From assembly GCF_014219065.1 (NCBI RefSeq), contig NZ_JACLGO010000005.1, positions 119,781 to 183,780 on the forward strand: a DNA stretch of 64,000 bases, read 5' to 3'. A program made the position numbers and the translations under genes. The notes beneath the pieces were generated by a model, which made no database searches, was not told where the DNA came from, and was given only the letters and a program-made list of their open reading frames with translations. The stretch's first letter is position 1, and each line of letters starts with the position of its first letter. The DNA is from Halopseudomonas xiamenensis (GTDB lineage Bacteria > Pseudomonadota > Gammaproteobacteria > Pseudomonadales > Pseudomonadaceae). This document shows positions 1-64,000 of the stretch, piece by piece.

Positions 1-523
1 ACACACCCTGGCGCGGATTCAACTGGTCGAGCCGCAGCCCGACCAGCTCGCTGACCCGCAGGCCGCAGGCATACAGCACCTCCAGCATGCAGCGATCACG
101 CAGCCCGAGACTGTCATCGATATCCGGCGCCGCCAGCAGCGCCTCCACATCCGCCTCGCTCAGCGTCTCGGGCAACGGCCGGCCCAGGCGGGGCATGGCG
201 ATATCCAGCGTCGGGTCTTCGCCAATCAGCCCCTCACGCAGGGCATGCCGATAGAAACCACGCAGACAGGACAGCAGGCGCGCGGTGGAACGCGCCTGAT
301 AGCCGGCATTGATGCGCCAGGCCAGGTGCTCCATCAGCAGGGGCCGCGAGGCCGCATACAGCCCGCCACGCCCCTGCAACCAGCCGGCCAGCAGGCTCAG
401 GTCGGTGCGATAGGCCTCCAGGCTCTTGTCCGCCAGGCCACGCTCCAGCCACAGGGCATCGACAAAACGACCGATGGCCTGCTGATCGGCATCGCTGGGC
501 GGGGGAAGTTCAGGTGCGTTCAT
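1..523 (-). CDS. xerD: Site-specific tyrosine recombinase XerD, C-terminus beyond window
   Basis: Tyrosine recombinase that, with XerC, resolves chromosome dimers at dif. The visible 174 residues hold the SAM-like core-binding N-terminal domain (about 12-100) and the start of the catalytic domain, with the first catalytic arginine in YACGLRVSEL (Arg156). The rest of the active site lies off the left edge. The start is the ATG at 521-523. XerD rather than XerC is chosen from its place close to rplS-trmD, as in Pseudomonas. It is a housekeeping recombinase and not the integrase of the integron at the other end of the window. Confidence 0.88.
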   Translation of the reverse strand, partial: MNAPELPPPSDADQQAIGRFVDALWLERGLADKSLEAYRTDLSLLAGWLQGRGGLYAASRPLLMEHLAWRINAGYQARSTARLLSCLRGFYRHALREGLIGEDPTLDIAMPRLGRPLPETLSEADVEALLAAPDIDDSLGLRDRCMLEVLYACGLRVSELVGLRLDQLNPRQGV

Positions 524-674
524 GGCTGTCTCGGATCAACATGCCGAGGATGATAAAGGCTTTGGCCGAGCGGTTCGAGCACCAGGCCTGATGGAGGGTA
601 CGCTGCCGCTCTTCACGCCATCATCCTTCTCCCTGGGCGTTCTACCTGCCCTAGCGTTCCGCTTCGCCCCCAAT

Positions 675-759
675 CGTCATCCTTCGCGAAGGCGAAGGAT
701 CCAGGGCTCCGGCTGACTCGAAGTGATCTGTGGATCCTTCGCCTTCGCGAAGGATGACG
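675..759. repeat. REP-like inverted pair (REPIN-type)
   Basis: Two 28-base copies at 675-702 and 732-759 are exact reverse complements of each other, and each is itself palindromic around TTCGCGAA. The spacer is 29 bases. This layout fits the REP doublets (REPINs) scattered between genes in Pseudomonas. Whether it recurs in this genome cannot be seen here. Confidence 0.6.
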
Positions 760-880
760 GGGGTGGGGTGTGAAGGGTGACGAGGTCCCACATTGTGTTG
801 GGTCAAGATCGGGATCTATTCGGCGTTTCCCAAGGGGAGAGGGAGTAGATGGTGCTTGCCGCCAGGGATGGCAGGCCACA

Positions 881-906
881 AAAAACCGCCCGAAGGCGGT
901 TTTTTG
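881..906 (-). terminator. Rho-independent terminator of the rpsP-rimM-trmD-rplS operon
   Basis: On the minus strand a stem ACCGCC/GGCGGT with a four-base loop is followed by a run of six T. It lies about 20 bases after the rplS stop codon. A-rich and T-rich flanks on both sides could let it work in both directions. Confidence 0.85.
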
Positions 907-926
907 AGTACCAGGTAAAGACTCGA

Positions 927-1274
927 TCAGCCGAGCTTTTCCTTGATACGTGCGGCCTTGCCGGACAGGGCGCGCAGGTAGTACAGCTTGGCTTTGCGCA
1001 CGTCACCGCGACGCTTGACAGTGATGCTGTCAACCATCGGGGAATAGGTCTGGAAGGTACGCTCGACGCCGACACCGCTGGAGATCTTGCGCACGGTGAA
1101 AGCGGAGTTCAGACCACGATTACGCTTACCGATAACCACGCCTTCAAAGGCCTGCAGACGCTGACGGTCGCCTTCCTTCACTTTAACCTGGACGATGACA
1201 GTGTCACCCGGCGCGAACGCGGGGACTTCACGGGTCATTTGCTCTGCTTCGAGCTGGGCAATGATGTTGGACAT
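927..1274 (-). CDS. rplS: 50S ribosomal protein L19
   Basis: Ribosomal protein bL19, 115 aa, located at the 30S-50S interface. The N-terminus [12 protein letters not shown] and the blocks [13 protein letters not shown] and QAFEGVVI are typical. The start is the ATG at 1272-1274, preceded by GGAG. A longer in-frame start upstream would add 12 residues foreign to L19. It is the last gene of the rpsP-rimM-trmD-rplS operon and lies 32 bases after trmD. Confidence 0.97.
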
Positions 1275-1306
1275 TTCTAAAACTCCTACAAGCCGCCGGA
1301 CTTGCT

Positions 1307-2056
1307 TCAATGGTTATCGGTTTCCTGCTCGCGGATGTATTCCGCCAGCAGTTGCTGCTGTTCTTTGCTCAACGTCAGTTCCGCAAGCAGGTCCGGGCGG
1401 CGTTGCCAGGTTCTGCCCAAGGACTGCTTGAGACGCCAGCGCCGGATCAGTGCATGATTACCACTGAGCAGCACCTCCGGTACGCGCTGCCCCGCAAACT
1501 CTTCCGGGCGGGTGTAATGCGGACAATCCAGCCACCCTTCCGAAAACGAATCCTCCACCGCCGAGTCCGCATGCCCGAGCACGCCGGGGATCAGGCGGGT
1601 TACCGCATCCAGGAGCACCATGGCTCCCAGCTCACCACCGGACAACACGTAGTCGCCGATGGAAACTTCCTCGTCGACGCACATCTCGATGATGCGTTCG
1701 TCGATCCCCTCGTAGCGGCCGCACAGCAACACCAGGCTGTCCAGTTGCGCCAGCTGCTCTGCCCGTTGCTGGGTCAGCGGCTGCCCCTGGGGCGACAGAT
1801 AGATCACCCTGGGGGTTGAGGGAGCCTTCTCGCGGATGGCTTCAATCGCCTCCAGCAAGGGCTCGACCTTCATCAACATGCCCGGACCACCCCCGAAGGG
1901 TCGATCATCGACCGTACGGTGCCGGTCGTGGGCATACTCACGGGGATTGCTGTACTCGACAGTCAACTGGCCCCGCTTGACGGCCCGCCCAGTCACTCCG
2001 TGGTCGGTCAAGGCCGTGAACATCTCGGGAAACAGGGTTACCACACCGGCCCACAC
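1307..2056 (-). CDS. trmD: tRNA (guanine-N1)-methyltransferase TrmD
   Basis: SPOUT-family enzyme that methylates G37 of tRNAs with S-adenosylmethionine and so guards against +1 frameshifting. The 249 aa are full length. [12 protein letters not shown], the knot segment [13 protein letters not shown] and the SAM loop [14 protein letters not shown] are present, followed by the C-terminal helical domain. Its start lies three bases after the rimM stop, so the two are probably translated together. Confidence 0.97.
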
Positions 2057-2059
2057 CGG

Positions 2060-2602
2060 TCAGAACTCCGGATCCCAGTCGACCTGCATGATACCCTCAG
2101 CCAGGTCGATGTGCTTTACGTACCGCTCCGGCAGATACGGCAGCAGCCGCTCACGCTGGTCGATACTGCCCGCACAGGGCTTTACCACCATGACATCATT
2201 GGAGCCGGTTTCCAGCAGGTGGTCGATACGACCAAGCAGTTGCCCATCCAGGGTCACTACCTGCAAACCTTCCAGCTGATACCAGTAGAACTCGCCATCG
2301 TCCAGCTCCGGCAGTTCGGATTGCGGCACGCAGATTTCCCAATCCACCAGTTCCAGCGCCTGATTCCGATCGGTCAGCCCCTTGAGCTGTACCACCAGAA
2401 TGCGTCCCTGAACGCGCCCCGCAACAACGGACACCTGACGCTGTTCATTACCCCGGCGAATGGTCCACTCGGGATAGTCCAGCACGTTGTCCAGCGGATC
2501 GGTGTGCGAATACACCTTCACCGCTCCGCGTATGCCATGAACCGATACGATCTTGCCGAGGATCACCAACGGCGACCCAGCCGGCTCGGGCTGGCGAATC
2601 AT
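2060..2602 (-). CDS. rimM: Ribosome maturation factor RimM
   Basis: 16S rRNA processing factor that binds S19 during assembly of the 30S head. The 180 aa have the N-terminal RimM barrel (LGKIVSVHGIRGAVKVYSHT) and a C-terminal PRC-barrel (FYWYQLEGLQVVT and onward). The start is the ATG at 2600-2602, one base after the rpsP stop, and the gene is followed at once by trmD. The order is the usual gammaproteobacterial one. Confidence 0.96.
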   Translation of the reverse strand: MIRQPEPAGSPLVILGKIVSVHGIRGAVKVYSHTDPLDNVLDYPEWTIRRGNEQRQVSVVAGRVQGRILVVQLKGLTDRNQALELVDWEICVPQSELPELDDGEFYWYQLEGLQVVTLDGQLLGRIDHLLETGSNDVMVVKPCAGSIDQRERLLPYLPERYVKHIDLAEGIMQVDWDPEF

Positions 2603-2603
2603 A

Positions 2604-2852
2604 TCAGGCAGAGGCCTGAGCTTCCTTCAGCAGAGAAGCAACGCGCTCGGACGGCTGTGCGCCCTGACCCAGCCAGTAGCTCACACGCTCCTGGTTGACG
2701 GACAGACGGGTTTCACCACCGGCGGCAACCGGGTTGAAGAAACCGACGCGCTCAACGAAGCGGCCGTCGCGGGAATTGCGGCTGTTGGCAACAGTCAGAT
2801 GATAGAAGGGGCGCTTCTTGGAACCGCCACGAGCAAGACGAATAGTTACCAT
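2604..2852 (-). CDS. rpsP: 30S ribosomal protein S16
   Basis: Ribosomal protein bS16, 82 aa, with the standard opening [19 protein letters not shown] and the block [15 protein letters not shown]. It is the first gene of the rpsP-rimM-trmD-rplS operon, with a promoter-like pair in the 174-base gap upstream. Confidence 0.97.
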
Positions 2853-2923
2853 GTGAACATCGTTTCCTGTATTTGAGTAGCACTCATGGATTCATTACGG
2901 GCAAGTAGCCCGAAAGGTCGCGT

Positions 2924-2952
2924 ATTCTACGGAATATCGCGGACAAATGAAA
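2924..2952 (-). promoter_or_regulatory. Possible sigma70 promoter for rpsP operon
   Basis: Read on the minus strand, TTTCAT (2947-2952) and TAGAAT (2924-2929) are 17 bases apart and lie about 70 bases before the rpsP start. A short GGGCTACTTGCCC hairpin follows in the leader. This is pattern matching only. Confidence 0.4.
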
Positions 2953-3026
2953 CTCCTTTGTGAAGCGCCCCGGCAGCAGGCCGTCAGCGCTTCTGGATTG
3001 GGCCCTGCCGACACACCCGGCAGGCC

Positions 3027-4424
<1,398 letters not shown>

Positions 4425-4580
4425 CGACGAATTCTCCTTTGCCCCGCGTGCCCCGCTACGGGTTGAGGCGTTCTGGCCGGCAAGTATACATTGGGGTTTG
4501 TGTGGATGCAGCAAGCGCTTTATCCTCAGCACAGCTTGTGCGACACTCCCTTCTCAATTGATAAGCATTTGCAAGGACGT

Positions 4581-5381
4581 ATGACAGCTCTGATATCCAG
4601 CCTGCTTGCCGCTGTGTTCTATCTCGGCGGCACGCTCTACCAGGTACGCTGCCTGCGGCAGCGGCAGATCGCCAGTCCCGGGCTGTTGCGTGGCATCGGG
4701 GCCATGGCGCTGGTCGCCCATGCGGTGAGTCTCTACGTCCAGCTGTTCACCGGCCATGGACTGTCGTTCGGCTTTTTCCACGTGTCCTCGCTGATCGCCT
4801 GGCTGGTCATCGCCGTGACCCTGGTATTCAGCCTGCGCGCCCCGGTGACCAGCCTGCTGCTGGTACTCTTCCCCCTGGCGCTGATCACCGAACTGCTGGC
4901 CTGGCTGTTCCCCGGCCATGGCGCGGCGACCATTCCCGGCAAGTCGAGCCTGCTGATCCACGTGCTGCTGTCGATCCTGGCCTACGGCATCCTGACCATC
5001 GCTGCGTTCCAGGCGACCCTGCTGGCGTTCCAGGACCACCAGCTCAAGCACCGCAACCCGGTGCGCTTCAACCGTACATTCCCACCGCTGCAGACCATGG
5101 AGGAGCTGCTGTTCCAGTTCCTGCTGTGTGGCGAGGTATTGCTGACCCTGTCGCTGATTTCCGGCTTCGTGTTCCTCGACAACATGTTCGATCAGAGCGT
5201 TGCGCACAAGACGCTGCTCTCGTGCCTGGCCTGGGTGGTCTTCGGCATCCTGCTGTGGGGCCGGCATTTCCGCGGCTGGCGTGGCAGCAATGCCATCCGC
5301 TGGACGCTGGGCGGCTTCATTCTGCTGATGCTGGCGTTCTTCGGCAGCAAGCTGGTCAGCGAATTCATCCTGCCAATGTGA
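4581..5381 (+). CDS. CcsA/YpjD-family inner membrane protein
   Basis: 266-residue polytopic membrane protein of the cytochrome c assembly (CcsA/ResC) superfamily, YpjD branch, which is usually found beside ffh. About eight hydrophobic segments are visible. The role of the YpjD branch is not settled; the resemblance is to heme-handling proteins of cytochrome c maturation. The start is the ATG at 4581 with AAGGA just before. It is divergent from ffh and followed 34 bases later by the CorC-like gene. Confidence 0.85.
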   Translation: MTALISSLLAAVFYLGGTLYQVRCLRQRQIASPGLLRGIGAMALVAHAVSLYVQLFTGHGLSFGFFHVSSLIAWLVIAVTLVFSLRAPVTSLLLVLFPLALITELLAWLFPGHGAATIPGKSSLLIHVLLSILAYGILTIAAFQATLLAFQDHQLKHRNPVRFNRTFPPLQTMEELLFQFLLCGEVLLTLSLISGFVFLDNMFDQSVAHKTLLSCLAWVVFGILLWGRHFRGWRGSNAIRWTLGGFILLMLAFFGSKLVSEFILPM

Positions 5382-5415
5382 TGGCCAGCCCCACCAACCC
5401 GTGCCGAGGTAACTC

Positions 5416-6705
5416 TTGAGTGACACAAGCACCGGCGTACTGTTACTGATATTGGTCTTGCTCATCATCTGCTCGGCCTTCTTCTCCAGCTCCGAGACAG
5501 GGATGATGAGCCTCAACCGCTACCGTCTCAGGCACCTGAGCAAGAAGGGCCACCGCGCCGCCCAGCGCGCCGAACAGATGCTCGGTCGTCCCGACCGCCT
5601 GCTGGGCACCATCCTGGTGGGCAACAATATCGTCAATATCCTTGCCGCCTCGATCGCCACCGTGATCGCGGTGCAATTGTGGGGTGACGCGGGTATCGCC
5701 ATCGCCACCGTGGTGCTGACCATCGTCATCCTCATCTTCGGTGAAATCACGCCAAAGACGCTGGCGGCACTGCATCCTGAGATGATCGCCTTCCGCGTCT
5801 GCGCCCCGCTGAACCTGTTGCAGCGCGTGCTCTACCCGGTGGTCTGGCTATGCAGCTCGATAAGCAATGCCCTGCTCCGCCTCATGGGAATCAATCCGAC
5901 GGGCAGCAATGATGCCCAGCTCAGCACCGAGGAGCTGCGCACAGTGGTGAACGAGGCAAGCCTGGGCATCACCCGCAAACGCCAGAACATGCTGCTGAGC
6001 ATCCTCGACCTGGAAAAGATGACCGTCAACGACATCATGGTGCCGCGCAACGAGGCCTATGGCATCGACCTGGACGATGACATGTCGATCATCCGCGACC
6101 AGTTGCAGACCAGCCATCACACCCGGCTACCGGTGTTTCGCGGGGATATCAACAATGTCACCGGGCTGCTGCACATGCGCGACATCGCCCGGCTGCTGAG
6201 CCGCGACGAGCTGACCAAGGAGGCCCTGATCGACGCCTGCAAGGACCCCTATTTCATCCCGGAAAATACCCCGCTGCACACCCAGTTGCTGAATTTCCAG
6301 GTGCATAAGCGGCGCATCGGCTTCGTGGTGGATGAATACGGTGATGTGATCGGGCTGGTGACCCTGGAAGACATTCTCGAAGAGATCGTCGGCGAGTTCA
6401 CCACCGACCTGCTGCCGGCCAGCCACGACATCCACCCGCAGCCGGATGGGACCTATGTGATCGACGGCAGCGTGTACCTGCGCGACATCAATCGCCAATT
6501 GCACTGGCAACTACCCGAAGATGGCCCGAAGACCCTGAACGGGCTGATTACCGAGCGCCTGGAACATATTCCGGATAACAGCGTCGGCCTGAGCATCGGA
6601 GATTACCGGCTGGAAATCCTGCAGACCAAGGACAACATGATCAAGAGCGTGCGTATCTGGCGGCTCGGTGCCCAGCCGGTTGTCGGCAATACACCGGGCC
6701 GTTGA
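5416..6705 (+). CDS. HlyC/CorC family transporter (DUF21-CBS-CorC)
   Basis: Membrane protein of the CNNM/CorC-type family, linked to magnesium or cobalt efflux. The 429 aa hold an N-terminal DUF21 domain with three or four membrane segments (about 1-180), a paired CBS module (about 200-330, including IMVPRNEAYGIDLDDD and LVTLEDILEEIVGEF) and the C-terminal CorC_HlyC domain. The start appears to be TTG at 5416 after a GAGG motif. It may share a transcript with the preceding CcsA-like gene. Confidence 0.9.
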   Translation: MSDTSTGVLLLILVLLIICSAFFSSSETGMMSLNRYRLRHLSKKGHRAAQRAEQMLGRPDRLLGTILVGNNIVNILAASIATVIAVQLWGDAGIAIATVVLTIVILIFGEITPKTLAALHPEMIAFRVCAPLNLLQRVLYPVVWLCSSISNALLRLMGINPTGSNDAQLSTEELRTVVNEASLGITRKRQNMLLSILDLEKMTVNDIMVPRNEAYGIDLDDDMSIIRDQLQTSHHTRLPVFRGDINNVTGLLHMRDIARLLSRDELTKEALIDACKDPYFIPENTPLHTQLLNFQVHKRRIGFVVDEYGDVIGLVTLEDILEEIVGEFTTDLLPASHDIHPQPDGTYVIDGSVYLRDINRQLHWQLPEDGPKTLNGLITERLEHIPDNSVGLSIGDYRLEILQTKDNMIKSVRIWRLGAQPVVGNTPGR

Positions 6706-6834
6706 CCGACGTGGACTGACTGCGTCGCCGGCAGCGCGGCAAACCCTGTCGTCGCGCAGGCGCGCGACAACCCTGGGATGTAGCGCGCCGGGCCGCGTTC
6801 AGGCGTTACGCCGCTCCGCCACGCAAGCTGGTCA

Positions 6835-8025
6835 CTACAATTCCACCCGCACCGCCTGGGCCGCGCGCAGCGCTCGGGCCCTGGCCAGCTCGGTATCCTC
6901 GTCCCGTGCCAGCGTCACGCCCATGCGCCGCAGACCATCAACTCCCGGCTTGCCGAACAGGCGCAGCTGGGTATCCGGCTCGCTCAGCGCCTGCTGCAGA
7001 TTGCCGTAGCCGACGCTGTCGGAACGTCCGTCAGCCATGATCACCGCTGATGCCGACGGCCCGAACTGGCGTATCTGCGGAATCGGCAGCCCGAGGATAG
7101 CCCGGGCGTGCAAGGCGAACTCGGACAGCTCCTGGGAGATCAGCGTCACCAGGCCGGTGTCATGCGGCCGTGGCGATACCTCGTTGAACCACACCTGATC
7201 GCCCTTGACGAACAGTTCGACGCCGAACACGCCACGCCCACCCAGCGCATCGGTAATGCGCCGGGCCACATCCTGCGCCCGCGCCAGGGCCTGCTCGCTC
7301 ATCTGCTGCGGCTGCCAGGATTCGCGATAGTCGCCGCTTTCCTGGCGGTGACCGATGGGCGCGCAGAAGCTGGTGCCGCCGATATGCCGCACGGTGAGCA
7401 GGGTGATCTCGTAGTCGAAATCGACGAAGCCCTCGACGATCACCCGACCGCTGCCGGTACGCCCGCCCGACTGGGCATAGGCCCAGGCCGCCTCGATATC
7501 GTCCTCGCTGCGCAGCAGGCTCTGGCCCTTGCCGGAGGAACTCATCACCGGCTTGACCACGCAGGGCAGGCCGATCTCCCTGACCGCCGCCAGGTAGTCC
7601 GCATGACCATCGGCAAAGCGATAGGGCGAGGTGGGCAGCTGCAGTTCTTCACTGGCCAGGCGCCGGATGCCCTCGCGGTCCATGGTCAGCTGCGCGGCGC
7701 GGGCGGTGGGGATGACCGTATAGCCCTCCGCTTCCAGCTCCACCAGCACGGCGGTGGCGATGGCTTCGATCTCCGGCACGATATACGCTGGCCGCTCGGT
7801 TTCGATCACCTGACGCAGCGCCACGGCATCCAGCATGTTGATCACATGGCTGCGGTGCGCCACCTGCATCGCCGGGGCGTTGGCATAGCGGTCCACGGCA
7901 ATGACCTCGCAGCCCAGTCGCTGCAGCTCGATGGTCACTTCCTTGCCCAGCTCACCTGAGCCGAGCAGCAGTACACGGGTAGCATTCCCGGTCAATGGCG
8001 TTCCGATACAGGGCATGCCGATCAT
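6835..8025 (-). CDS. purT: Formate-dependent phosphoribosylglycinamide formyltransferase
   Basis: ATP-grasp enzyme that makes formyl-GAR from GAR, formate and ATP in purine synthesis, independently of folate. The 396 aa align along their length with Pur[14 protein letters not shown] near the N-terminus, [11 protein letters not shown] in the ATP-grasp core, and [17 protein letters not shown]. The start is the ATG at 8023-8025, whose TG is shared with the stop of the DUF1289 gene (ATGA overlap). An ATG three codons later is also possible. Confidence 0.95.
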
Positions 8026-8231
8026 CCTTCTACACTTCCAATATTCAACCACAGGCCCTGCTCGCGGGCCCGTTGCTCACACATACGCAGGATGTCCCGG
8101 CGCCGCTCATTGCTGGCACGCCCCCATTCGGTGATTTCCGCGCCGCTGCGCTGGCAGCCGGTGCAGATGTCGTTGTCATCCAGGCAGCAGACATGCACAC
8201 AGGGGGACCGCACCGGTTGCTCCTGTTGCAT
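8022..8231 (-). CDS. DUF1289 cysteine-rich small protein
   Basis: 69-residue protein of the DUF1289 family. Cysteines at 11, 15, 16, 23 and 26 in the form [18 protein letters not shown] suggest a bound metal, probably zinc or an iron-sulfur centre. The family is often encoded beside Fe-S or redox genes; its function is unknown. It overlaps the carbonic anhydrase stop by one base (TGATG) and the purT start by three bases, so the carbonic anhydrase, DUF1289 and purT genes form a tightly coupled unit. Confidence 0.88.
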
Positions 8232-8755
8232 CAGTCGTCCTGCGGCTGCAGGTCGCGGCGGTAGCGCTCGGCGTTGTGCACGTAATGCACGGCACCGGCG
8301 GCGACCGCCCGCTGTTGCTGTTCACTCAACTGGCGCACCACCTTGCCGGGCGACCCCATGACCAGCGAGCCGTCGGGGATTTCCTTGCCTTCGGGGACCA
8401 GCGCATTGGCGCCGATGATGCAGTTGCGTCCGATCTTCGCGCCATTGAGCACCACCGCATTGATACCGATCAGGCTGTCATCGCCCACGGTACAGCCATG
8501 CAGCATGGCCTTGTGGCCAACGGTGACACCCTTGCCCAGGGTCAGCGGAAAACCATAGTCGGTATGCATGATCGCGCCATCCTGGACGTTACTGTTCTCA
8601 CCGATCAGGATCAATTCGCAATCGCCACGCAGCACGGCGTTGAACCAGACACTGGCCCCTTTTTCCAGGCGCACCTTGCCGATCACCGCTGCACTGTCGG
8701 CAATCCAGGCGTCATCGGCCATTTCCACACGGTCATTGCCCAGTCTGTACTTCAT
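8231..8755 (-). CDS. Gamma-carbonic anhydrase family protein
   Basis: Left-handed beta-helix protein of the gamma-carbonic anhydrase/YrdA family, 174 aa. Hexapeptide repeats run through most of the length. The candidate zinc ligands are the histidines in AIMHTDYG and VGHKAMLHG. The ATG at 8753-8755 is chosen for the strong AAGGAG five bases before it; it overlaps the stop of the upstream Nudix gene by one base. Anhydrase activity is not certain for this branch. Confidence 0.92.
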
Positions 8756-9366
8756 CACTGCTCCTTGGTTGGGTCGCTCCACTCGTCCGGGGGAGTGCGC
8801 AGCGGGATATTGGCATCGAAGGCGACGTTCATCAGGTCGACCAGGATCAGCGCGGTCAGCCCCCAGATACGGAAACCCTCATAGCGATAGCTGGGCACAT
8901 ACCAGCTGCGCCCTTCGTAGTCGATGCGGTGGGTCATTTCCCGGTTGTCTCCGAGAAAGTAGCTCACCGGTACCCGGAACACTTCCTGGATCTCGCTCTC
9001 GTTGGGGCGCAGGTCGAAGACATCCGGCACTATGCCGACGTAGGGCGTGACCTTGATGCCGAAACGCGACACCAGGCTGCCCAGCGGCCCCACCACCTCC
9101 ACCAGGTCCGGCAGCAGGCCGATTTCCTCGTGGGCCTCGCGCAGCGCGGTATACGCCAGGTCGACATCTCCCGGATCGCGCCGCCCACCGGGCAGCGCCA
9201 CTTCCCCGGAATGGGTCGACAGGCTGTTGGAACGCAAGGTGAGAATGATTTCCGGCTTGTCGTCTATACAGGTTACCGGCACCAGAACCCCCGCTTCCGG
9301 CAAACCGGCCGCCTCTACGGCTCGCGGTCGATACCCGGGAACCCGCGAGCGTACTTTGTCCAGCAT
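8755..9366 (-). CDS. CoA pyrophosphatase-type Nudix hydrolase
   Basis: Nudix hydrolase of the NudL/YeaB type, about 203 aa, expected to cleave CoA derivatives. The Nudix box runs from [14 protein letters not shown] through REAHEEIGL. The upstream [18 protein letters not shown] segment is the family-specific UPF0035 signature. The ATG at 9364-9366 has GAGGTAGG at good spacing; an ATG ten codons upstream is the alternative. It is divergent from the next Nudix gene across about 180 bases. Confidence 0.9.
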
Positions 9367-9548
9367 GCAACCTACCTCGTCGTTTTTCCCAATCATGGCA
9401 TGATCACCGTCACCGGGCCAGCATCTCCCAGCATCTCATATGCTACCGAAATAGGCCGTCATAGCGACCAACATGGCTGCGTCCCCCTTTACCGCCGGAC
9501 CGTTGCAACGCAAGATAGCGGCATGCCAGAGCCGGGAGTATCCGCAAC

Positions 9549-10106
9549 ATGAAATTCTGTTGCCATTGTGGACAGGCCGTCACCGAGCGTATCCCGCAAG
9601 GTGACAATCGTCCCCGTTATGTGTGCGATCACTGTCAGGTCATCCATTACCAGAATCCACGCATCGTCGCCGGCTGCCTGGTCACCCAGGACCGGCATGT
9701 GCTGCTGTGTCGCCGCGCCATAGAACCGCGCCGGGGGTTCTGGACGCTGCCGGCGGGCTTCATGGAAAATGGCGAGACCACCGAGCAGGCAGCGCTGCGC
9801 GAGACCTGGGAAGAGGCCCGGGCCAGGGTGGCGGCGCAGCAACTGTACCTGCTGTTCAACCTGCCGCACATCAACCAGGTGTACATGTTCTTCCGCGGTC
9901 AGCTGGCCGAGCCACACTTCGCCGCCGGCGACGAGAGCCTGGAGGTCAGACTCTTCAGCGAGGCGGAAATTCCCTGGGATCAGTTGGCCTTCCCCACCAT
10001 CGGCAAGACCCTGCGCCAGTATTTCCTCGATTACCCTACCCGGCATTTCCCGGTACGCATGAGCGATATCACCTGGCCCCCCGGCAAATCCGGCAGTCCG
10101 CGATGA
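9549..10106 (+). CDS. Nudix hydrolase with N-terminal zinc ribbon
   Basis: 185-residue Nudix protein. An N-terminal zinc ribbon (C4, C7, C26, C29) precedes the Nudix box GFMENGETTEQAALRE-TWEEA (about residues 74-96). The build resembles the ribbon-plus-Nudix half of NAD pyrophosphatase but is shorter, so the substrate is open. Its stop overlaps the start of the L,D-transpeptidase gene (ATGA), which indicates translational coupling. Confidence 0.9.
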   Translation: MKFCCHCGQAVTERIPQGDNRPRYVCDHCQVIHYQNPRIVAGCLVTQDRHVLLCRRAIEPRRGFWTLPAGFMENGETTEQAALRETWEEARARVAAQQLYLLFNLPHINQVYMFFRGQLAEPHFAAGDESLEVRLFSEAEIPWDQLAFPTIGKTLRQYFLDYPTRHFPVRMSDITWPPGKSGSPR

Positions 10107-10591
10107 GCCGCTGGCTGGCCACCCTGCTGCTCGGTCTGTTCGCTGCTGGCTGCCTGGCCGCGCCACCGCCCATCGATCAGTTGTTGATACACAAGCACGA
10201 GCGGCGCCTGGAGGTGATCAGCCAGGGCCAGGTGATCCGTCACTACCGTATCGCCCTGGGCAAGCAGCCGGTCGGGCACAAGCGGGAACGGGGCGACAAT
10301 CGCACGCCGGAGGGGATCTACAGTATCGACTGGCGCCACCACAGCCCCAGCTACAACCTCAGCCTGCACCTGGACTATCCCAACCTCAAGGACCGGGCCG
10401 AAGCCTGGAAGCGCGGCACCGATCCCGGCAGCATGATCATGATCCACGGCACGCCGGTGGATGAGGAATATCCCGAGTGGTTCTTTACCGGGCTCGACTG
10501 GACCAACGGCTGCATCGCTCTGGACAACCGCAGCATGCAGGAACTCTGGGAACTGGTACCCGATGGAACCCTCGTTGAAATAAGACCTTGA
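10103..10591 (+). CDS. L,D-transpeptidase (YkuD) family protein, exported
   Basis: 162-residue periplasmic YkuD-domain protein, expected to act on peptidoglycan stem peptides or to link proteins to them. A signal sequence (about residues 1-20) comes first; the AAGC in it gives a weak lipobox. The catalytic motif is present as IMIHGTP followed by DWTNGCIALDN, whose cysteine is the nucleophile. The start is the ATG at 10103, overlapping the Nudix stop by four bases. The same frame is open further upstream but antiparallels no known protein. Confidence 0.9.
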   Translation: MSRWLATLLLGLFAAGCLAAPPPIDQLLIHKHERRLEVISQGQVIRHYRIALGKQPVGHKRERGDNRTPEGIYSIDWRHHSPSYNLSLHLDYPNLKDRAEAWKRGTDPGSMIMIHGTPVDEEYPEWFFTGLDWTNGCIALDNRSMQELWELVPDGTLVEIRP

Positions 10592-10601
10592 CCCAGATCA
10601 A
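10588..10601 (+). promoter_or_regulatory. ANR/FNR-type box upstream of cytochrome c peroxidase
   Basis: TTGACCCAGATCAA matches the FNR/ANR consensus TTGAT-N4-ATCAA at nine of ten defined bases. Its centre lies about 99 bases before the peroxidase start, which allows a class II promoter with a leader of about 58 bases. Anaerobic ANR control of diheme peroxidases is known in Pseudomonas. The box begins within the last codon of the upstream gene. Confidence 0.55.
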
Positions 10602-10693
10602 CACGCTCCCGGCGCGCCTGGTGAACACTATCACCATCAAGAACATGGCCACAGAACCATGTCTGTCGTGCTACATGTCAAGGAGCATTATCC

Positions 10694-11698
10694 GTGAAAA
10701 AACTACTGACTATCGCTATCGCAGCCGGGCTCGGTCTGAGCATGCATGCGCATGCCGACCGCCTGACCACCGAGCTGATCAAGCCGATTGAACCCTATGT
10801 CAGCGCCGAGCCGGAAAAGGTCGAACTGGGCAAGAAGCTGTGGTTCGATCCGCGCCTGTCCATGTCCGGGTTCATTTCCTGCAACTCCTGCCACAACCTG
10901 AGCACAGGCGGCAGTGACAACCTGCCGACCTCGATCGGCCACAACTGGCAGGAAGGGCCGATCAACTCGCCGACCGTGCTGAACTCCAGCCTGAACGTGG
11001 CGCAGTTCTGGGATGGCCGCGCCGCCAACCTGCAGGAACAGGCCGGCGGCCCGATCGCCAACCCGATGGAAATGGCCTCCAGTCACCTGCTGGCAATTGA
11101 TGTGATCAACTCGATCCCGCAATACCGGGAAGAATTCGCCAAAGTCTATGGCAGCCCCGAGATCACCATCGAGAACATCACCGACGCCATTGCCGAGTTC
11201 GAGGAAACCCTGGTCACGCCGAACTCACGCTTCGACCTGTGGCTCAAGGGTGACGACGACGCCATCACCGCACAGGAACTGGCCGGTTACGAAACCTTCA
11301 AGTCCATCGGCTGCGTGGCCTGCCATAATGGCCCGGCGGCAGGCGGCACCTCGTTCCAACGCATGGGTGTGGTCGAGGCCTACCAGACCAGCAACCCGGC
11401 CGAGGGTCGTGTCGCGGTCACCGGCAAGGATGCGGACCGCTTCACCTTCAAGGTGCCGACGCTGCGTAACGTGGAACTGACCTACCCCTACTTCCACGAT
11501 GGCGCCTACTGGACCCTGGAAGAGGCCACTGATGTCATGGCTCGCCTGCAGCTGGGCCGCCAGTTGGAAGAGGGGGAAATCAACAACGTGGTTGCCTTCC
11601 TCAAGACCCTGACCGGTCAACAGCCGACCTTCACCATGCCGATCCTGCCGCCGTCGACCAACGACACACCCCGGCCGCAGCCGTTCGGCGCCAAGTAA
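10694..11698 (+). CDS. Diheme cytochrome c peroxidase
   Basis: Periplasmic peroxidase that reduces hydrogen peroxide with electrons from small cytochromes. The 334 aa comprise a signal peptide (about 1-21, ending AHA), a first heme motif CNSCH at 63-67 and a second, CVACH, at about 207-211. The conserved segments WFDPRLS, SPTVLNSSLN and TLRNVELTYPYFHDG are typical of the CcpA/CcpR group. Translation starts at GTG 10694 with AAGGAG ten bases before. An ANR-like box lies upstream and a strong terminator follows. Confidence 0.95.
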   Translation: MKKLLTIAIAAGLGLSMHAHADRLTTELIKPIEPYVSAEPEKVELGKKLWFDPRLSMSGFISCNSCHNLSTGGSDNLPTSIGHNWQEGPINSPTVLNSSLNVAQFWDGRAANLQEQAGGPIANPMEMASSHLLAIDVINSIPQYREEFAKVYGSPEITIENITDAIAEFEETLVTPNSRFDLWLKGDDDAITAQELAGYETFKSIGCVACHNGPAAGGTSFQRMGVVEAYQTSNPAEGRVAVTGKDADRFTFKVPTLRNVELTYPYFHDGAYWTLEEATDVMARLQLGRQLEEGEINNVVAFLKTLTGQQPTFTMPILPPSTNDTPRPQPFGAK

Positions 11699-11717
11699 CC
11701 AGCTCCGGCTGTCGAGC

Positions 11718-11750
11718 AAAGGCCACGCCCTGGCGGGCGTGGCCTTTTTT
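11718..11750 (+). terminator. Rho-independent terminator after cytochrome c peroxidase
   Basis: A stem of about 12 pairs, GGCCACGCCC/GGGCGTGGCC, with a short loop and a run of six T, 20 bases after the stop codon. Confidence 0.9.
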
Positions 11751-11779
11751 CATTCCATGCCCCTTGCTGCGGCCCGGAT

Positions 11780-12091
11780 TCAGATATCCGCCAGTTGCCA
11801 GACATCAAACGCCGGCTCCTCATAGGGATGGGCTGCCCTCAGCGCGGCCACTACCTCGCGGATCAGCTCGTCCCGGCATACCAGCTCCACCCGGTACTCG
11901 GCCACCCGTTCCAGCTCACCCGTCTTGCCAATGAACGGATTGGCGCCCTGACGCGGGCGAAACTGCCCCTGGCCCAGCACCTGCCAGCAGCAGCTATCGT
12001 AATCACCGATCTGCCCGCCACCGGCGCTGAACACTGCCTGTTTGACCGGTTCCAGGTGGGGTTCGGGGACATAGAAACAGAGTTTGTACAT
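11780..12091 (-). CDS. YqfO/NIF3-like C-terminal domain protein
   Basis: 103-residue protein of the stand-alone YqfO family, corresponding to the CutA-like insertion of NIF3 proteins. LCFYVPEPHLEPVKQAVF at the N-terminus and AHPYEEPAFDVWQL at the C-terminus are characteristic. Its cellular role is not known. It stands alone between the peroxidase terminator and the TonB receptor gene. Confidence 0.85.
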   Translation of the reverse strand: MYKLCFYVPEPHLEPVKQAVFSAGGGQIGDYDSCCWQVLGQGQFRPRQGANPFIGKTGELERVAEYRVELVCRDELIREVVAALRAAHPYEEPAFDVWQLADI

Positions 12092-12159
12092 GGCATAGGC
12101 TCCAGGCTGAACACGTGCCGCACAGTGTTACAGCCCGGAGCGCTTTGCTCAAATGCCGA

Positions 12160-14199
12160 TCAGAAGCTCAGGCGCATACCCACCGTCAGGTTGCGCCCCG
12201 GCAACAACACCTCGTCCTTGATGTAGGAGGTGTGCTGCCGCGCCTTGTCATCCAGCAGGTTGTTGGCCCGAGCATATAGCAGGTAGTCCATACCGCCGGC
12301 GCTGTGGCCCCGGTAGCTCAACCCGGCATTGAGCATGCTGTAGCCACCGGTCGTGGTTTCATGGGCCGCGGTATTGTCCTGGCGCCGCACCCGATAGCTT
12401 TCCAGTTCGCCGGTCAACTGGCTGGTCAGGCGCTGCTCCAGACGCACACCATAGCGGTCCGCCGGGATCCGTGGCAGGTCGCCACCGCCATTGCGCAACT
12501 TGCCGCGCACGCTGTCGCCGAACAGGGTTATCTGCAACGCCTCGGTGGCACGCACCCCGACACTGGCCTCGAAGCCGCGCAGCAGCGCATCGTCCTGGCG
12601 GTACTCCACCACACGGTAGCCACCACCCGGATCGTAGCCGGCATCAGCGGCATAGATGAAATCATCCACCTGGTTACGGAAGGCGCTGAGGCTGTAGGTC
12701 AGGGTGCCGGCCAGCTTGCGCAGACCGACTTCCAGGTTGTAGCCGGTTTCTTCCTTCAGACTGGCATTGCCCAGTTCCACGGTGCGGGTCGCGGCATGCG
12801 GGCCATTGGCGTACAGTTCCTCGGCAGTCGGCAGGCGCTGGGAACGGGACAGGTTAGCGAACAGGGCGTGGTCCGCGACGAAGCGCCAGGTGGTGCCGGC
12901 AGCAATCGAGGTGCCGCGGTGGGACACATCGGCCGCCGTGCGTTTCACATCCACGTTCTGCCATTCATGACGCAGGCCGATCTCGTGGCGCCAGCCACCC
13001 ATTTGCAGCTCCTCGACCAGAAAAACTGCATGGTTGTTGGTCAGTGTCGCCGGAACGTAGGCCTCCTCACCCAGCGCGGAAAAGTCCCGCCGCGTAGTCT
13101 GCCCGCCGATGACTCCACGCCAGCCGGCGACCGGCCGGTGGGTCAGCTCCACACGCGCCTCACTGCCCTGGTTGTCGAAACGGGTACCGACGTGACTGCC
13201 TTCGATTTCCTTGTGCTGGTAGTCGGTGTGGGCCATGCGCAACCGCACCTTCTCGAAGCCGGCAAAAGGATCACGGTATTCGCCACGCAGGTCCCAGCGC
13301 TTCTGGCGCATATCGATGAACGCCGCAGCGTGGTCATGATCGTGGTGGGGATGATCATCATCGTCGTCATGTCCGTGATCATGACCACCGCAATGCCAGG
13401 TGGGGCCATGGGTATGGCAATCGGCATGCTCGTGCGCCAGCAGGCCGTACTCCCGGTTCTGCTCGCTGTAGGCCAGCCCGAGGTAACCGCGCTCACCGAT
13501 CCAGCTGAAGCCCAGGGCGGCCGAATCGGACTCGTTGAACGCGCCTTCCTGGCGTGACGGGCTACCCGGGATATCGTAGGGATCAGCCTCCAGCTTGCTG
13601 CCTTCCAGCCGCAACGCGAACTGACCGCTACCAGCCGTCACCCCGAAGGCACCGGCACGCTCATCGGCCACGGTATTGCCACGCAGTTCCACATCCGCCT
13701 CGAAGCCACGCTCGGGAACATAGGTCGGCACGCGCCGGTCGATCAGGTTGACCACCCCGCCGATGGCACCGCCACCATACATCAACGTCGCCGGCCCCTT
13801 GAGGACTTCCACCTGCTCGAGCAACTGCATCTCGCTGGTAACGGCGTGATCCGGGCTGCTGGTCGAGGCGTCCAGTACGCCCACCCCATCACTCAATACC
13901 CGTACCCGCGCACCATCCAGGCCACGGATGACCGGCCGGCCGACACCGGGGCCAAAGCCGCTGGAATGCACACCCGGCAGACCGGACAGGGTGTCGCCCA
14001 GGGTCGCCGACCTGCCGGTGACCAGATCATCACCACGCAGCACTTCGACCGAGGAGCTCAGCTCCCCCGCGCTGCTGCCGTGAGACGAGGCGCTGACAGT
14101 GGTATCCGGCAGGCTCAAGGAATCGGCCGCCAATGCAGGCAACCCGGAAAGACTGGCCAGGGCAACTGCCGCAGCCAATGGATGACGTAACCTTTTCAT
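12160..14199 (-). CDS. TonB-dependent receptor, probable zinc uptake (ZnuD-like)
   Basis: Outer-membrane receptor of 679 aa with a signal peptide (about 1-25), a plug domain (about 45-160, GRPVIRGLDGARVRVLSDG) and a 22-strand barrel ending in ...TVGMRLSF. A loop at about residues 255-292 is very rich in His and Asp, as in the zinc piracy receptor ZnuD. A near-perfect Zur box upstream supports zinc as substrate. The start is the ATG at 14197-14199 with GGGGAA before it; the longer frame adds 20 codons without signal-peptide character. Confidence 0.92.
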   Translation of the reverse strand: MKRLRHPLAAAVALASLSGLPALAADSLSLPDTTVSASSHGSSAGELSSSVEVLRGDDLVTGRSATLGDTLSGLPGVHSSGFGPGVGRPVIRGLDGARVRVLSDGVGVLDASTSSPDHAVTSEMQLLEQVEVLKGPATLMYGGGAIGGVVNLIDRRVPTYVPERGFEADVELRGNTVADERAGAFGVTAGSGQFALRLEGSKLEADPYDIPGSPSRQEGAFNESDSAALGFSWIGERGYLGLAYSEQNREYGLLAHEHADCHTHGPTWHCGGHDHGHDDDDDHPHHDHDHAAAFIDMRQKRWDLRGEYRDPFAGFEKVRLRMAHTDYQHKEIEGSHVGTRFDNQGSEARVELTHRPVAGWRGVIGGQTTRRDFSALGEEAYVPATLTNNHAVFLVEELQMGGWRHEIGLRHEWQNVDVKRTAADVSHRGTSIAAGTTWRFVADHALFANLSRSQRLPTAEELYANGPHAATRTVELGNASLKEETGYNLEVGLRKLAGTLTYSLSAFRNQVDDFIYAADAGYDPGGGYRVVEYRQDDALLRGFEASVGVRATEALQITLFGDSVRGKLRNGGGDLPRIPADRYGVRLEQRLTSQLTGELESYRVRRQDNTAAHETTTGGYSMLNAGLSYRGHSAGGMDYLLYARANNLLDDKARQHTSYIKDEVLLPGRNLTVGMRLSF

Positions 14200-14267
14200 G
14201 CTTCCCCACAGATGCAATATCGATGTTCCGCAGCCCCACGCCACGGACAAGGGAAGCAATATGATTC

Positions 14268-14280
14268 GTTATATTATAAC
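14268..14280. promoter_or_regulatory. Zur box in front of the TonB receptor
   Basis: GTTATATTATAAC is a 13-base palindrome identical to the core of the Zur operator consensus GTTATANTATAAC. It lies 69 bases before the receptor start, between that gene and the convergent-side VOC gene. It predicts repression under zinc sufficiency. Confidence 0.75.
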
Positions 14281-14282
14281 AA

Positions 14283-14726
14283 TCAAGTATTTTCTGCCTC
14301 GAAGGTGATATGCACCGACGGCGCGCTGCGCCATGCCTCGCCGTGATAGACCGCCTCGATATTGTTGCCCTCCGGGTCCAGAACGAAGGCGGCGTAGTAA
14401 TCGGGATGGTATGGACGCAACCCCGGAGCACCATTGTCCTTGCCGCCATTGGCCAGGGCCGCCTGATGGAAGGCCTCAACCATGGCCCGGTCGCGCGCCT
14501 GGAATGCCAGGTGCTGACGACCTGTCAGTTCGCCCCGGGCCGCCTCGGAGTTCGCGGTCGAGACAACCAGCTCATCCGCCCAGAAAAACCCGTCGCCAGC
14601 ACCACCGAGAGGAATCTTCAATACATCGAAGATCGCGCTATAGAACTGCCTCGCAGCGGGCAGGTCCCGCACCACCAGTTGAACATGATCGATCAAACGC
14701 CCACGGTGCAACTCCATCGTCTCCAT
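14283..14726 (-). CDS. VOC (glyoxalase) family protein
   Basis: 147-residue vicinal-oxygen-chelate protein with two beta-alpha-beta-beta-beta modules. HVQLVVRDLPAARQFYSAIF and the C-terminal DYYAAFVLDPEGNNIEAVYHG are the family signatures, with candidate metal ligands at His14, the His of RQHLAF and the Glu of NIEAV. The substrate is unknown. It ends within a few bases of the Zur box, so it is upstream of and co-oriented with the TonB receptor. Confidence 0.85.
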   Translation of the reverse strand: METMELHRGRLIDHVQLVVRDLPAARQFYSAIFDVLKIPLGGAGDGFFWADELVVSTANSEAARGELTGRQHLAFQARDRAMVEAFHQAALANGGKDNGAPGLRPYHPDYYAAFVLDPEGNNIEAVYHGEAWRSAPSVHITFEAENT

Positions 14727-14871
14727 GTCGGTATCCTCGTAGTATGAAGGGGTATGCCTCCCGGACAGACTAGTCCTGCCCGGCCAGTAGCGCCAAGCGG
14801 CGCCAAACCGCGGGCAAACCTTCCAGCCTGCCGCTGGTCACAACAGTAACGAGCTAACGAGGGCAACAGCC

Positions 14872-15078
14872 ATGAAGTTCAAGGTCCACGACCATGTCAG
14901 CTGGAATTCCGAAGCGGGCCGCGTCAGCGGCACCATCATCAAGGTGCATACCGCAGATACCACCTACAAGGGGCACCCGCGTCGGGCAAGCAAGGACTCA
15001 CCACAATACGAGATCAAGAGCGACAAGACCGATCATATCGCCATGCACAAGGAAGAGGCCCTGACCAGGATAGACTGA
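14872..15078 (+). CDS. DUF2945 (HVA1) family small protein
   Basis: 68-residue protein of the DUF2945 family, a small basic SH3-like fold of unknown role. FKVHDHVSWNSEAGRVSGTI and the repeated Lys/Asp-rich C-terminal half are typical. The start is the ATG at 14872 after GAGGGCAAC. In many genomes the gene sits beside a DUF488 gene; here the DUF488 neighbour survives only as the remnant that starts two bases downstream. Confidence 0.85.
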   Translation: MKFKVHDHVSWNSEAGRVSGTIIKVHTADTTYKGHPRRASKDSPQYEIKSDKTDHIAMHKEEALTRID

Positions 15079-15080
15079 AC

Positions 15081-15217
15081 ATGCCCCAGGCAGACACTAT
15101 CTGGACCGTTGGGCATTCGAACTGGGCGGTCGCCGACAACCGGCAGCAGACTCGTCCAATATCGCCTGGCGCAATACCTCGTTCCGCGGCTATGCCGACC
15201 ATATCGCCAGCCCGCCG
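15081..15217 (+). pseudogene. Decayed DUF488 gene with internal deletion
   Basis: The first frame starts ATG and reads PQADTIWTVGHSN, the standard DUF488 N-terminus. The sequence then jumps to another frame (from about 15120) that reads LGGRRQPAADSSNIAW and NTSFRGYADHIAS, which belongs further along in DUF488 proteins. Roughly 40 codons are missing between the two, and the C-terminal half is replaced by the opposing VOC gene. A conventional ORF call misses it. This looks like a deletion product rather than a live gene. Confidence 0.7.
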
Positions 15218-15634
15218 TCACTCAAGCCACTGGGGATTCCAGACAACCTCCCACAGATGCCCGTCCGGGTCCTGGAAGTAGCCGGCATAACCGCCCCAGA
15301 AGGTATCCTGCGCCGGCTTGACGACCACCGCACCGGCGCTGCTCGCCCTAGCCATGACAGCATCGACTTCAGCGGCAGAGCTGACGTTATGCCCCAGGGT
15401 CATGTCCGTGGGGTTGGGTGAACCGATTACCAACCCGGTGTCATGCGCGATGCTCCGGCGCGGCCACAATGCCAGACGCAAACCCGGTTGCATATCGATG
15501 AACACCACAGCCCCATATTCGAACTCTTCGCCTACGATGCCCTCGGTCGCCAGACCCAGGCCATCGCGGTAGAAGCTCAGAGATCGTTGCAGATCGTCGA
15601 CGCCGAGGGTAATCACTGTGATATGAGACTTCAT
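15218..15634 (-). CDS. VOC (glyoxalase) family protein
   Basis: 138-residue VOC protein opening MKSHITVITLGVDDLQRS-LSFYRD and closing YAGYFQDPDGHLWEVVWNP, close to the PhnB/glyoxalase-like group. The ATG at 15632-15634 follows GGAG by eight bases and overlaps the stop of the upstream lipoprotein gene (ATGA). Its 3' end has overwritten the DUF488 remnant on the opposite strand. Confidence 0.87.
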   Translation of the reverse strand: MKSHITVITLGVDDLQRSLSFYRDGLGLATEGIVGEEFEYGAVVFIDMQPGLRLALWPRRSIAHDTGLVIGSPNPTDMTLGHNVSSAAEVDAVMARASSAGAVVVKPAQDTFWGGYAGYFQDPDGHLWEVVWNPQWLE

Positions 15635-16065
15635 CTTGCAGGCTCCTTGAACGGCAACACCATTCCCTCCAGCACCCCTCTCGCTCCACATATCCTGGTG
15701 CGACAGGGTGCATCGGAATCGTCTGACAAGGTCGCTTCCTGGTCGGCGAAGCGAACCGTGAACTGGCAGGCATCCGCACCGGTGCCTACGCTGACCAGCA
15801 GGCGTTCACCCGCCCAGGTTCCCACGGCACCCGCTGCGGAACAGGCGTGGCCATTGGTGAATACCATCTCCAGGTCGACCCGGGCCTCCCCTGACTCAAG
15901 AGGGGTGATCAACAGCGTATTGGACGCCTCTGCTTCACAGTCAAACCCTTCGGGGGTATGGAAACACACCGGGACCTTTTTCTCGTACAGCCCATAGGGT
16001 GGTTCTGCTGACCCGCATGCCGTCAGAACCGTGGGAAACGCAAGACAGACAAGAACGAGTCGCAT
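15631..16065 (-). CDS. Small lipoprotein, unknown function
   Basis: 144-residue exported protein with a signal sequence ending in the lipobox LTAC (Cys near residue 17). The mature part has six further cysteines, which suggests disulfides. I recognise no family. It overlaps the VOC gene by four bases, so the two are probably co-translated. The start is the ATG at 16063-16065, chosen because it gives the signal peptide. Confidence 0.75.
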   Translation of the reverse strand: MRLVLVCLAFPTVLTACGSAEPPYGLYEKKVPVCFHTPEGFDCEAEASNTLLITPLESGEARVDLEMVFTNGHACSAAGAVGTWAGERLLVSVGTGADACQFTVRFADQEATLSDDSDAPCRTRICGARGVLEGMVLPFKEPAR

Positions 16066-16121
16066 GAAGATGACCTTTGCTTGAAGAACATTGCGCACCC
16101 GAACCAGCGGCACTGCACCAA

Positions 16122-16754
16122 TCATATTCCCAGTCCTCGCAAACGGGCCACACAGAGCAGCTCCATCTCCCGCGCCCAGTGCTGCATGCGCCGCTCGTCC
16201 AGGTGCAGTTGCATGGCATAGCGGCGGCCACCCCATACGGCCAGGTGCAGTGCTTCGATCAGGCTGTCATCCGGCTGCTGCGGCAGATCGGTGCAGGCAT
16301 CGAACACGCGCCGCCACATGGCCAGGAACTCGGCGCAGGCGCGCTGCTGGTGCTTGTGCTCGGCAACCAGCGGCTCCAGCTCCATCATGTCCGGATGGAA
16401 CCATGATAGGTCATGCATGCCGCCAAGCAATTGCACAAGCAGATGGATTCGCTGTGGCCAGGCCAGGTCCGCTGGCTGGACGACCTGCTCTTGCACCGCC
16501 TGGATCAGCGTTTCAATACAGTGGCGCACATACGCCGAGTGCAGCGCTTCCTTGCTGGGAAAATAGTCGTACAGGGTACCCACCGCCACGCCCGCCTCCA
16601 GTGCCACCGCGCGGGTGGTGAGCCTGGCCCAGCCGTCACGCTGCCAAATCCGAACATAGGTGTCGAATATCGCCTGCACGGTAAAGCGGGCGCGGGCCTG
16701 GGTAGGTCGCTTCAGCGGTTTGCTGCGGGGTGCAGGGGTGAGTTTTCCGCTCAT
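16122..16754 (-). CDS. TetR family transcriptional regulator
   Basis: 210-residue TetR-type regulator. The helix-turn-helix is LTTRAVALEAGVAVGTLYDY at about residues 46-65, followed by FPSKEALH, and the C-terminal ligand domain is ordinary in length. It is divergent from the DUF2855 gene across 75 bases and probably controls it. Confidence 0.9.
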   Translation of the reverse strand: MSGKLTPAPRSKPLKRPTQARARFTVQAIFDTYVRIWQRDGWARLTTRAVALEAGVAVGTLYDYFPSKEALHSAYVRHCIETLIQAVQEQVVQPADLAWPQRIHLLVQLLGGMHDLSWFHPDMMELEPLVAEHKHQQRACAEFLAMWRRVFDACTDLPQQPDDSLIEALHLAVWGGRRYAMQLHLDERRMQHWAREMELLCVARLRGLGI

Positions 16755-16829
16755 GCTTATCCGAACCCGTTCAAGCGGGAGCTGCCGTACAGTCTGGGTA
16801 CCGCAAGATACTTTCCATGGGAACTCATC

Positions 16830-17936
16830 ATGACTCAGATCCAAAGCCTGCAAACGGACAAACGCGATCTCGCGCGAACCCGCATCGTCACCCAAACCCT
16901 GGGCGCACTGCAAGCCGGGCAGGCGCTACTGAAGATCAGCCGCCTGGCACTGACCACCAACAACATCACCTATGCCGCCTTCGGCGATACCCCGCACCTG
17001 CGCTACTGGGACTTCTTCCCTACTGCGGATGCAGGCTGGGGGCACATGCCGGCCTGGGGCTTTGCCGAGGTGGTCAGCAGCACGGTGGAGGGCCTGAGCA
17101 TCGGCGAGCGCTTCTATGGTTATTGGCCGATAGCCAGCCATCTTCTGGTGCAGCCGGTGCGGGTAACCGAGCGGGGTTTCTATGATGGCAGCGAACATCG
17201 TCTGGAGCTGACCTCGGCCTACAACCAGTACCAGCGCAACAGCACCGACGCGGCGTACCGCCCGGAGAACGAGGACTACCAGATGCTGCTGCGGCCGCTG
17301 TTCATCACCTCGTTCATGCTCGCCGACTATCTGCAGGACAACCGCTTCTTCGATGCCAGGCGCATCGTGGTTTCCAGCGCATCAAGCAAGACCGCGTTCG
17401 GCACGGTCTTCTGCCTGCAAGGTCACGATGAAGTGGAACTGGTGGGCCTCACCTCTGCCGGCAACCGCGAATATGTGCAAGGCCTGGGCTGCTATCAGCA
17501 AACCCTGAGCTATGACGAACTGGAGTCGCTGGATGCCGCTGTGCCCACCCTGTATGTCGACTTCTCCGGCAACGCCGGGCTGCGCCAGCGTATCCACGCA
17601 CATTTCGGTGCATCGCTGATGCACGACTGCTATGCCGGTTCGGCGCACAGCCAGGACCATATCAGCGAACAGCAACTGAAACTGTCCGGCCCCAAGCCGC
17701 AGACCTACTTTGCGCCCAACCAGATCCGCAAGCGCAATGCCGACTGGGGCCCGGCGGAAGTGACGCGGCGTTTCAATGTCGCGCAACTGAGCTTTATCGA
17801 GCGTGTGCGTGAGCCCGGTTCACCTTGGATCACACTGCAGAATCATCAGGGACTCGATGCCGCCCCGACATTGGTCGACACCCTGGTCAACGGTCGCATC
17901 AACCCCAATGATGGACATGTGCTGATTCTCGATTGA
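16830..17936 (+). CDS. DUF2855 family protein
   Basis: 368-residue DUF2855 protein, a family related to the medium-chain reductase fold but without the usual zinc or NAD motifs. Segments such as YAAFGDTPHLRYWDFFP and VVSSASSKTAFGTVFCL are characteristic; the latter resembles the nucleotide-binding region of quinone reductases. The reaction is unknown. The start is the ATG at 16830; the upstream part of the open frame overlaps tetR antisense and is not coding. Divergent from tetR. Confidence 0.85.
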   Translation: MTQIQSLQTDKRDLARTRIVTQTLGALQAGQALLKISRLALTTNNITYAAFGDTPHLRYWDFFPTADAGWGHMPAWGFAEVVSSTVEGLSIGERFYGYWPIASHLLVQPVRVTERGFYDGSEHRLELTSAYNQYQRNSTDAAYRPENEDYQMLLRPLFITSFMLADYLQDNRFFDARRIVVSSASSKTAFGTVFCLQGHDEVELVGLTSAGNREYVQGLGCYQQTLSYDELESLDAAVPTLYVDFSGNAGLRQRIHAHFGASLMHDCYAGSAHSQDHISEQQLKLSGPKPQTYFAPNQIRKRNADWGPAEVTRRFNVAQLSFIERVREPGSPWITLQNHQGLDAAPTLVDTLVNGRINPNDGHVLILD

Positions 17937-17953
17937 CTGCCGGCCTGCCGCTT

Positions 17954-18712
17954 TCAACCGACCGGTGGCGCTGCCGAAAGGAGCGGCGGCAGGCCTTCAG
18001 CGAAAATCGACAGCATCTGCATGAAGCTGTGCTCCGGCAAACCCTGCACCACCATCGGCTGCCCGGTCACCGGATGCCGGAAGGCCAGCTCGGTGGCTGC
18101 CAGCATCAACCGGCTGTAACCAAAGCGTTCGGCAAAATAATGGTTGTGGCGGGTGCGTCCGTAATTGGTATCACCAACGATCGGATGGCTGATGTGCTGC
18201 ATGTGCCGGCGTATTTGGTGCTTGCGCCCCGTCTGCGGATTCAGCGCCAGCAGGCTGTAGCGGGTCTGCGGGTAACCTTCCACCGGCACCGGGATCTCGG
18301 TACTGGCCAGCCGCCGGAAATGCGTCAGCGCATCGCGCAACGGTTGCGGCTCATCCTTCAGGCGCCGGTCAGTGGCGTGTTCGCGCAGCGGATGATCGAT
18401 GACACCCTGCTCCGCCGGCCAGCCACGCACCAGCGCCAGGTAGGTCTTGCCTACCTCACCGGCCATCAGCGCCTTGCCGAAGGCACTGGCGGTAGCCGGA
18501 TCCCTGGCAAACAGCAGCACGCCCGAGGTCGGGCGATCCAGCCGGTGGCAGGGATAGACATGCTCGCCGCCATTGAGCTGGCGGGCATATTGCAGAGCGA
18601 ACTCGGTGGCGTGGCGATCTATCGGACTGCGGTGCACCAGCAATCCGGCGGGCTTGTGCACGGCCAGCAGCCAGTCATCGCGATAGAGTTCGACCAGGGG
18701 ATTGTCAGGCAT
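17954..18712 (-). CDS. truC: tRNA pseudouridine(65) synthase TruC
   Basis: RluA-family pseudouridine synthase, about 252 aa. The catalytic motif HRLDRPTSGVLLFA (Asp near residue 59) is intact, and the segments LLVHRSPIDRHAT, NPQTGRKHQIRRHM and HPIVGDTNYG match TruC more than RluA/C/D. There is no S4 domain. ATG 18710-18712 is preferred; a GTG three codons upstream is possible. Confidence 0.88.
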   Translation of the reverse strand: MPDNPLVELYRDDWLLAVHKPAGLLVHRSPIDRHATEFALQYARQLNGGEHVYPCHRLDRPTSGVLLFARDPATASAFGKALMAGEVGKTYLALVRGWPAEQGVIDHPLREHATDRRLKDEPQPLRDALTHFRRLASTEIPVPVEGYPQTRYSLLALNPQTGRKHQIRRHMQHISHPIVGDTNYGRTRHNHYFAERFGYSRLMLAATELAFRHPVTGQPMVVQGLPEHSFMQMLSIFAEGLPPLLSAAPPVG

Positions 18713-18751
18713 GCTCGGCACCCGTTGCAGTGGGCGCCGAGCATAACACGC

Positions 18752-19069
18752 CTACACGCTGGCCAACTTGATGCCGACGATCCCGGCACCGATCAGCGCC
18801 AGGCTGATCAGGCGCAACGGGCTGGCCGGATCATCGAACAGCAGGATACCCAGGACCACGGTACCCACCGCGCCAATCCCGACCCAGACCGCATAAGCAG
18901 TACCCACCGGCAGGGTCTTCATGGCCAGACCCAGCAGCCAGACACTGATCAGCATGGACAAGGCGGTGGCGAGCGTCGGCCACAGACGGGTGAACCCCTC
19001 CGTGTACTTCAGGCCGATGGCCCAACCGATTTCGAACAGACCTGCGATAACAAGAATGACCCAATTCAT
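18752..19069 (-). CDS. sugE: SMR-family guanidinium exporter (SugE/Gdx)
   Basis: 105-residue small multidrug resistance protein with four membrane helices and the conserved membrane glutamate in helix 1 ([18 protein letters not shown]). The [18 protein letters not shown] and [15 protein letters not shown] segments are those of the Gdx subtype, which exports guanidinium in exchange for protons. The guanidine-II riboswitch directly upstream confirms the link. The start is the ATG at 19067-19069. Confidence 0.93.
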
Positions 19070-19082
19070 ATCTACCTCTGAA

Positions 19083-19126
19083 TGGGGCCGTCCCCGCTCG
19101 AATGACGAAGTGAGGTCGTCCTCACT
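19083..19126 (-). promoter_or_regulatory. Guanidine-II (mini-ykkC) riboswitch
   Basis: Minus-strand RNA has two small hairpins, GTGAGG-ACGA-CCTCAC (19110-19125) and GGGG-ACGG-CCCC (19084-19095), 14 bases apart. Both carry the ACGR tetraloop that defines the class. The second ends about 14 bases before the sugE start, so it can control ribosome access. A TATAAT-like -10 lies at 19166-19171. Ligand: guanidinium. Confidence 0.9.
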
Positions 19127-19259
19127 TCCATGGCGTTGGTAGTGCCTGCCGGAGCAGACTCGCTGATTATACACAAAACAGCAGATATCCAGCCCTCCAC
19201 CGGTGCCTGTATCTGGTTTAAGCTGCAGCTTCATTCATCAGAAAAACAAAGGAAACGCC

Positions 19260-19808
19260 ATGACCGCCCTGCAGCAGATCCCGCTTACCCGTATCGACGG
19301 CACCCCGGATACCCTCGCCAACCACAAAGGCAAGGTATTGCTGGTGGTGAACGTCGCCTCCAAGTGCGGGCTCACACCCCAGTACGCAGGGCTTGAAGCC
19401 TTGTACCAGGACAAGCGCGCGCAGGGCCTGGAAGTACTCGGTTTTCCGGCCAACAACTTCAAGGGCCAGGAACCGGGTACCGATGCGCAGATCCAGGATT
19501 TCTGCTCCACCGAGTACAACGTCCAGTTCCCGCTGTTTTCGAAGATCTCGGTAGTCGGCGCTGACCAGCACCCGCTGTATGCCCAGTTGACCGCCGCACA
19601 GCCCCAGGCCATCGGCGACGGTCCGTTCCGCGAGCGCCTGCAGGGCTTCGGCATCAATCCCGGCGAGCCGAAGGATGTGCTGTGGAACTTCGAGAAATTC
19701 CTGATCGGCCGCAACGGCGAGGTGGTGGCCCGCTTCGCACCGGATATGGCGGCAGATGACCCACGACTGGTTGCCGCGATCGAGGCGGAGCTGGCCAAGC
19801 AGGCCTGA
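19260..19808 (+). CDS. Glutathione/thioredoxin peroxidase (GPx family)
   Basis: 182-residue peroxidase. The catalytic cysteine is Cys36 in NVASKCGLTPQY, with Gln in FKGQEPG and Trp-Asn in LWNFEKFLI completing the tetrad. The usual FPCNQF motif reads FPANNF, so the second cysteine there is absent. The start is the ATG at 19260 after AAAGGAAA; the open frame extends 19 codons upstream through the leader only. Confidence 0.93.
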   Translation: MTALQQIPLTRIDGTPDTLANHKGKVLLVVNVASKCGLTPQYAGLEALYQDKRAQGLEVLGFPANNFKGQEPGTDAQIQDFCSTEYNVQFPLFSKISVVGADQHPLYAQLTAAQPQAIGDGPFRERLQGFGINPGEPKDVLWNFEKFLIGRNGEVVARFAPDMAADDPRLVAAIEAELAKQA

Positions 19809-19820
19809 CGCTCTGCCCAG

Positions 19821-19852
19821 AGGCGTAGCGCCCCGGTTCGGGCGCTACGCCT
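19821..19852. terminator. Hairpin between convergent genes
   Basis: AGGCGTAGCGCC paired with its reverse complement around a seven- to eight-base loop lies between the convergent peroxidase and MATE genes. There is no T-run, so it may act as a weak or Rho-assisted bidirectional terminator. Confidence 0.5.
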
Positions 19853-19873
19853 GCAATACTTCGCCCCAGTGCA

Positions 19874-21199
19874 TCACTTGAACAGCTGCTTACCGCGCCA
19901 CCCACCCCAGCGGTAGTAGGCGAAGGAAAACCCGCAACTGATCAGGAAGCTGATGCCAATCCCCAGCGCCACGCCATTGTCTCCGTAAACGGAAGTGGCC
20001 CAGTAGGCCAGCGGCACACGCAGTACCCACAGGGAAATGATATTCAGCGCCAGCACCTGGAACATCGCCCCGGCGCCGCGTACCACCCCATTGAAGATGA
20101 AGTTCAGACCGATGAACGGATAGAAGAAGGCGATGGTCTTCAGGTATGAGGTGCCGAAGGCCACGCTGCCGGCGTCCTCGATGAACAGCCTGACCAGCGG
20201 CTCGGCCCAGATATACAGCACGCTGGCCATCAATAGCATGATGGTCACGTTGTAGAAGATGCCCGCCCTGGTAATCCGCCCCACGCGTGCCCACTGCTGA
20301 ACGCCGATATTCTGCGCCGCCATCGCGGTGACCGCGGTACCCAGCGCCACTGCCGGCAACAGGATGATGTTGTCCAGCCGCTGGGCCGCGCCAAAACCCG
20401 CCACCGCGTCAGCGCCCAGGCTGTTGACCAGCGACAGGATGACCGTCGTCCCCGCATGGATGACGATCATCTGCACGCCGGAGGGAACCCCCAGCTGCAG
20501 GATGGTCATCACCTCCGCCCGCTTGGGCAGTTGCAGGCGGAAACCATGCCCCGGCAACTTCCTGGCCAGATAGAACAGGCTGTAGAGAAACACCACCGCC
20601 TGGGACAGCACCAGCGCCAGCGCCGCCCCGGCGATGCCCCACTGCAGCACTCCGATGAACAGCGGCGACAGCACGGCGGTCAGCAAGGTCGCCAGCAGGC
20701 CGAAGTACAGCGGCGTGCGGCTGTCGCCGAAGGCTCGCAGCACCGTGCTGATGAAGTTGTAGCCGACCAGCAGCAGGGTGCCGACGAAGTTGATGCGCAG
20801 ATAGACCCGCGCCTCGTCGAGGATCGACGCCGGCGTGTTGAGCAACGCCAGCAGGGCATCGGCGAACACATAGCCAGCAATGCTGATACCCAGCGCCAGC
20901 AGCCCGAGGAGAATGACGAAAGCGCTCAGGTAGGAGCGGATCGCGTCATTATCGCCCTTGCCGCGCAACTGGGCGAAGACCGTCAGGGTCGCCTGGTTGA
21001 CGCCCATCATGAAGGCCAGCACCAACATCATCAGGATGATACCGACCGTCACCGCGGCAAAGGCCGCGCTGCCCAACAGGTTGCCCACCCACAGGCCGTT
21101 GATCAGTTGCATGCCTACCTGCAGCAGACTGCTCAACACGATGGGCAGCGCAAACACACCCAGTTGCCGGGCGACAGGACCTTCAGTGAAGTTCTTCAA
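19874..21199 (-). CDS. MATE family efflux transporter
   Basis: 441-residue multidrug and toxin extrusion protein with 12 predicted membrane helices in two homologous halves. Segments such as FALPIVLSSLLQVGMQLING and AAQRLDNIILLPAVALGTAV are family-typical. It follows the siderophore-interacting protein gene by 15 bases in a padR-sip-mate order, so it could export a siderophore or related compound; that is inference. Confidence 0.9.
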   Translation of the reverse strand: MKNFTEGPVARQLGVFALPIVLSSLLQVGMQLINGLWVGNLLGSAAFAAVTVGIILMMLVLAFMMGVNQATLTVFAQLRGKGDNDAIRSYLSAFVILLGLLALGISIAGYVFADALLALLNTPASILDEARVYLRINFVGTLLLVGYNFISTVLRAFGDSRTPLYFGLLATLLTAVLSPLFIGVLQWGIAGAALALVLSQAVVFLYSLFYLARKLPGHGFRLQLPKRAEVMTILQLGVPSGVQMIVIHAGTTVILSLVNSLGADAVAGFGAAQRLDNIILLPAVALGTAVTAMAAQNIGVQQWARVGRITRAGIFYNVTIMLLMASVLYIWAEPLVRLFIEDAGSVAFGTSYLKTIAFFYPFIGLNFIFNGVVRGAGAMFQVLALNIISLWVLRVPLAYWATSVYGDNGVALGIGISFLISCGFSFAYYRWGGWRGKQLFK

Positions 21200-21214
21200 T
21201 AATATGCCGCCAGA

Positions 21215-22027
21215 TCAGTCGAAATGCTCATGGGAGTTGGCCTGCGACCGGCGCCAGTAACTGGCGGCGCGGATACGCCCCTTGTCCACCCCCAGACCGG
21301 TGGTCAGGTACTGACGAACCGCCTTGATATCGGTGTACTCCCCCGCTGCCCACACATATCCCTCGCCTTCCGGCAGCACCAGCTCACGCACCGCGGCCTC
21401 CAGCGCGCCGACTCCCTCGGCGGGCGTGGCAGCCTCGGTGACCCAACGTATATCCAGCGCGCACTGGCTGGCAAAGTCGAGCCTGGCCTGCTCGTTTGCG
21501 GTCTTGATGATGACGATCGCCCGGGCCGCCGCGGGCAACTCCTCCAGACGTCGGCCGATGGCCGGGATGGCGGTCTCATCGCCGATCAGCAGGTGCCAGT
21601 CGAACGCAGTAGGAATGATGAAGGAACCCCTCGGCCCGGCGATACCGATCAGGTGCCCCGGTTCGGCATGCGTGGCCCAGTCGGTCGCCGGGCCATCGTG
21701 GTGCAGAACGAAGTCGATATCCAGCTCGTTGGTCAACGGATCGTAGCGCCGCGGTGTGTAGTCACGCATCGCCGGCCGGGGCCCGTCCTCGGCGAACACC
21801 AGCCCCTGCTCACCCAGGGTCGGCATGTTCGGCCGGGCCCCGGCCCGCTCCGGTACCAGCAGCTTCAGGTGATCGTCGAAGGAGCCGGAATGGAAACCGG
21901 CCAGGTCCTCGCCGGTCAGGGTGATGCGGCGCATGGCTGGCGTCAGCTCGGTGACGCGCTTGACCTCCAGCAGGCGCACTTTGATCGGATGACGTACTTT
22001 CTGTACCGCAAGAAGATCGTTGCTCAT
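21215..22027 (-). CDS. Siderophore-interacting protein (ferric-chelate reductase)
   Basis: 270-residue FAD-dependent protein of the ViuB/YqjH (SIP) family, which reduces ferric siderophores to release iron. The N-terminal FAD-binding barrel includes RRITLTGEDLAGF and MRDYTPRRYD, and the C-terminal NADPH part has LLIGDETAIPAIGR and WAAGEYTDIKAVRQYL. The start is the ATG at 22025-22027; the frame further upstream belongs to padR antisense noise. It lies 22 bases after padR. Confidence 0.93.
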   Translation of the reverse strand: MSNDLLAVQKVRHPIKVRLLEVKRVTELTPAMRRITLTGEDLAGFHSGSFDDHLKLLVPERAGARPNMPTLGEQGLVFAEDGPRPAMRDYTPRRYDPLTNELDIDFVLHHDGPATDWATHAEPGHLIGIAGPRGSFIIPTAFDWHLLIGDETAIPAIGRRLEELPAAARAIVIIKTANEQARLDFASQCALDIRWVTEAATPAEGVGALEAAVRELVLPEGEGYVWAAGEYTDIKAVRQYLTTGLGVDKGRIRAASYWRRSQANSHEHFD

Positions 22028-22049
22028 GGTTATCCTCGACTCGAAAGGG

Positions 22050-22607
22050 TTATGGGTTGTCCGATACCGCCAGGATGTCCGCAGCGGCGCGTTGCAATAT
22101 CTCGATGATGCGCCGCTGCTGGGCGTGATCCGCATCGCTGCCGGCCAGCAGCGCGGCACGCAGCGACTTGCGTGCCTGGATGAACTCCGGCAGCCAGCCG
22201 GTGGCGGCGGCCGCCTGTGCCTCGCTTTCACCGGCCAGGCTCAGCCACTGCATCTTCTTCGCCGCGTGGCGCAGGGTCGCGATCAGCAGTTCGGCCTGCT
22301 GGTGGTGCGCCTGCAGGTATTCTCGCCCCGCCGCGGTAAGGCGATAGCTCTTGCGCTTGCCGCTCTGCTCCACCTCAGCCAGCCCCCGGGCCTGCAACTG
22401 GGCCAATGCCGGGTACAACACGCCCGGACTGGGGCTGTAGTAGCCCTGCGACAATTCACTCAGGCTCTTGATCAACTGGTAGCCATGGGCAGGCGCATCG
22501 CGCAGGCACCACAGCAGCTTGAGCTGCAGCTCCTCGGCATTGAACTTGCGCCCGCGGGTCAATTGACTACCGCGCTGCACCGCGCCTCCCGCATCGTCCT
22601 GTTTCAC
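22050..22607 (-). CDS. PadR family transcriptional regulator
   Basis: 185-residue PadR-type winged-helix regulator. ELQLKLLWCLRDAPAHGYQL and PSPGVLYPALAQLQARGL form the DNA-binding domain, and a C-terminal helical part follows. The order with a SIP reductase resembles YqjI-YqjH, where a PadR protein with metal sensing controls the ferric reductase. It is the first gene of the padR-sip-mate unit. A paired palindrome and a Fur-like site lie upstream. Confidence 0.9.
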   Translation of the reverse strand: MKQDDAGGAVQRGSQLTRGRKFNAEELQLKLLWCLRDAPAHGYQLIKSLSELSQGYYSPSPGVLYPALAQLQARGLAEVEQSGKRKSYRLTAAGREYLQAHHQQAELLIATLRHAAKKMQWLSLAGESEAQAAAATGWLPEFIQARKSLRAALLAGSDADHAQQRRIIEILQRAAADILAVSDNP

Positions 22608-22627
22608 GCCATTACGGCCTCATGATT

Positions 22628-22684
22628 TAAAGATGCATCGTAAGATATATCTTTACCAAGAAAACGTCAATGAGAATCAATCTT
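22628..22684. promoter_or_regulatory. Candidate PadR operator and Fur-like box
   Basis: 22628-22655 is an inverted repeat TAAAGAT ... ATCTTTA that contains two 8-base palindromes, GATGCATC and GATATATC. 22666-22684 matches 13 of 19 positions of the Fur-box consensus. Both lie 20-77 bases before padR, so iron repression plus autoregulation is plausible. Inference from pattern. Confidence 0.45.
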
Positions 22685-22719
22685 GAAAAATAGCCTGATT
22701 ATTCTTCGCACAGCGAAGT

Positions 22720-23139
22720 TTATGCCCCAGATCGCAACGACGGTTCAGCCCGGTAGATGCCATCATCGAACTCCAGCAGGCAGAAACCATGGCCGAACGG
22801 GTCCGAAAAGGTAATGCATTTCGAGCCCATCCATTGCACACAGCCACTTTCGCGCAAGGCACCGGCCCGCAGCACCCTTTCTGTCGCCGTGGCCAGATCC
22901 TCCACGACGAAATCCATGTGCACCGGCGTCCAGTGCCGGGTATAGCGCCGGCCCTCCACTGCATCCGGCGAGCTGGGCGAACCGGCCTCGTTCTGCAGCA
23001 GATAGATGATGCTGGAGGCGCCGAGCAGTTCGGCAACAACGCCGTCCAGGGTTCGGCTGTGCCGCAGACCGAGCGCCCGACAGTAGAAATCGATGGCGCT
23101 TGCCAGATCCGGGACATCGATATTGATCACGACTCTCAT
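22720..23139 (-). CDS. VOC (glyoxalase) family protein
   Basis: 139-residue VOC protein: MRVVINIDVPDLASAIDFYC at the N-terminus and CITFSDPFGHGFCLLEFDDG at the C-terminus, with VHMDFVVEDLATATERVL beginning the second module. The metal ligands are plausibly present; the substrate is unknown. The ATG at 23137-23139 is preferred over one 11 codons upstream. Confidence 0.85.
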   Translation of the reverse strand: MRVVINIDVPDLASAIDFYCRALGLRHSRTLDGVVAELLGASSIIYLLQNEAGSPSSPDAVEGRRYTRHWTPVHMDFVVEDLATATERVLRAGALRESGCVQWMGSKCITFSDPFGHGFCLLEFDDGIYRAEPSLRSGA

Positions 23140-23364
23140 CGGCTGCTCCGCATTTCTCGCTATACCTGACACTCACTCTAGCAGCGACTTGCACCATTCC
23201 ATCTCGTGCCCTGCACCATTGCGGTACATGCCGCCTCGCCAATAGCGCCCCAGGCCCCCTTCCCGCATGTCAGAAAACTTACAAGCCATTGAATAATAAG
23301 GAATAACAAAATATGGCAAGCAAAATGCTATGGGACTTCATGCCAACACAGACATGGAGTAGCA

Positions 23365-24093
23365 ATGATGATGAAGAAACTCGCAGGCACAATCGCCACC
23401 ATCAGTACCCTGGGTTTTGCCAACCTGGCGCATACCGAGGAGTTCGACACCGCCATCGGCACGCTGGATGCCAGCATGAACGTCACGCTGGCCACTGACT
23501 ACATCTGGCGCGGCCAGTCCCAGACCGCCGGGGCCGGCGCCATCCAGGGCGGCCTGGACATCGGCCACGAGAGCGGGCTGTACATCGGTGCCTGGGCCTC
23601 GAACGTGGACTCGGATGCCTTCGACGGGGGCAGTATCGAGATCGATTACTATGCCGGCTTTGCCGGGGATATCACCGACGAGATCAGCTACGACCTGCAA
23701 TGGGCCACCTACACCTACCCCAAAGGTGTCCGCGCCACCGATGAGATTCTGGCCAGCATCCACCTGTACGGCCTGACCCTGGGCGCCAAGTATGCCTACG
23801 AGTCGGACAGCGCCCTGTACACCTATATCGGCTACGGCTTCGCCCTGCCCGCCGATTTCAGCCTGGACCTGCACTTTGGCCGGACCGACACCAAGGACCC
23901 GCTGAATGAGCCCACCGATACCAAGGAAAAGTACAACGACTGGGCCGTCACCCTGGGCAAGACCTTCCTGGATATCGACTGGGCACTGGCCTACACCGAT
24001 ACCAACCTGAAAGGCAGCACCTGTGCCGACTGGTATGGCAAGAGTAGCTACTGTGACTCCAATGTCACCTTCTCGGCCTCCAAGTCGTTTTAA
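23365..24093 (+). CDS. TIGR02001 family outer-membrane-type protein
   Basis: 242-residue exported protein of the TIGR02001 family. A signal peptide (about 1-24, ending LAHTEE) precedes an aromatic-rich beta-barrel pattern (ATDYIWRGQSQTAGAGAIQG, YIGAWASNV, EIDYYAGFAG) that ends in Phe, as outer-membrane proteins do. The function is unknown. It stands alone, followed by a 20-base hairpin. Confidence 0.85.
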   Translation: MMMKKLAGTIATISTLGFANLAHTEEFDTAIGTLDASMNVTLATDYIWRGQSQTAGAGAIQGGLDIGHESGLYIGAWASNVDSDAFDGGSIEIDYYAGFAGDITDEISYDLQWATYTYPKGVRATDEILASIHLYGLTLGAKYAYESDSALYTYIGYGFALPADFSLDLHFGRTDTKDPLNEPTDTKEKYNDWAVTLGKTFLDIDWALAYTDTNLKGSTCADWYGKSSYCDSNVTFSASKSF

Positions 24094-24100
24094 ACAGCGA

Positions 24101-24120
24101 TAGGCGCTTTCGGGCGCCTA
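24101..24120 (+). terminator. Hairpin after TIGR02001 gene
   Basis: TAGGCGC and GCGCCTA pair around a six-base loop eight bases after the stop. No T-run, so termination is uncertain. Confidence 0.4.
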
Positions 24121-24247
24121 CCCCTCTCCAACCAGCCCATCAGACGCGTGTTCCCTCTCCCCCCATCCCGGCGCAGTAAAATAGATTAGACTTGGGCATG
24201 AGCAACGGTACAGCATAGCCCCAGAGCCACTGCAAAAGGATCGCCGT

Positions 24248-25462
24248 GTGTCCAGCAAAGCCAGCCCTGCTGAGAATTACTGCATTGCCCTGCAGCCCAT
24301 CTGCAATGCGCAATGGCAGCATGTGGCCGACGAGATGCTTTACCGCAATAACCAGCAGAGCGACCACGCACAGATCCACTGTGGCCTGACCGCCACCGTA
24401 CGTGCCTGCAATACCGCCTTCTATGAAATCGGCCTGGAAGCCCTGGTCGGGCAGCGTACGCTGTTCTTCAACGCGCCCCGTGACTGGCTGATGAGCCCGG
24501 AGCTGCTCCCGCCCCGCAGCGAGCAGATCGTTATCGAGGTACTGGAGTCGGTCACCGTCGACCAACCCATCATCCAGGCTCTGCGACAGCTGCGTGAACA
24601 GGGCTACCGGCTGGCGCTGGACGATTTCGTGCTGACCCCGCAGACCCGCCCGCTACTGGAGCTGGCCGACATCATCAAGGTGGACATGCTGCAGCCGCTG
24701 GATGAAGCCAGTATCGAGCTGTATCACCAGCATGACCTGCAGCTGCTGGCGGAGAAGGTCGAGGACATGGGCACCTTCGAACGCTGCCAGGCGCTCGGCT
24801 TCACGCTGTTCCAGGGTTACTTCTATGCCCGGCCGGAGGTGCATGCACTGTCCGCACGCCAGCGCGGCAGCAATCATGCCGCACAGTTGCAATTGCTCAA
24901 TGCGTTGTACAACAAGAGCCCGGACTTCCAGCGGCTGGCCTATCTGCTGGTGCAGGACCCGGAACTGTGCGTAGCGCTGATCAGGCAGGCCAACTCCGCC
25001 GCCTATCGGCGCAGCAGGGCGATCTCCAGTATCCACCAGGCACTGGTCATGCTCGGCATGCAGCGCCTGCAGCAACTGGTCACCACCCTGATGCTGGCCC
25101 GCAACGGACCGGCCAGTCTGTTGATGCTGCCGCAACTGCTGACCCGCGCCGCCATGTGCGAAACCCTGGCCCGGCAATTCAGCAAGGCCGCCCCGGACGA
25201 AGCCTTCACCGTCGGCATCTTCTCACTCATGCACGTGATGCTGGGGGAAAGCTGCGAACAACTGCTCGATACCCTGCCCCTCAGCGAGCAGATCAAGCAG
25301 GCCGTGCTTCAGGGCGAGGGCGAACTGGGGCGCCTGCTGCGGTTGGTGATCGCCCATGAGCAGGGCCGGCTGGAACATATCTCCAGCGAACTGCTGGAGC
25401 AGCTCAACCGTATCTACCTGCGCTCGCACAGCTGGGCGACGGGACAATTGCAGGGGCTGTAG
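24248..25462 (+). CDS. YuxH-type EAL-HDOD signalling protein with degenerate EAL
   Basis: 404-residue protein with an N-terminal EAL domain (about 8-215) and a C-terminal HDOD domain (about 215-390). The EAL motif itself reads EVL, and the later catalytic motifs are changed (LDDFVL, AEKVED, QGYFYARP), so c-di-GMP hydrolysis is unlikely and a binding or regulatory role more likely. The HDOD part contains VQDPELCVALIRQANSAAYR. Translation starts at GTG 24248. Confidence 0.9.
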   Translation: MSSKASPAENYCIALQPICNAQWQHVADEMLYRNNQQSDHAQIHCGLTATVRACNTAFYEIGLEALVGQRTLFFNAPRDWLMSPELLPPRSEQIVIEVLESVTVDQPIIQALRQLREQGYRLALDDFVLTPQTRPLLELADIIKVDMLQPLDEASIELYHQHDLQLLAEKVEDMGTFERCQALGFTLFQGYFYARPEVHALSARQRGSNHAAQLQLLNALYNKSPDFQRLAYLLVQDPELCVALIRQANSAAYRRSRAISSIHQALVMLGMQRLQQLVTTLMLARNGPASLLMLPQLLTRAAMCETLARQFSKAAPDEAFTVGIFSLMHVMLGESCEQLLDTLPLSEQIKQAVLQGEGELGRLLRLVIAHEQGRLEHISSELLEQLNRIYLRSHSWATGQLQGL

Positions 25463-25738
25463 CCAGCCGTCGGCTTGATGTCAGCCATCCCGCGCCGGGT
25501 GCACCGGCACCGGCCCGCCCAGTTGCTGGCGCAGCGACGCTGGCTATCCCGTTAGGGGCTGGGCCAGTGCCGGCATCGTCCAGGCGGGCGGCAACGGGCC
25601 ATGTCGATACCGCCCATCGGTAATAAACGCATCTACCTCATATGGACGAGGCCGGGTCTGGATCGAGAGCCTAATCTTCGAAGCAATTGGAGAAATCCGG
25701 CATGGTGCCAAATAACACCCGACAAGAAGGGGCCAACC

Positions 25739-25912
25739 ATGAAAATGAAAAGATGGCCGTTCTGGCCAGTGTTTGCCATGGGCTCGCTGATTGCCCTGGT
25801 GGCAGCGGTGGAGGTCAACAGCGCAACTGGAAGCCAGATCGCGCAGTGCTCCGTCAGTTCGGCCATATGTGGCACGCCGACGGTCACCATCAACCGGCTG
25901 TTCATTCCCTGA
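25739..25912 (+). CDS. Small exported or membrane protein, 57 aa
   Basis: 57-residue protein starting MKMKRWPFWPVFAMGSLIAL with one hydrophobic segment and two cysteines in the C-terminal half. The start has a good AGAAGGGG ribosome site eight bases away. I recognise no family. It could be a small secreted protein or a single-span membrane protein. Confidence 0.5.
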   Translation: MKMKRWPFWPVFAMGSLIALVAAVEVNSATGSQIAQCSVSSAICGTPTVTINRLFIP

Positions 25913-26005
25913 GCATCGGCAATGCCTGCATAGGTGTCCCTTTCCTTCAGCAACTGAGGCTACAATCCGTCCCCGAACGGATACTCACTTGTTAAGGTAA
26001 TACCC

Positions 26006-26665
26006 ATGCAACTTGCCATAGCAGCCATCATCGCCCTGCTGCCGATCATCAATCCATTCAGCACTGCCCCCATGTTCCTCGCTATTACCGAGGGCGACAC
26101 CGACGCCGAGCGCCAGGAGCAGGCCCGCAAGGCGGTGATCTACATGGTGTGCATCCTGGTGGCGTTTCTGGTGGGCGGTACCTTCATCATGAAGTTCTTC
26201 GGCCTGTCGCTGCCGGGCCTGCGGATCGCCGGCGGCATCCTGGTCGCAGGCGTGGGCATGCGCATGCTCTACCCCAAGGACAACGGCCTGCAGACCAAGG
26301 CCGAGCACCTGGAGTCCAAACGCAAGCGGGATGTCTCCTTCACGCCCCTGGCCATGCCCAGCCTGGCCGGCCCGGGAGCCATTTCGGTGACCATCGGCCT
26401 GACCTCCCTGGCCACCGGCTGGCTGGACTTCGTCTCCATCATCGTCGGCATTCTGGCAGTGGCGGCCATCGTCTACCTCACCCTGCGCCTGTCCACCCGA
26501 CTGGTGAAGATCCTGGGCGTGAATGGCCTGCACGCCATGACCAAGATCATGGGCTTCCTGATCCTGTGCGTGGGCGTGCAATTCATCGTCAATGGCGTGA
26601 TCGACGTGGCCTCCAGCCCCGAGCTGATCCGCGCCATCCTGCAGGTGCTGGAGGAGGCGCGTTGA
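26006..26665 (+). CDS. MarC family integral membrane protein
   Basis: 219-residue MarC-family protein (UPF0056) with six predicted membrane helices. LLPIINPFSTAPMFLAITEG and FTPLAMPSLAGPGAISVTIG are the two repeated family motifs. The family's transport role is unresolved; the early link to multiple antibiotic resistance was not upheld. Confidence 0.92.
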   Translation: MQLAIAAIIALLPIINPFSTAPMFLAITEGDTDAERQEQARKAVIYMVCILVAFLVGGTFIMKFFGLSLPGLRIAGGILVAGVGMRMLYPKDNGLQTKAEHLESKRKRDVSFTPLAMPSLAGPGAISVTIGLTSLATGWLDFVSIIVGILAVAAIVYLTLRLSTRLVKILGVNGLHAMTKIMGFLILCVGVQFIVNGVIDVASSPELIRAILQVLEEAR

Positions 26666-26746
26666 ACGACGTAGGCGCCATGACAGCCAGTCGAGACTAC
26701 TCCTGCCCGCGCTTTTCAGGCTCCATGCTCAATCCGCTAAGGCTAT

Positions 26747-28114
26747 TCAGATCGGCTGGCCAGCACTCAAGCCTTGGCTATGCTGCCGTATGCGTTTCGC
26801 TTCAGCACCAGCGCGCCGCGCGAGCGCCAACGCTATCCGGCTGCTGTCACCCAAGTGGCTTGCCGGGTCGAGTGCGGCCTGAATCTCGGCAGCGGGCATG
26901 ATGCTGTCGACTACCGGGTTATCGGTCAGCACCTGTCCTATCGGGCGCTGGGTCCGGACAGCGGTGATGGTCGCTTCGTGCACCACGTCATGCGCCAGCT
27001 GTCGGCCCAGCCCGGCGCCGGCGAGTTTCATCATCACGTTCTCGCAGTTGATCAGTCCGCCGGACAGCTCCAGGTTGCTGCGCATGCGCACCGGATTCAA
27101 ACGCAATTTGCCCAGCAGGGCTTCCAGCTCACAGAGCATGTCGTTGGCCAGCGGGCAGGCCGTATCCACTGCAGCATAGAGGACCTTGCTTGAGACTGCA
27201 TCGCCCTCGTGGCTACTCTGGCAAGCATCCATAGCCAGAACGACCTGGGCACGCAGCTGCGCCGCCAGCGCGATGACATTGACTGATAACTTGGGATTGA
27301 CCTTCTGCGGCATGGTGCTGCTGCCGACCACCGCCTCGCCCAGGTCCTCATAGACCTCGCCCACTTCTTCGGACATGAGCACGTACAGCTCCTGCGCTAT
27401 CTTGCTGCAGGTTGCGGCGAGCAGACCGAGCAGCAGAACGTATTCAACAATATGGTCGCTGGCCGAACGGCTGGGCACCTCAAAGCGGTGCAGAGCAAGA
27501 TGGCTCGCCAGACGCTGACTCAGAGCCTCACCCTGCATGCCGAAGGAATGCATCGCACCCACGGCACCTCCGAAGATGAGCGTGAATACGCGGGGTTCGG
27601 CGCTGCGCAAGCGTTCTTCATGGCGCAGCAGTTCGTCGATCCAGGCCGCCACCTTGAAACCGAAGGTGATGGGCAATGCATGCCGGCGCTGGGTTCTGCC
27701 GGCCATGACCATGTCCGCGCTGATTTCGGCCAACACTGCCAGGACATCGAGGCAGTCGGCCAGCCGGTTCAGCAATTGCTGGTGGGCTTGACGAATGAGC
27801 AGGATTTCAGCGGTCTGCATGACGTTCTGTGTGGTCGCCCCCCAGTGCACATAATCACCTGCGTTACCTTCGCAAGCGCGGGCCAGAAAGCGCACCAAAG
27901 AAACGATCGGCGCCCTTGTCTGTCGTATGTCCTGCTGCAGCGCTGCCTGATCGATACATTCGACCTTGCCCTTACGGGCGATCTCCCTGGCCGCCTCTAC
28001 CGGGATCATGCCGAGCTCGGCCTGACTGTTGGCCAGCGCTACCTCAACATCCAGCCAGGCCTGGATCTTCGAGGCCATGCTGAACAGTTCGCTTGCCGGT
28101 TGCCCTGAACTCAT
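26747..28114 (-). CDS. Fumarase/aspartase-superfamily lyase (PcaB/PurB-like)
   Basis: 455-residue lyase of the adenylosuccinate lyase / 3-carboxy-cis,cis-muconate cycloisomerase branch. The superfamily signature GSSTMPQKVNP (about residues 264-274) and the catalytic-type HWGATTQNVMQT and AGRTQRRHALPITFGFK segments are intact. It is probably not PurB, because it sits in a catabolic cluster with an enol-lactonase-like hydrolase 25 bases downstream of that gene's end. A cycloisomerase or C-N lyase acting on an imported compound is the inference. Confidence 0.85.
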   Translation of the reverse strand: MSSGQPASELFSMASKIQAWLDVEVALANSQAELGMIPVEAAREIARKGKVECIDQAALQQDIRQTRAPIVSLVRFLARACEGNAGDYVHWGATTQNVMQTAEILLIRQAHQQLLNRLADCLDVLAVLAEISADMVMAGRTQRRHALPITFGFKVAAWIDELLRHEERLRSAEPRVFTLIFGGAVGAMHSFGMQGEALSQRLASHLALHRFEVPSRSASDHIVEYVLLLGLLAATCSKIAQELYVLMSEEVGEVYEDLGEAVVGSSTMPQKVNPKLSVNVIALAAQLRAQVVLAMDACQSSHEGDAVSSKVLYAAVDTACPLANDMLCELEALLGKLRLNPVRMRSNLELSGGLINCENVMMKLAGAGLGRQLAHDVVHEATITAVRTQRPIGQVLTDNPVVDSIMPAAEIQAALDPASHLGDSSRIALALARRAGAEAKRIRQHSQGLSAGQPI

Positions 28115-28139
28115 GCTGCTATCTCCTGCCCCCTACCCG

Positions 28140-28958
28140 TCAGGCTGATGCCAGAAAGTCCGCCAAGACCGCGTTGAACCGGCGCGGATCCTCCAGATAG
28201 GGCGCGTGCCCCAACCCGGACAACGCAACGTGGCGCACATCGGGAATCAGATCCAGCAGCGGCTGAGCCTTGGCCAAAGGTGCCACCGTATCCTGGTCAC
28301 AGGTGATCACCAGCGTCGGTGCCTGGATACGCGCCAGCTCCGGTTTTAGATCGGCAGTCTGAATCGCCCAGGCCGCGGCAGCGACACCCTCCAGTCGTGA
28401 CTGGGCCGCAATGTCGGCGATGCGCTGAAATACCGCTGCCGCGGTTCCGGCTGGCAACATGCCCCTGGCCCTGCGTTCGCCATAGACTTCAGGCGGCTGG
28501 TTACGCAACTCATCAAGACGGCGCTTGTAGCGCTCGTCCGCCTCGCCGTTACGGTCCAGGGCATGGCCTGGGTGGGTGCAGGACAGCACCAGACGCTTAA
28601 CCAGCGCTGGTTCCATAATCGCCACCTTCATCGCCACCAACCCGCCCATGGAGTGACCGGCCAGGGTGACCGGCACGTCGGTCACCTGCCTGATGAAAGC
28701 AATAGCGACGCGGGCCAGGTCGGTGAGGTCGTCGCCTGCGACATCCGAATCGACATAACCGGGGGCGTCCCAGGCGATCACCCGCCTGGTGGCCGAGAAA
28801 GTGTCCAGCTGCAGCTCCCAACTGCTAGCATTGCCGTTGATGCCGTGCAACAGCACCAGGGGTTCGCCTGCGCCACGCTCGAGATAGCTGATGCGGCCAT
28901 GCTTGAGCATGGTGCTGGAGCGCGCCGTCGGGCTGCCGATCTTGTTCGCTTGATGCAT
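28140..28958 (-). CDS. Alpha/beta hydrolase, enol-lactonase-like
   Basis: 272-residue alpha/beta hydrolase. LLHGINGNASSWE gives the oxyanion region, AGHSMGG the nucleophile serine, CDQDTVAP the aspartate and LGHAPYLEDP the histidine. It is closest in layout to 3-oxoadipate enol-lactonases (PcaD) and related ester hydrolases. It lies directly upstream of the lyase gene on the same strand, which recalls the PcaB-PcaD pairing. Confidence 0.85.
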   Translation of the reverse strand: MHQANKIGSPTARSSTMLKHGRISYLERGAGEPLVLLHGINGNASSWELQLDTFSATRRVIAWDAPGYVDSDVAGDDLTDLARVAIAFIRQVTDVPVTLAGHSMGGLVAMKVAIMEPALVKRLVLSCTHPGHALDRNGEADERYKRRLDELRNQPPEVYGERRARGMLPAGTAAAVFQRIADIAAQSRLEGVAAAAWAIQTADLKPELARIQAPTLVITCDQDTVAPLAKAQPLLDLIPDVRHVALSGLGHAPYLEDPRRFNAVLADFLASA

Positions 28959-29042
28959 GTATGACTTCCTTGCTGACTGTGTGCTACCGACCTGGGCACC
29001 AGGCCGGTTAACGATTCAACTTCGCCCCGATTTACCGTTGCG

Positions 29043-29996
29043 TTAGTTGGCCGAGAACAGGGCACGTTCCCGTTTGTCCGCCAACAGCAGGCGTGCCCCT
29101 GACGGCGCCATGCGCCGTGCATCGTGACCTACGTCGTAGACGGTCTCGACTTCCCAGTTGAATGCGGCGCCAAGTTCCTCGGCCTTGGCCCTGGAAGCGG
29201 CGTAGAAGTTCTTGCCACGCGCCAACCGATGCGGTCCCTGGGCCATTGCGACATCGGTGCGATTGAGGATGCGGTGATGGGGGTCGTCATCGGCTGTGCC
29301 CAGCATGATCACCAGACGGTGAGAGTAGGAACGCGCCAGACTCTGATCGTCGATACCGGTGTTCTGCAGGCCATAGCGCAGCGGCAGGCTGTCGTCGGGG
29401 AAGGTATAGTTACCGGCGTTGGCGGCCACCGCCGTACGGATACGCGCCTCAGGCCAGAGCATCACCATTCGGTGAACAAACTGGGCACCACCACCGTGGC
29501 CATAGATATCGTACTGCTCAGCTTCCAGGCCGAACTGCTGGCGCACCTGATCGAAGGCGCGCTCCAGCGCAGCGAAGGAGGACTGCTCGCGTGGAATCCG
29601 CTGCCCCCTGGAGGCATCCAGCGATGACGAGTCGCGGGTAACCCAATTGCCGGCCTGGTAGCCCCAGCCCGTTGGGAAGTTCTGTTCCGATATTTCCGGC
29701 GCCACCACCAGCACGTCATATTGCGCCGCGTAACGGCCCCAGATATCGCGGTATACCTCTGCGTCACGACGGCCGCCATGCATGACGATCACCACCGGCG
29801 TATCCGGGCGCATCTGCCGGGGCTGTGAATAGAAGATACGCATGGTCACCGGCTTGTCCGGTGTACCCGCCTCCACGTTGATGGAGCCGGCGCGATCGCC
29901 GAAACTCAGCGGAACATAAGGTGTATCTACCGAGACCGCCGAACAACCGGCAAGAAGAGAAAGGATACCGACGAACAACAAGACACGCATTTTCAT
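29043..29996 (-). CDS. Alpha/beta hydrolase lipoprotein
   Basis: 317-residue exported hydrolase. The lipobox LLAGCS (Cys18) anchors it to a membrane. The fold is that of the depolymerase/PHB-esterase-like group: VVIVMHGGRRDAEVYRDIWG, then the nucleophile YGHGGGAQF with histidine or glycine where the serine normally is, and a late VGHDARRM. The usual G-x-S-x-G serine is not seen at GHGGG, so activity is uncertain. It lies between the ABC importer and the other hydrolase. Confidence 0.75.
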   Translation of the reverse strand: MKMRVLLFVGILSLLAGCSAVSVDTPYVPLSFGDRAGSINVEAGTPDKPVTMRIFYSQPRQMRPDTPVVIVMHGGRRDAEVYRDIWGRYAAQYDVLVVAPEISEQNFPTGWGYQAGNWVTRDSSSLDASRGQRIPREQSSFAALERAFDQVRQQFGLEAEQYDIYGHGGGAQFVHRMVMLWPEARIRTAVAANAGNYTFPDDSLPLRYGLQNTGIDDQSLARSYSHRLVIMLGTADDDPHHRILNRTDVAMAQGPHRLARGKNFYAASRAKAEELGAAFNWEVETVYDVGHDARRMAPSGARLLLADKRERALFSAN

Positions 29997-30024
29997 GAAA
30001 AAGGTCCTCTGTATTATTGTTTGA

Positions 30025-32043
30025 TCACGCTATGGGACGGTCGCTGGAGGGCTGCGCCTTCCAGCATCTGACCAGGCTGCTACCGATGATTTCCGGCGCC
30101 GGCGCACGCTCGCGGCACACCTGTTCGGCTATCGGGCAGCGCGGATTGAAGGCGCAGCCGGCAGGCCGATTCATCGGGTTGGGAAAGTCACCGGACAAGC
30201 CCAGGTCGGGCACTATCTCGCCCGGTGCGATACTCAGGGCCGAATCCATCAGGGCGCGGGTGTAGGGATGCCGCGGATTCAGCATCACGTCATCGCGATC
30301 GCCGCACTCGACGATTTCACCCAGGTACATCACCGCCACCCGGTCAGCCATGTGCTGGACCACGGAGAGGTTGTGGGTGACGAACAGATAGGTCAGATCC
30401 AGCTCATCACGCAGATCGAGGAGCAGATTGAGAATCTGCGCCTGCACCGACACGTCCAGCGCCGAAGTCGGCTCATCGCAGATCACCACCTCAGGCCGCA
30501 TGATCAGCGCCCGACCAATTGCTGCACGCTGCCGCTGGCCGCCGGACAGCTGGTTCGGATAGCTGTTGAACACCCGACGCGGCAGGCCGACCAGCTCCAT
30601 CATGCTGTAGGTCTTCGCCAATTGCTCCTGACGGCTGCCAAGCTTGTGCACCGCCAACGGTTTGCCGATGATCTCGCCAATGGTCTTGCGCGGATTCAGC
30701 GACGAATAGGGGTCCTGAAAAATCGGCTGGATCATCCGCGCCCGCTGCATCGCAGGCAGTGTCTCGATGCGCTGCCCATTAAGGACAACCGACCCGGTAT
30801 CCGGCTGCTGCAAACCCATGATGGTACGGGTCAAGGTGGTCTTGCCGCAGCCGGACTCACCGACCAGCGCCAGCACCTCACCCTTATTGACCTGCAGGCT
30901 GATATCGTTCATCGCGCGCAGCGGTATGCGCTTGCCGAACATCCCTCGGCGTACCGAGAAAGTGCAACTGACCGAGTTCACCGACAGGATCGGCGTCTGA
31001 CCCTGGCTCGGCGACACCAGCATGTCCTGGCTCAGGCCCGGTGCCGGGCTGGGCTGCCAGTCGCGGGTTTCCTGCGGGTCGTGGCAGACGTACATGCGCT
31101 GTGGGCTGATTTCCTGGCTAGGCGGCGTCTGCGTCCTGCAGGTGTCCACCGCACGTGGGCAGCGCGATGCAAAGGCGCACCCCTGAACGGTGCCGGTCAT
31201 CGAGGGCACGATACCAGGGATGGAGCCGAGGCGTTTCAACGCACCATTGCGGTAGCCGGGCACACACTCGAGCAGCCCTTGGGTGTAGGGGTGGCGAGGG
31301 TTCAGCAGCACCTCTTCGGTGGTACCGGTCTCGACGATATCACCTGCGTACATCACGGCGATCTTGTCCGCTGCCCGTGACACCACACCCAGATCATGGG
31401 TGATGAGGATCATCGACATGCCCAGTTCCTGCTGCAGGTCACGGAGCAGGCGCAGGATCTGCGCCTGGATGGTCACGTCCAGCGCTGTGGTCGGCTCGTC
31501 GGCGATCAGCAGTTCGGGCTCGTTCATCAGCGCCATGGCGATCATCACGCGCTGACGCTGGCCACCGGAAAGTTCATGCGGATACTGTTTGAGTCGGCTG
31601 GCCGGGTCGGGCAGCCCGACCTTTTCCAGCAGATGAATGGCCCGCACCTCAGCCTCGGACTCCGAGACCTTGCGGTGCAACGTCATGGTTTCCTTCAGTT
31701 GCCGGCCGATGGTATACACCGGGTTCAGGCTGGTCATCGGCTCCTGGAAGATCATGCCGATGCGCTGCCCGCGTACCTGCACGGCAAAGTCATGCTCACT
31801 GGCCTGCATCAGGTCCGCACCATCGAAATTAATGCAGGCCGCAGAGCGCCGGGCGGCCGGTGGCAGCAGGCTCATCATGGCCAGCGCGGTCATGGATTTT
31901 CCCGAACCGGACTCACCGACAATACCAAGGGTTTCGCCGCGCTTGAGCTCCAGATCGACACCCCGGACCGCCTTGAGCGTGCTCGATTCGGTCGGAATCT
32001 CGACCGACAGATTGCGAATGTCCAACAGTGGCTGCGTGTTCAT
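30025..32043 (-). CDS. Fused dipeptide/oligopeptide ABC transporter ATPase
   Basis: 672-residue protein with two ABC ATPase domains of DppD and DppF type fused. Each has Walker A (GESGSGKS near residue 40; GESGCGKT near 400), a signature LSGGQRQR and an oligopeptide C-terminal motif with CAFASRCP or CAFNPRCP cysteine clusters. It energises the permease pair encoded just upstream. The start is the ATG at 32041-32043, one base after the permease stop. Confidence 0.94.
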
Positions 32044-32044
32044 A

Positions 32045-32986
32045 TCAGCTTCTCCGGTCCGTGACAGTGACGTCGCGCACGCCATCACCGAGCAAATTGA
32101 CTGCAATCACCAGCATGAACAGCGCCAGGCCGGGCAGCACCACCAGCCAGGGCTGGAAGAACATCGAGGTCTTCCCCTCGGCGATCATCAGGCCCCAGGA
32201 CGGCATCGGCGAGGGAATGCCCAGTCCGAGGAAGGACAGGGTCGCTTCGCTCAGAATCGCGATAGCCACTTCCAGGGTAAAGATCACCATGATCTGGTTG
32301 GACAAATTCGGCAGCACCTCGCGCACCGCCACCTGAAAGCGACTGCAGCCCATCGACCGCGCAGCAGCAACGAAGTCCATCTCGCGCAACCGCAGCGTCG
32401 CCGAGCGCGTCACCACCAGATAGAACACCCAGTGCGTGGCGCCGATCACGAAGATCACCACGGTGATCGATTGGCCGATCACAAATACCAGCGCCATGAT
32501 CAGCAGCAGGCTGGGAATAGCCAGCTGGCAGGTCACCAGAAAGTTGACCGCCTGATCCAGCCAGCCGCCGAAGTAACCGGCCAGCAGGCCGAGTGTCACG
32601 CCGATGATGGCGCCCACGGTGGCCGCACCGATGCCGATGGCCAGGGAAATACGGGCGCCGTAGATGATCCGGCTCAGGTAGTCGCGGCCCAGGTGGTCGG
32701 TACCGAGCAGGTAACGCCACTCGCCGCCGTCGACCCAGGCCGGCGGCAGCAGGCGCATCGGCAGGTTCTGTACATAGGGGTCATGCGGCGCCAGCCAGGG
32801 TGCGAACAGCGCCAGGAAGACCATCAACAGAATGATGCCGAAACCGATCTTCAGCCCGGTGTGGCCACGTGCGCGCTTTAACGCCGCTTTTGCCGGGCTC
32901 AGGCCCAGACCGGTATCGACCTGTTCGCCGTCGGTCTGCGACTCGGCCACGAAACGCGGATTCTTTACTGTGTCAGTCGTCATCAT
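32045..32986 (-). CDS. Dipeptide-type ABC transporter permease (DppC-like)
   Basis: 313-residue membrane permease with an N-terminal cytoplasmic leader, the OppC_N segment and a five-helix BPD domain that contains the EAA-like loop VAAARSMGCSRFQVAVREVLPN. It is the second permease of the importer and directly follows the DppB-like gene with no gap. Confidence 0.93.
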   Translation of the reverse strand: MMTTDTVKNPRFVAESQTDGEQVDTGLGLSPAKAALKRARGHTGLKIGFGIILLMVFLALFAPWLAPHDPYVQNLPMRLLPPAWVDGGEWRYLLGTDHLGRDYLSRIIYGARISLAIGIGAATVGAIIGVTLGLLAGYFGGWLDQAVNFLVTCQLAIPSLLLIMALVFVIGQSITVVIFVIGATHWVFYLVVTRSATLRLREMDFVAAARSMGCSRFQVAVREVLPNLSNQIMVIFTLEVAIAILSEATLSFLGLGIPSPMPSWGLMIAEGKTSMFFQPWLVVLPGLALFMLVIAVNLLGDGVRDVTVTDRRS

Positions 32987-33904
32987 TCACCCCATCCGGA
33001 TCCGTGGGTCAAGCCAGGCGTTGATCAGATCAGCCGCCAGCGTGAGCAGTACAAAAGTCAGTACAAAGATCAGAATCAACGACTGCACTGTCGGAATATC
33101 CGAGTTGAAAATCGATTCCACGGCCAGGCGGCCGAGCCCATTCATACTGAACACCGACTCGGTCACCACCGACCCGCCCAGCTTATGGCCAAGCTGTACC
33201 GCGAGCACGCTGACCACCGGCAACAGCGCGTTGCGCAGCGCCTGGCGGAAGATCAGTTGATAGCCCATGAAGCCCTTGGCCCGGGCAGTGCGGATGTAGT
33301 CTGCGCCCAGCACTTCGAGCAGACCGGTACGGGTCAGGCGCATGACCGCCGGCACCGAGCTGGCGCCCAACACCAGGGCCGGCAACACGTAATGGCGCCA
33401 GGTCGCATCACCCGACACTGGGAAGATGGGGAACATCACCGCGAGCAGGATGATGACCATCAGGCCCAGCCAGAAATTGGGAATGGCCTGGGCCGAGACC
33501 GCCGTCGAGAGCGCGAACCGGTCCACCCAGCTATTAGGCTTGAGCGCCGCACCAATCCCCAGCGGCAGCGCGATCAGAATGGTCACCATCAGCGAGGACA
33601 GTGCCAGAATGATGGTCACCCCCGCATGCTCGCGGATCAGCTCGCCGACCGGCTGCTTCCAGAAGTAACTTTCACCGAAATCACCCTGGAACACGCCACC
33701 CAGCCAGGCCACATACTGCACCGACACCGGACGGTCGAAGCCGTACTCCTGGCGGATTTCCTCCACCATTTCCGGCGGGGCGTCCTCACCGGCGATCGTC
33801 TGTGCCGGATCGGTAGCGAAATAGAACAGCGCGAAGGTACCGAAGGACACCACCAGCGCTACCAGCAGAGCCAGCAGGCCCCTGCGAAGGATATAACTCG
33901 CCAT
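32987..33904 (-). CDS. Dipeptide-type ABC transporter permease (DppB-like)
   Basis: 305-residue permease; MASYILRRGLLALLVALVVS leads into six membrane helices, with the EAA loop YIRTARAKGFMGYQLIFRQA. ATG 33902-33904 has GGAG nine bases upstream; a TTG two codons earlier overlaps the stop of the binding-protein gene and is the alternative. Order on the minus strand: binding protein, DppB-like, DppC-like, ATPase. Confidence 0.93.
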   Translation of the reverse strand: MASYILRRGLLALLVALVVSFGTFALFYFATDPAQTIAGEDAPPEMVEEIRQEYGFDRPVSVQYVAWLGGVFQGDFGESYFWKQPVGELIREHAGVTIILALSSLMVTILIALPLGIGAALKPNSWVDRFALSTAVSAQAIPNFWLGLMVIILLAVMFPIFPVSGDATWRHYVLPALVLGASSVPAVMRLTRTGLLEVLGADYIRTARAKGFMGYQLIFRQALRNALLPVVSVLAVQLGHKLGGSVVTESVFSMNGLGRLAVESIFNSDIPTVQSLILIFVLTFVLLTLAADLINAWLDPRIRMG

Positions 33905-33906
33905 AA

Positions 33907-35448
33907 TCAATTACTCCAACGGGCCTGCCAGAGACGGGGAACACCGTCTCTGGGGACCGACAGGTCGAGGCCGGGCGCCAGCAGGAAATTCTGGCTGTAG
34001 GAGAACATCGGTACCCAGTAGGCCTGATCAGCAATGCGATCCAGGGCCTGACGGTAGAGTTCAAGACGTCGCTCGGGATCGATGGTGCGCTCGGCGGCCA
34101 GCACGGTTGCGGCCAGCTCTTCGTCGCCGGAATAGTTACGTGGGGTATTGGCCACGAAGTGCACGCCGGTGATCGCTGACGCATCAGCGGTGCCGCCGCC
34201 GCCATAGGAGGCGAAGAAGGCCGACATGTCGCGGTCGTTACGGACCTTGGAGAACACGTTCAACTTCACGTAGCGCAGGTTCGCATTGATGCCCACGACC
34301 CGAAGATCGTTGACGATGGCCTCACCCATGACCTTGTCACGGTAGGCCCACAGATCGAAGCTGAAGCCATTCGGATAACCGGCTTCCGTCAACAACGCGC
34401 GGGCCTTGCCCGGGTCGTAGGCATAAACCGGGCCAGTACCTTCGCAGCCGAACTGCAGCGGATGGCAGGCGAAGTCCAGAGCCTGGGCACTGCCGCGCAC
34501 CAGATACTGGGTAATGGCCTGACGGTTGATCGCATGATTGAGTGCGCGGCGCACCCGCACGTCCTTGAACGGCGTATTGGGATCAGAGTAGCCGGCAGCA
34601 TCCAGGGTGATGTAGCCGATGCGAATATCATCCCCTTCCAGGCGCTCGACGTTCGGCAGATGACGCACGTTATCCGCGACATCCGGCGGTACGTCCAGCA
34701 TCAGATCGATACCGCCGCTGAGCAGCTCCGCCTGCTGCGTACCCTGATCGGGAATGACCCGGAAACGCATGTACTTGATTGCCGGATTGGCCTTGGGGCT
34801 GGCCTGATAGTAATCCTCGAAACGGGTCAGCTCGATCTCGCGTCCAGCGCGAAAGCCGGTGACCCGGTAAGGGCCGATGCCGTTGAGCTGCTGCTCGACT
34901 GCCCGGATGCCGGTGTGAGCATAGGTACCCTGCTTGCGCAACGGCACGCTCACGGCCATGTCGCGCAGCGCCATCGGGTAAGGCACCTTGAGATGGAAGG
35001 ATACGCGGTGCTCGCCGATCTTCTCGACCCGATCCAGCCAGCCACGGATAACCGGGCCGCGGCTGGTACCCGAGTCGCGGTCCAGCACCCAATCAAAGGT
35101 GTAGACCACATCGTCGGCGGTCAGCGGGCTGCCGTCGTGAAACTTCACATCGTCACGCAGCACGACATCCAGACGTGTTTCGCCAACCCACTCGTAGGAG
35201 GCGGCAGCCAGCGGGACGAATTCCAGGGTATCGGGATCCACATGAAACAGACCGTCGTCGGTCAACTGGGCCAGAACCAGCCCTTCGCGCTGTACGGAAT
35301 AGAGCCGGTCGACGGTCGTCAGCGGCATGGCCAGCGCCACGACCAGCGAATCGCTGCGGGCATCCGCATGAACGGACATCGACAGCGCCCAGGCAGCGAG
35401 CAAACTCGTCAGGCCGATACCAACCCGGCGTGGGTGGATGATCCTCAT
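33907..35448 (-). CDS. Periplasmic substrate-binding protein, peptide/nickel/opine (SBP_bac_5) family
   Basis: 513-residue family 5 binding protein. A signal peptide (about 1-29, ending VHADA) precedes the mature domain with LAQLTDDGLFHVDPDTLEFV and KFHDGSPLTADDVVYTFDW. The ligand cannot be read from sequence. The start is the ATG at 35446-35448 with a strong AGGAGGAG. First gene of the importer operon, downstream of the LysR gene and of a 9-base-arm palindrome. Confidence 0.93.
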   Translation of the reverse strand: MRIIHPRRVGIGLTSLLAAWALSMSVHADARSDSLVVALAMPLTTVDRLYSVQREGLVLAQLTDDGLFHVDPDTLEFVPLAAASYEWVGETRLDVVLRDDVKFHDGSPLTADDVVYTFDWVLDRDSGTSRGPVIRGWLDRVEKIGEHRVSFHLKVPYPMALRDMAVSVPLRKQGTYAHTGIRAVEQQLNGIGPYRVTGFRAGREIELTRFEDYYQASPKANPAIKYMRFRVIPDQGTQQAELLSGGIDLMLDVPPDVADNVRHLPNVERLEGDDIRIGYITLDAAGYSDPNTPFKDVRVRRALNHAINRQAITQYLVRGSAQALDFACHPLQFGCEGTGPVYAYDPGKARALLTEAGYPNGFSFDLWAYRDKVMGEAIVNDLRVVGINANLRYVKLNVFSKVRNDRDMSAFFASYGGGGTADASAITGVHFVANTPRNYSGDEELAATVLAAERTIDPERRLELYRQALDRIADQAYWVPMFSYSQNFLLAPGLDLSVPRDGVPRLWQARWSN

Positions 35449-35519
35449 TTCTCCTCCTGTTGTAATTATTGGAAGATCAAGCAATGAGCCAAGTGTAGGG
35501 ACGAGTTATAATTTTTAAA

Positions 35520-35548
35520 ATTGCATATAGTCGATAGTCATATGCAAT
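35520..35548. promoter_or_regulatory. LysR-type operator palindrome before the importer operon
   Basis: Arms ATTGCATAT (35520-35528) and ATATGCAAT (35540-35548) are exact inverted repeats with an 11-base centre. This is the T-N11-A layout bound by LysR-type regulators. It sits about 72-100 bases before the binding-protein start, directly after the lysR gene. Confidence 0.6.
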
Positions 35549-35573
35549 TAACGCATGAATTGATGAGGACGCC

Positions 35574-36494
35574 TCACGCGCCGCCGGTCATCGTCGCGTG
35601 ATCGCCCAGCGCAGCCACCACTTCATCCCGCAGGCAACGCACCAGACTGGTCGTCGCTGGCGTCTCTTCAAACCCCGGCGGGAACAGCAAGACGAACTGC
35701 AGGCGATAGCGCGGCGCCAGGGGCCGCAGGCAGAACCGCGACGTGTCGACCGCCAGTGCGGTCAGTCGGTCGATGATGGTCACGCCCAACCCTTCGGCGA
35801 CCATCTGGCAGGCCAGCACGCTGGAGGTCGTTTCGATCTTGCAGTTGAGCTCCACACCGGCCGCCTGAAAGATCTCCTCCATTTGCAGGCGGGGCCGCAA
35901 CCCCGACGCCAGCGCGATGATGTCGTGTTCTGCCAGCTGTTGGGCAGAGACTGCGTCGGCCGCCTCCAGCGGATGGCCCCTGGGGATCATCGCCATCGCA
36001 TCGGTATCGAAAAACGGCCGCTGGATGACGGCGGGATGATTACAGGGCTTGGTCAGCGCCACGGCGATATCGTAGTGCCGGCCGGCGACCCATTGTTCAA
36101 TGTCCCGGTGCCCGCGGACATCCACACTGAAGCGCTGGTCGGGATGCTCCTTCACAAAGCGCGCCAGCGCCGGTGACACCAGACTGTTGGCCAACCTGGC
36201 CAGCGCCACGATGCGCAGGGTGCGCGTGCCGCCCTCCTTGATCTCACGCACAATGCGTGGCAGGTCCTCCAGGTTGGAGAGTATCTTTTCCGTCTCTCGA
36301 TAGAACTCCTTACCCTCGGGCGTGAGTACCAAACGCCGCTTCTCGCGCTTGAACAGCTTCAGTTTCAGCTCGTCCTCCAGGGTGGAGATCAATCGGCTGG
36401 TGGCGGGCTGACTCAGATTCATGACCGAGGCCGCAGCGACCAGCGAGCCATGCACCACCACCGCCCTGAAGCACTTCAACTTCTTGATATTCAA
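35574..36494 (-). CDS. LysR family transcriptional regulator
   Basis: 306-residue LysR-type regulator. The winged helix-turn-helix (about 5-65) contains AAASVMNLSQPATSRLISTL; the effector-binding domain follows. The start is uncertain: TTG 36492-36494 has GGAG six bases upstream, while a TTG four codons earlier has none; there is no ATG. It lies between the porin gene (divergent) and the importer operon and is likely to control both. Confidence 0.9.
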   Translation of the reverse strand: MNIKKLKCFRAVVVHGSLVAAASVMNLSQPATSRLISTLEDELKLKLFKREKRRLVLTPEGKEFYRETEKILSNLEDLPRIVREIKEGGTRTLRIVALARLANSLVSPALARFVKEHPDQRFSVDVRGHRDIEQWVAGRHYDIAVALTKPCNHPAVIQRPFFDTDAMAMIPRGHPLEAADAVSAQQLAEHDIIALASGLRPRLQMEEIFQAAGVELNCKIETTSSVLACQMVAEGLGVTIIDRLTALAVDTSRFCLRPLAPRYRLQFVLLFPPGFEETPATTSLVRCLRDEVVAALGDHATMTGGA

Positions 36495-36651
36495 ACAATT
36501 CTCCAAAATACATGCAGAAAACGCATATATCTATCCAATGTTTCGAATTTACATAACCACCTATACTAGCCGATAAATTGCCCCAGGAAAGCCTCTTTCC
36601 CCATGCGTTCGCCTGAAGCTGCAACGCCAAAAATAAAAAACCGGAGGGAAT

Positions 36652-37911
36652 ATGAAACTGTCGAAAACGGGGCTCATCTCGAGCATCGCCTGCCTGTCGG
36701 CATTGTCGGTCATGCCGGCGATGGCACTCGAAATCAAGGTCGGCGGTCAAATAAACCGTGCGTTCATGCATGTTGACGACGGATACAGTGAAAACAGCCG
36801 TGGCCTCGGTTCGCGTTCAGAGTATTACCACGTCGACAACAGAAACAGTCCTACCCAAATCCACCTCAGAGCAACGCAGAAACTCCTTGAGGGCTGGACC
36901 GCAGGCGCCAATGTTGAACGCGGCTTTTACGAAGACTCTTCGGTAGACGTATCGCCCAGAGACAAAAGTATTTCCGGTGAACTGGTGCAACGTGTCACCG
37001 AAGGCTTTGTCGACTCCCCCTTTGGCAAAATCACCGTCGGCCGTGGAGAAGGTGCCGCCTACGGAGCCGGCAGGGCCGATTACTCGGGTACCGGGGTCAT
37101 CAGCTTTCGCCATCCTGCGCTGATCGGTGGCGGGCTGTATTTCAACGAAACCAGAAAATCGCTGGTCACCAGCACCAACCGCGCCGGCGATATCACCAGC
37201 ATCGAGCCACCGGAACCGGACAGCAATCCGAACAAGGTATCCATCATCGGCAGCATTCGCGACTTCAACTTCGAAGGCCGTCACGACCGGATCCGGTATG
37301 ACAGCCCTCGTATTGGGCCAGTCACGCTGTCAGCGAGCGTCGGCAAAGGTGTTGACGATGCGAGCAGCGACGACATCTACGAAATCGGCGCCAGATCAGG
37401 CCTGCGCACACCGGGTGGCAGGGCGCTGATTCGGGTGGGCTATTCCCATGCGAAAAGAGACATGGAAGGTCCGAATGCGCCCCGTGATCCCGATGTAAGC
37501 AACTATGGTGGTTCTATCTCCTGGCTTGCCGATAACGGGATCAACATCACCTTCGCCGCGGTAAACCGCGTAGAGAAGCAGAGTGAAGCGTCCAAGACCG
37601 CCAACCTTACGCATAACCGCTCGGAGCTGGCCAAGTTCCGTTACGTGAAACTGGGCTATCGCCCCAGCCGTCAACATGCGTTTGATATTCACTGGGGTGT
37701 AACCAAAGACAGGAACAAGGTGGGCGATGTGGGCACTGTGGTGGGGGCAGGCTATGTCTGGAGCCCGAAGCCAATGCTTGATGTCTATGCCGGCGCGAAG
37801 ATCCACAGCTTCGAGCGCAAGAGCTGGTCCACCTACAGCGGTCGTACTTCCTATGATCTGAAATACGATGACATCACCATTGTAACCACCGGTGTCAGAT
37901 TCAAGTTTTGA
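36652..37911 (+). CDS. Gram-negative porin
   Basis: 419-residue outer-membrane porin of the general trimeric porin type (Porin_4). A signal peptide (about 1-25, ending AMA) is followed by LEIKVGGQINRAFMHVDDG, the constriction-loop region around FGKITVGRGEGAAYG and a C-terminal strand ending in RFKF. The start is the ATG at 36652 after GGAGGG. It is divergent from the lysR gene and probably admits the substrate of the neighbouring importer. Confidence 0.9.
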   Translation: MKLSKTGLISSIACLSALSVMPAMALEIKVGGQINRAFMHVDDGYSENSRGLGSRSEYYHVDNRNSPTQIHLRATQKLLEGWTAGANVERGFYEDSSVDVSPRDKSISGELVQRVTEGFVDSPFGKITVGRGEGAAYGAGRADYSGTGVISFRHPALIGGGLYFNETRKSLVTSTNRAGDITSIEPPEPDSNPNKVSIIGSIRDFNFEGRHDRIRYDSPRIGPVTLSASVGKGVDDASSDDIYEIGARSGLRTPGGRALIRVGYSHAKRDMEGPNAPRDPDVSNYGGSISWLADNGINITFAAVNRVEKQSEASKTANLTHNRSELAKFRYVKLGYRPSRQHAFDIHWGVTKDRNKVGDVGTVVGAGYVWSPKPMLDVYAGAKIHSFERKSWSTYSGRTSYDLKYDDITIVTTGVRFKF

Positions 37912-38008
37912 GTAACCTTGCCAGCGACTCCAGCCGGGCCATGGTTTTCGGATCAAAGCGCTGCTTGATCAGCCCGGCAGAGTTGCCACCGACATCAGAA
38001 TCCTTCAT
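37901..38008 (-). CDS. Possible small ORF coupled to DUF2007 gene
   Basis: A 35-codon frame starts MKDSDVGGNSAGL at an ATG that overlaps the DUF2007 stop (ATGA) and ends inside the last codons of the opposing porin gene. The overlap is the only support. No family recognised. Confidence 0.25.
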   Translation of the reverse strand: MKDSDVGGNSAGLIKQRFDPKTMARLESLARLLKT

Positions 38009-38403
38009 TTCATCACAGAAACCTGCCCGCACTGCCTGCACCTGATCCCATCCCGCACCGGGAACAGCGGAAAGTCCAGACCGATGAATACCAGAAATGC
38101 CCAGCGCCGCCCGATCTGCTGGTACTCCGTATCCTCGCTGCCGCAATGTGGACACACCACTGCGTCCACTCCCTGCTCCTCCAGCAGATCCTGTTCGCGA
38201 TCCTCGGCCAGGACTGCCAGCGCCTTATCGACATGCGCCTGCGGCACCTGTAACCGCACGCCCCCCAACGCATCAGACAACAGCCATTGCATATTGATGG
38301 TGTGCTCATCGGCCACGAACGCCGGAATCCCTTCGGCATCCAGCCGGGATCTGGCGATATGCGCCTCGTAGGGCAGGCTGTAGCGTGCGATGGTGATGAG
38401 CAT
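38005..38403 (-). CDS. DUF2007 / zinc-ribbon protein
   Basis: 132-residue protein with an N-terminal DUF2007 signal-transducing-type domain (LPYEAHIARSRLDAEGIPAF, about residues 9-28) and a C-terminal zinc ribbon made of CPHC and CRQC with one hydrophobic segment between them. The function of the family is unknown. The start is the ATG at 38401-38403. Confidence 0.85.
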   Translation of the reverse strand: MLITIARYSLPYEAHIARSRLDAEGIPAFVADEHTINMQWLLSDALGGVRLQVPQAHVDKALAVLAEDREQDLLEEQGVDAVVCPHCGSEDTEYQQIGRRWAFLVFIGLDFPLFPVRDGIRCRQCGQVSVMK

Positions 38404-38539
38404 GACCGGACTCTCCCGTTGGTGTCTATAGCCTCTGCGCCGCCAGTGTCACACCCCGACCCGTAGCTTTGTTGATCCAGCTCAAGTCTAGGCTGAGCGC
38501 TGCGCTTATACTTGCCATTTTTCTCTCGGCAGGAAGCCC

Positions 38540-39181
38540 ATGACTCGTAGTAACCTCTTCAACAGCCTGGCGCTGCTCCTGGCCCTGGGCACCGCCCCGC
38601 TCGTACAGGCCAGTCCCACGGACGACGCCATGCTGCAGCTCGACGCCATCATGGCGGATGAGAGCAGGCGGCAGGCCAGCTATGCTGCCGGGCATGAACG
38701 CATCCGCTTCTGCGGTTACTGCCATGGTGAAGATGGTAACAGCAAGCGCGACTACATCCCCAATCTGGCCGCCCAGCATCCACAGTATCTGTTCGAGCAA
38801 TTCGAGAAGTTTGGCGATGGTCGGCGTGAGGATCACGTCATGTCGACCCTGGCCAAGGCACTGTCACTGAGCGAGCGCATCGATATCGCCGTCTATTACA
38901 GCCAGCAGACCGCCAACCCGCGCCAGGGTCACGCCCCTGCCCTGGCTGCCGCCGGCGAACCCCTGTACGAACGGCACTGCTCCGTCTGCCACGGCAATGA
39001 GGCCCAGGGCGTCAGGGACATGCCGCGACTGGCCGGCCAGCCCGCGCAGTATATCGAGATGGCACTGAAGCGATTCCAGCAAACCGACCCACAACAGAAC
39101 GACTCGCCGATGATCGGTGTCGCGCGGATGCTGGGCGACAGCGACATCAGCGCGGTAGCCGCCTACCTGCAGGGCCGATAA
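38540..39181 (+). CDS. Cytochrome c4-type diheme cytochrome
   Basis: 213-residue exported diheme cytochrome c. A signal peptide (about 1-24) precedes the heme motifs CGYCH (58-62) and CSVCH (about 146-150), each in its own class I domain. Such proteins carry electrons between the bc1 complex and terminal oxidases or peroxidases in the periplasm. The axial methionines lie in the HVMSTLAK and SPMIGVARML regions. It stands alone upstream of queC. Confidence 0.92.
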   Translation: MTRSNLFNSLALLLALGTAPLVQASPTDDAMLQLDAIMADESRRQASYAAGHERIRFCGYCHGEDGNSKRDYIPNLAAQHPQYLFEQFEKFGDGRREDHVMSTLAKALSLSERIDIAVYYSQQTANPRQGHAPALAAAGEPLYERHCSVCHGNEAQGVRDMPRLAGQPAQYIEMALKRFQQTDPQQNDSPMIGVARMLGDSDISAVAAYLQGR

Positions 39182-39325
39182 GGCCCTGCATACCCACCAG
39201 GCGGACAGCTCCCTATCCAGCGAATGAGAATATGGATGGATGGCGCTGGACAGGACCGATCCGCCCGTTACAATGGCCTCCGCTTCACCCGGTCGCAGCC
39301 TACCCGGACAAAACAAGGACACCCC

Positions 39326-40033
39326 ATGAATGCCTTACTGATCTGCTCCGGCGGATTCGACTCCGTGACCCTGGCCTACCGGCTGGCGGCGGAGCACTCC
39401 CTCGGCGCCCTGCTGACCTTCGACTACGGTCAGCGCCACCGCAAGGAAATCGACGCCGCCAAGCGCAGCGCCGAACAGCTCGCCGTGCCACACCTGGTCA
39501 TGGACATCAGCACCATCGGTCGCCAGCTATCCGGCTCGGCCCTGACCGACGATATCGCCGTGCCTCACGGCCATTACAGCGAAGAGAGCATGAAGCTGAC
39601 GGTGGTGCCCAACCGCAACGCCATCATGCTCACCATTGCCTTCGGCGTGGCCGCCGCCCGTGGTTTCGACAGCGTGGCGCTGGCGGTACATGGTGGCGAT
39701 CACTTCATCTATCCCGACTGCCGCCCCGACTTCATCCGCCTGTTCGGCCAGATGCAGGCCAGGGCGCTGGAGGGCGTGGCTGACGTGGCCCTGCTGGCCC
39801 CCTACGTCGATGCCGACAAGACCGAGATCGCCCGCGATGCGGCGCGCTTCGCGGTGCCGGTGGCCGACACCTGGTCCTGCTACGAAGGCGGCGAGATCCA
39901 CTGCGGTCGTTGCGGCACCTGCGTCGAGCGCATCGAGGCCATGGCCCTGGCCGGCATGGCCGATCCCACGCCCTACCAGGACCAACAGTACTGGCGCGAA
40001 GCCGTGGCGAGGGTCAACGCATGTACACCATAA
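39326..40033 (+). CDS. queC: 7-cyano-7-deazaguanine synthase QueC
   Basis: 235-residue PP-loop ATPase that converts CDG into preQ0 in queuosine synthesis. SGGFDS (8-13) is the PP-loop, TFDYGQRHRKE follows, and the C-terminal zinc site comprises the cysteines of CYEGGEIHCGRCGTC. The start is the ATG at 39326 with AAGGA upstream; the open frame to the left is not coding. It overlaps queD by 13 bases. Confidence 0.95.
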   Translation: MNALLICSGGFDSVTLAYRLAAEHSLGALLTFDYGQRHRKEIDAAKRSAEQLAVPHLVMDISTIGRQLSGSALTDDIAVPHGHYSEESMKLTVVPNRNAIMLTIAFGVAAARGFDSVALAVHGGDHFIYPDCRPDFIRLFGQMQARALEGVADVALLAPYVDADKTEIARDAARFAVPVADTWSCYEGGEIHCGRCGTCVERIEAMALAGMADPTPYQDQQYWREAVARVNACTP

Positions 40034-40377
40034 GGAAAGAGTTTCACTTTTCCGCCTCCCACCAGCTCAAGCAGATGCCCGACTGGCACCCCTGCGCCCG
40101 CCTGCACGGCCACAACTACGTGGTGGAAATCGAATTGCAGAGTGAGGAGCTGGACCAGTACGGCTTCGTCCGCGACTACCTGGAGCTCAAGGCATTCAAG
40201 GAATACATCGACGCCGAGCTGGATCACCGCCACCTCAACGAGGTACTCGGCGACGAATGCACCACCGCCGAACGGCTGGCCAGGCACCTGTATGAATGGG
40301 CCCGGCAGCGCTGGCCCGAGGTAAGCGCAGTATCGGTATCGGAGACGCCTAAGACCTGGGCAGAGTACCGCCCATGA
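40021..40377 (+). CDS. queD: 6-carboxytetrahydropterin synthase QueD
   Basis: 118-residue T-fold enzyme that makes 6-carboxy-tetrahydropterin from dihydroneopterin triphosphate. The zinc histidines are His14, His29 and His31 and the catalytic cysteine is Cys25 (HPCARLHGHNY). The C-terminal SVSETPKTWAEY is diagnostic. Starts inside queC and overlaps queE by four bases. Confidence 0.95.
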   Translation: MYTIRKEFHFSASHQLKQMPDWHPCARLHGHNYVVEIELQSEELDQYGFVRDYLELKAFKEYIDAELDHRHLNEVLGDECTTAERLARHLYEWARQRWPEVSAVSVSETPKTWAEYRP

Positions 40378-41090
40378 TCGCCATCAGCGAGATCTTCGGC
40401 CCCACCATCCAGGGCGAGGGTGCATTGATTGGCATGCCTACGGTGTTCGTACGCACCGGCGGCTGCGACTTTCGCTGCAGCTGGTGCGACACCCTGTACG
40501 CCGTGGAACCACGCTTTCGGGCCGACTGGCAGAGCATGTCCGCCGCGGCGATCATGGCCGAGGTAAACCGGCTGAGCGGCGGCACCCCGATACTGGTGAC
40601 ACTCTCCGGCGGCAATCCGGCGCTGCAGCCACTCGACCCGTTGCTGCAGCTCGGCCACCAGCAGGGCCACAGCTTCGCCATGGAAACCCAGGGCAGCCGG
40701 GCGCAGACCTGGTTCGGGCAGCTCGACCACCTTACCCTCAGTCCCAAGCCGCCCTCCTCGGGCATGCCTTTTCGCCGGGAGCGTTTCGACGCCTGCCTGG
40801 CCGCTGCCGGAGTCGCTACCCAGGTCAGCCTCAAGCTGGTGATAGCCGACGAAACGGATTATCAATGGGCAAAAGCCCTGGCGGACGGCTACCCGCAACT
40901 GCCCCTGTACCTGCAGCCCTGCAATACCGCCCCGGCCACGCCCGAGCAGCCGGAACGGGAAACCGACCTGGCGGCGCTCAATAGCCAACTGCGCTGGCTG
41001 GTGGAACGGGTAACTACCGACCGCTGGTATCGGCCCCGGATACTGCCACAGCTGCATGTGCTGATCTGGAATAATGAGCGGGGCGTGTAA
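40374..41090 (+). CDS. queE: 7-carboxy-7-deazaguanine synthase QueE
   Basis: 238-residue radical SAM enzyme that contracts the pterin ring to give CDG. The cluster cysteines are 31, 35 and 38 (CDFRCSWC). SEIFGPTIQGEGALIGMPTV at the N-terminus and LVTLSGGNPALQPL are typical. It completes a queC-queD-queE operon with overlapping ends; queF is not in this window. Confidence 0.95.
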   Translation: MIAISEIFGPTIQGEGALIGMPTVFVRTGGCDFRCSWCDTLYAVEPRFRADWQSMSAAAIMAEVNRLSGGTPILVTLSGGNPALQPLDPLLQLGHQQGHSFAMETQGSRAQTWFGQLDHLTLSPKPPSSGMPFRRERFDACLAAAGVATQVSLKLVIADETDYQWAKALADGYPQLPLYLQPCNTAPATPEQPERETDLAALNSQLRWLVERVTTDRWYRPRILPQLHVLIWNNERGV

Positions 41091-41302
41091 TAGCTCGCAG
41101 CCCTCAGATTTCTGTCGCACTGCACTGGCATCTTCCTGAGTTCGGCAAGTCAAAATAGCCGATCAACCAGTCGCTATATATCCCTGGCTTATTTTGCGAC
41201 ATGAACAATCATTCGCATCTAGGGTGATTTTTGGCTTATCGAAGCCAAAAGGACTGTCTTGCCTTCTGTCCTCTGATAAAAATAATACTCAGGAGAAGCT
41301 CG

Positions 41303-43162
41303 ATGTATCGTCGCGCAACTAGTAAGGCCCGCTCCACTTCACCGCAACGTCATCTTCTGGTTACCGCTGTCGCCCTGGCAACGGGTTCATTGCTACTGGC
41401 CGGCTGTCTTGGCGGTGGAGGAGGCTCCTCCAGCAAACCCAGCGATCGCGCGCAATTGACCCTCGGCAATGGCGAGATTGTCGGCTTGGCCACGGAGGAT
41501 GTGCTGGTCTGGCATGGCATTCCCTACGCCCAACCGCCGGTCGATGAACTACGCTGGCACGCACCGCTGCCGCCGCAGGACTGGAGCGGCACCCTGGATG
41601 CCCGCGAGCGTGGTCCCGAATGCGTGCAGGCAGAAACCACTACCCAATGGCAACGCACCTCGAACATGGTCGGTGACGAGGACTGCCTGACGGTGGATAT
41701 CTATCGCCCCAACCGCAGCGGTTTCCAGGATGAGGCCCTGCCCGTGTACGTCTGGATTCACGGTGGTTCGAACAACTTCGGCACTGCCAGACAGTATGAC
41801 GGCAGCGCCCTGGCCACGCATTCGGACGTGATCGTCGTGGTCGTACAGTACCGCCTGGGCCCGCTGGGCTGGTTCTTCCACCCGGATGTGCAGACCGGCG
41901 GCGCCGATCCGCTCTCCGACTCCGGCAACTTCGGCACCCTGGACACCATTCGTGCACTGGAATGGGTGCAGGCCAATATTGCCGACTTCGGTGGTGATCC
42001 GAATAACGTCACCATCACCGGCGAATCCGCCGGCGCACACAACGTACTCAACCTGATGGTCTCACCGGAAGCGAGCGGGCTCTTCCACCGCGCCATGTCG
42101 CAGAGTGGCTCGATGAACACCCGCAGCCCCGCCTCGGCACGCAACTCGACCAACAGCCATATCGAATGGCTGATCCGTCTGCTGGAAGACCGCAAAACAC
42201 CAGACTCCCCCATAACAGCCGACCAGGCCACGCAGATGCGTGAAGACATGGAGGCGGCCGGCACGTTGGGCGAATACCTGCGTGCAGCCGAAGGCAGAGA
42301 CCTGTACCAGGCGGTCTTCAACTACAGCTCGCTGAGCGCCTATGGCGCCATCGAGGATGGCACGGTAATTCCCAGCGGTGGCTGGATTCCCAGCTTTACC
42401 AGTGGTGATTTCAACAACGTGCCACTGATCCTGGGCGCCAACGAGTATGAACAGAAGTCATTCATGCCGCTATACGGTGCGGCGGTGAAAGGCGCACTGC
42501 CTGACATACCCTCACCGCCGGACAAGACCTGGCTGGATCTGCTGGATGTCGCCTTTGAAGGCAACCAGACCCTGGACGATGTCCTGCCCACCGAGAAGGA
42601 CAAGGATACCTACGAACTCACCGGCTACCACGGCAGCCGTGCCTGGCGAGCCAAATACGTGGATCAGTTGGCCCGCCTGATCAGCGAACATCAGCCAGCC
42701 ACCTACGCCTACGATTTCCGTTGGGGCACCCAGTCCGGCCCATCGCCCTTCAACTTCATCTATGGCGCGGGCCACGCAGCGGATATCTCGTTCTTCTTCG
42801 GTGCAGGCGAGGGCCTGTTCGAATTGCCCTTCACCGAGCAGAACGAACCCGGCCGAGTCGCCCTGCAGGAGTCGATGATGAACTACCTGGCGGATTTCGC
42901 CCGTGACGGAGACCCCAACGGCAGCTACAGCGAGGCGCAACCCGAATGGGCCAAGTGGACACCGACTGCTGGGCAGAACAAGATAATCATCTTTGACGCC
43001 AGCAATACGGAAGCGCATATCAGTCTGTCTGCCGAAGAGCTGACCCTGGTCCAGGTCAATACCGCCTGGGCCGCAGCACTTACCACAGCGGGTCTGACGC
43101 CGACGGAAGTAGGCACATTGCCGGCTTTCTTCGGCCAATCAGCGAACTATTCCACCCCCTGA
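41303..43162 (+). CDS. Type-B carboxylesterase lipoprotein
   Basis: 619-residue exported esterase. A lipobox LLAGC is followed by a glycine/serine-rich linker, then the carboxylesterase B domain: HGIPYAQPPVDELRW, EDCLTVDIYRP, the oxyanion IHGGS, the nucleophile in GESAGA (about residue 241) and late Glu and His (NFIYGAGHAADISF). The start is the ATG at 41303 with CAGGAGAAG upstream. It stands alone; the substrate is unknown. Confidence 0.92.
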   Translation: MYRRATSKARSTSPQRHLLVTAVALATGSLLLAGCLGGGGGSSSKPSDRAQLTLGNGEIVGLATEDVLVWHGIPYAQPPVDELRWHAPLPPQDWSGTLDARERGPECVQAETTTQWQRTSNMVGDEDCLTVDIYRPNRSGFQDEALPVYVWIHGGSNNFGTARQYDGSALATHSDVIVVVVQYRLGPLGWFFHPDVQTGGADPLSDSGNFGTLDTIRALEWVQANIADFGGDPNNVTITGESAGAHNVLNLMVSPEASGLFHRAMSQSGSMNTRSPASARNSTNSHIEWLIRLLEDRKTPDSPITADQATQMREDMEAAGTLGEYLRAAEGRDLYQAVFNYSSLSAYGAIEDGTVIPSGGWIPSFTSGDFNNVPLILGANEYEQKSFMPLYGAAVKGALPDIPSPPDKTWLDLLDVAFEGNQTLDDVLPTEKDKDTYELTGYHGSRAWRAKYVDQLARLISEHQPATYAYDFRWGTQSGPSPFNFIYGAGHAADISFFFGAGEGLFELPFTEQNEPGRVALQESMMNYLADFARDGDPNGSYSEAQPEWAKWTPTAGQNKIIIFDASNTEAHISLSAEELTLVQVNTAWAAALTTAGLTPTEVGTLPAFFGQSANYSTP

Positions 43163-43220
43163 ACGCCTTCAGAAAGGTGCTGAGCTTCCCCCGCTGTGTA
43201 ACAGCAGCTGGGGAAGTTCA

Positions 43221-43327
43221 TTAGCGGGGCGCAGCCAGATTCAACTGCCACGATACGCCAAAACGGTCGCTGACCCAGCCGAACCGCTGGCTGAAGCCGT
43301 AGTCATCCAACGGCATCAGAGTCACGG
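43221..43327 (-). pseudogene. C-terminal remnant of a PhnB-like VOC gene
   Basis: An in-frame stretch on the minus strand reads TLMPLDDYGFSQRFGWVSDR and then FGVSWQLNLAAPR with a stop codon. This is the C-terminus of PhnB-type VOC proteins. The N-terminal three-quarters are missing; the DUF1810 stop begins right at the break. Too short and without a start to be a gene. Confidence 0.7.
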
Positions 43328-43328
43328 C

Positions 43329-43775
43329 TCACAGGTTGCTTCGTTTCTCCAGCAATGCGAGCGTCCGCCTATCACACTCCCCAGCAAAGAAGGCGTCAAG
43401 TGCGGCACGAAAAATCTGCTCGGACGGATCTGCAAGCGAGAACAGGGTAAGGCAGGAGCGGAACTTCAGGGCATCGATTTCGCCCAGCACTGAGCCAGCA
43501 TCCCCGGCCTGATGCACCAGCATCGCTGCTGTCACTTCACGAAGCCGGGGGCCCAGGACCGGATGACCAAGATAGGCACGCGCCTCAGCCAAGCCGGTCA
43601 GGCCATACCGTTCAGCATTAGCGCTGCTCCCAAGCCCCCTGAGCTGAGGAAATACAAACCAGATCCAGTGCGTTCTCTTCCTGCCAGCACGGAGTTCGGC
43701 CAGAGCGGTGGCGTAGGAGGTTTCCTGCGCCTCGGTGAAACGCGAGAGCTGGAACGGATCTGTGTTCATGGACAT
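43329..43775 (-). CDS. DUF1810 family protein
   Basis: 148-residue DUF1810 protein (calpastatin-like family in bacteria). YATALAELRAGRKRTHWIWF and the following FPQLRGLGSSANAERYG are characteristic, and the C-terminal half LKFRSCLTLFSLA fits the family. The function is unknown. The gene appears to have come to rest against a broken PhnB gene. Confidence 0.87.
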   Translation of the reverse strand: MSMNTDPFQLSRFTEAQETSYATALAELRAGRKRTHWIWFVFPQLRGLGSSANAERYGLTGLAEARAYLGHPVLGPRLREVTAAMLVHQAGDAGSVLGEIDALKFRSCLTLFSLADPSEQIFRAALDAFFAGECDRRTLALLEKRSNL

Positions 43776-43829
43776 TCCTCCAGTGCTGCAGGCCAGGGGC
43801 CAGCTTAGCCGCCCCGACGTACCCGGGTA

Positions 43830-44315
43830 CTACAACCAGGTATTTTTCGGCGGACGGAGGGTACTGCCGAGCTTGTCTGGCAACGGCAACTGCAGGTTGG
43901 CCCTGACCCGCTGTTGCAACTGCGCCAGCAGACAAGGCGGAAGTTCGGACGACCGGCGTTTCTGCAGATCGATATGGATATCCACCTGCTCGGAAATAGC
44001 CGCCCGCACATTGCTCGACAGATTGAACACCTCATGGCAGAAGTGCAAGCGCTTGGCATCCACTGCCAGCAGCCACGAGCGAATCTCCAGCTCATCGCCC
44101 AGCGCCACCTCCCGCTCATAGATCATGTGGCTCTCCAATACTGCCTTGCCGCAGGCATATTTGCGCACATAGGACTCACCCATACCGATTTCCTCGGTCA
44201 GATTGACCTGAGCGTCATACACCGCCAGACCATAGCGAGTGGCATTCATATGCCCATTCACATCAATCCACTCCGGCGGAACCACCACCCGCAACCCGAT
44301 AAACGGCACCTGCAT
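43830..44315 (-). CDS. Thioesterase family protein (hot-dog fold)
   Basis: 161-residue acyl-CoA thioesterase-type protein. WIDVNGHMNATRYGLAVYD is the 4-hydroxybenzoyl-CoA thioesterase-like motif with its Asp, and the remainder fits one hot-dog domain. The ATG at 44313-44315 follows AGGGGA by six bases; another ATG lies two codons upstream. It is downstream of the PrpD-like gene. Confidence 0.85.
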   Translation of the reverse strand: MQVPFIGLRVVVPPEWIDVNGHMNATRYGLAVYDAQVNLTEEIGMGESYVRKYACGKAVLESHMIYEREVALGDELEIRSWLLAVDAKRLHFCHEVFNLSSNVRAAISEQVDIHIDLQKRRSSELPPCLLAQLQQRVRANLQLPLPDKLGSTLRPPKNTWL

Positions 44316-44426
44316 ATCCATTCCCCTGAACAGCAAAAACCCGCGACCACTGTAGCCGATGGCGGGTTTGCCGAACTCGTTGCTTTGCAGGTTGACGCGT
44401 ATGGAGTTGAGCGCCCTCAAACCTGG

Positions 44427-45875
44427 TCACAGATGCCAAAGATCCATGAACTCGTTCACCGGCATATCTTCCAGCACCTGCTGACCATCACAGGCGGCCA
44501 GGATCGCCGCCGCCTGCTTGGGCCCGAAATGGCCGGCCACGGCCGTCTCGAACTTTTCCAGTAACAGCGGGATACCCTCTGCCCGGCGGCGGCGGTGGCC
44601 AATCGGATATTCCACCGCGACACGCTCGGTGCTGGTGCCGTCCTTGAAAAAGACCTGGATGGCATTGCCGATGGAACGTTTGGCGGGATCAAGGTAGTCC
44701 CTGCTGAAGGCAACGTTCTCAACCACCTCCATCTTGCTGCGCAGTGCATCGATGCGCGGATCGACGGCCACGGCGTCCTCATAGTGCTTCACCGTCAGGT
44801 CTCCGTAAATCAACGGAATGGCAATCATGTATTGCAGGCAGTGATCCCGGTCGGCCGGGTTGTCCAGCGGCCCGGTCTTGTTGATGATGCGCATGCCGGC
44901 TTCCTGGGTTTCGACCTTGATTCGGTCAACCAGATCGAGCCGGCCATGCACCTCGGGATACAAGGCCAAGGCACACTCAACGGCGGTTTGAGCATGAAAT
45001 TCGGCTGGAAAGGCAATCTTGAACAGGATGTTCTCCATCACGTAACTGCCGTAGCCCTGCGTGAACCGCAGCTTGTTGCCCTGGAACAACACATCCTGGA
45101 ACCCCCAGACCGGGGCCGACAACGCCGCCGGATAGCCGATCTCACCCTTGAGGGAAATCAGGGCCAGTCGCAGCCCCCGGCTGGATGCGTCCCCGGCTGC
45201 CCAGCTCTTGCGAGGTCCCGCCTGCGGTGCATGACGGTAGACTCGCAGCGCCGAGCCATCAATCCAGGCGTGGGAAACAGCGCCGAGAACCTCTTCTTCA
45301 GTCCCGCCGAGCAAAGCAGCGCATACAGCGGCAGAAGCGATGCGCACCAGCATCACATGATCCAGGCCAACCCGGTTGAAGGCATTTTCCAGCGCAATAA
45401 CGCCCTGAATCTCATGGGCCTTGATCATGCCGGTAAGAACATCGCGCATCTTCAGCGGCGCTTTACCCTGAAGCACAGCCTTGCGGGAAAGGTAATCCGC
45501 CACCGCCAGGATTGCGCCCAGGTTATCGGATGGATGCCCCCACTCAGCGGCCAGCCAGGTATCGTTGAAATCCAACCAGCGAATCATGGCGCCGATATTC
45601 CAGGCAGCCTGGACCGGCTCGAGCTGGTAATGGGTACCAGGAATCCTTACCCCGTTCGGCATCTCCGCGCCTTCGACCACCGGGCCGAGCAACTTGGTAC
45701 ATGCCGGATACCGCAAAGCCAGAATGCCACAGGCCAGGCTGTCCAACAGACAGTAACGCGCGGTCTCATACGCTTCTGTGCTATCGATGGCATGCCTGAC
45801 GACATACTCGGCGATATCGACCAGTTCCCGGTCAGGTGCGGGCCGTTTGGCACTACGGGGGTCCTGGGTATTCAT
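44427..45875 (-). CDS. MmgE/PrpD family protein (2-methylcitrate dehydratase-like)
   Basis: 482-residue MmgE/PrpD protein, full length. [40 protein letters not shown] and the C-terminal lid domain are typical of PrpD, which dehydrates 2-methylcitrate in propionate breakdown. No prpB, prpC or acnD is nearby, so a different hydroxy-acid substrate cannot be excluded. GGAGGA precedes the start; the gene lies six bases after the YgjP-like gene. Confidence 0.88.
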
Positions 45876-45881
45876 GGCGAT

Positions 45882-46373
45882 CTATCCTCCCAAGGTCAGA
45901 AACAACCGCAAATCCAGCTCCAACTGATGATAGTCCGGCTCCATATGCTGGCACAGCTGGTAGAAAGCCTTGTTGTGCTCCTTCTCGCGCAGGTGTGCCA
46001 GTTCATGCACTACGACCATGCGCAACAGAGGTTCGGGTAGGGTTTTGAAGATGGCGGAGACCTTGATTTCGTTCTTGCGCTTGAGCTTGCTGCCCTGCAC
46101 GCGGCTGACAAACTGGTGCTGGCCCAAGGCATTGTCGATGACGTGCATGCGAGTATCAAAATACACTTTGCTGACCGGGTCGCTGCTACGCATGTACTGC
46201 TGCTTGAGCTGCTGGGTGTAGTCGTACAGTGCGGCGTCGGTCTGGATCAGGTGCGGGGCTTTTGGCGGGTAACGCTGCTCAAGCCAGGGACGAAGCTTGT
46301 TCGTGTCGATCAACTGCTGCACCCGATTCCGCAGGTCCTGGCTGTAACCGCTCAGGTATCTGAGTGCTGTCAC
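45882..46373 (-). CDS. YgjP-like zinc metallopeptidase-domain protein
   Basis: 163-residue protein of the YgjP/DUF45 type. The zinc motif VVHELAHLREKEHNKAFYQL has HExxH plus the downstream His of the family. YgjP-like proteins are thought to be metal-dependent hydrolases of unclear target. It lies directly upstream of the PrpD-like gene on the same strand. Confidence 0.87.
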   Translation of the reverse strand: MTALRYLSGYSQDLRNRVQQLIDTNKLRPWLEQRYPPKAPHLIQTDAALYDYTQQLKQQYMRSSDPVSKVYFDTRMHVIDNALGQHQFVSRVQGSKLKRKNEIKVSAIFKTLPEPLLRMVVVHELAHLREKEHNKAFYQLCQHMEPDYHQLELDLRLFLTLGG

Positions 46374-46423
46374 TTCTGCGCTCCACTGTGATGATGCTAG
46401 GTCTTCAATCTACCCTGCCCAGC

Positions 46424-47053
46424 TCAAACCAACATATCTGATCTGACGACATGCACACCCGGCTGCGCGGCAATGGCTGCTTCCAACAGGGCCTGGGCAA
46501 TATTATCAGCCGGGTTGATGCGCCAGCTCCGGGGCAGAAGTGGACCAAGGGTTTTCAATATCCCTTCCGCCACCCGCTCTCCCAGCCGAAACGCCTGACG
46601 TGGGCCGCTGATCAAGCCCGGCCTCACCAAGGTGAGCGAGGAGAACCCACAAGCAGCCAGATCCCGCTCCAACTCCCCTTTGACCCGGTTGTAGAAAAAA
46701 CGCGATGCCGCATCGGCCCTTGTTGCGGAGTTGAGGACATAGGTCGGAGTGCCATGCTGCCTGGCCGGTTTTGCTACCGCCAGCGGATAGTCGTGGTCCA
46801 CCCGCCTGAAGGCCTCCCTGGACCCGGCCAGCTTCATGGTGGTGCCGAGGGTACATATCACCGCATCGGCCTGCCACCAGGGGGCGTCAGCCGGAAGCTG
46901 ATCGAAATCAACCAAGGGCGCGAACAGTTTCGGATGCTCCGCCAACGCGCGACGAACAGGTGCCACTACCTCACTGATACGCTCATCGGCCAGCGCCCGT
47001 TGCAGCACATGACTACCGACCAGGCCGCTTGCCCCTACCAACAGTAGCTTCAT
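46424..47053 (-). CDS. NAD(P)H-binding protein (HTATIP2/YbjT-like SDR)
   Basis: 209-residue Rossmann-fold protein of the atypical short-chain dehydrogenase group. LLLVGASGLVGSHVLQRAL is the nucleotide-binding motif; AVICTLGTTMKLAGS and the later VRPGLISGPR fit HTATIP2-like oxidoreductases. The catalytic Tyr-x3-Lys appears as YNRVKGE. Substrate unknown. Confidence 0.87.
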   Translation of the reverse strand: MKLLLVGASGLVGSHVLQRALADERISEVVAPVRRALAEHPKLFAPLVDFDQLPADAPWWQADAVICTLGTTMKLAGSREAFRRVDHDYPLAVAKPARQHGTPTYVLNSATRADAASRFFYNRVKGELERDLAACGFSSLTLVRPGLISGPRQAFRLGERVAEGILKTLGPLLPRSWRINPADNIAQALLEAAIAAQPGVHVVRSDMLV

Positions 47054-47104
47054 TCTGGGTTTCCCGTGCGATTAAGCAGTGTGGTGTTAACGCCGCGCGC
47101 CTTG

Positions 47105-47539
47105 CTATGCACTCTTGACTTCAATGAACCACTTGGGCTGCATAGCGTGAAAATCCTCACGAATATTGGAAGGCAAATAGCTCGCCGAATCCAGAACAAG
47201 GGGGCGACCATCAATACGCTTGAAGACAACCCAGTGCCAGAAGTTCCTGCCCTCTTCCTGATGGTGCTTGATGGATAATAGCGCCACATCAGGCAATGCA
47301 TCCCAGGACTCGAAAGGCAGCTCATCAGCGGAAGTCTGGACGCCCGCGCTCGACAACATGCGCCGGACATATTGCGTATCCGACCACAGCGACTTGTCCG
47401 CAGCATGGATACCCATGGCGTTGGCTACGGCCTTCATCTCTGCGTATGTTTTGCCCAGAATATTGGCGACCGCCGCGATCCCGCATCCAGTGGTTTCTTC
47501 CTGTACTACGGGTTCGAGCATTGTTTTCCCCAGATGCAT
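47105..47539 (-). CDS. C39-like peptidase family protein
   Basis: 144-residue protein with a peptidase C39-type core: VVQEETTGCGIAAVANILGK carries the Gln and Cys and HHQEEGRNFWHWVVFKR the His, with a later VLDSASY giving the Asp. No transporter or leader-peptide gene is nearby. A stand-alone papain-like hydrolase is the best description. Confidence 0.75.
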   Translation of the reverse strand: MHLGKTMLEPVVQEETTGCGIAAVANILGKTYAEMKAVANAMGIHAADKSLWSDTQYVRRMLSSAGVQTSADELPFESWDALPDVALLSIKHHQEEGRNFWHWVVFKRIDGRPLVLDSASYLPSNIREDFHAMQPKWFIEVKSA

Positions 47540-47562
47540 AACGAAAGTTCGGGCTGCAGTAT

Positions 47563-48293
47563 TCAGATACTGATTTCGCCCTTGATAACATCAACAACTT
47601 CGCCCCCTACCCAGATGTCGCCGGCTGACTGGCGCAGATACACGCGCCCAGCACGCTGCAGGGCCGTGCCCTGGGAGGCAATATAGGGCGAGCGCAGCAG
47701 GCCAGCAGCTATGAGCCATTGTGCCAGGCTCGCGTTCAAACTGCCGGTTACCGGGTCCTCACAGCCCTCACTGCCTACAAATGCCCGAACCTCGACCGCG
47801 GTTTCGCAACCGGCATGGTAGGGGCCAACAACACCAAGGTTGAATGAGGAAAGCGCCACCCAGTTAGGCTTGATCGAAAGCACTTTCTCAGCCGAATCGA
47901 GCATCACAGCGCACCACCCCGGGCCATTGTCGACCCATTGATGATGCACTATGTCGGACACCGATAAACCCAGCGCACTGGCAATCTGTGCAAGGGCAAT
48001 ATCATCGATGGGACCTGACCGTATCAGTGGTGGCGCCGCAAACTCAAGCCGCCCCTCGTCTCTTCTGATACTCACCAGACCCACACCACATTGCTGCACG
48101 AAACGATCCGGGTTGATGGGAACCCCGCTTGCCGAAACCCAGGCATGACAAGAACCCAACGTCGGATGCCCGGCAAACGGCAACTCGCCGCCCGGAGTAA
48201 AGATACGCACCGAGTAATCCGCCTCCGGGTGCGTCGGCCGCATGAGAAAGGTGGTTTCCGAAAGGTTGGTCCAACGCGCCAATGTAATGACCC
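47563..48293 (-). pseudogene. PhzF-family isomerase, 5'-truncated by an IS element
   Basis: About 242 codons of a PhzF/YddE-type isomerase remain. PGGELPFAGHPTLGSCHAW and EDPVTGSLNASLAQWL are the family motifs. The frame is open straight into the left end of the IS3 element at 48294, reading ITLARWTNLSETTF, a segment normally about 45 residues into these proteins. The N-terminus with its catalytic Glu is missing and is not found on the other side of the IS. Probably dead. Confidence 0.85.
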
Positions 48294-48342
48294 TGAATTA
48301 CACCGGGTTTCATGGAGACCTCAACTCTTGAGAGAATGAGGC

Positions 48343-48666
48343 ATGAAAAAATCCAACAGCTATTCCCCTGAAGTCCGTGAACGTGCCGTACGCATGGTTC
48401 TGGAGAACCTGAAAGACTACCCATCCGAATGGGCTGCGATCGAATCCATTGCGCCCAAGATCGGCTGTGTACCACAGACGCTGCACGGCTGGGTACGCAA
48501 GCACCAGACGGATAGCGGACACCGTCCCGGCCATACGACGGAGGAGCGGGAGCGCATAAAAGCGTTGGAACGGGAGAATCACGAGCTGCGCAAGGCGAAT
48601 GAGATTCTTCGTTTAGCCAGCGCGTATTTTGCCCAGGCGGAGCTCGACCGCCGCAACAAGTTCTGA
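48343..48666 (+). CDS. IS3-family transposase OrfA
   Basis: 107-residue OrfA with a helix-turn-helix ([18 protein letters not shown], about residues 40-57) and a C-terminal leucine-zipper region ([20 protein letters not shown]). It binds the terminal repeats and is the N-terminal part of the OrfAB fusion transposase. Confidence 0.95.
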
Positions 48667-49565
48667 ACGCCTTCGTCGATGAGTACCGTGACCGTTACGG
48701 AGTCGAGTCGATCTGTCGAGTGATACAGATTGCTCCGTCTGGTTACTACCATCGTGCAGCCCAGTCACGACACCCAGAGCGCCGGAGTGCCCGTGCCACG
48801 CGAGATGAGCTGTTGTGTGATGAAATCCAGCGCGTCTGGGATGACAACATGCAGTGCTACGGTATCGTGAAGGTGTGGAAGCAGCTCAGGCGGGAAGGCA
48901 TTTATACGGCACGATGCACTGTACAACGGTTGATGCGCCGACTTGGGCTACAGGGCGTTCGACGCGGCCAGGTCATTCGTACAACGGTGCCTGATGGGAA
49001 AGTGGTATGCCCGCTGGACAGAGTCCATCGCCAATTCCATGCAGACCGCCCAAACCAGCTGTGGGTATCAGATTTCACCTACGTTTCCACATGGCAAGGC
49101 TGGCTGTATGTGGCGTTTGTCATTGACGTTTTCGCCCGCCGGATCGTTGGCTGGCGTGTGAGCAACAATATGAGAACAGAGTTTGTTCTGGATGCGCTGG
49201 AGCAAGCTCTGTATGCCCGTCAGCCGGAGCGTGAAGGGAGTCTGATTCACCATAGCGACCGCGGCAGCCAATACGTCTCTATCCGGTATACGGAGCGTCT
49301 CGCCGACGCCGGAATAGAGCCCTCTGTAGGTAGCAAAGGTGATAGTTACGATAATGCTTTAGCAGAAACCATCAACGGATTGTACAAGGCGGAGCTGATT
49401 CACCGACAATCCTGGAAGAACCGCGAAGCCGTTGAGATCGCCACGCTGGAATGGGTTCACTGGTACAACCACCGCCGCTTGCCGGGATCGATTGGATATA
49501 TACCGCCGGCAGAAGCTGAGGCAAACTTCTACCAGCAGCACAGTGGTCAGGCTATCGCAGCCTGA
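48624..49565 (+). CDS. IS3-family transposase OrfB (frameshifted part)
   Basis: rve-type DDE transposase made by -1 frameshift from orfA. The open frame extends left past 48651, reading [20 protein letters not shown]; a separate ATG/ATA start at 48720 is unlikely to be the native one. The catalytic triad is visible: Asp in WVSDFTYV, Asp in HHSDRGSQY and Glu in [15 protein letters not shown]. No stop or frameshift interrupts it, so the element may be active. Confidence 0.93.
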
Positions 49566-49604
49566 CTTAAACGAAATGGTCTCCTCGAAACCCGGTGTGA
49601 TTCA

Positions 49605-49917
49605 CATCAGTATGTGATGGGAAAAACGCATAGGTGAATTCGGTCTGCGCCAGTTCTTTGCCCAGCGCGGATACCAGTGGTTCCGCTGCTGTGAATAGCA
49701 GCGAGACCCAGCACACATGATCCGCGATAACTGCAACAACGCCCGGCCCTTCGGCACGCAGGTGGCTGGCTACCCCCTTGCACAGCCTGACCAGACGCTC
49801 AAAAGCCATTTGTTCATCCTGATCGCCGCTGTAACTATGACGCTCGAACGCGCTCAGATCGGTGGCACCGGTCGCCGTGTCGATCTGCGTCTGGCCGGTG
49901 GCAGCATTGGTGGTCAT
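49605..49917 (-). pseudogene. Unknown gene, 3'-truncated by the IS element
   Basis: About 104 native codons remain (N-terminus MTTNAATGQTQIDTATGATD); the frame then runs into the right inverted repeat of the IS and ends 38 bases inside it. I do not recognise the family. The two hydrophobic stretches are short. The flank on the other side of the IS is phzF, not this gene, so a deletion joined the two. Confidence 0.6.
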
Positions 49918-49993
49918 GATTGCTCCTCTGGGCTGATTGGGTCATGGCATGCTTCGTTGTTAGTCAGAATTGACTGATTCTCCAGCAACAGGC

Positions 49994-50022
49994 AAAAAAT
50001 CCGGCGCGTGTTCGCGCGCCGG
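49994..50022 (-). terminator. Rho-independent terminator of the HDHDHG protein gene
   Basis: On the minus strand CCGGCGCG and CGCGCCGG pair around a six-base loop, followed by a T-rich tail. It lies about 25 bases after the stop codon of the gene at 50048. Confidence 0.88.
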
Positions 50023-50047
50023 ATGCAATCAATAGGAATTGGCGTGA

Positions 50048-50536
50048 CTAGTGGATGACAGACACAAAGTCCGGGTCGTCAAAATACTGATCATAGGCAT
50101 CCAGCGCGCCGAGCACCTGCACCGCACCTTCCCGTGGCGTGGCGCCGGCCGCCATTTTTTCCGAACCCGCCATGAGCTGGGCGATAACCATATGCAACTG
50201 AGCATCAGCCTCGGGTGGCAGTTCACAGTTGGCGATCATATGGGCGACACCGTCATTGACCTGATTGGCCAGAGGCATATAGTCCTCTGCCGGTAACCGG
50301 TCTTCATGGATGGCAGGCAGTGATTGGCGCATGGCCTCGCTTATATCGCCCATGGCTTGGCGCAGCGGAGCGTCAACAGCCCACTTCTCGCCATTGTTCA
50401 GTCGCATCTCGAAGGGCGCCTCGCCGTGGTCGTGGTCATGCATGACAGTGCTATCGGCAGCCAGGCTGGCGCCGGAGAACAGCAGGGCAGTCGCCAGAGC
50501 AAAAGGAACCGCAATACGGGGAATATTGATGGACAT
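50048..50536 (-). CDS. Secreted protein with His-Asp motif, possible metal binding
   Basis: 162-residue exported protein. A signal peptide (about 1-27, ending SLAA) is followed by MHDHDHGEAPFEMRLNNGEK and a helical domain with one conserved-looking Cys. The HDHDHG run suggests metal binding. I recognise no named family with certainty. It lies downstream of the ECF sigma operon on the same strand, about 100 bases away and with its own terminator. Confidence 0.7.
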   Translation of the reverse strand: MSINIPRIAVPFALATALLFSGASLAADSTVMHDHDHGEAPFEMRLNNGEKWAVDAPLRQAMGDISEAMRQSLPAIHEDRLPAEDYMPLANQVNDGVAHMIANCELPPEADAQLHMVIAQLMAGSEKMAAGATPREGAVQVLGALDAYDQYFDDPDFVSVIH

Positions 50537-50632
50537 ATGAATCTCCCTTTTCAGTGTTGGGGGTCACCTATGATGACCGTCTTCATATCTACTAACGAAC
50601 CAGCCCATGTTTTGTTCCATTTATCGCTGAAT

Positions 50633-51088
50633 TTATTCGTTATGCAGCATTTCCACGTCGGTTGGCAGTAATGATTGCTGGCTCAGCAGCTGTGCCAGAC
50701 GCTGGCGCTGGGCCGTGTTGAGGATCTCGCGCTCACGTAATAATTGCTCGATGACCAGTTGTTGTTGTTGGTTCTGTTGTTCGGCCAGAGCGCGCTGTGC
50801 TGCGCTGATCCGTTCAGCATCCAACTGCTGGGCGAAGATGCTGTCGATCAACCGGTTGCGCTGTTGTTGAATGGCCAGCGTGGAGTGCTCCAGCTCCTTG
50901 AGGAAAAGCGTTTCGATATCCTGCCATTGCTGCTGCTGCTCGTCATCGAGCTGTAGCTCGCGTACCAGTAGCGGCGTATCAGATGCAGAAGTCCGGTCAG
51001 CGAGCTGCTGCCAGCCCAGAGCGCCCAGTACTCCAAGGTTGAACAGTACGGATACAAGCAGCGCCAGGCGTAAGCTGGAGGTATTCAT
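50633..51088 (-). CDS. Spy/CpxP/CnrX-like periplasmic protein
   Basis: 151-residue protein with one N-terminal membrane anchor (about 5-27) and a long glutamine-rich helical periplasmic part, like heavy-metal-resistance sensors of the Spy/ZraP/CnrX group. LQLDDEQQQQWQDIETLFLK and QRQRLAQLLS give the paired helices. The start is the ATG at 51086-51088, overlapping the anti-sigma stop by four bases; in CnrYXH systems such a protein feeds the signal to the anti-sigma factor. Confidence 0.8.
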   Translation of the reverse strand: MNTSSLRLALLVSVLFNLGVLGALGWQQLADRTSASDTPLLVRELQLDDEQQQQWQDIETLFLKELEHSTLAIQQQRNRLIDSIFAQQLDAERISAAQRALAEQQNQQQQLVIEQLLREREILNTAQRQRLAQLLSQQSLLPTDVEMLHNE

Positions 51089-51516
51089 CGTGGGCTCCTC
51101 TGGAGGTAGCAGAGTTCGGGTTGCCGGCAGAGGGCGCCCGGCGGTGTATTGTCGAGGATGGCCAGCGCAGCGAAGCTCGGCTCCCTGATGTCGACCGACG
51201 AATGCAGAGCAGTGCCAATAAACAATCCCAGCAATAACGAGGCCGCTGCGGCCGTTCCCGACAGGGCGCGTCGCCCGCGCTGCCGTCTGGCAACCGGCTG
51301 GCGCTCTGGCAACTGCCTCAACAACATGGGTAAATCCAGCCCGGACTCGAGCATTGGCAACTGGTGCATATCCTGGCTCAGCTCGCGCAGATCCCGGTAC
51401 TGTCGCTGACAGATCGGGCAACTGAGCAGATGGCTGCTGGTCTGCGCCATATCTGCACTGCTCAGCTCGTTGTCCAGATGGGCGGATAGTTGAGTGATGT
51501 CTGGATGTTCAGTCAT
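51085..51516 (-). CDS. Anti-sigma factor with zinc-binding motif (ZAS-type)
   Basis: 143-residue anti-sigma factor. The N-terminal domain has the zinc motif HLLSCPICQ (H-x3-C-x2-C) and is followed by one membrane helix (about residues 86-104) and a short periplasmic tail. The ATG at 51514-51516 follows AGGAG by six bases; a GTG seven codons upstream is possible. It overlaps the 3' end of the sigma gene. Confidence 0.88.
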   Translation of the reverse strand: MTEHPDITQLSAHLDNELSSADMAQTSSHLLSCPICQRQYRDLRELSQDMHQLPMLESGLDLPMLLRQLPERQPVARRQRGRRALSGTAAAASLLLGLFIGTALHSSVDIREPSFAALAILDNTPPGALCRQPELCYLQRSPR

Positions 51517-52063
51517 CTGATTCTCCTGTGGTGTCACGGCGTGCCTGCAGCACTGCTGTGCGGGCGCGGGCCAGGCGCGATTTCACTGTACCTTCACTGA
51601 TGTCCAGCGCGGAGGCCATTTCCTGATAGGAAAAGCCCTCCAGTTCACGCAGCAGCAGTACTTCACGCTGGGCCAAAGGCAGCCGGGCCAGCAATGCTTC
51701 CAGTTGTGCGATGTCCCGGCTGTTTTGCAGCTGGCGTGAGGGCGTCGGCCCCGGGTCGGTGAGCAGGTAATCCTCGGGCAACGGGTCGGGTTCATGCCTG
51801 GCGCGGCGCAGGGCGTCAATAGCGGTATTGCGCGCGATGCGTAGCAGCCAAGTGGTGAAACGCGCATCCGGGCGCCAGCCCGGCAACGCTTGCCAGGCTT
51901 TGATAAAAGTCTCCTGGGTCAGATCCAGCGCGTTGTCAGGGTTGCCGCACAGACGACGGACGAAGGAGAACACCCGACCCTGGTGCAGCTGCACCAGTTC
52001 CCCAAACGCCTGGCGGTCACCCGCCCGCGCCCGGCGAATCAATTCACCGTCGGTAGTCTGCAT
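51509..52063 (-). CDS. ECF sigma factor (RpoE-like)
   Basis: 184-residue ECF sigma factor. Region 2 runs through NALDLTQETFIKAWQALPGW and FTTWLLRIARNTAIDALRRA; region 4 through LPLAQREVLLLRELEGFSYQ and ISEGTVKSRLARAR. ATG 52061-52063 has AGGA four bases before it; an in-frame ATG at 52094-52096 would give 195 aa and falls in the core site of the last attC. First gene of a sigma / anti-sigma / Spy-like operon. Confidence 0.92.
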   Translation of the reverse strand: MQTTDGELIRRARAGDRQAFGELVQLHQGRVFSFVRRLCGNPDNALDLTQETFIKAWQALPGWRPDARFTTWLLRIARNTAIDALRRARHEPDPLPEDYLLTDPGPTPSRQLQNSRDIAQLEALLARLPLAQREVLLLRELEGFSYQEMASALDISEGTVKSRLARARTAVLQARRDTTGESDD

Positions 52064-52095
52064 GTTGTCCTGTGGAACCTGTCCTTTGCTAAACA

Positions 52096-52162
52096 TAACG
52101 TCCGCAACACCGGCAAACTGGAGCGCAGCGTAAGTTTGTCCGAGTGCTTGCGTTTGTTAGCA
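52096..52162 (-). other. attC site 14 (last, distal end of array)
   Basis: Core sites TGCTAAC and GTTATGT bound a 67-base imperfect palindrome with arms CGCAAGCACTCGGACAAACT and CGCAACACCGGCAAACT (as read on opposite strands); the unpaired bases are the expected extrahelical ones. Its GTTATG end contains the upstream ATG of the sigma gene. Confidence 0.88.
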
Positions 52163-52164
52163 CT

Positions 52165-53115
52165 TTAGAACGGCTCATTGTTGTCTTCATACATGATGTT
52201 GCGCATTTCTTCTTCGAGGTCAATCTCAAAATACTCAACGGCATCATAATGATTAGTTGATACATATGTATTTCCTAAGTCGCATGCCACGAGCTTTGAA
52301 TAGCCAGATATTTTTAGACCACAAGCACTACAGGCAAAGTTTGCAGGAAGCATTGTTTGTTTCTCAATAATTCCGTCTTCATCAACTGTGGTTTTCGGTG
52401 CGCCAACTGAGCGCCCCTGTATCAAAGCGACACTATTACATGCTGGGCATTGAACTCTGTGCCCATGATGCCTTGTTGAGAGCAATTCAGCTTGCTCTGA
52501 AAGTCTGGCCCTTTCTTCGTCAGATTTATCATTCCAGATCGTTCTATGCGCATTAATAGTTCCCTTAACCGACTTGGCACTTTCATCTTGCAAAGCAGAA
52601 ATATGATGCTCGGCTTCCTCTGCTGCATCTTTGCCTAGTAAATTCTCTAATGTTTCCCCAATTGATGTCACCAGAACTTTGCATACAGAGTAAAACATCG
52701 GAAGCCAAGAGGAAGAGCCTACACCATCAAAAGGTAACGCCCCAGAATGCAATTCGCTATTTCTTTTGCTTATATGAGCGATGCTGAAATTCAACATCTC
52801 TCTCGTAAAATCCGGAAATAGGGTCTCAGCTCGTTTTAGTAGATCAGAAATGTCTGCTGATTTAGGAGTAAATTTTTGCTGATTGGGGTCGGTGCCAACT
52901 GCGTATAGAATATTATTCCAATCTTTTCCATCAGCAATCAAGGCGGGCGATATATTGGATATAGCTGCCCGAACCAAAATCTCGAGTGTTAGCGCAGACC
53001 AAAACCCAAACTCCCAATCCGAATGCTCCTTTTCCATCATCGTTTCGATGTATCGCTGAGATTTTGAAAACAATGCGTCTTTAGACCATTCGTGCGCTGT
53101 TCTTGTAGCGTTCAA
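52165..53115 (-). CDS. Cassette protein with HEPN-like motif and zinc ribbon
   Basis: 316-residue protein. Mainly helical N-terminal region with KRNSELHSG at about residue 114 (R-N-x3-H, the HEPN ribonuclease motif). The C-terminal part has paired CPAC and CSAC cysteines about 40 residues apart, a zinc ribbon. The start is TTG 53113-53115 after GAGGTGA, overlapping the stop of the oxygenase gene (TTGA), so both are in one cassette and co-translated. Family not named; HEPN assignment is from the motif. Confidence 0.75.
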   Translation of the reverse strand: MNATRTAHEWSKDALFSKSQRYIETMMEKEHSDWEFGFWSALTLEILVRAAISNISPALIADGKDWNNILYAVGTDPNQQKFTPKSADISDLLKRAETLFPDFTREMLNFSIAHISKRNSELHSGALPFDGVGSSSWLPMFYSVCKVLVTSIGETLENLLGKDAAEEAEHHISALQDESAKSVKGTINAHRTIWNDKSDEERARLSEQAELLSTRHHGHRVQCPACNSVALIQGRSVGAPKTTVDEDGIIEKQTMLPANFACSACGLKISGYSKLVACDLGNTYVSTNHYDAVEYFEIDLEEEMRNIMYEDNNEPF

Positions 53116-53765
53116 ATCATCACCTCGTCAAAATAAACTCTTTCTATTCTTCTACCCATTGACTTTTTGCTGACAGCGCTTCTGCCGTGGAGTATCCGCC
53201 AATTATCTATGAGTAAGCACTGACCGCTCCTATCAAGATTCAGGCTTATATATTTTGCGTTACTTATAGCATCTTGAATTTTCAACTTTAGCATTTCTGC
53301 ATTACTATTTGCGGGCTCTATAAAAATCGAATCCCAGCGAAATATCTCACCCTGCTTGACTTTCAACAGGTTCGCCGCCTTATCCAATCTTTTCCTAGGC
53401 TTAAAGTGAGACCTGCTGAAAATATCAGCGTCAATATCGCCACATATATCTCTGCTATCGATAAGTTTCGTCGCCACATCAGGCCCAGGGACAATGCATC
53501 TTAGAAAGAGGTACCTTGGTGGAACGTACCAATGAGCCAAGTCAGTATGAAAAGGAAAATCGTCAAGCCCAAAGTTGCCACTATATGTGTTTTTCAGTTC
53601 ATTCTCTTTTTGCCTTGGTGTCAGTGTCTGCACCAACGGCATCGTCGGAACCCTGAATATCTTTCCGATCTTCTGTGCCACTTCAATCATCGACACTGCT
53701 GTGTCACTTGAAAATGACATATACCCTTTTTCTCTCAGCTCTTTCCCCAATACTAGATCTCTCAC
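53112..53765 (-). CDS. Cassette TauD/TfdA-like Fe(II)/2-oxoglutarate oxygenase
   Basis: 217-residue enzyme. The iron ligands are in FPFHTDLAHWYVPPRYLFLR (H-x-D) and the distal His in NWRILHGRSAV; the 2-oxoglutarate arginine follows in RRIERVYF. It is shorter than TauD (about 280) but the core looks complete. The start is GTG 53763-53765, ten bases inside the cassette from the attC core. The substrate is unknown. Translationally coupled to the HEPN-like protein downstream. Confidence 0.78.
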   Translation of the reverse strand: MRDLVLGKELREKGYMSFSSDTAVSMIEVAQKIGKIFRVPTMPLVQTLTPRQKENELKNTYSGNFGLDDFPFHTDLAHWYVPPRYLFLRCIVPGPDVATKLIDSRDICGDIDADIFSRSHFKPRKRLDKAANLLKVKQGEIFRWDSIFIEPANSNAEMLKLKIQDAISNAKYISLNLDRSGQCLLIDNWRILHGRSAVSKKSMGRRIERVYFDEVMI

Positions 53766-53774
53766 TTTGTGGTG

Positions 53775-53865
53775 CTAACGCCCGGCTTTGGGGCGGGCTT
53801 GTAGCCGCTTAGCGGCGAAAAGACCGTCCCAGCCCCGAAGGGGCGACAACAGCCGATTGTTAGAA
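53775..53865 (-). other. attC site 13
   Basis: Ends TTCTAAC and GTTAGCA; about 90 bases with arms around GCCCCTTCGGGGCTGGGACG and GCCCGCCCCAAAGCCGGGC. Nearly identical to attC sites 12 and 1. Confidence 0.9.
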
Positions 53866-53881
53866 GGTAGCCGCAACATAC

Positions 53882-54424
53882 CTATGCCTTAGTGCCTGAA
53901 ATCTGATTTAGCTGATGCTCTAGGTCGGCCGCTAGCCTGACATATGAAAGTACGGCATCGGGATCAGGTGAAAAGTCCGGATCGTGAGCGGCGCGGTTTC
54001 TGAGTTCCTGTAGTTCGGAGAGTAGGCTTAGATGAGCCTCTGGAAGCAATCCAGATTTTCGGACCGCCTGTAAAGACGCGGGAGCATACCGTCTAGCCGT
54101 TGCGTTAGTGAGCCCTCGCTCCATAGCAAGATCGATAACTTTATCTTCTAGCTTGAGCCACGCTTCAAGCACAGTGCCACGAGGATTGGCGGTGGCGTCC
54201 TTCGCAGCAGAAGCTGGCGGCGGCAATGAAGGTAGATCTGGAACGCGTGCTTCAATAGCCTGCATCTCACGCTCGAACTCGAACTCAGCCGATCCAATCT
54301 TTCCTCGCTTGATGTTCCGAAGGAGCATGGCGACCTGGTCACGGAACAAAAGCGCGAGTACCACTGCCGTGACAGGCCATGCGAGCGCTTTTACTAGCTC
54401 AACCACTAGCACCAATGAATCCAT
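53882..54424 (-). CDS. Cassette membrane protein with HEPN-like motif
   Basis: 180-residue protein with one N-terminal membrane segment (about 5-25), a charged linker rich in Ala/Pro and a helical C-terminal domain with ELRNRAAHDPDF (R-N-x3-H, about residues 146-151). The C-terminal part resembles DUF4145-type HEPN proteins. The start is the ATG at 54422-54424, 13 bases from the upstream attC. Function unknown. Confidence 0.72.
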   Translation of the reverse strand: MDSLVLVVELVKALAWPVTAVVLALLFRDQVAMLLRNIKRGKIGSAEFEFEREMQAIEARVPDLPSLPPPASAAKDATANPRGTVLEAWLKLEDKVIDLAMERGLTNATARRYAPASLQAVRKSGLLPEAHLSLLSELQELRNRAAHDPDFSPDPDAVLSYVRLAADLEHQLNQISGTKA

Positions 54425-54435
54425 GTGATGTCCTT

Positions 54436-54526
54436 CTAACGCCCGGCTTTGGGGCGGACTTGTAGCCGCGCAGCGGCGGAAAGGCCGTCCCAGCCCCGAA
54501 GGGGCGACAACAGCCGATTGTTAAAT
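54436..54526 (-). other. attC site 12
   Basis: Ends ATTTAAC and GTTAGAA; same family as sites 13 and 1, differing at a few positions. Confidence 0.9.
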
Positions 54527-54536
54527 GCCCTTGCTC

Positions 54537-54743
54537 TCAACAGTCGTACCGATCCTTTATGTGTTGATGGTAGTACTGGCCAATAGAGCGGGCCCTAACA
54601 AAATCACAAAAGACTCTCTCTGGGACCCGACAAAAAGTGTACACAGGGTCGCTATCCTCAAAATCTATGTACATTCGCATGGTGCTGGCATCGTAGCCAA
54701 TGCGCCGAATAGCCGTTGACCGAACATTAATCCACTCTGTCAT
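54537..54743 (-). CDS. Cassette KTSC domain protein
   Basis: 68-residue KTSC-domain protein. VRSTAIRRIGYDASTMRMYI, VYTFCRVPERVF and the C-terminal GQYYHQHIKDRY match the family, which is thought to bind nucleic acid and is found alone or fused to lysyl-tRNA synthetase-like and phage proteins. The ATG at 54741-54743 is preferred; a TTG eight codons earlier would overlap the upstream gene. It lies eight bases after the beta-flower gene, in the same cassette. Confidence 0.72.
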   Translation of the reverse strand: MTEWINVRSTAIRRIGYDASTMRMYIDFEDSDPVYTFCRVPERVFCDFVRARSIGQYYHQHIKDRYDC

Positions 54744-54751
54744 GTGTCTGC

Positions 54752-54970
54752 CTATTTCCTTAACCAAGGCAACGTTTTTGATGGGCCATATATGTGACCA
54801 TCATCAATCCAAAATTTCCCGCTGTCGGTAGGCCCCCAGATCCAGCCATCATCAATCCACCACTTGCCAGAGTTATATGGCCCCCAAATATACCCGCCAC
54901 CAATCCAGAACCTTCCGGATTCTTCTGGACCCCAGATGTAGTTATTATCAATCCAAAACCCGGTATACAT
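54752..54970 (-). CDS. Cassette four-repeat aromatic (beta-flower type) protein
   Basis: 72-residue protein almost entirely made of four tandem repeats of about 15 residues with the pattern F/W-W-I-D-x-G-x-I-W/Y-G-P-x-x-S-G, for example FWIDNNYIWGPEESGR. This is the pattern of four-fold beta-flower proteins, whose function is unknown. There is no signal peptide. Start ATG 54968-54970, 20 bases from the attC core. Confidence 0.72.
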   Translation of the reverse strand: MYTGFWIDNNYIWGPEESGRFWIGGGYIWGPYNSGKWWIDDGWIWGPTDSGKFWIDDGHIYGPSKTLPWLRK

Positions 54971-54988
54971 CTGGACTCCTTTTGGTAT

Positions 54989-55076
54989 TTAACGCTGCCA
55001 GCAGCGGCCGAAAAGCCGCGCAGCGGGTTTGAGGTCCAGCGACCAACGGGAGCGTTGCTGACTGGCCTTGTTACGT
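54989..55076 (-). other. attC site 11
   Basis: Ends ACGTAAC and GTTAAAT; 88 bases, a family of its own. The stop codon of the gene at 55071 lies in the core site. Confidence 0.85.
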
Positions 55077-55490
55077 TTTGCCTGCACTTGTACCAACCAT
55101 TGATGCCAATAATGAATTGAGCTGATTTGTTAAAGTTTTAAGAGCTTCTTCTTGAGTATGCCCAGCAGCGCCTGGCTGCGGATTGGTTGCAATTTGATGA
55201 ATCGCGTCTTGAATCCCTTTAGTCAACGACTGCGCAGCCTCGATTTTGGCGAGCGCCGCTTTACCTTCAATTACCTGTGGCATTGAATCCAAGATTCCAA
55301 CTGTCGAAGCCATGATTTGTTTCTGCCAGCCTTCAATTGCAGTATTGACGTTATCAAGTACCAATTGTGCCTTTTGCGCATCATTTTTGGCAGAAGATGC
55401 AAACCAAATTGCAAGACCAACACTCACAAATGACAAAACAATACTCAAAATTGGCACTAGCCAATCTTTAAATAATTCAACAATGGTCAT
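55071..55490 (-). CDS. Cassette membrane-anchored helical protein
   Basis: 139-residue protein with one N-terminal membrane segment (about 10-32) and a long helical, Ala/Gln-rich cytoplasmic or periplasmic part. I recognise no family. The ATG at 55488-55490 follows AAGGAGTGTAA. The TAA stop is part of the attC core site, as is common in cassettes. Confidence 0.65.
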   Translation of the reverse strand: MTIVELFKDWLVPILSIVLSFVSVGLAIWFASSAKNDAQKAQLVLDNVNTAIEGWQKQIMASTVGILDSMPQVIEGKAALAKIEAAQSLTKGIQDAIHQIATNPQPGAAGHTQEEALKTLTNQLNSLLASMVGTSAGKT

Positions 55491-55506
55491 TTACACTCCT
55501 TGAAAC

Positions 55507-55514
55507 GTAACGCC
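55507..55514 (-). other. attC remnant (core site only)
   Basis: GGCGTTACG on the minus strand is a typical attC right end, but only 18 bases separate it from the DUF3024 stop and no palindrome is left. The rest of the site appears deleted, which fixes the two neighbouring cassettes together. Confidence 0.55.
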
Positions 55515-55525
55515 AATATTATGTG

Positions 55526-55873
55526 CTACCCGAAGAAACAGCCATTCTCGTCAGCATTCACGATAGCAAAAAATTCCTCGATGGAGCGTGATTCAGGTTC
55601 TGGCGTGTACGCATGCCACTTTAAATCGCTGCGCATCCAGTAGATTTTCCAGCGTTGAGATTTCTGGACGTAGGTAGCTTTTGCAACCGGCGACTCAATG
55701 CTCTTTGATGGTTCACGGAAATGCGGGCGAACCTCCACAATTTGTATGCTCTGGCCAGTAACCCGAACTTCTATATCAAGCTCGGGACGGATCGCGACCG
55801 GTGGACGCCGGACTTCCAGAAACTCCGAAGCAGCACGCTCAATTTTCTTTGCTTCAAACTCGCTGAATGCCAT
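55526..55873 (-). CDS. Cassette DUF3024 family protein
   Basis: 115-residue DUF3024 protein. The conserved pattern includes FEAKKIERAASEFLEVRRPP, LDIEVRVTGQSIQIVEVRPH, and YVQKSQRWKIYWMRSDLKWH in the C-terminal half. The function is unknown; DUF3024 is a known resident of integron arrays. The start is the ATG at 55871-55873, 27 bases from the attC core; a longer open frame runs through the attC and is not coding. Confidence 0.82.
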   Translation of the reverse strand: MAFSEFEAKKIERAASEFLEVRRPPVAIRPELDIEVRVTGQSIQIVEVRPHFREPSKSIESPVAKATYVQKSQRWKIYWMRSDLKWHAYTPEPESRSIEEFFAIVNADENGCFFG

Positions 55874-55898
55874 ACGGATTCTCCATCGAAGCGCCCAC

Positions 55899-56014
55899 AT
55901 AACGCCCGGCACAGCGGCAGCCGTAACGGAGCGGTTTTGTGTTAATGTTTGAGCGACAGCGAGTAACACAAAACCGCGTAGTGTAGGCTGTCCGCCTGCT
56001 GCCGTTTGTTAGAG
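55899..56014 (-). other. attC site 10
   Basis: Ends CTCTAAC and GTTATGT; 116-118 bases with arms that include TAACACAAAACCG. Nearly identical to attC site 7 at 59255, with matched changes in both arms. Confidence 0.9.
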
Positions 56015-56242
56015 ATTTTCACTGTTCAGCCGCGTCAATGATGAAAAGAACAGTGAAAAGCCAAAGAACCCAGAAACAAAGCCTAGCAGTAAATATGTAG
56101 TAAACTCTGTCCAAGTGCCCAAGCTTTCAGCAAAAAACTCAAGATCCAAATCCATGACCGTGACTCCTTTGTGAAGCATAAGGACACCAAATAGCACCAA
56201 AACCGAACCAATAGAAAGTTTAGCGATTACTCTTTTATCCAT
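56009..56242 (-). CDS. Cassette two-helix membrane protein
   Basis: 77-residue protein with two hydrophobic segments (about 8-26 and 50-72). No family recognised. The start ATG overlaps the end of the upstream gene by 16 bases and GAGAGG precedes it, so it is co-translated with that gene. The stop TAA lies in the attC core. Confidence 0.62.
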   Translation of the reverse strand: MDKRVIAKLSIGSVLVLFGVLMLHKGVTVMDLDLEFFAESLGTWTEFTTYLLLGFVSGFFGFSLFFSSLTRLNSENL

Positions 56243-56430
56243 TCGGCCTCTCCCGTTCGTTCAAGATTAATCATGCGTGATTTTGGAATGGCAATATACT
56301 CTCGGATGTCTTCGCTCTCGACCTCAAACATTCGAATCGGGTCTACCTCTTGCTGCGCAATGAGAATAGCACACACAATAAAGGCAACGAGAGATGCAAT
56401 AATTTTTACTTGCCTATGGTCTAGGTTCAT
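56227..56430 (-). CDS. Cassette single-span membrane protein
   Basis: 67-residue protein with one N-terminal hydrophobic segment (about 8-27) and a charged C-terminal tail. First gene of a two-gene cassette with the two-helix protein. No family recognised. The small two-gene membrane pair recalls toxin-antitoxin or immunity modules, but nothing in sequence proves it. Confidence 0.6.
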   Translation of the reverse strand: MNLDHRQVKIIASLVAFIVCAILIAQQEVDPIRMFEVESEDIREYIAIPKSRMINLERTGEAEWIKE

Positions 56431-56436
56431 TATTCT

Positions 56437-56511
56437 CTAACGTTTGGTTAAGGGGCCGGCTTTAGCCGGTCCCGAGTGAGCGAAGCGAACGGCTTGAAGC
56501 ATTTGTTATGA
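56437..56511 (-). other. attC site 9
   Basis: Ends TCATAAC and GTTAGAG; about 75 bases with arms around GGGACCGGCTAAAGCCGGCC. Nearly identical to attC site 4 at 61157. Confidence 0.9.
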
Positions 56512-57138
56512 GCAGCCACGCTTATATTCTGGCAAGCAATCTTCATATTGTTTTTGAATTGCAGGGATTTTTCCTCTTTGCCGAGGGTCGCCAGAGAGTA
56601 TTACGAGCAGCATGCCTACCATTACCGAAACGCCATTAGATATTTTCAGCATCTGAACTAAAAGTGGTGCGGGATAGCCTTTACTGTGGCGATTGATTGC
56701 ATGAATGCCGCTGTGAATGAAAGAGCTCAAGGGTTTCCAAGAATACTCCTTGAATTCAAGAAGCATTTCTAATGCTTCTTGAGGTGCCTTGCCTTCCAAG
56801 CTTTTGAGCATTTCGCTAAGCATGGGCAATTTATTGGCTTTATCTGCAGACTCGCTGGTGAGCTCGCACATGAGCTTTGAGATTGCATGGTCAGATGCGG
56901 AGTAAAGCAGCCACATTGCTCTTGTGAGAGCTTCATATTGAAGTCGAACCAGCCCTGTGGCGGATGTAAAATTCCCAGTTGCTATTAGCAATTTTGCACT
57001 TTCTGCGTGTTCAAAAGTGATGCTGCACATCACTCTGCTGGATACGATTCTTTCAGATCTATCGTAAGGCGGCAGTGAGATAAATTGTAAAAGCGCACTC
57101 TCCAGTTCGGCTGATCTTGAGAGTAGTGGGTTGATCAC
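56506..57138 (-). CDS. Cassette hypothetical helical protein
   Basis: 210-residue, mostly helical protein. LVRLQYEALTRAMWLLYSAS and PLSSFIHSGIHAI resemble families of DUF5677/DUF6988 type, which are related to HEPN-like folds; the R-x4-6-H motif is not clearly present. The start gives MINPLLSRSAELES. The stop is in the attC core. Function unknown. Confidence 0.65.
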   Translation of the reverse strand: MINPLLSRSAELESALLQFISLPPYDRSERIVSSRVMCSITFEHAESAKLLIATGNFTSATGLVRLQYEALTRAMWLLYSASDHAISKLMCELTSESADKANKLPMLSEMLKSLEGKAPQEALEMLLEFKEYSWKPLSSFIHSGIHAINRHSKGYPAPLLVQMLKISNGVSVMVGMLLVILSGDPRQRGKIPAIQKQYEDCLPEYKRGCS

Positions 57139-57155
57139 AGTTCTACCTGCTGTTC

Positions 57156-57255
57156 ATAACGCCTTGCTCAGCGGTGAGTTAAGCTGGCACTTGTTTTGCC
57201 TGACCTTGCAAAACAAATGACGGGTTGACGAATCCGTTGCAGCAACTTGTTATAA
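57156..57255 (-). other. attC site 8
   Basis: Ends CTTATAAC and GTTATGA; about 100 bases, with inner arms TTTGTTTTGCAAGG and TTGTTTTGC. A family of its own in this window. Confidence 0.85.
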
Positions 57256-57256
57256 G

Positions 57257-59185
57257 CTAGCTTAACCAACCTCGGATCTCCTCTATCCATGAAGGCACAT
57301 CATACTTGTCATCTATAGATTCAGTATATCTTTGAGAGAACCAGAATTTATTATTACCCATATCAAAAAATTGCTCAATTTGGTTCCACTGGCTAGCCTT
57401 TAAATCTAACGCTATTTTCGAACTTTCTTGCGAAATTTCATCTGTTATATCATTCAAGAAACTAAGTTGTTCAGGATAACTTTCGATAAAAGTACATAGA
57501 GTTTCAAAGAACAACTTACCATTCAAAGCATCTTCGATTTCTGTTGATGGAGAAACCGGGTTAGCTTGAATATTGACAAGCTTTGTTGACCGAGTTTGCA
57601 TACAATTAACCATTCTCTTACAAAAAAGATTTGGGTAATTCTTCACATCATAATTAACCAATTGTGCGTCAGTATCTGAAAGTAAAATAATTTTTCCCGA
57701 AATTTCTTCTTGAAAGTCTTCATACGAGGTCGACAAGTGGTTGTACAATCTCTTGATCTCTTTCGCCCCGCCAACAGGGACAATCCTTAATCTCTTTGAG
57801 TCAATCAAATCTTTAAAGTAAGAGCTCAAATACACTTTTTCAGACGACCCTTCACATATAATCCAGTTAAATGGAGTTTCACCGATTGCACTAGTAATCA
57901 CTGACTGCACGAAGTCATTAATGCTCTTTAGCCTTATATCGTAGGGTAAGCGCCCTCTAGATGAGGCAGTTAATTGCTTGATTTGCTCTCTGTAATTAGC
58001 CAAGTTAATCATGTCGAAAACATGCATCGAGTCATTTTTGGATATTACGGTTGCACTACCTGTTTCTATTGTTGGTAAAAAACCATACCAATGAGATGAA
58101 AAAATAACTTGCATAGCATCCCGACTAATCTCATATAGCGCATCAAATTGGTCGAAGCATGCGGACATATGCAAGGATGATTCTGGCTCATCGATTCCGA
58201 TTATTAAATTTGCACCTGTATCTCGGTGCTTGTTAAGCAAGCTATGTGCAACATCAATTATGGCTTTTTGCTTCTCACCTGAACTTAATGAGCTAATTTC
58301 TAGCCAGTTTTCACCTTGCTTCTTGTGTAGTTTTCTTGTGCTAAAGAATGATTGAATTATTAGATTATATACGTCATTTTTCTTGAGATATTGCTGTCTA
58401 TCAGTTGGCGTTCTATAAGAGTATATTTCCAGCTCTTGAGCAAGTTTATCGATGAAAGAGTTGAGGCTCGAGTTGATTTCGTTAATTTGTTTCTGTGGTA
58501 CTCGCTCACTCAATATTTGTATTAAAGTCTCTCCCATAAGAACCTGAATTTCGTCGGTCTCTAGCTTTGTAAAAAGCTCCGGCTCAATCTCTCTAGGTAT
58601 ATAAATGTAATCAACGATTGCTTTTATTTTGTTTAGCAACGGTAGAAAAGATTCAAGCTCATCATCAGATAGCGAAGTCTTTCCTGGGTCTACTTCTTCA
58701 CCTAAGAGCCTCTCTACTACCATGCGGTTGTTAAAGAGCGATATTGTCGTCCCCCCTTTATAATCAACCCCTAATGGGATAATTAGTAAATCAGACAAAT
58801 CTACTCTTTGAATTAACCTCTCTCTATGTTCGACAAAAGCTTTAGCGTGACTTTTAAGTGAAGGTGATACATCGTTCTCACTAATATTAATAGCGACAGC
58901 ATTTAATAATTCTGCTTTTTCAAGCTCATCGCCAGAAAAGTAACTCCGTTTAAGGAGAAAAACAGGAACTATCTGCGGTTTTGTTGAAGATTTACCGCTC
59001 TTTTTAGTAACAGTATTTAAATTCCAAGGCTTGGCATTAAAAAAAGTGTCAAGCGACTCCAAAACTGAGCTTTTCCCTATCCCATTGTTGCCGACCAATC
59101 CACAAAATTTATCTTCATCGGTAATTGGAATATAGTTAATTCCTTGATAAGTTTTGTAATATCTTAAAAATGTTCCAATTATCAT
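57257..59185 (-). CDS. Cassette OLD-family ATPase/TOPRIM nuclease
   Basis: 642-residue protein. N-terminal ABC-type ATPase: Walker A GNNGIGKSS (about 33-41), signature LSSGEKQKAIID, Walker B LIIGIDEPESS, H-loop SSHWYGF. C-terminal TOPRIM: WIICEGSSEKVYLSSYF with the catalytic Glu and ILLSDTDAQ with D-x-D. This is the build of OLD nucleases such as GajA, the Eco8 retron effector and AriA-related proteins. It is alone in its cassette, without a GajB-like helicase or retron, so it is a candidate single-gene defence nuclease. Unusually long for a cassette. Confidence 0.85.
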   Translation of the reverse strand: MIIGTFLRYYKTYQGINYIPITDEDKFCGLVGNNGIGKSSVLESLDTFFNAKPWNLNTVTKKSGKSSTKPQIVPVFLLKRSYFSGDELEKAELLNAVAINISENDVSPSLKSHAKAFVEHRERLIQRVDLSDLLIIPLGVDYKGGTTISLFNNRMVVERLLGEEVDPGKTSLSDDELESFLPLLNKIKAIVDYIYIPREIEPELFTKLETDEIQVLMGETLIQILSERVPQKQINEINSSLNSFIDKLAQELEIYSYRTPTDRQQYLKKNDVYNLIIQSFFSTRKLHKKQGENWLEISSLSSGEKQKAIIDVAHSLLNKHRDTGANLIIGIDEPESSLHMSACFDQFDALYEISRDAMQVIFSSHWYGFLPTIETGSATVISKNDSMHVFDMINLANYREQIKQLTASSRGRLPYDIRLKSINDFVQSVITSAIGETPFNWIICEGSSEKVYLSSYFKDLIDSKRLRIVPVGGAKEIKRLYNHLSTSYEDFQEEISGKIILLSDTDAQLVNYDVKNYPNLFCKRMVNCMQTRSTKLVNIQANPVSPSTEIEDALNGKLFFETLCTFIESYPEQLSFLNDITDEISQESSKIALDLKASQWNQIEQFFDMGNNKFWFSQRYTESIDDKYDVPSWIEEIRGWLS

Positions 59186-59254
59186 TATTATCCTTGTTAA
59201 CTAACAGTGAGGCTAATTTCTTAAATTAATTTTGTACGCGGCCTCTTGAGGCTT

Positions 59255-59370
59255 ATAACGCCCGGCACAGCGGCAGCCGTAACGGAGTGGTTTTGTGTTA
59301 ATGTTTGAGCGACAGTGAGTAACACAAAACTGCGTAGTGTAGGCTGTCCGCCTGCTGCCGTTGGTTAGGC
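59255..59370 (-). other. attC site 7
   Basis: Ends GCCTAAC and GTTATAA; 116 bases, nearly identical to attC site 10. Confidence 0.9.
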
Positions 59371-59407
59371 TCATCCGGAGCCGCTTTAGATGTCGATTTA
59401 TACCACA

Positions 59408-59869
59408 TTAAAGCCAGCGCCTAACAGTTGCCATGTATTGCTCAAATTCCTTACCGAACTTGGCTTGTAAGGCCCGCTCCTCCGGCTTGATTTGATAAGT
59501 ATTCATATAAATAACAAAGCACGGCAGCAAGAGTACGGTAATCATGTTAGACAGCCAGACCCCCCAAGCAATAAGGATAAGAAGGAATCCAAGATACATT
59601 GGATTGCGAGAGAGTCGATATATGCCATCTTGCACAATGGTCGAAGAATCGCCAGGCACAAGCGGATTTACTGTTGTGTGATGGCTGCGGAACGCCACTA
59701 CACCAGATAAAACAATAAGAGCACCAAAGAGCGCAACAGTTACAGCAACAATGTCTCGCACCGAAATGTGAAGCGTGACGGCTGGAGCCAGAAGCGAAAT
59801 CGCATACATAGCAAGAGCGAATAATATGACAAGCATCAAAGGTGGAATTTTGAGTTCAAGTATACTCAT
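59408..59869 (-). CDS. Cassette isoprenylcysteine methyltransferase-like membrane protein
   Basis: 153-residue integral membrane protein of the ICMT/PEMT (phospholipid methyltransferase) family. Four membrane helices; the catalytic region GIYRLSRNPMYLGFLLILIA and the closing EERALQAKFGKEFEQYMATV are typical. These enzymes methylate membrane lipids or small thiols with SAM. The start is the ATG at 59867-59869, close to the attC core. Confidence 0.82.
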   Translation of the reverse strand: MSILELKIPPLMLVILFALAMYAISLLAPAVTLHISVRDIVAVTVALFGALIVLSGVVAFRSHHTTVNPLVPGDSSTIVQDGIYRLSRNPMYLGFLLILIAWGVWLSNMITVLLLPCFVIYMNTYQIKPEERALQAKFGKEFEQYMATVRRWL

Positions 59870-59886
59870 GCCATTTCTCCAGTGGC

Positions 59887-59983
59887 CTAACGCCGTTGTT
59901 CAGCGGTGCCCTTGTAGCGCAGCGAAAAGGGCATCCGGTGGAGGGCCGTCAGGCCCGGAACGAACTGGAACACTTGGTTAGAT
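59887..59983 (-). other. attC site 6
   Basis: Ends ATCTAAC and GTTAGGC; 97 bases with arms near GATGCCCTTTTCGC and GCGCTACAAGGGCA. Separate family. Confidence 0.87.
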
Positions 59984-60382
59984 TTATTGGACCCTACCGC
60001 CTGAAACATGGGCTGCGAAACCGTCCCTTGCTTCCTGTGTAATGCCGGATAGATCTTTGGCCGGGACTCGCTCAACTTTAATCCCCATGGCCCTAGCAAC
60101 TTTGACCAGATCATCCGCGTCGTACTCAGACGCTATGAACAATTTTTGCGGTCTTGAGCCAGATTGGCCTTCAGCGTCGGCCAGCAATTTCCTTGACAGA
60201 AATTCCGGCAAACCAGGCATGCTTACTTGAACAAGCTCCATACCAAAGATCATCCCCGTTGCCACCTCCATGATGGCCATAGCGTTGAAATCACCATCAG
60301 CCTCAGTCATCACCGGTGCTTCGTTCAACTGGAAAAGCAGCCAGGCTTCATTGTGGGCGAAATCAGACGGTTCAACTGCCAA
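59984..60382 (-). CDS. Cassette hypothetical protein, 132 aa
   Basis: 132-residue soluble protein. MAVEPSDFAHNEAWLLFQLN begins it and ARAMGIKVERVPAKDLSGIT lies near the C-terminus; alternating alpha and beta character is likely. The family is not recognised. The ATG at 60380-60382 follows AGGAGAG. The stop is at the attC core. Confidence 0.65.
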   Translation of the reverse strand: MAVEPSDFAHNEAWLLFQLNEAPVMTEADGDFNAMAIMEVATGMIFGMELVQVSMPGLPEFLSRKLLADAEGQSGSRPQKLFIASEYDADDLVKVARAMGIKVERVPAKDLSGITQEARDGFAAHVSGGRVQ

Positions 60383-60405
60383 GTTACTCTCCTATTTTCT
60401 TGAAT

Positions 60406-60496
60406 CTAACGCCTCAATAACCGGCAGCCGAAATGCAGCGAAGCGAAATGTAGGCTGTCCGGCGCCGCAGGCGCGTAGTTGATTGATTTGTTAGGC
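60406..60496 (-). other. attC site 5
   Basis: Ends GCCTAAC and GTTAGAT; about 91 bases with arms that include GGACAGCCTACATTTCGC. Separate family. Confidence 0.87.
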
Positions 60497-61138
60497 ATTG
60501 TAGCTACCTACAAACGATGCAGCATAATCAAGAAACGGGCCGAGACGCCAATATGCAGTTTTTGATTGAGCTATTTCTACATCAAGCTGTTTCGATGCCT
60601 CTGTTTCAATATGAGCTAGGTTCCTCAGCTCATAGGTACGCTTAATATCCTCAGCGTAAGTCGCTTCGAGAAATCCAATGCGTACGGCACAATCGACTTT
60701 ATCTTTAAATGGTATTGAATTTTTTGGAGTTTTTGCGTCGCGATATACGCAGGTAAATATATCTTCGTCTCCATACTTAACCTTGGTTAAGCTGCCCAAG
60801 GCGTTAACTGGCTTATATGCCTTATGAGTTTGAAGCTGTATCACTTCTGGATGCTCTTTAAGCAACCCCCACAACAAGTTGGTTATCACAGCCTCGTATA
60901 TTGAGGCGTATTGCATAATTTGAAATTTCACAAATGGATGCTGCTCATCATTTTGAACGAATGTAGCCTCCATTAGCTTGTAGACATAACGTGCAGAGTA
61001 AAAAGCTCTACCCAAGCGAAGCCTAAGCTCAGCATCGTCAATAAATGAAAATTCATCTATGTGCCAAGTCATATCTCCAGGGAGATCTCTTACACAATAA
61101 TCATGGATGAGATTTCTAGTTTCTTCTTCTAAAGGCAT
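60491..61138 (-). CDS. Cassette hypothetical protein with RNxxH helix
   Basis: 215-residue helical protein. EDIKRTYELRNLAHIETEAS has R-N-x2-H, one residue shorter than the canonical HEPN spacing; the context in a long helix near the C-terminus is similar to HEPN and DUF families. The N-terminal part contains an EAVITNLLWGLL helix. No named family recognised. ATG 61136-61138; stop in the attC core. Confidence 0.65.
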   Translation of the reverse strand: MPLEEETRNLIHDYCVRDLPGDMTWHIDEFSFIDDAELRLRLGRAFYSARYVYKLMEATFVQNDEQHPFVKFQIMQYASIYEAVITNLLWGLLKEHPEVIQLQTHKAYKPVNALGSLTKVKYGDEDIFTCVYRDAKTPKNSIPFKDKVDCAVRIGFLEATYAEDIKRTYELRNLAHIETEASKQLDVEIAQSKTAYWRLGPFLDYAASFVGSYNA

Positions 61139-61156
61139 GATCTTCCTTAGTGTTGC

Positions 61157-61230
61157 CTAACGTTTGGTTAAGGGGCGGGCTTTAGCCCGTCCCAGTGAGC
61201 GAAGCGAGCGATTTGAACCAGTTGTTATAT
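61157..61230 (-). other. attC site 4
   Basis: Ends ATATAAC and GTTAGGC; about 74 bases, nearly identical to attC site 9, with arms around GGGACGGGCTAAAGCCCGCC. Confidence 0.9.
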
Positions 61231-61956
61231 TGCGGCCTCAATTTTATTTGGATAAATGAACCCTTCAATTGTCATAATCGGCGCATTAGCTGGACTGCAC
61301 GTGATGTCGAGTTTTTCGATATTTTTTGAGGAGGTATATGATGAGTCAAGATCAATTACAGCCTGCTTGACTTTGAGCTCTTCAATTTCTCGGCACTTGT
61401 CGGCTATGGTGTTGGTGATGTTATATACAAATTTATACATATCAAACCCTAGCTCATAAATTTTGCCATCCAGTTTTAGGCTTGGTCTATTGCAGAATTT
61501 TTCTAGATTTTGTAAAAGCTCAGGGCCGTAGTCAAAACAGATAAACATTGAGCCTAGCTCGCTCTCGATAAATGCTTTTTTTCTTTTATGATCCCTGTGG
61601 CCCTCAGGAGCTGTATTGTTGTCTATAAATGACTTTAAGCTCTTAGCAAAGGTTTCCAGTGGAATTATCAGGTGCTGCGAGTGGCTAACGATAGTGTTTT
61701 CACCAGCTGATACATAGAGACGAATCTCATCCACGTCACCAATGTGATGAAAATAGTTTCTTACTGTTCTTAATATTTTGAACTCTGGCGTATCTTTTAT
61801 ATTGCAGCCAAAGAGCTCTTTTAGTTTGTCGGCAGTTGAGTGTAGGTTATTCAGGTATGTGAACAGCGTGTTGATATCTCTGTTCTGTGAAAATCTAAAA
61901 TCCAGCAGTTCGTACTGGCTATGTAAGTAACGATCTATGAATGTGTATTTTTCCAT
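61225..61956 (-). CDS. Cassette protein with HEPN-like motif (RNYFHH)
   Basis: 243-residue protein. FKILRTVRNYFHHIGDVDEI contains R-N-Y-F-H-H, that is R-x4-H, in a helix at about residues 67-72. The remaining sequence is helical with a beta-rich C-terminus. Family not named. ATG 61954-61956; the stop TAA lies in the attC core. Confidence 0.68.
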   Translation of the reverse strand: MEKYTFIDRYLHSQYELLDFRFSQNRDINTLFTYLNNLHSTADKLKELFGCNIKDTPEFKILRTVRNYFHHIGDVDEIRLYVSAGENTIVSHSQHLIIPLETFAKSLKSFIDNNTAPEGHRDHKRKKAFIESELGSMFICFDYGPELLQNLEKFCNRPSLKLDGKIYELGFDMYKFVYNITNTIADKCREIEELKVKQAVIDLDSSYTSSKNIEKLDITCSPANAPIMTIEGFIYPNKIEAAI

Positions 61957-61973
61957 GCGAAACCAGACTCAAT

Positions 61974-62085
61974 ATAACGCCGCGATAAACGGTGGTTTTT
62001 AAGTTGCACTTTTGCCATAAGATGAAGCGAAGCGGAATGGCAAAAGTGCAACTTAAAAACCATCCGTTTGATTGCTTTGTTAGAG
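61974..62085 (-). other. attC site 3
   Basis: Ends CTCTAAC and GTTATAT. The inner arms at 61994-62017 and 62038-62061 are a perfect 24-base inverted repeat around a 20-base loop, longer and cleaner than in the other sites. Confidence 0.9.
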
Positions 62086-62574
62086 GCCTTTTTTATAGTT
62101 TAGAATTTGCTTTGCTTTTTCCGTTGCTTGTTGCAACAGCGCCGGATTAGCCTTTATATCAAGTCTATAAGTTAGCCATGAAGCAAAAAAATGCTCCATC
62201 AGGTGATGAGCATTAATAAAAATAACGTCAGGAGATTTGTTTTCTGTACATACTGCGGAACCAGTAGTGTAATAGACTTTTTTAGCTTTTCCTTTTGCTG
62301 TGTCTCTAGATTCGGCGGTGGCAGTGTGAAGAAGAGCATTTCTAGCAGCCCACAAATCATCTACGGAGCACCCAAGATTTTGGGAAGGCTTGATGTATTT
62401 TTCAGCCCATACTTTGAAGTCAGCTCCTGAAGATTCTTGAGAGCTTACCGAAAGCCAAGCCATTTGATCAATGCCTGCAAAAGTAATCATTAATGCAGCT
62501 TCGATATATTGTTCTTTAGCCAAAACACTAATAGCACCGCCAATTCTTTCGTAAAATTGATCCAAATGATCCAT
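62080..62574 (-). CDS. Cassette protein with HEPN-like motif (RNALLH)
   Basis: 164-residue helical protein. DDLWAARNALLHTATAESRD contains R-N-A-L-L-H, an ideal HEPN R-N-x3-H motif, at about residues 88-93. YIEAALMITFAGIDQMAWLS forms another core helix. It is a good candidate for a minimal HEPN ribonuclease. No antitoxin partner is in the same cassette. ATG 62572-62574; stop in the attC core. Confidence 0.72.
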   Translation of the reverse strand: MDHLDQFYERIGGAISVLAKEQYIEAALMITFAGIDQMAWLSVSSQESSGADFKVWAEKYIKPSQNLGCSVDDLWAARNALLHTATAESRDTAKGKAKKVYYTTGSAVCTENKSPDVIFINAHHLMEHFFASWLTYRLDIKANPALLQQATEKAKQILNYKKGL

Positions 62575-62587
62575 GGCACATAATCCT

Positions 62588-62663
62588 CTAACGCTGCCAT
62601 AAACCGCGCGAGCTTGCGAGCGTCGGGCGACCGAAGGGAGCGAATTTAATGGCTTTGTTAAAT
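62588..62663 (-). other. attC site 2
   Basis: Ends TTTAAC and GTTAGAG; about 76 bases with inner arms near CGCCCGACGCTCGC and GCGCGAGCTTGCGAG. Separate family. Confidence 0.85.
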
Positions 62664-62664
62664 T

Positions 62665-62994
62665 TCATTTAGGAGTTACCAACTGAGACTCCGAGAATCC
62701 GCACTCGGTGCACTTATATTCTCTACGAATACCACCCAAACGGCCAAATTTCTGGTCAGGTTTGCTAGATTCAACTACCCAAGCTGGCTTGCGGCATTTC
62801 GGGCAAGGCTCGCCTTCGAAAGATTCCAGCCTTCTTACTCTCTCCTGAAGTTCGAGCACCTGATTTTTCAGGTTGATATTTTCTTCTTGAAGCTCCAGCG
62901 CAGACTCGCGCAGTTCCATGATTTTTTCTTGTGCCTCTATCGTGGCACCTTTTTTTATTAGTTCAGTAATGTCCTTGTAGCTTGGAAGTGCCAT
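62665..62994 (-). CDS. Cassette coiled-coil zinc-ribbon protein
   Basis: 109-residue protein. A coiled coil (about 25-62, ELQEENINLKNQVLELQERV) is followed by a zinc ribbon with CPKC and CTEC. DNA or RNA binding is plausible. No named family recognised. ATG 62992-62994, 16 bases from the attC core. Confidence 0.68.
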   Translation of the reverse strand: MALPSYKDITELIKKGATIEAQEKIMELRESALELQEENINLKNQVLELQERVRRLESFEGEPCPKCRKPAWVVESSKPDQKFGRLGGIRREYKCTECGFSESQLVTPK

Positions 62995-63009
62995 ATGCTC
63001 TCCTAGAAT

Positions 63010-63100
63010 TTAACGCCCGGCTTTGGGGCGGACTTGTAGCCGCGCAGCGGCGAAAAGGCCGTCCCAGCCCCACAGGGGCGACAACAGCCGATTGTTACAT
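63010..63100 (-). other. attC site 1 (first, proximal)
   Basis: Ends ATGTAAC and GTTAAAT; 91 bases, same family as sites 12 and 13. The stop codon of the upstream gene is in its core. Confidence 0.9.
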
Positions 63101-63727
63101 CCTATTCTCCCGCAAATAAGAAAATTCATTTTGAATAAAATAAAAAACCTGATCGATTTCAATATCATAAACTGCACAATTCCTGGCCCCACAAAAAAGA
63201 TAAGCCAGCGAGCTATCATCAACGTTATTTTTTAATCGCACCGACTTAAACTGCCCCTCCTCAATACCTGACAGTAGCTCCTTCGCGGCATTCACACCCT
63301 GCCTTTCGAAGATAACTAGCGCCATAAATATTAGAAAAACTCCAGAAGCGACAGACCACCATATACACATTCTGCGGCCATACTTTCTTGCCATGATGCT
63401 TTTCTTCTTCGTTGCAAAGCGCAATTTCTTTTTTAAATTAACCAGTCGCCTCGCATTTGAAAATTTCTTTGAGACAAACTGACTCATCTCTATTTTATAC
63501 GCAGCATGTATAGTAACCAATAACGCAACTATTAACGGAGCCAATATAAAAGACAATATATTCAGAATCATCCCATGGTAAATGATCTGATGAAAATTTC
63601 GATCTAAGACATTTCCGTCGAGCTCAAGCACGCCAAAGTAACCATAAGTGTACGCGGTACTTGACGCATATAAAAAAGCGGTAACCGCTGCAATAAAGAA
63701 TGCACTATTAAATGACTTAAAATTCAA
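63095..63727 (-). CDS. First-cassette membrane protein, 210 aa
   Basis: 210-residue protein with three hydrophobic segments (about 8-25, 45-70 and 118-140), a basic loop between the second and third, and a C-terminal soluble part with a cysteine pair in FCGARNCAVYD. No family recognised. There is no ATG; the start is TTG at 63725-63727 with GAGGTG upstream. As the first cassette it is best placed for expression from an integron promoter. Confidence 0.65.
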   Translation of the reverse strand: MNFKSFNSAFFIAAVTAFLYASSTAYTYGYFGVLELDGNVLDRNFHQIIYHGMILNILSFILAPLIVALLVTIHAAYKIEMSQFVSKKFSNARRLVNLKKKLRFATKKKSIMARKYGRRMCIWWSVASGVFLIFMALVIFERQGVNAAKELLSGIEEGQFKSVRLKNNVDDSSLAYLFCGARNCAVYDIEIDQVFYFIQNEFSYLRENRM

Positions 63728-63739
63728 TTAACACCTCAT

Positions 63740-63746
63740 ATGTAAC
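63740..63746 (-). other. attI-like core site
   Basis: GTTACAT on the minus strand, after CACT rather than the GGC that precedes core sites at attC ends. No palindrome lies to its right. This is what an attI insertion point beside the first cassette should look like. Confidence 0.45.
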
Positions 63747-63809
63747 AGTGATTAGACCGCACGCGGTACTAATACACAATATTGTGCTCGATATAACTCC
63801 GCTCGCACG

Positions 63810-64000
63810 ATGCCATACCATCCAAGAAAAGCCTTAAAAATCATTGAATTGCTACCTCCGTCACAGATTGATCCGTATTCGCTTGACTTCGGCCTTTCAC
63901 GCAACCATTACTACTGTATAAAAAAGGCTCTTCACCTTTTCTGGTGGGTAACCCTTTATTTCTCTGTCATTTTTGCTCACCATCGACCGGGTAAACTAGG
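63810..64000 (+). CDS. Partial frame, possible (degraded or divergent) integron integrase start
   Basis: A 63-codon frame starts ATG at 63810 and runs off the window. Residues from about 33 read HYYCIKKALHLFWWVTLYFS and later HHRPGKLG. Integron integrases have, at the same spacing from an H-Y pair to a Trp, a pattern H-Y-S-x-x-T-E-x-x-Y-x-x-W followed by a H-x-x-R-H-P-x-x-[LM]-G segment; ours has one extra residue and lacks the T-E pair. Its place and direction are exactly those expected for intI. The rest of the match is weak, so it may be a decayed gene or chance. No ribosome site is seen. Confidence 0.35.
   Translation, partial: MPYHPRKALKIIELLPPSQIDPYSLDFGLSRNHYYCIKKALHLFWWVTLYFSVIFAHHRPGKL

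Follow-up and report, generated by a model that had tools for sequence, protein, structure and literature searches.

The window, the 64-kb stretch of DNA that we analysed, contains an array of gene cassettes between 52.1 and 63.7 kb, and all of the cassette genes lie on the minus strand (Table 1), as the original prediction had stated. The array was also described as AT-rich, and its GC content per 1-kb step varies from 0.37 to 0.52 over 52–64 kb, compared to 0.55–0.66 in the remaining window. The predicted core-bounded palindromes between genes are found by eye as 14 intergenic sites bounded by TAAC...GTTA, and in 7/14 attC sites the adjacent gene has its stop codon inside the site, so that the claim of many stop codons in the core site holds.

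We examined the 14 proposed attC sites using an independent covariance model, which was trained on 43 sites from other genomes, with the window and its own genome excluded. Across both strands of the 64 kb, the model accepted 13 of the 14 sites, all on the minus strand within the array, with E values between 1.1e-15 and 0.003 for twelve sites and 0.094 for the site at 56435–56511; outside the array, it had no match on either strand at E ≤ 1. The proposed check by covariance model upheld most sites. The model missed the second attC site, whose DNA fold does not stand out either (z = −0.45); it is counted according to its core sites and its position between two genes. At a 15th junction, near 55507, the R′ core alone remains. 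Our own folding-based attC finders performed poorly, with many false sites or misses (one reported six array sites, including one inside a gene, and eight elsewhere on the same strand), and consequently the covariance model replaced them.

Table 1. Features of the cassette array and its flanks, in window coordinates
Feature	Position	Strand	Remark
Insertion-sequence end	63926..64000	.	contig C55 and window stop inside
8-bp target duplication ATAAAAAA	63918..63925	.	repeated at C27 73–80, just before the integrase gene
CTGT half-site, predicted LexA box of intI	63914..63917	.	other half CCAG (one mismatch) on C27
attI	63743..63915	-	ends in core ...TCTAATCACTGTTA at 63743
Cassette 1 gene, 210 aa	63095..63727	-	no Pfam/NCBIfam family
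attC 1	63008..63100	-	covariance model E 6.7e-9
Cassette 2 gene, 109 aa	62665..62994	-	weak zinc-ribbon/Lar-like similarity, below cut-off
attC 2	62589..62663	-	by eye; missed by covariance model
Cassette 3 gene, 164 aa	62080..62574	-	no family
attC 3	61972..62085	-	covariance model E 5.8e-8
Cassette 4 gene, 243 aa	61225..61956	-	no family above cut-off
attC 4	61155..61230	-	covariance model E 0.003
Cassette 5 gene, 215 aa	60491..61138	-	no family
attC 5	60404..60496	-	covariance model E 1.5e-5
Cassette 6 gene	59984..60382	-	DUF6930
attC 6	59885..59954	-	covariance model E 1.4e-4; by eye extends to 59980
Cassette 7 gene	59408..59869	-	phospholipid/isoprenylcysteine methyltransferase family (PEMT)
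attC 7	59253..59370	-	covariance model E 5.1e-11
Cassette 8 gene	57257..59185	-	AAA ATPase with OLD-like TOPRIM
attC 8	57154..57255	-	covariance model E 2.8e-5
Cassette 9 gene	56506..57138	-	DUF6988 = PADLOC candidate defence PDC-S52, 296.7 bits
attC 9	56435..56511	-	covariance model E 0.094
Cassette 10, two overlapping small genes	56009..56430	-	56227–56430 and 56009–56242; no Pfam family
attC 10	55897..56014	-	covariance model E 1.7e-11
DUF3024 gene	55526..55873	-	own attC reduced to R′ core near 55507
139-aa gene	55071..55490	-	no family
attC 11	54987..55076	-	covariance model E 9.6e-5
Cassette with two genes	54537..54970	-	72-aa protein, four WIDDGyIWGP-type repeats (54752–54970); KTSC-domain gene (54537–54767)
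attC 12	54434..54526	-	covariance model E 1.6e-9
Cassette gene, 180 aa	53882..54424	-	weak HEPN (Swt1-like) similarity, below cut-off
attC 13	53773..53865	-	covariance model E 1.3e-8
Last cassette, two genes	52165..53765	-	TauD-family (53112–53765); 316-aa familyless protein (52165–53115)
attC 14, last of array	52093..52162	-	covariance model E 1.1e-15
Flank: ECF sigma-factor gene	51509..52096	-	directly past last attC

It was a fair statement that few of the products belong to named families: 7 of the 18 scanned cassette ORFs scored above a Pfam curated cut-off. The product of cassette 8, likely an anti-phage defence protein, shares 66% identity with a cassette protein from another genome (G007), and only two window cassettes have a similar product when compared with 118 other cassette stretches. 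The proposed comparison with relatives found no fixed gene order. A DNA search did not find the ECF sigma-factor flank next to the last cassettes of relatives; where the array's far flank was found in relatives, it lies away from the purL locus.

The attI site adjoins the first cassette, and beyond it both the window and its contig, C55, end inside an insertion sequence that we take to be ISL3-like from its terminal sequence. The insertion sequence has no match in the plasmid collection, and the same end closes another contig, C11. Contig C27 starts with the opposite end of this insertion sequence, repeats the 8-bp target duplication and then carries an intact integron integrase gene (98–1063, 321 aa). 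The protein matches TIGR02249 with 394.4–394.6 bits (cut-off 265) and aligns end to end with the Vibrio cholerae IntI (entry 2a3v, E = 4.9e-75); its catalytic R, H, R, H and Y are presumably residues 140, 270, 273, 296 and 305. By comparison with relatives, the duplicated ATAAAAAA is the 8-bp spacer of a predicted LexA box, whose two halves are separated in this genome by the insertion sequence. An initial hypothesis of an integrase-less window array was dropped once the C27 gene and the matching insertion-sequence ends were found. We give hardly any credence to the array being an integrase-less cluster (CALIN) with no relation to the C27 integrase. Its contig does carry no integrase beside attI, and C27 begins 97 bp before intI, but the two contigs have matching insertion-sequence ends and the same duplication, the window attI clusters with the integrase-linked attI of the nearest relative (98/95 in the attI tree), and the C27 flank is the shared purL locus.

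The evidence supports the original assignment of the 52.1–63.7 kb region as a sedentary chromosomal integron array. The attC sites, recognized by an independent model, are in one orientation (13/14 by model), attI adjoins the first cassette, the intact integrase gene of the same genome is on another contig joined through the insertion-sequence ends, and the integrase locus beside purL is common to 14 genomes of Halopseudomonas. We found no carriage by a transposon or plasmid at this chromosomal locus; among the matches listed, a plasmid search returned only short, attC-sized matches covering 2–3% of the query. The locus resembles the pseudomonad-type sedentary integron in its intI, attI, one-strand attC array, fixed place and variable cassettes, and in the LexA box found at intI in relatives. 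It differs by the insertion sequence between intI and attI, which would alter integrase expression, and by extra copies of attI, each at the head of a further array that has no integrase.

The textbook integron has a single attI beside its integrase. In this genome, attI copies head two more arrays, on contigs C82 and C37, and the three copies have an identical layout as far as GTTA and diverge beyond it. The C82 array has three attC model matches; the C37 array has one, which is fewer than IntegronFinder's default of two, and its contig ends 1.7 kb on. Neither has an integrase within 1.6 kb, and both thus resemble CALINs, which have attC sites without an integrase. Because these arrays start with the same attI and have no adjoining integrase, one integrase would likely fill several arrays. 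We propose that the window array and its attI belong to a sedentary integron whose intI is on C27. A single insertion sequence probably lies between intI and attI and splits the predicted LexA operator, and we predict that the integrase also acts in trans, on the C82 and C37 arrays. The attC sites, attI copies, integrase gene and insertion-sequence ends are seen in the sequence itself, as are the loss of the LexA box and the conserved core at solo copies, the cassette turnover and one presence/absence difference at the core, all described below; we assign the reading as a whole a probability of roughly 0.6. According to this model, IntI would recombine the attC of a circular cassette with the GTTA core of attI, and new cassettes would be placed beside attI. 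Cassettes could also be docked elsewhere because integrase-less attI copies stand at other chromosomal places, and recombination there would be carried out by the genome's own IntI.

We now turn to the genus, where an attI model found 66 matches at E ≤ 1e-10. Of these, 45 have no integrase or piece of one within 1.6 kb, and for 40 of the 45 the outer sequence extends over 1.6 kb or more. All 118 attC model matches in 36 attI loci are downstream and on the same strand, where 43 of the 118 are the model's own training sites; in 20 new attI loci, the count is 36/36. Solo attI sites recur at loci common to relatives. A LexA box (≤1 mismatch) is present at 15/15 linked attI copies and at 0/28 solo copies, while the solo cores are conserved to the same degree as the linked ones. 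Among 24 solo copies, identity is 0.89 in the core block, 0.40 in the spacer and 0.30 past the core, and 46 aligned copies are conserved up to GTTA, apart from a few exceptions at the core. The solo block could instead have been kept as a promoter or another signal for the cassettes, rather than as a recombination site. Integron platforms are described as having a cassette promoter near attI (PMC9024848), and the solo blocks are conserved even where no integrase remains. However, the most conserved part stops exactly at the GTTA core, a simple promoter scan, which is a weak test, found no sigma-70-like site inside the window attI, and the arrays do change. We regard the promoter explanation as quite improbable.

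At solo loci, the type to which the C82 and C37 arrays belong, the attI core is conserved and the cassettes turn over between relatives. At the solo locus beside valS, six species carry 20 cassettes with zero products in common. The compared pair L138 and L150 has flanks that are 96.7% and 95.8% identical and arrays with no common DNA, and both genomes have an intact integrase. In three of the four other turnover comparisons, there are genomes lacking a full-length open integrase of the C27 type. One pair differs by presence or absence: L175 and L176 align in two stretches, one of 9,015 bp with 99.99% identity and one of 1,789 bp with 99.94%, and L176 has an extra 1,029 bp, comprising two cassettes, exactly after GTTA. 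Both of these genomes are without a full-length open integrase of the C27 type.

We give an even chance to a wider reading. The integron of the genus may be a distributed system, in which one SOS-controlled integrase serves a number of full attI docking sites across the chromosome that each fill their own array, the solo sites being long-lived and functional rather than debris. The usual view of CALINs would make the solo attI arrays decaying relics of complete integrons from which the integrase was deleted. Solo units do resemble the platform minus intI, as an outer motif lies 1191 to 1199 bp before the core in 10/16 linked copies and 199 to 208 bp before it in 14/29 solo copies. Moreover, several genomes carry integrase fragments, and of the 29 genomes that carry a solo attI at E ≤ 1e-3, 20 are without a full-length open integrase of the C27 type; CALINs are termed degraded integrons by IntegronFinder 2.0 (PMC9024848). 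We nevertheless consider decay an unlikely account, since the solo cores are as well conserved as the linked ones, cassettes are wholly replaced between relatives while the flanks stay fixed, and in one case cassettes were gained or lost precisely at the core. Other points count against action in trans: the events at solo loci may predate integrase loss or stem from another integrase, the conservation of attI could reflect a promoter, and turnover could arise by recombination in the flanks. Elsewhere in the family, five genomes from other genera bear attI (one of them complete) yet have no such integrase at all. Of the 13 genomes in which the integrase is full-length, 4 are without a solo attI.

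Several known systems share part of this arrangement. Xanthomonas CALINs are also found at conserved loci distant from intI (PMC12444791), but CALINs are described in the accounts cited here without attI, whereas each array here is headed by a conserved attI, usually with the outer element. Detection of attI by IntegronFinder is confined to class 1, and its authors describe integrons as typically having one attI near the integrase (PMC9024848). In open-licence literature, we found one published precedent for attI-headed, integrase-less arrays, the integron and CALIN of Shewanella prophage M16-3 (PMC9892861), and no case beyond it. That is a single case in a cryptic prophage, and its description there does not extend to recurrence at orthologous loci, a conservation test or turnover. 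The Delta-attI cassettes of mobile integrons also place attI at unusual positions and recombine with IntI1, but they are mostly 14–18-nt attI pieces that replace attC in class 1 and 2 arrays (PMC12901181), whereas here a full attI heads separate chromosomal arrays. Insertion at attG likewise puts cassettes distant from the resident integron; attG sites are diverse genomic sites (PMC12444791, citing Loot 2024), whereas the site here is a 173-bp homologue of attI.

If integrase-less arrays often have a working attI, then some of the CALINs now classed as degraded would instead be active satellites, each with its own first-cassette position and its own cassette supply. In a distributed system, cassette order and expression would not be limited to one place. 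A 173-bp search model together with a single recombination assay makes the origin of CALINs a testable question. In the window's genome, the split LexA box would be a natural case in which to study the effect of integrase expression leaving SOS control.

Solo units run in the order conserved outer element, about 20 bp, attI. The outer element had no Rfam match at 12 loci, and the attI tree was poorly resolved and gave no choice between single and multiple origins of the solo copies. We dropped GGGCGGTAGCGTG as a sequence unique to attI platforms, as it also ends another repeat context (6 of 20 fetched copies).

The original prediction of a chromosomal integron with an AT-rich, single-strand layout agrees with what we observe: all genes from 52.1 to 63.7 kb lie on the minus strand, and GC content is 0.37–0.52 in the array stretch versus 0.55–0.66 elsewhere. 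Its count of 14 attC sites, as seen by eye, stood for all but one site under an independent covariance model, trained on 43 aligned sites from arrays of other genomes that were picked by core-site pattern and folding. The model recovered 13 of the 14, all on the minus strand and within the array, and a scan of all 64 kb found no match outside the array at E ≤ 1; the site at 62589–62663 had no match to the model, and its fold is unremarkable. A stop codon lies inside 7 of the 14 sites, and at one junction most of the attC is gone. The element is a chromosomal integron of the pseudomonad type. Its last attC adjoins an ECF sigma-factor operon that sits elsewhere in relatives, a rearrangement at the array's far end. 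Three window attC sites share ~94% identity, over attC-sized pieces and among the matches listed, with plasmid DNA beside cassettes of catB, a chloramphenicol acetyltransferase gene; judged by this similarity, pseudomonad chromosomal integrons may be a source of plasmid catB-type cassettes.

The integrase of this integron lies on another contig. The window's right end coincides with the end of contig C55, its final bases also close contig C11, and contig C27 begins with the matching inverted insertion-sequence end, next to an intact integron integrase gene (TIGR02249) whose product resembles V. cholerae IntI (2a3v) along the whole protein. Because the insertion-sequence ends match and ATAAAAAA is present at them on both C55 and C27, the locus reads purL - intI - insertion sequence - attI - cassettes. 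The insertion sequence, which we take to be ISL3-like, had no match in the plasmid collection. In relatives, the corresponding point carries a LexA-type box, CTGT-N8-ACAG, with at most one mismatch in 15 of 15 linked platforms (integrase or a piece of it within 1.6 kb of attI) and none in 11, leaving out L177, which could not be anchored, and the interrupted window row. The duplicated 8 bp is the spacer of the predicted box, CTGT-ATAAAAAA-CCAG on the plus strand, and the insertion has therefore split the predicted LexA operator. SOS control of intI has been described (PMC3108266). The split may alter intI expression.

The attI, which ends ...TTAGTACCGCGTGCGGTCTAATCACTGTTA when read from the integrase side, has copies in the same genome on contigs C82 (76% identical) and C37 (72%), each heading different cassettes and neither with an integrase within 1.6 kb. 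A DNA search with attI matched 23 of 37 Halopseudomonas genomes. Using a 173-position model, built from 34 of 46 copies aligned with their flanks, we found 103 places in 34 of the 37 genomes at E ≤ 1e-3 (28 linked, 75 solo) and 66 places at E ≤ 1e-10 (21 linked, 45 solo). An integrase may be hidden past a contig end, as the window itself illustrates; the outer sequence extends at least 1.6 kb at 40 of these 45 solo copies, is shorter at 4 and is unknown at 1. In 14 genomes the linked platform sits at the same place, next to purL. Solo platforms lie beside valS in 6 species and at other loci common to 4, 3, 2, 2 and 2; at valS, three additional species have a diverged attI, with attC in two, five species have an empty locus with flanks 108–191 bp apart, and both attI and attC are missing in G036 and G015. 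The same GTTGAACTAAACCGC sequence directly follows three attI cores (L158, L163 and L177, two of them at contig ends) and is perhaps an insertion sequence targeting the core.

Solo copies are conserved in a particular part. Over 24 solo copies, pairwise identity is 0.89 in the core-proximal 34 columns, 0.40 in the spacer and 0.30 in the 14 columns past the core, and over 15 linked copies it is 0.78, 0.43 and 0.28; these values exclude seven rows whose subtype is divergent or whose core is odd. The LexA box has been lost: it is found in 0 of 28 anchorable solo copies (2–7 mismatches of 8), a comparison with linked copies that rests on related, non-independent sequences, so that its Fisher value is not a true probability. 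The conserved outer element has GGGCGGTAGCGTGC as its end. In 10 of the 16 linked copies this motif sits between -1191 and -1199 relative to the core (12 carry it at any position); in 14 of the 29 solo copies it sits between -199 and -208 (16 carry it at any position, 13 lack it), so that about half of the solo copies resemble a platform with intI cut out. The 13-mer GGGCGGTAGCGTG terminates the integron outer element and also a second repeat context, TCCTCAaGA...AATCtTGGGGCGGTAGCGTG, which occurs on two contigs of this genome and in copies in G005, G022, G030 and G006 (L192, L193, L200, L201, L207, L211).

Behind attI, the arrays are consistently oriented. At 36 attI loci, 118 of 118 attC-model matches lie downstream on the same strand, 43 of them being training sites; at 20 further loci, none used for training, 36 of 36 do so, in 14 loci, and downstream sequence is under 3 kb in four of the six without a match. 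In other genera, 27 of 29 matches at 18 loci follow this rule. Both exceptions lie in one locus, L227; they share attI's strand but are upstream, and are perhaps the end of another array.

The cassettes themselves turn over. Six valS arrays with 20 cassettes have no product in common (E ≤ 1e-8, ORFs of at least 60 aa), and three locus pairs with both flanks fixed share no array DNA at E ≤ 1e-10: L138/L150 (flanks 96.7 and 95.8%, arrays 4.9 and 6.3 kb, intact integrase in both genomes), L164/L165 (95.3 and 94.3%, 3.1 and 3.0 kb, with a broken integrase or a fragment of one) and L156/L167 (91.3 and 89.0%, 4.1 and 8.2 kb, with a fragmented integrase). L175 and L176 have an attI of a divergent subtype that lacks the outer motif. 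Their identity is 99.99% over 9,015 bp of outer flank and attI and 99.94% over 1,789 bp of the inner part; L176 has an extra 1,029 bp, two cassettes with an attC at the end of each, exactly after GTTA. As read from these alignments, the two-cassette event is exact and recent. Of the two genomes, one (G009) carries an integrase with an in-frame stop and the other (G010) integrase fragments; the event may be older than this damage or the work of a different integrase.

The most likely reading, with a probability of roughly 0.6, is that a resident integrase serves the solo attI copies in trans. A full-length open integrase of the C27 type is present in 13 genomes, 9 of which also carry a solo attI (8 at E ≤ 1e-10). 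Simple service in trans is disfavoured by the solo-bearing genomes that mostly lack a full-length integrase: 20 of 29 with a solo attI (E ≤ 1e-3) have none of the C27 type, and four of these 20 (G013, G022, G030, G035) carry a different integrase, 46–48% identical. The satellite arrays on C82 and C37 fit the definition of CALINs, attC clusters without an integron integrase, but differ in carrying their own attI. Xanthomonas CALINs likewise recur at fixed loci, with attI not mentioned in the portion of that report consulted (PMC12444791), and the same layout appears in one published case, Shewanella prophage M16-3 (PMC9892861, section 3.3).

Defence cassettes are known from integrons. Seven window cassette products exceed their Pfam cut-offs and the remaining ones do not; at least two of the cassettes probably encode defence functions.

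Coordinates and matches of the features (window positions unless a contig or locus is named)
Feature	Position	Match or remark
OLD-like AAA ATPase with TOPRIM	57257-59185	above Pfam cut-off; PADLOC AriA 6.8e-16, Old 9.5e-13
DUF6988 cassette gene	56506-57138	above Pfam cut-off; PADLOC PDC-S52 2.3e-89
DUF3024 cassette product		above Pfam cut-off
KTSC cassette product		above Pfam cut-off
DUF6930 cassette product		above Pfam cut-off
PEMT cassette product		above Pfam cut-off
TauD cassette product		above Pfam cut-off
attC sites resembling plasmid DNA	53773-53865, 54434-54526, 63008-63100
Junction with most of attC gone	near 55507
ECF sigma-factor operon	51509-52096
Window end shared with C11	63926-64000
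Integron integrase	C27, 98-1063
Second-context sites of GGGCGGTAGCGTG	G000:C11:271637, C23:11203
Upstream attC pair	L227, 1000-1650
72-aa protein of four 16-residue WIDDGyIWGP-type repeats	54752-54970	shares cassette with KTSC gene; nothing in Pfam or NCBIfam at 0.01
Small gene pair, last cassette of C82 satellite array	L186, 12534-13146	VapBC-type toxin-antitoxin look, by reading
Guanidine-II riboswitch	19083-19127
IS3-type transposase pair	48343-49565
ALIL frameshift pseudoknot of the pair	48621-48737
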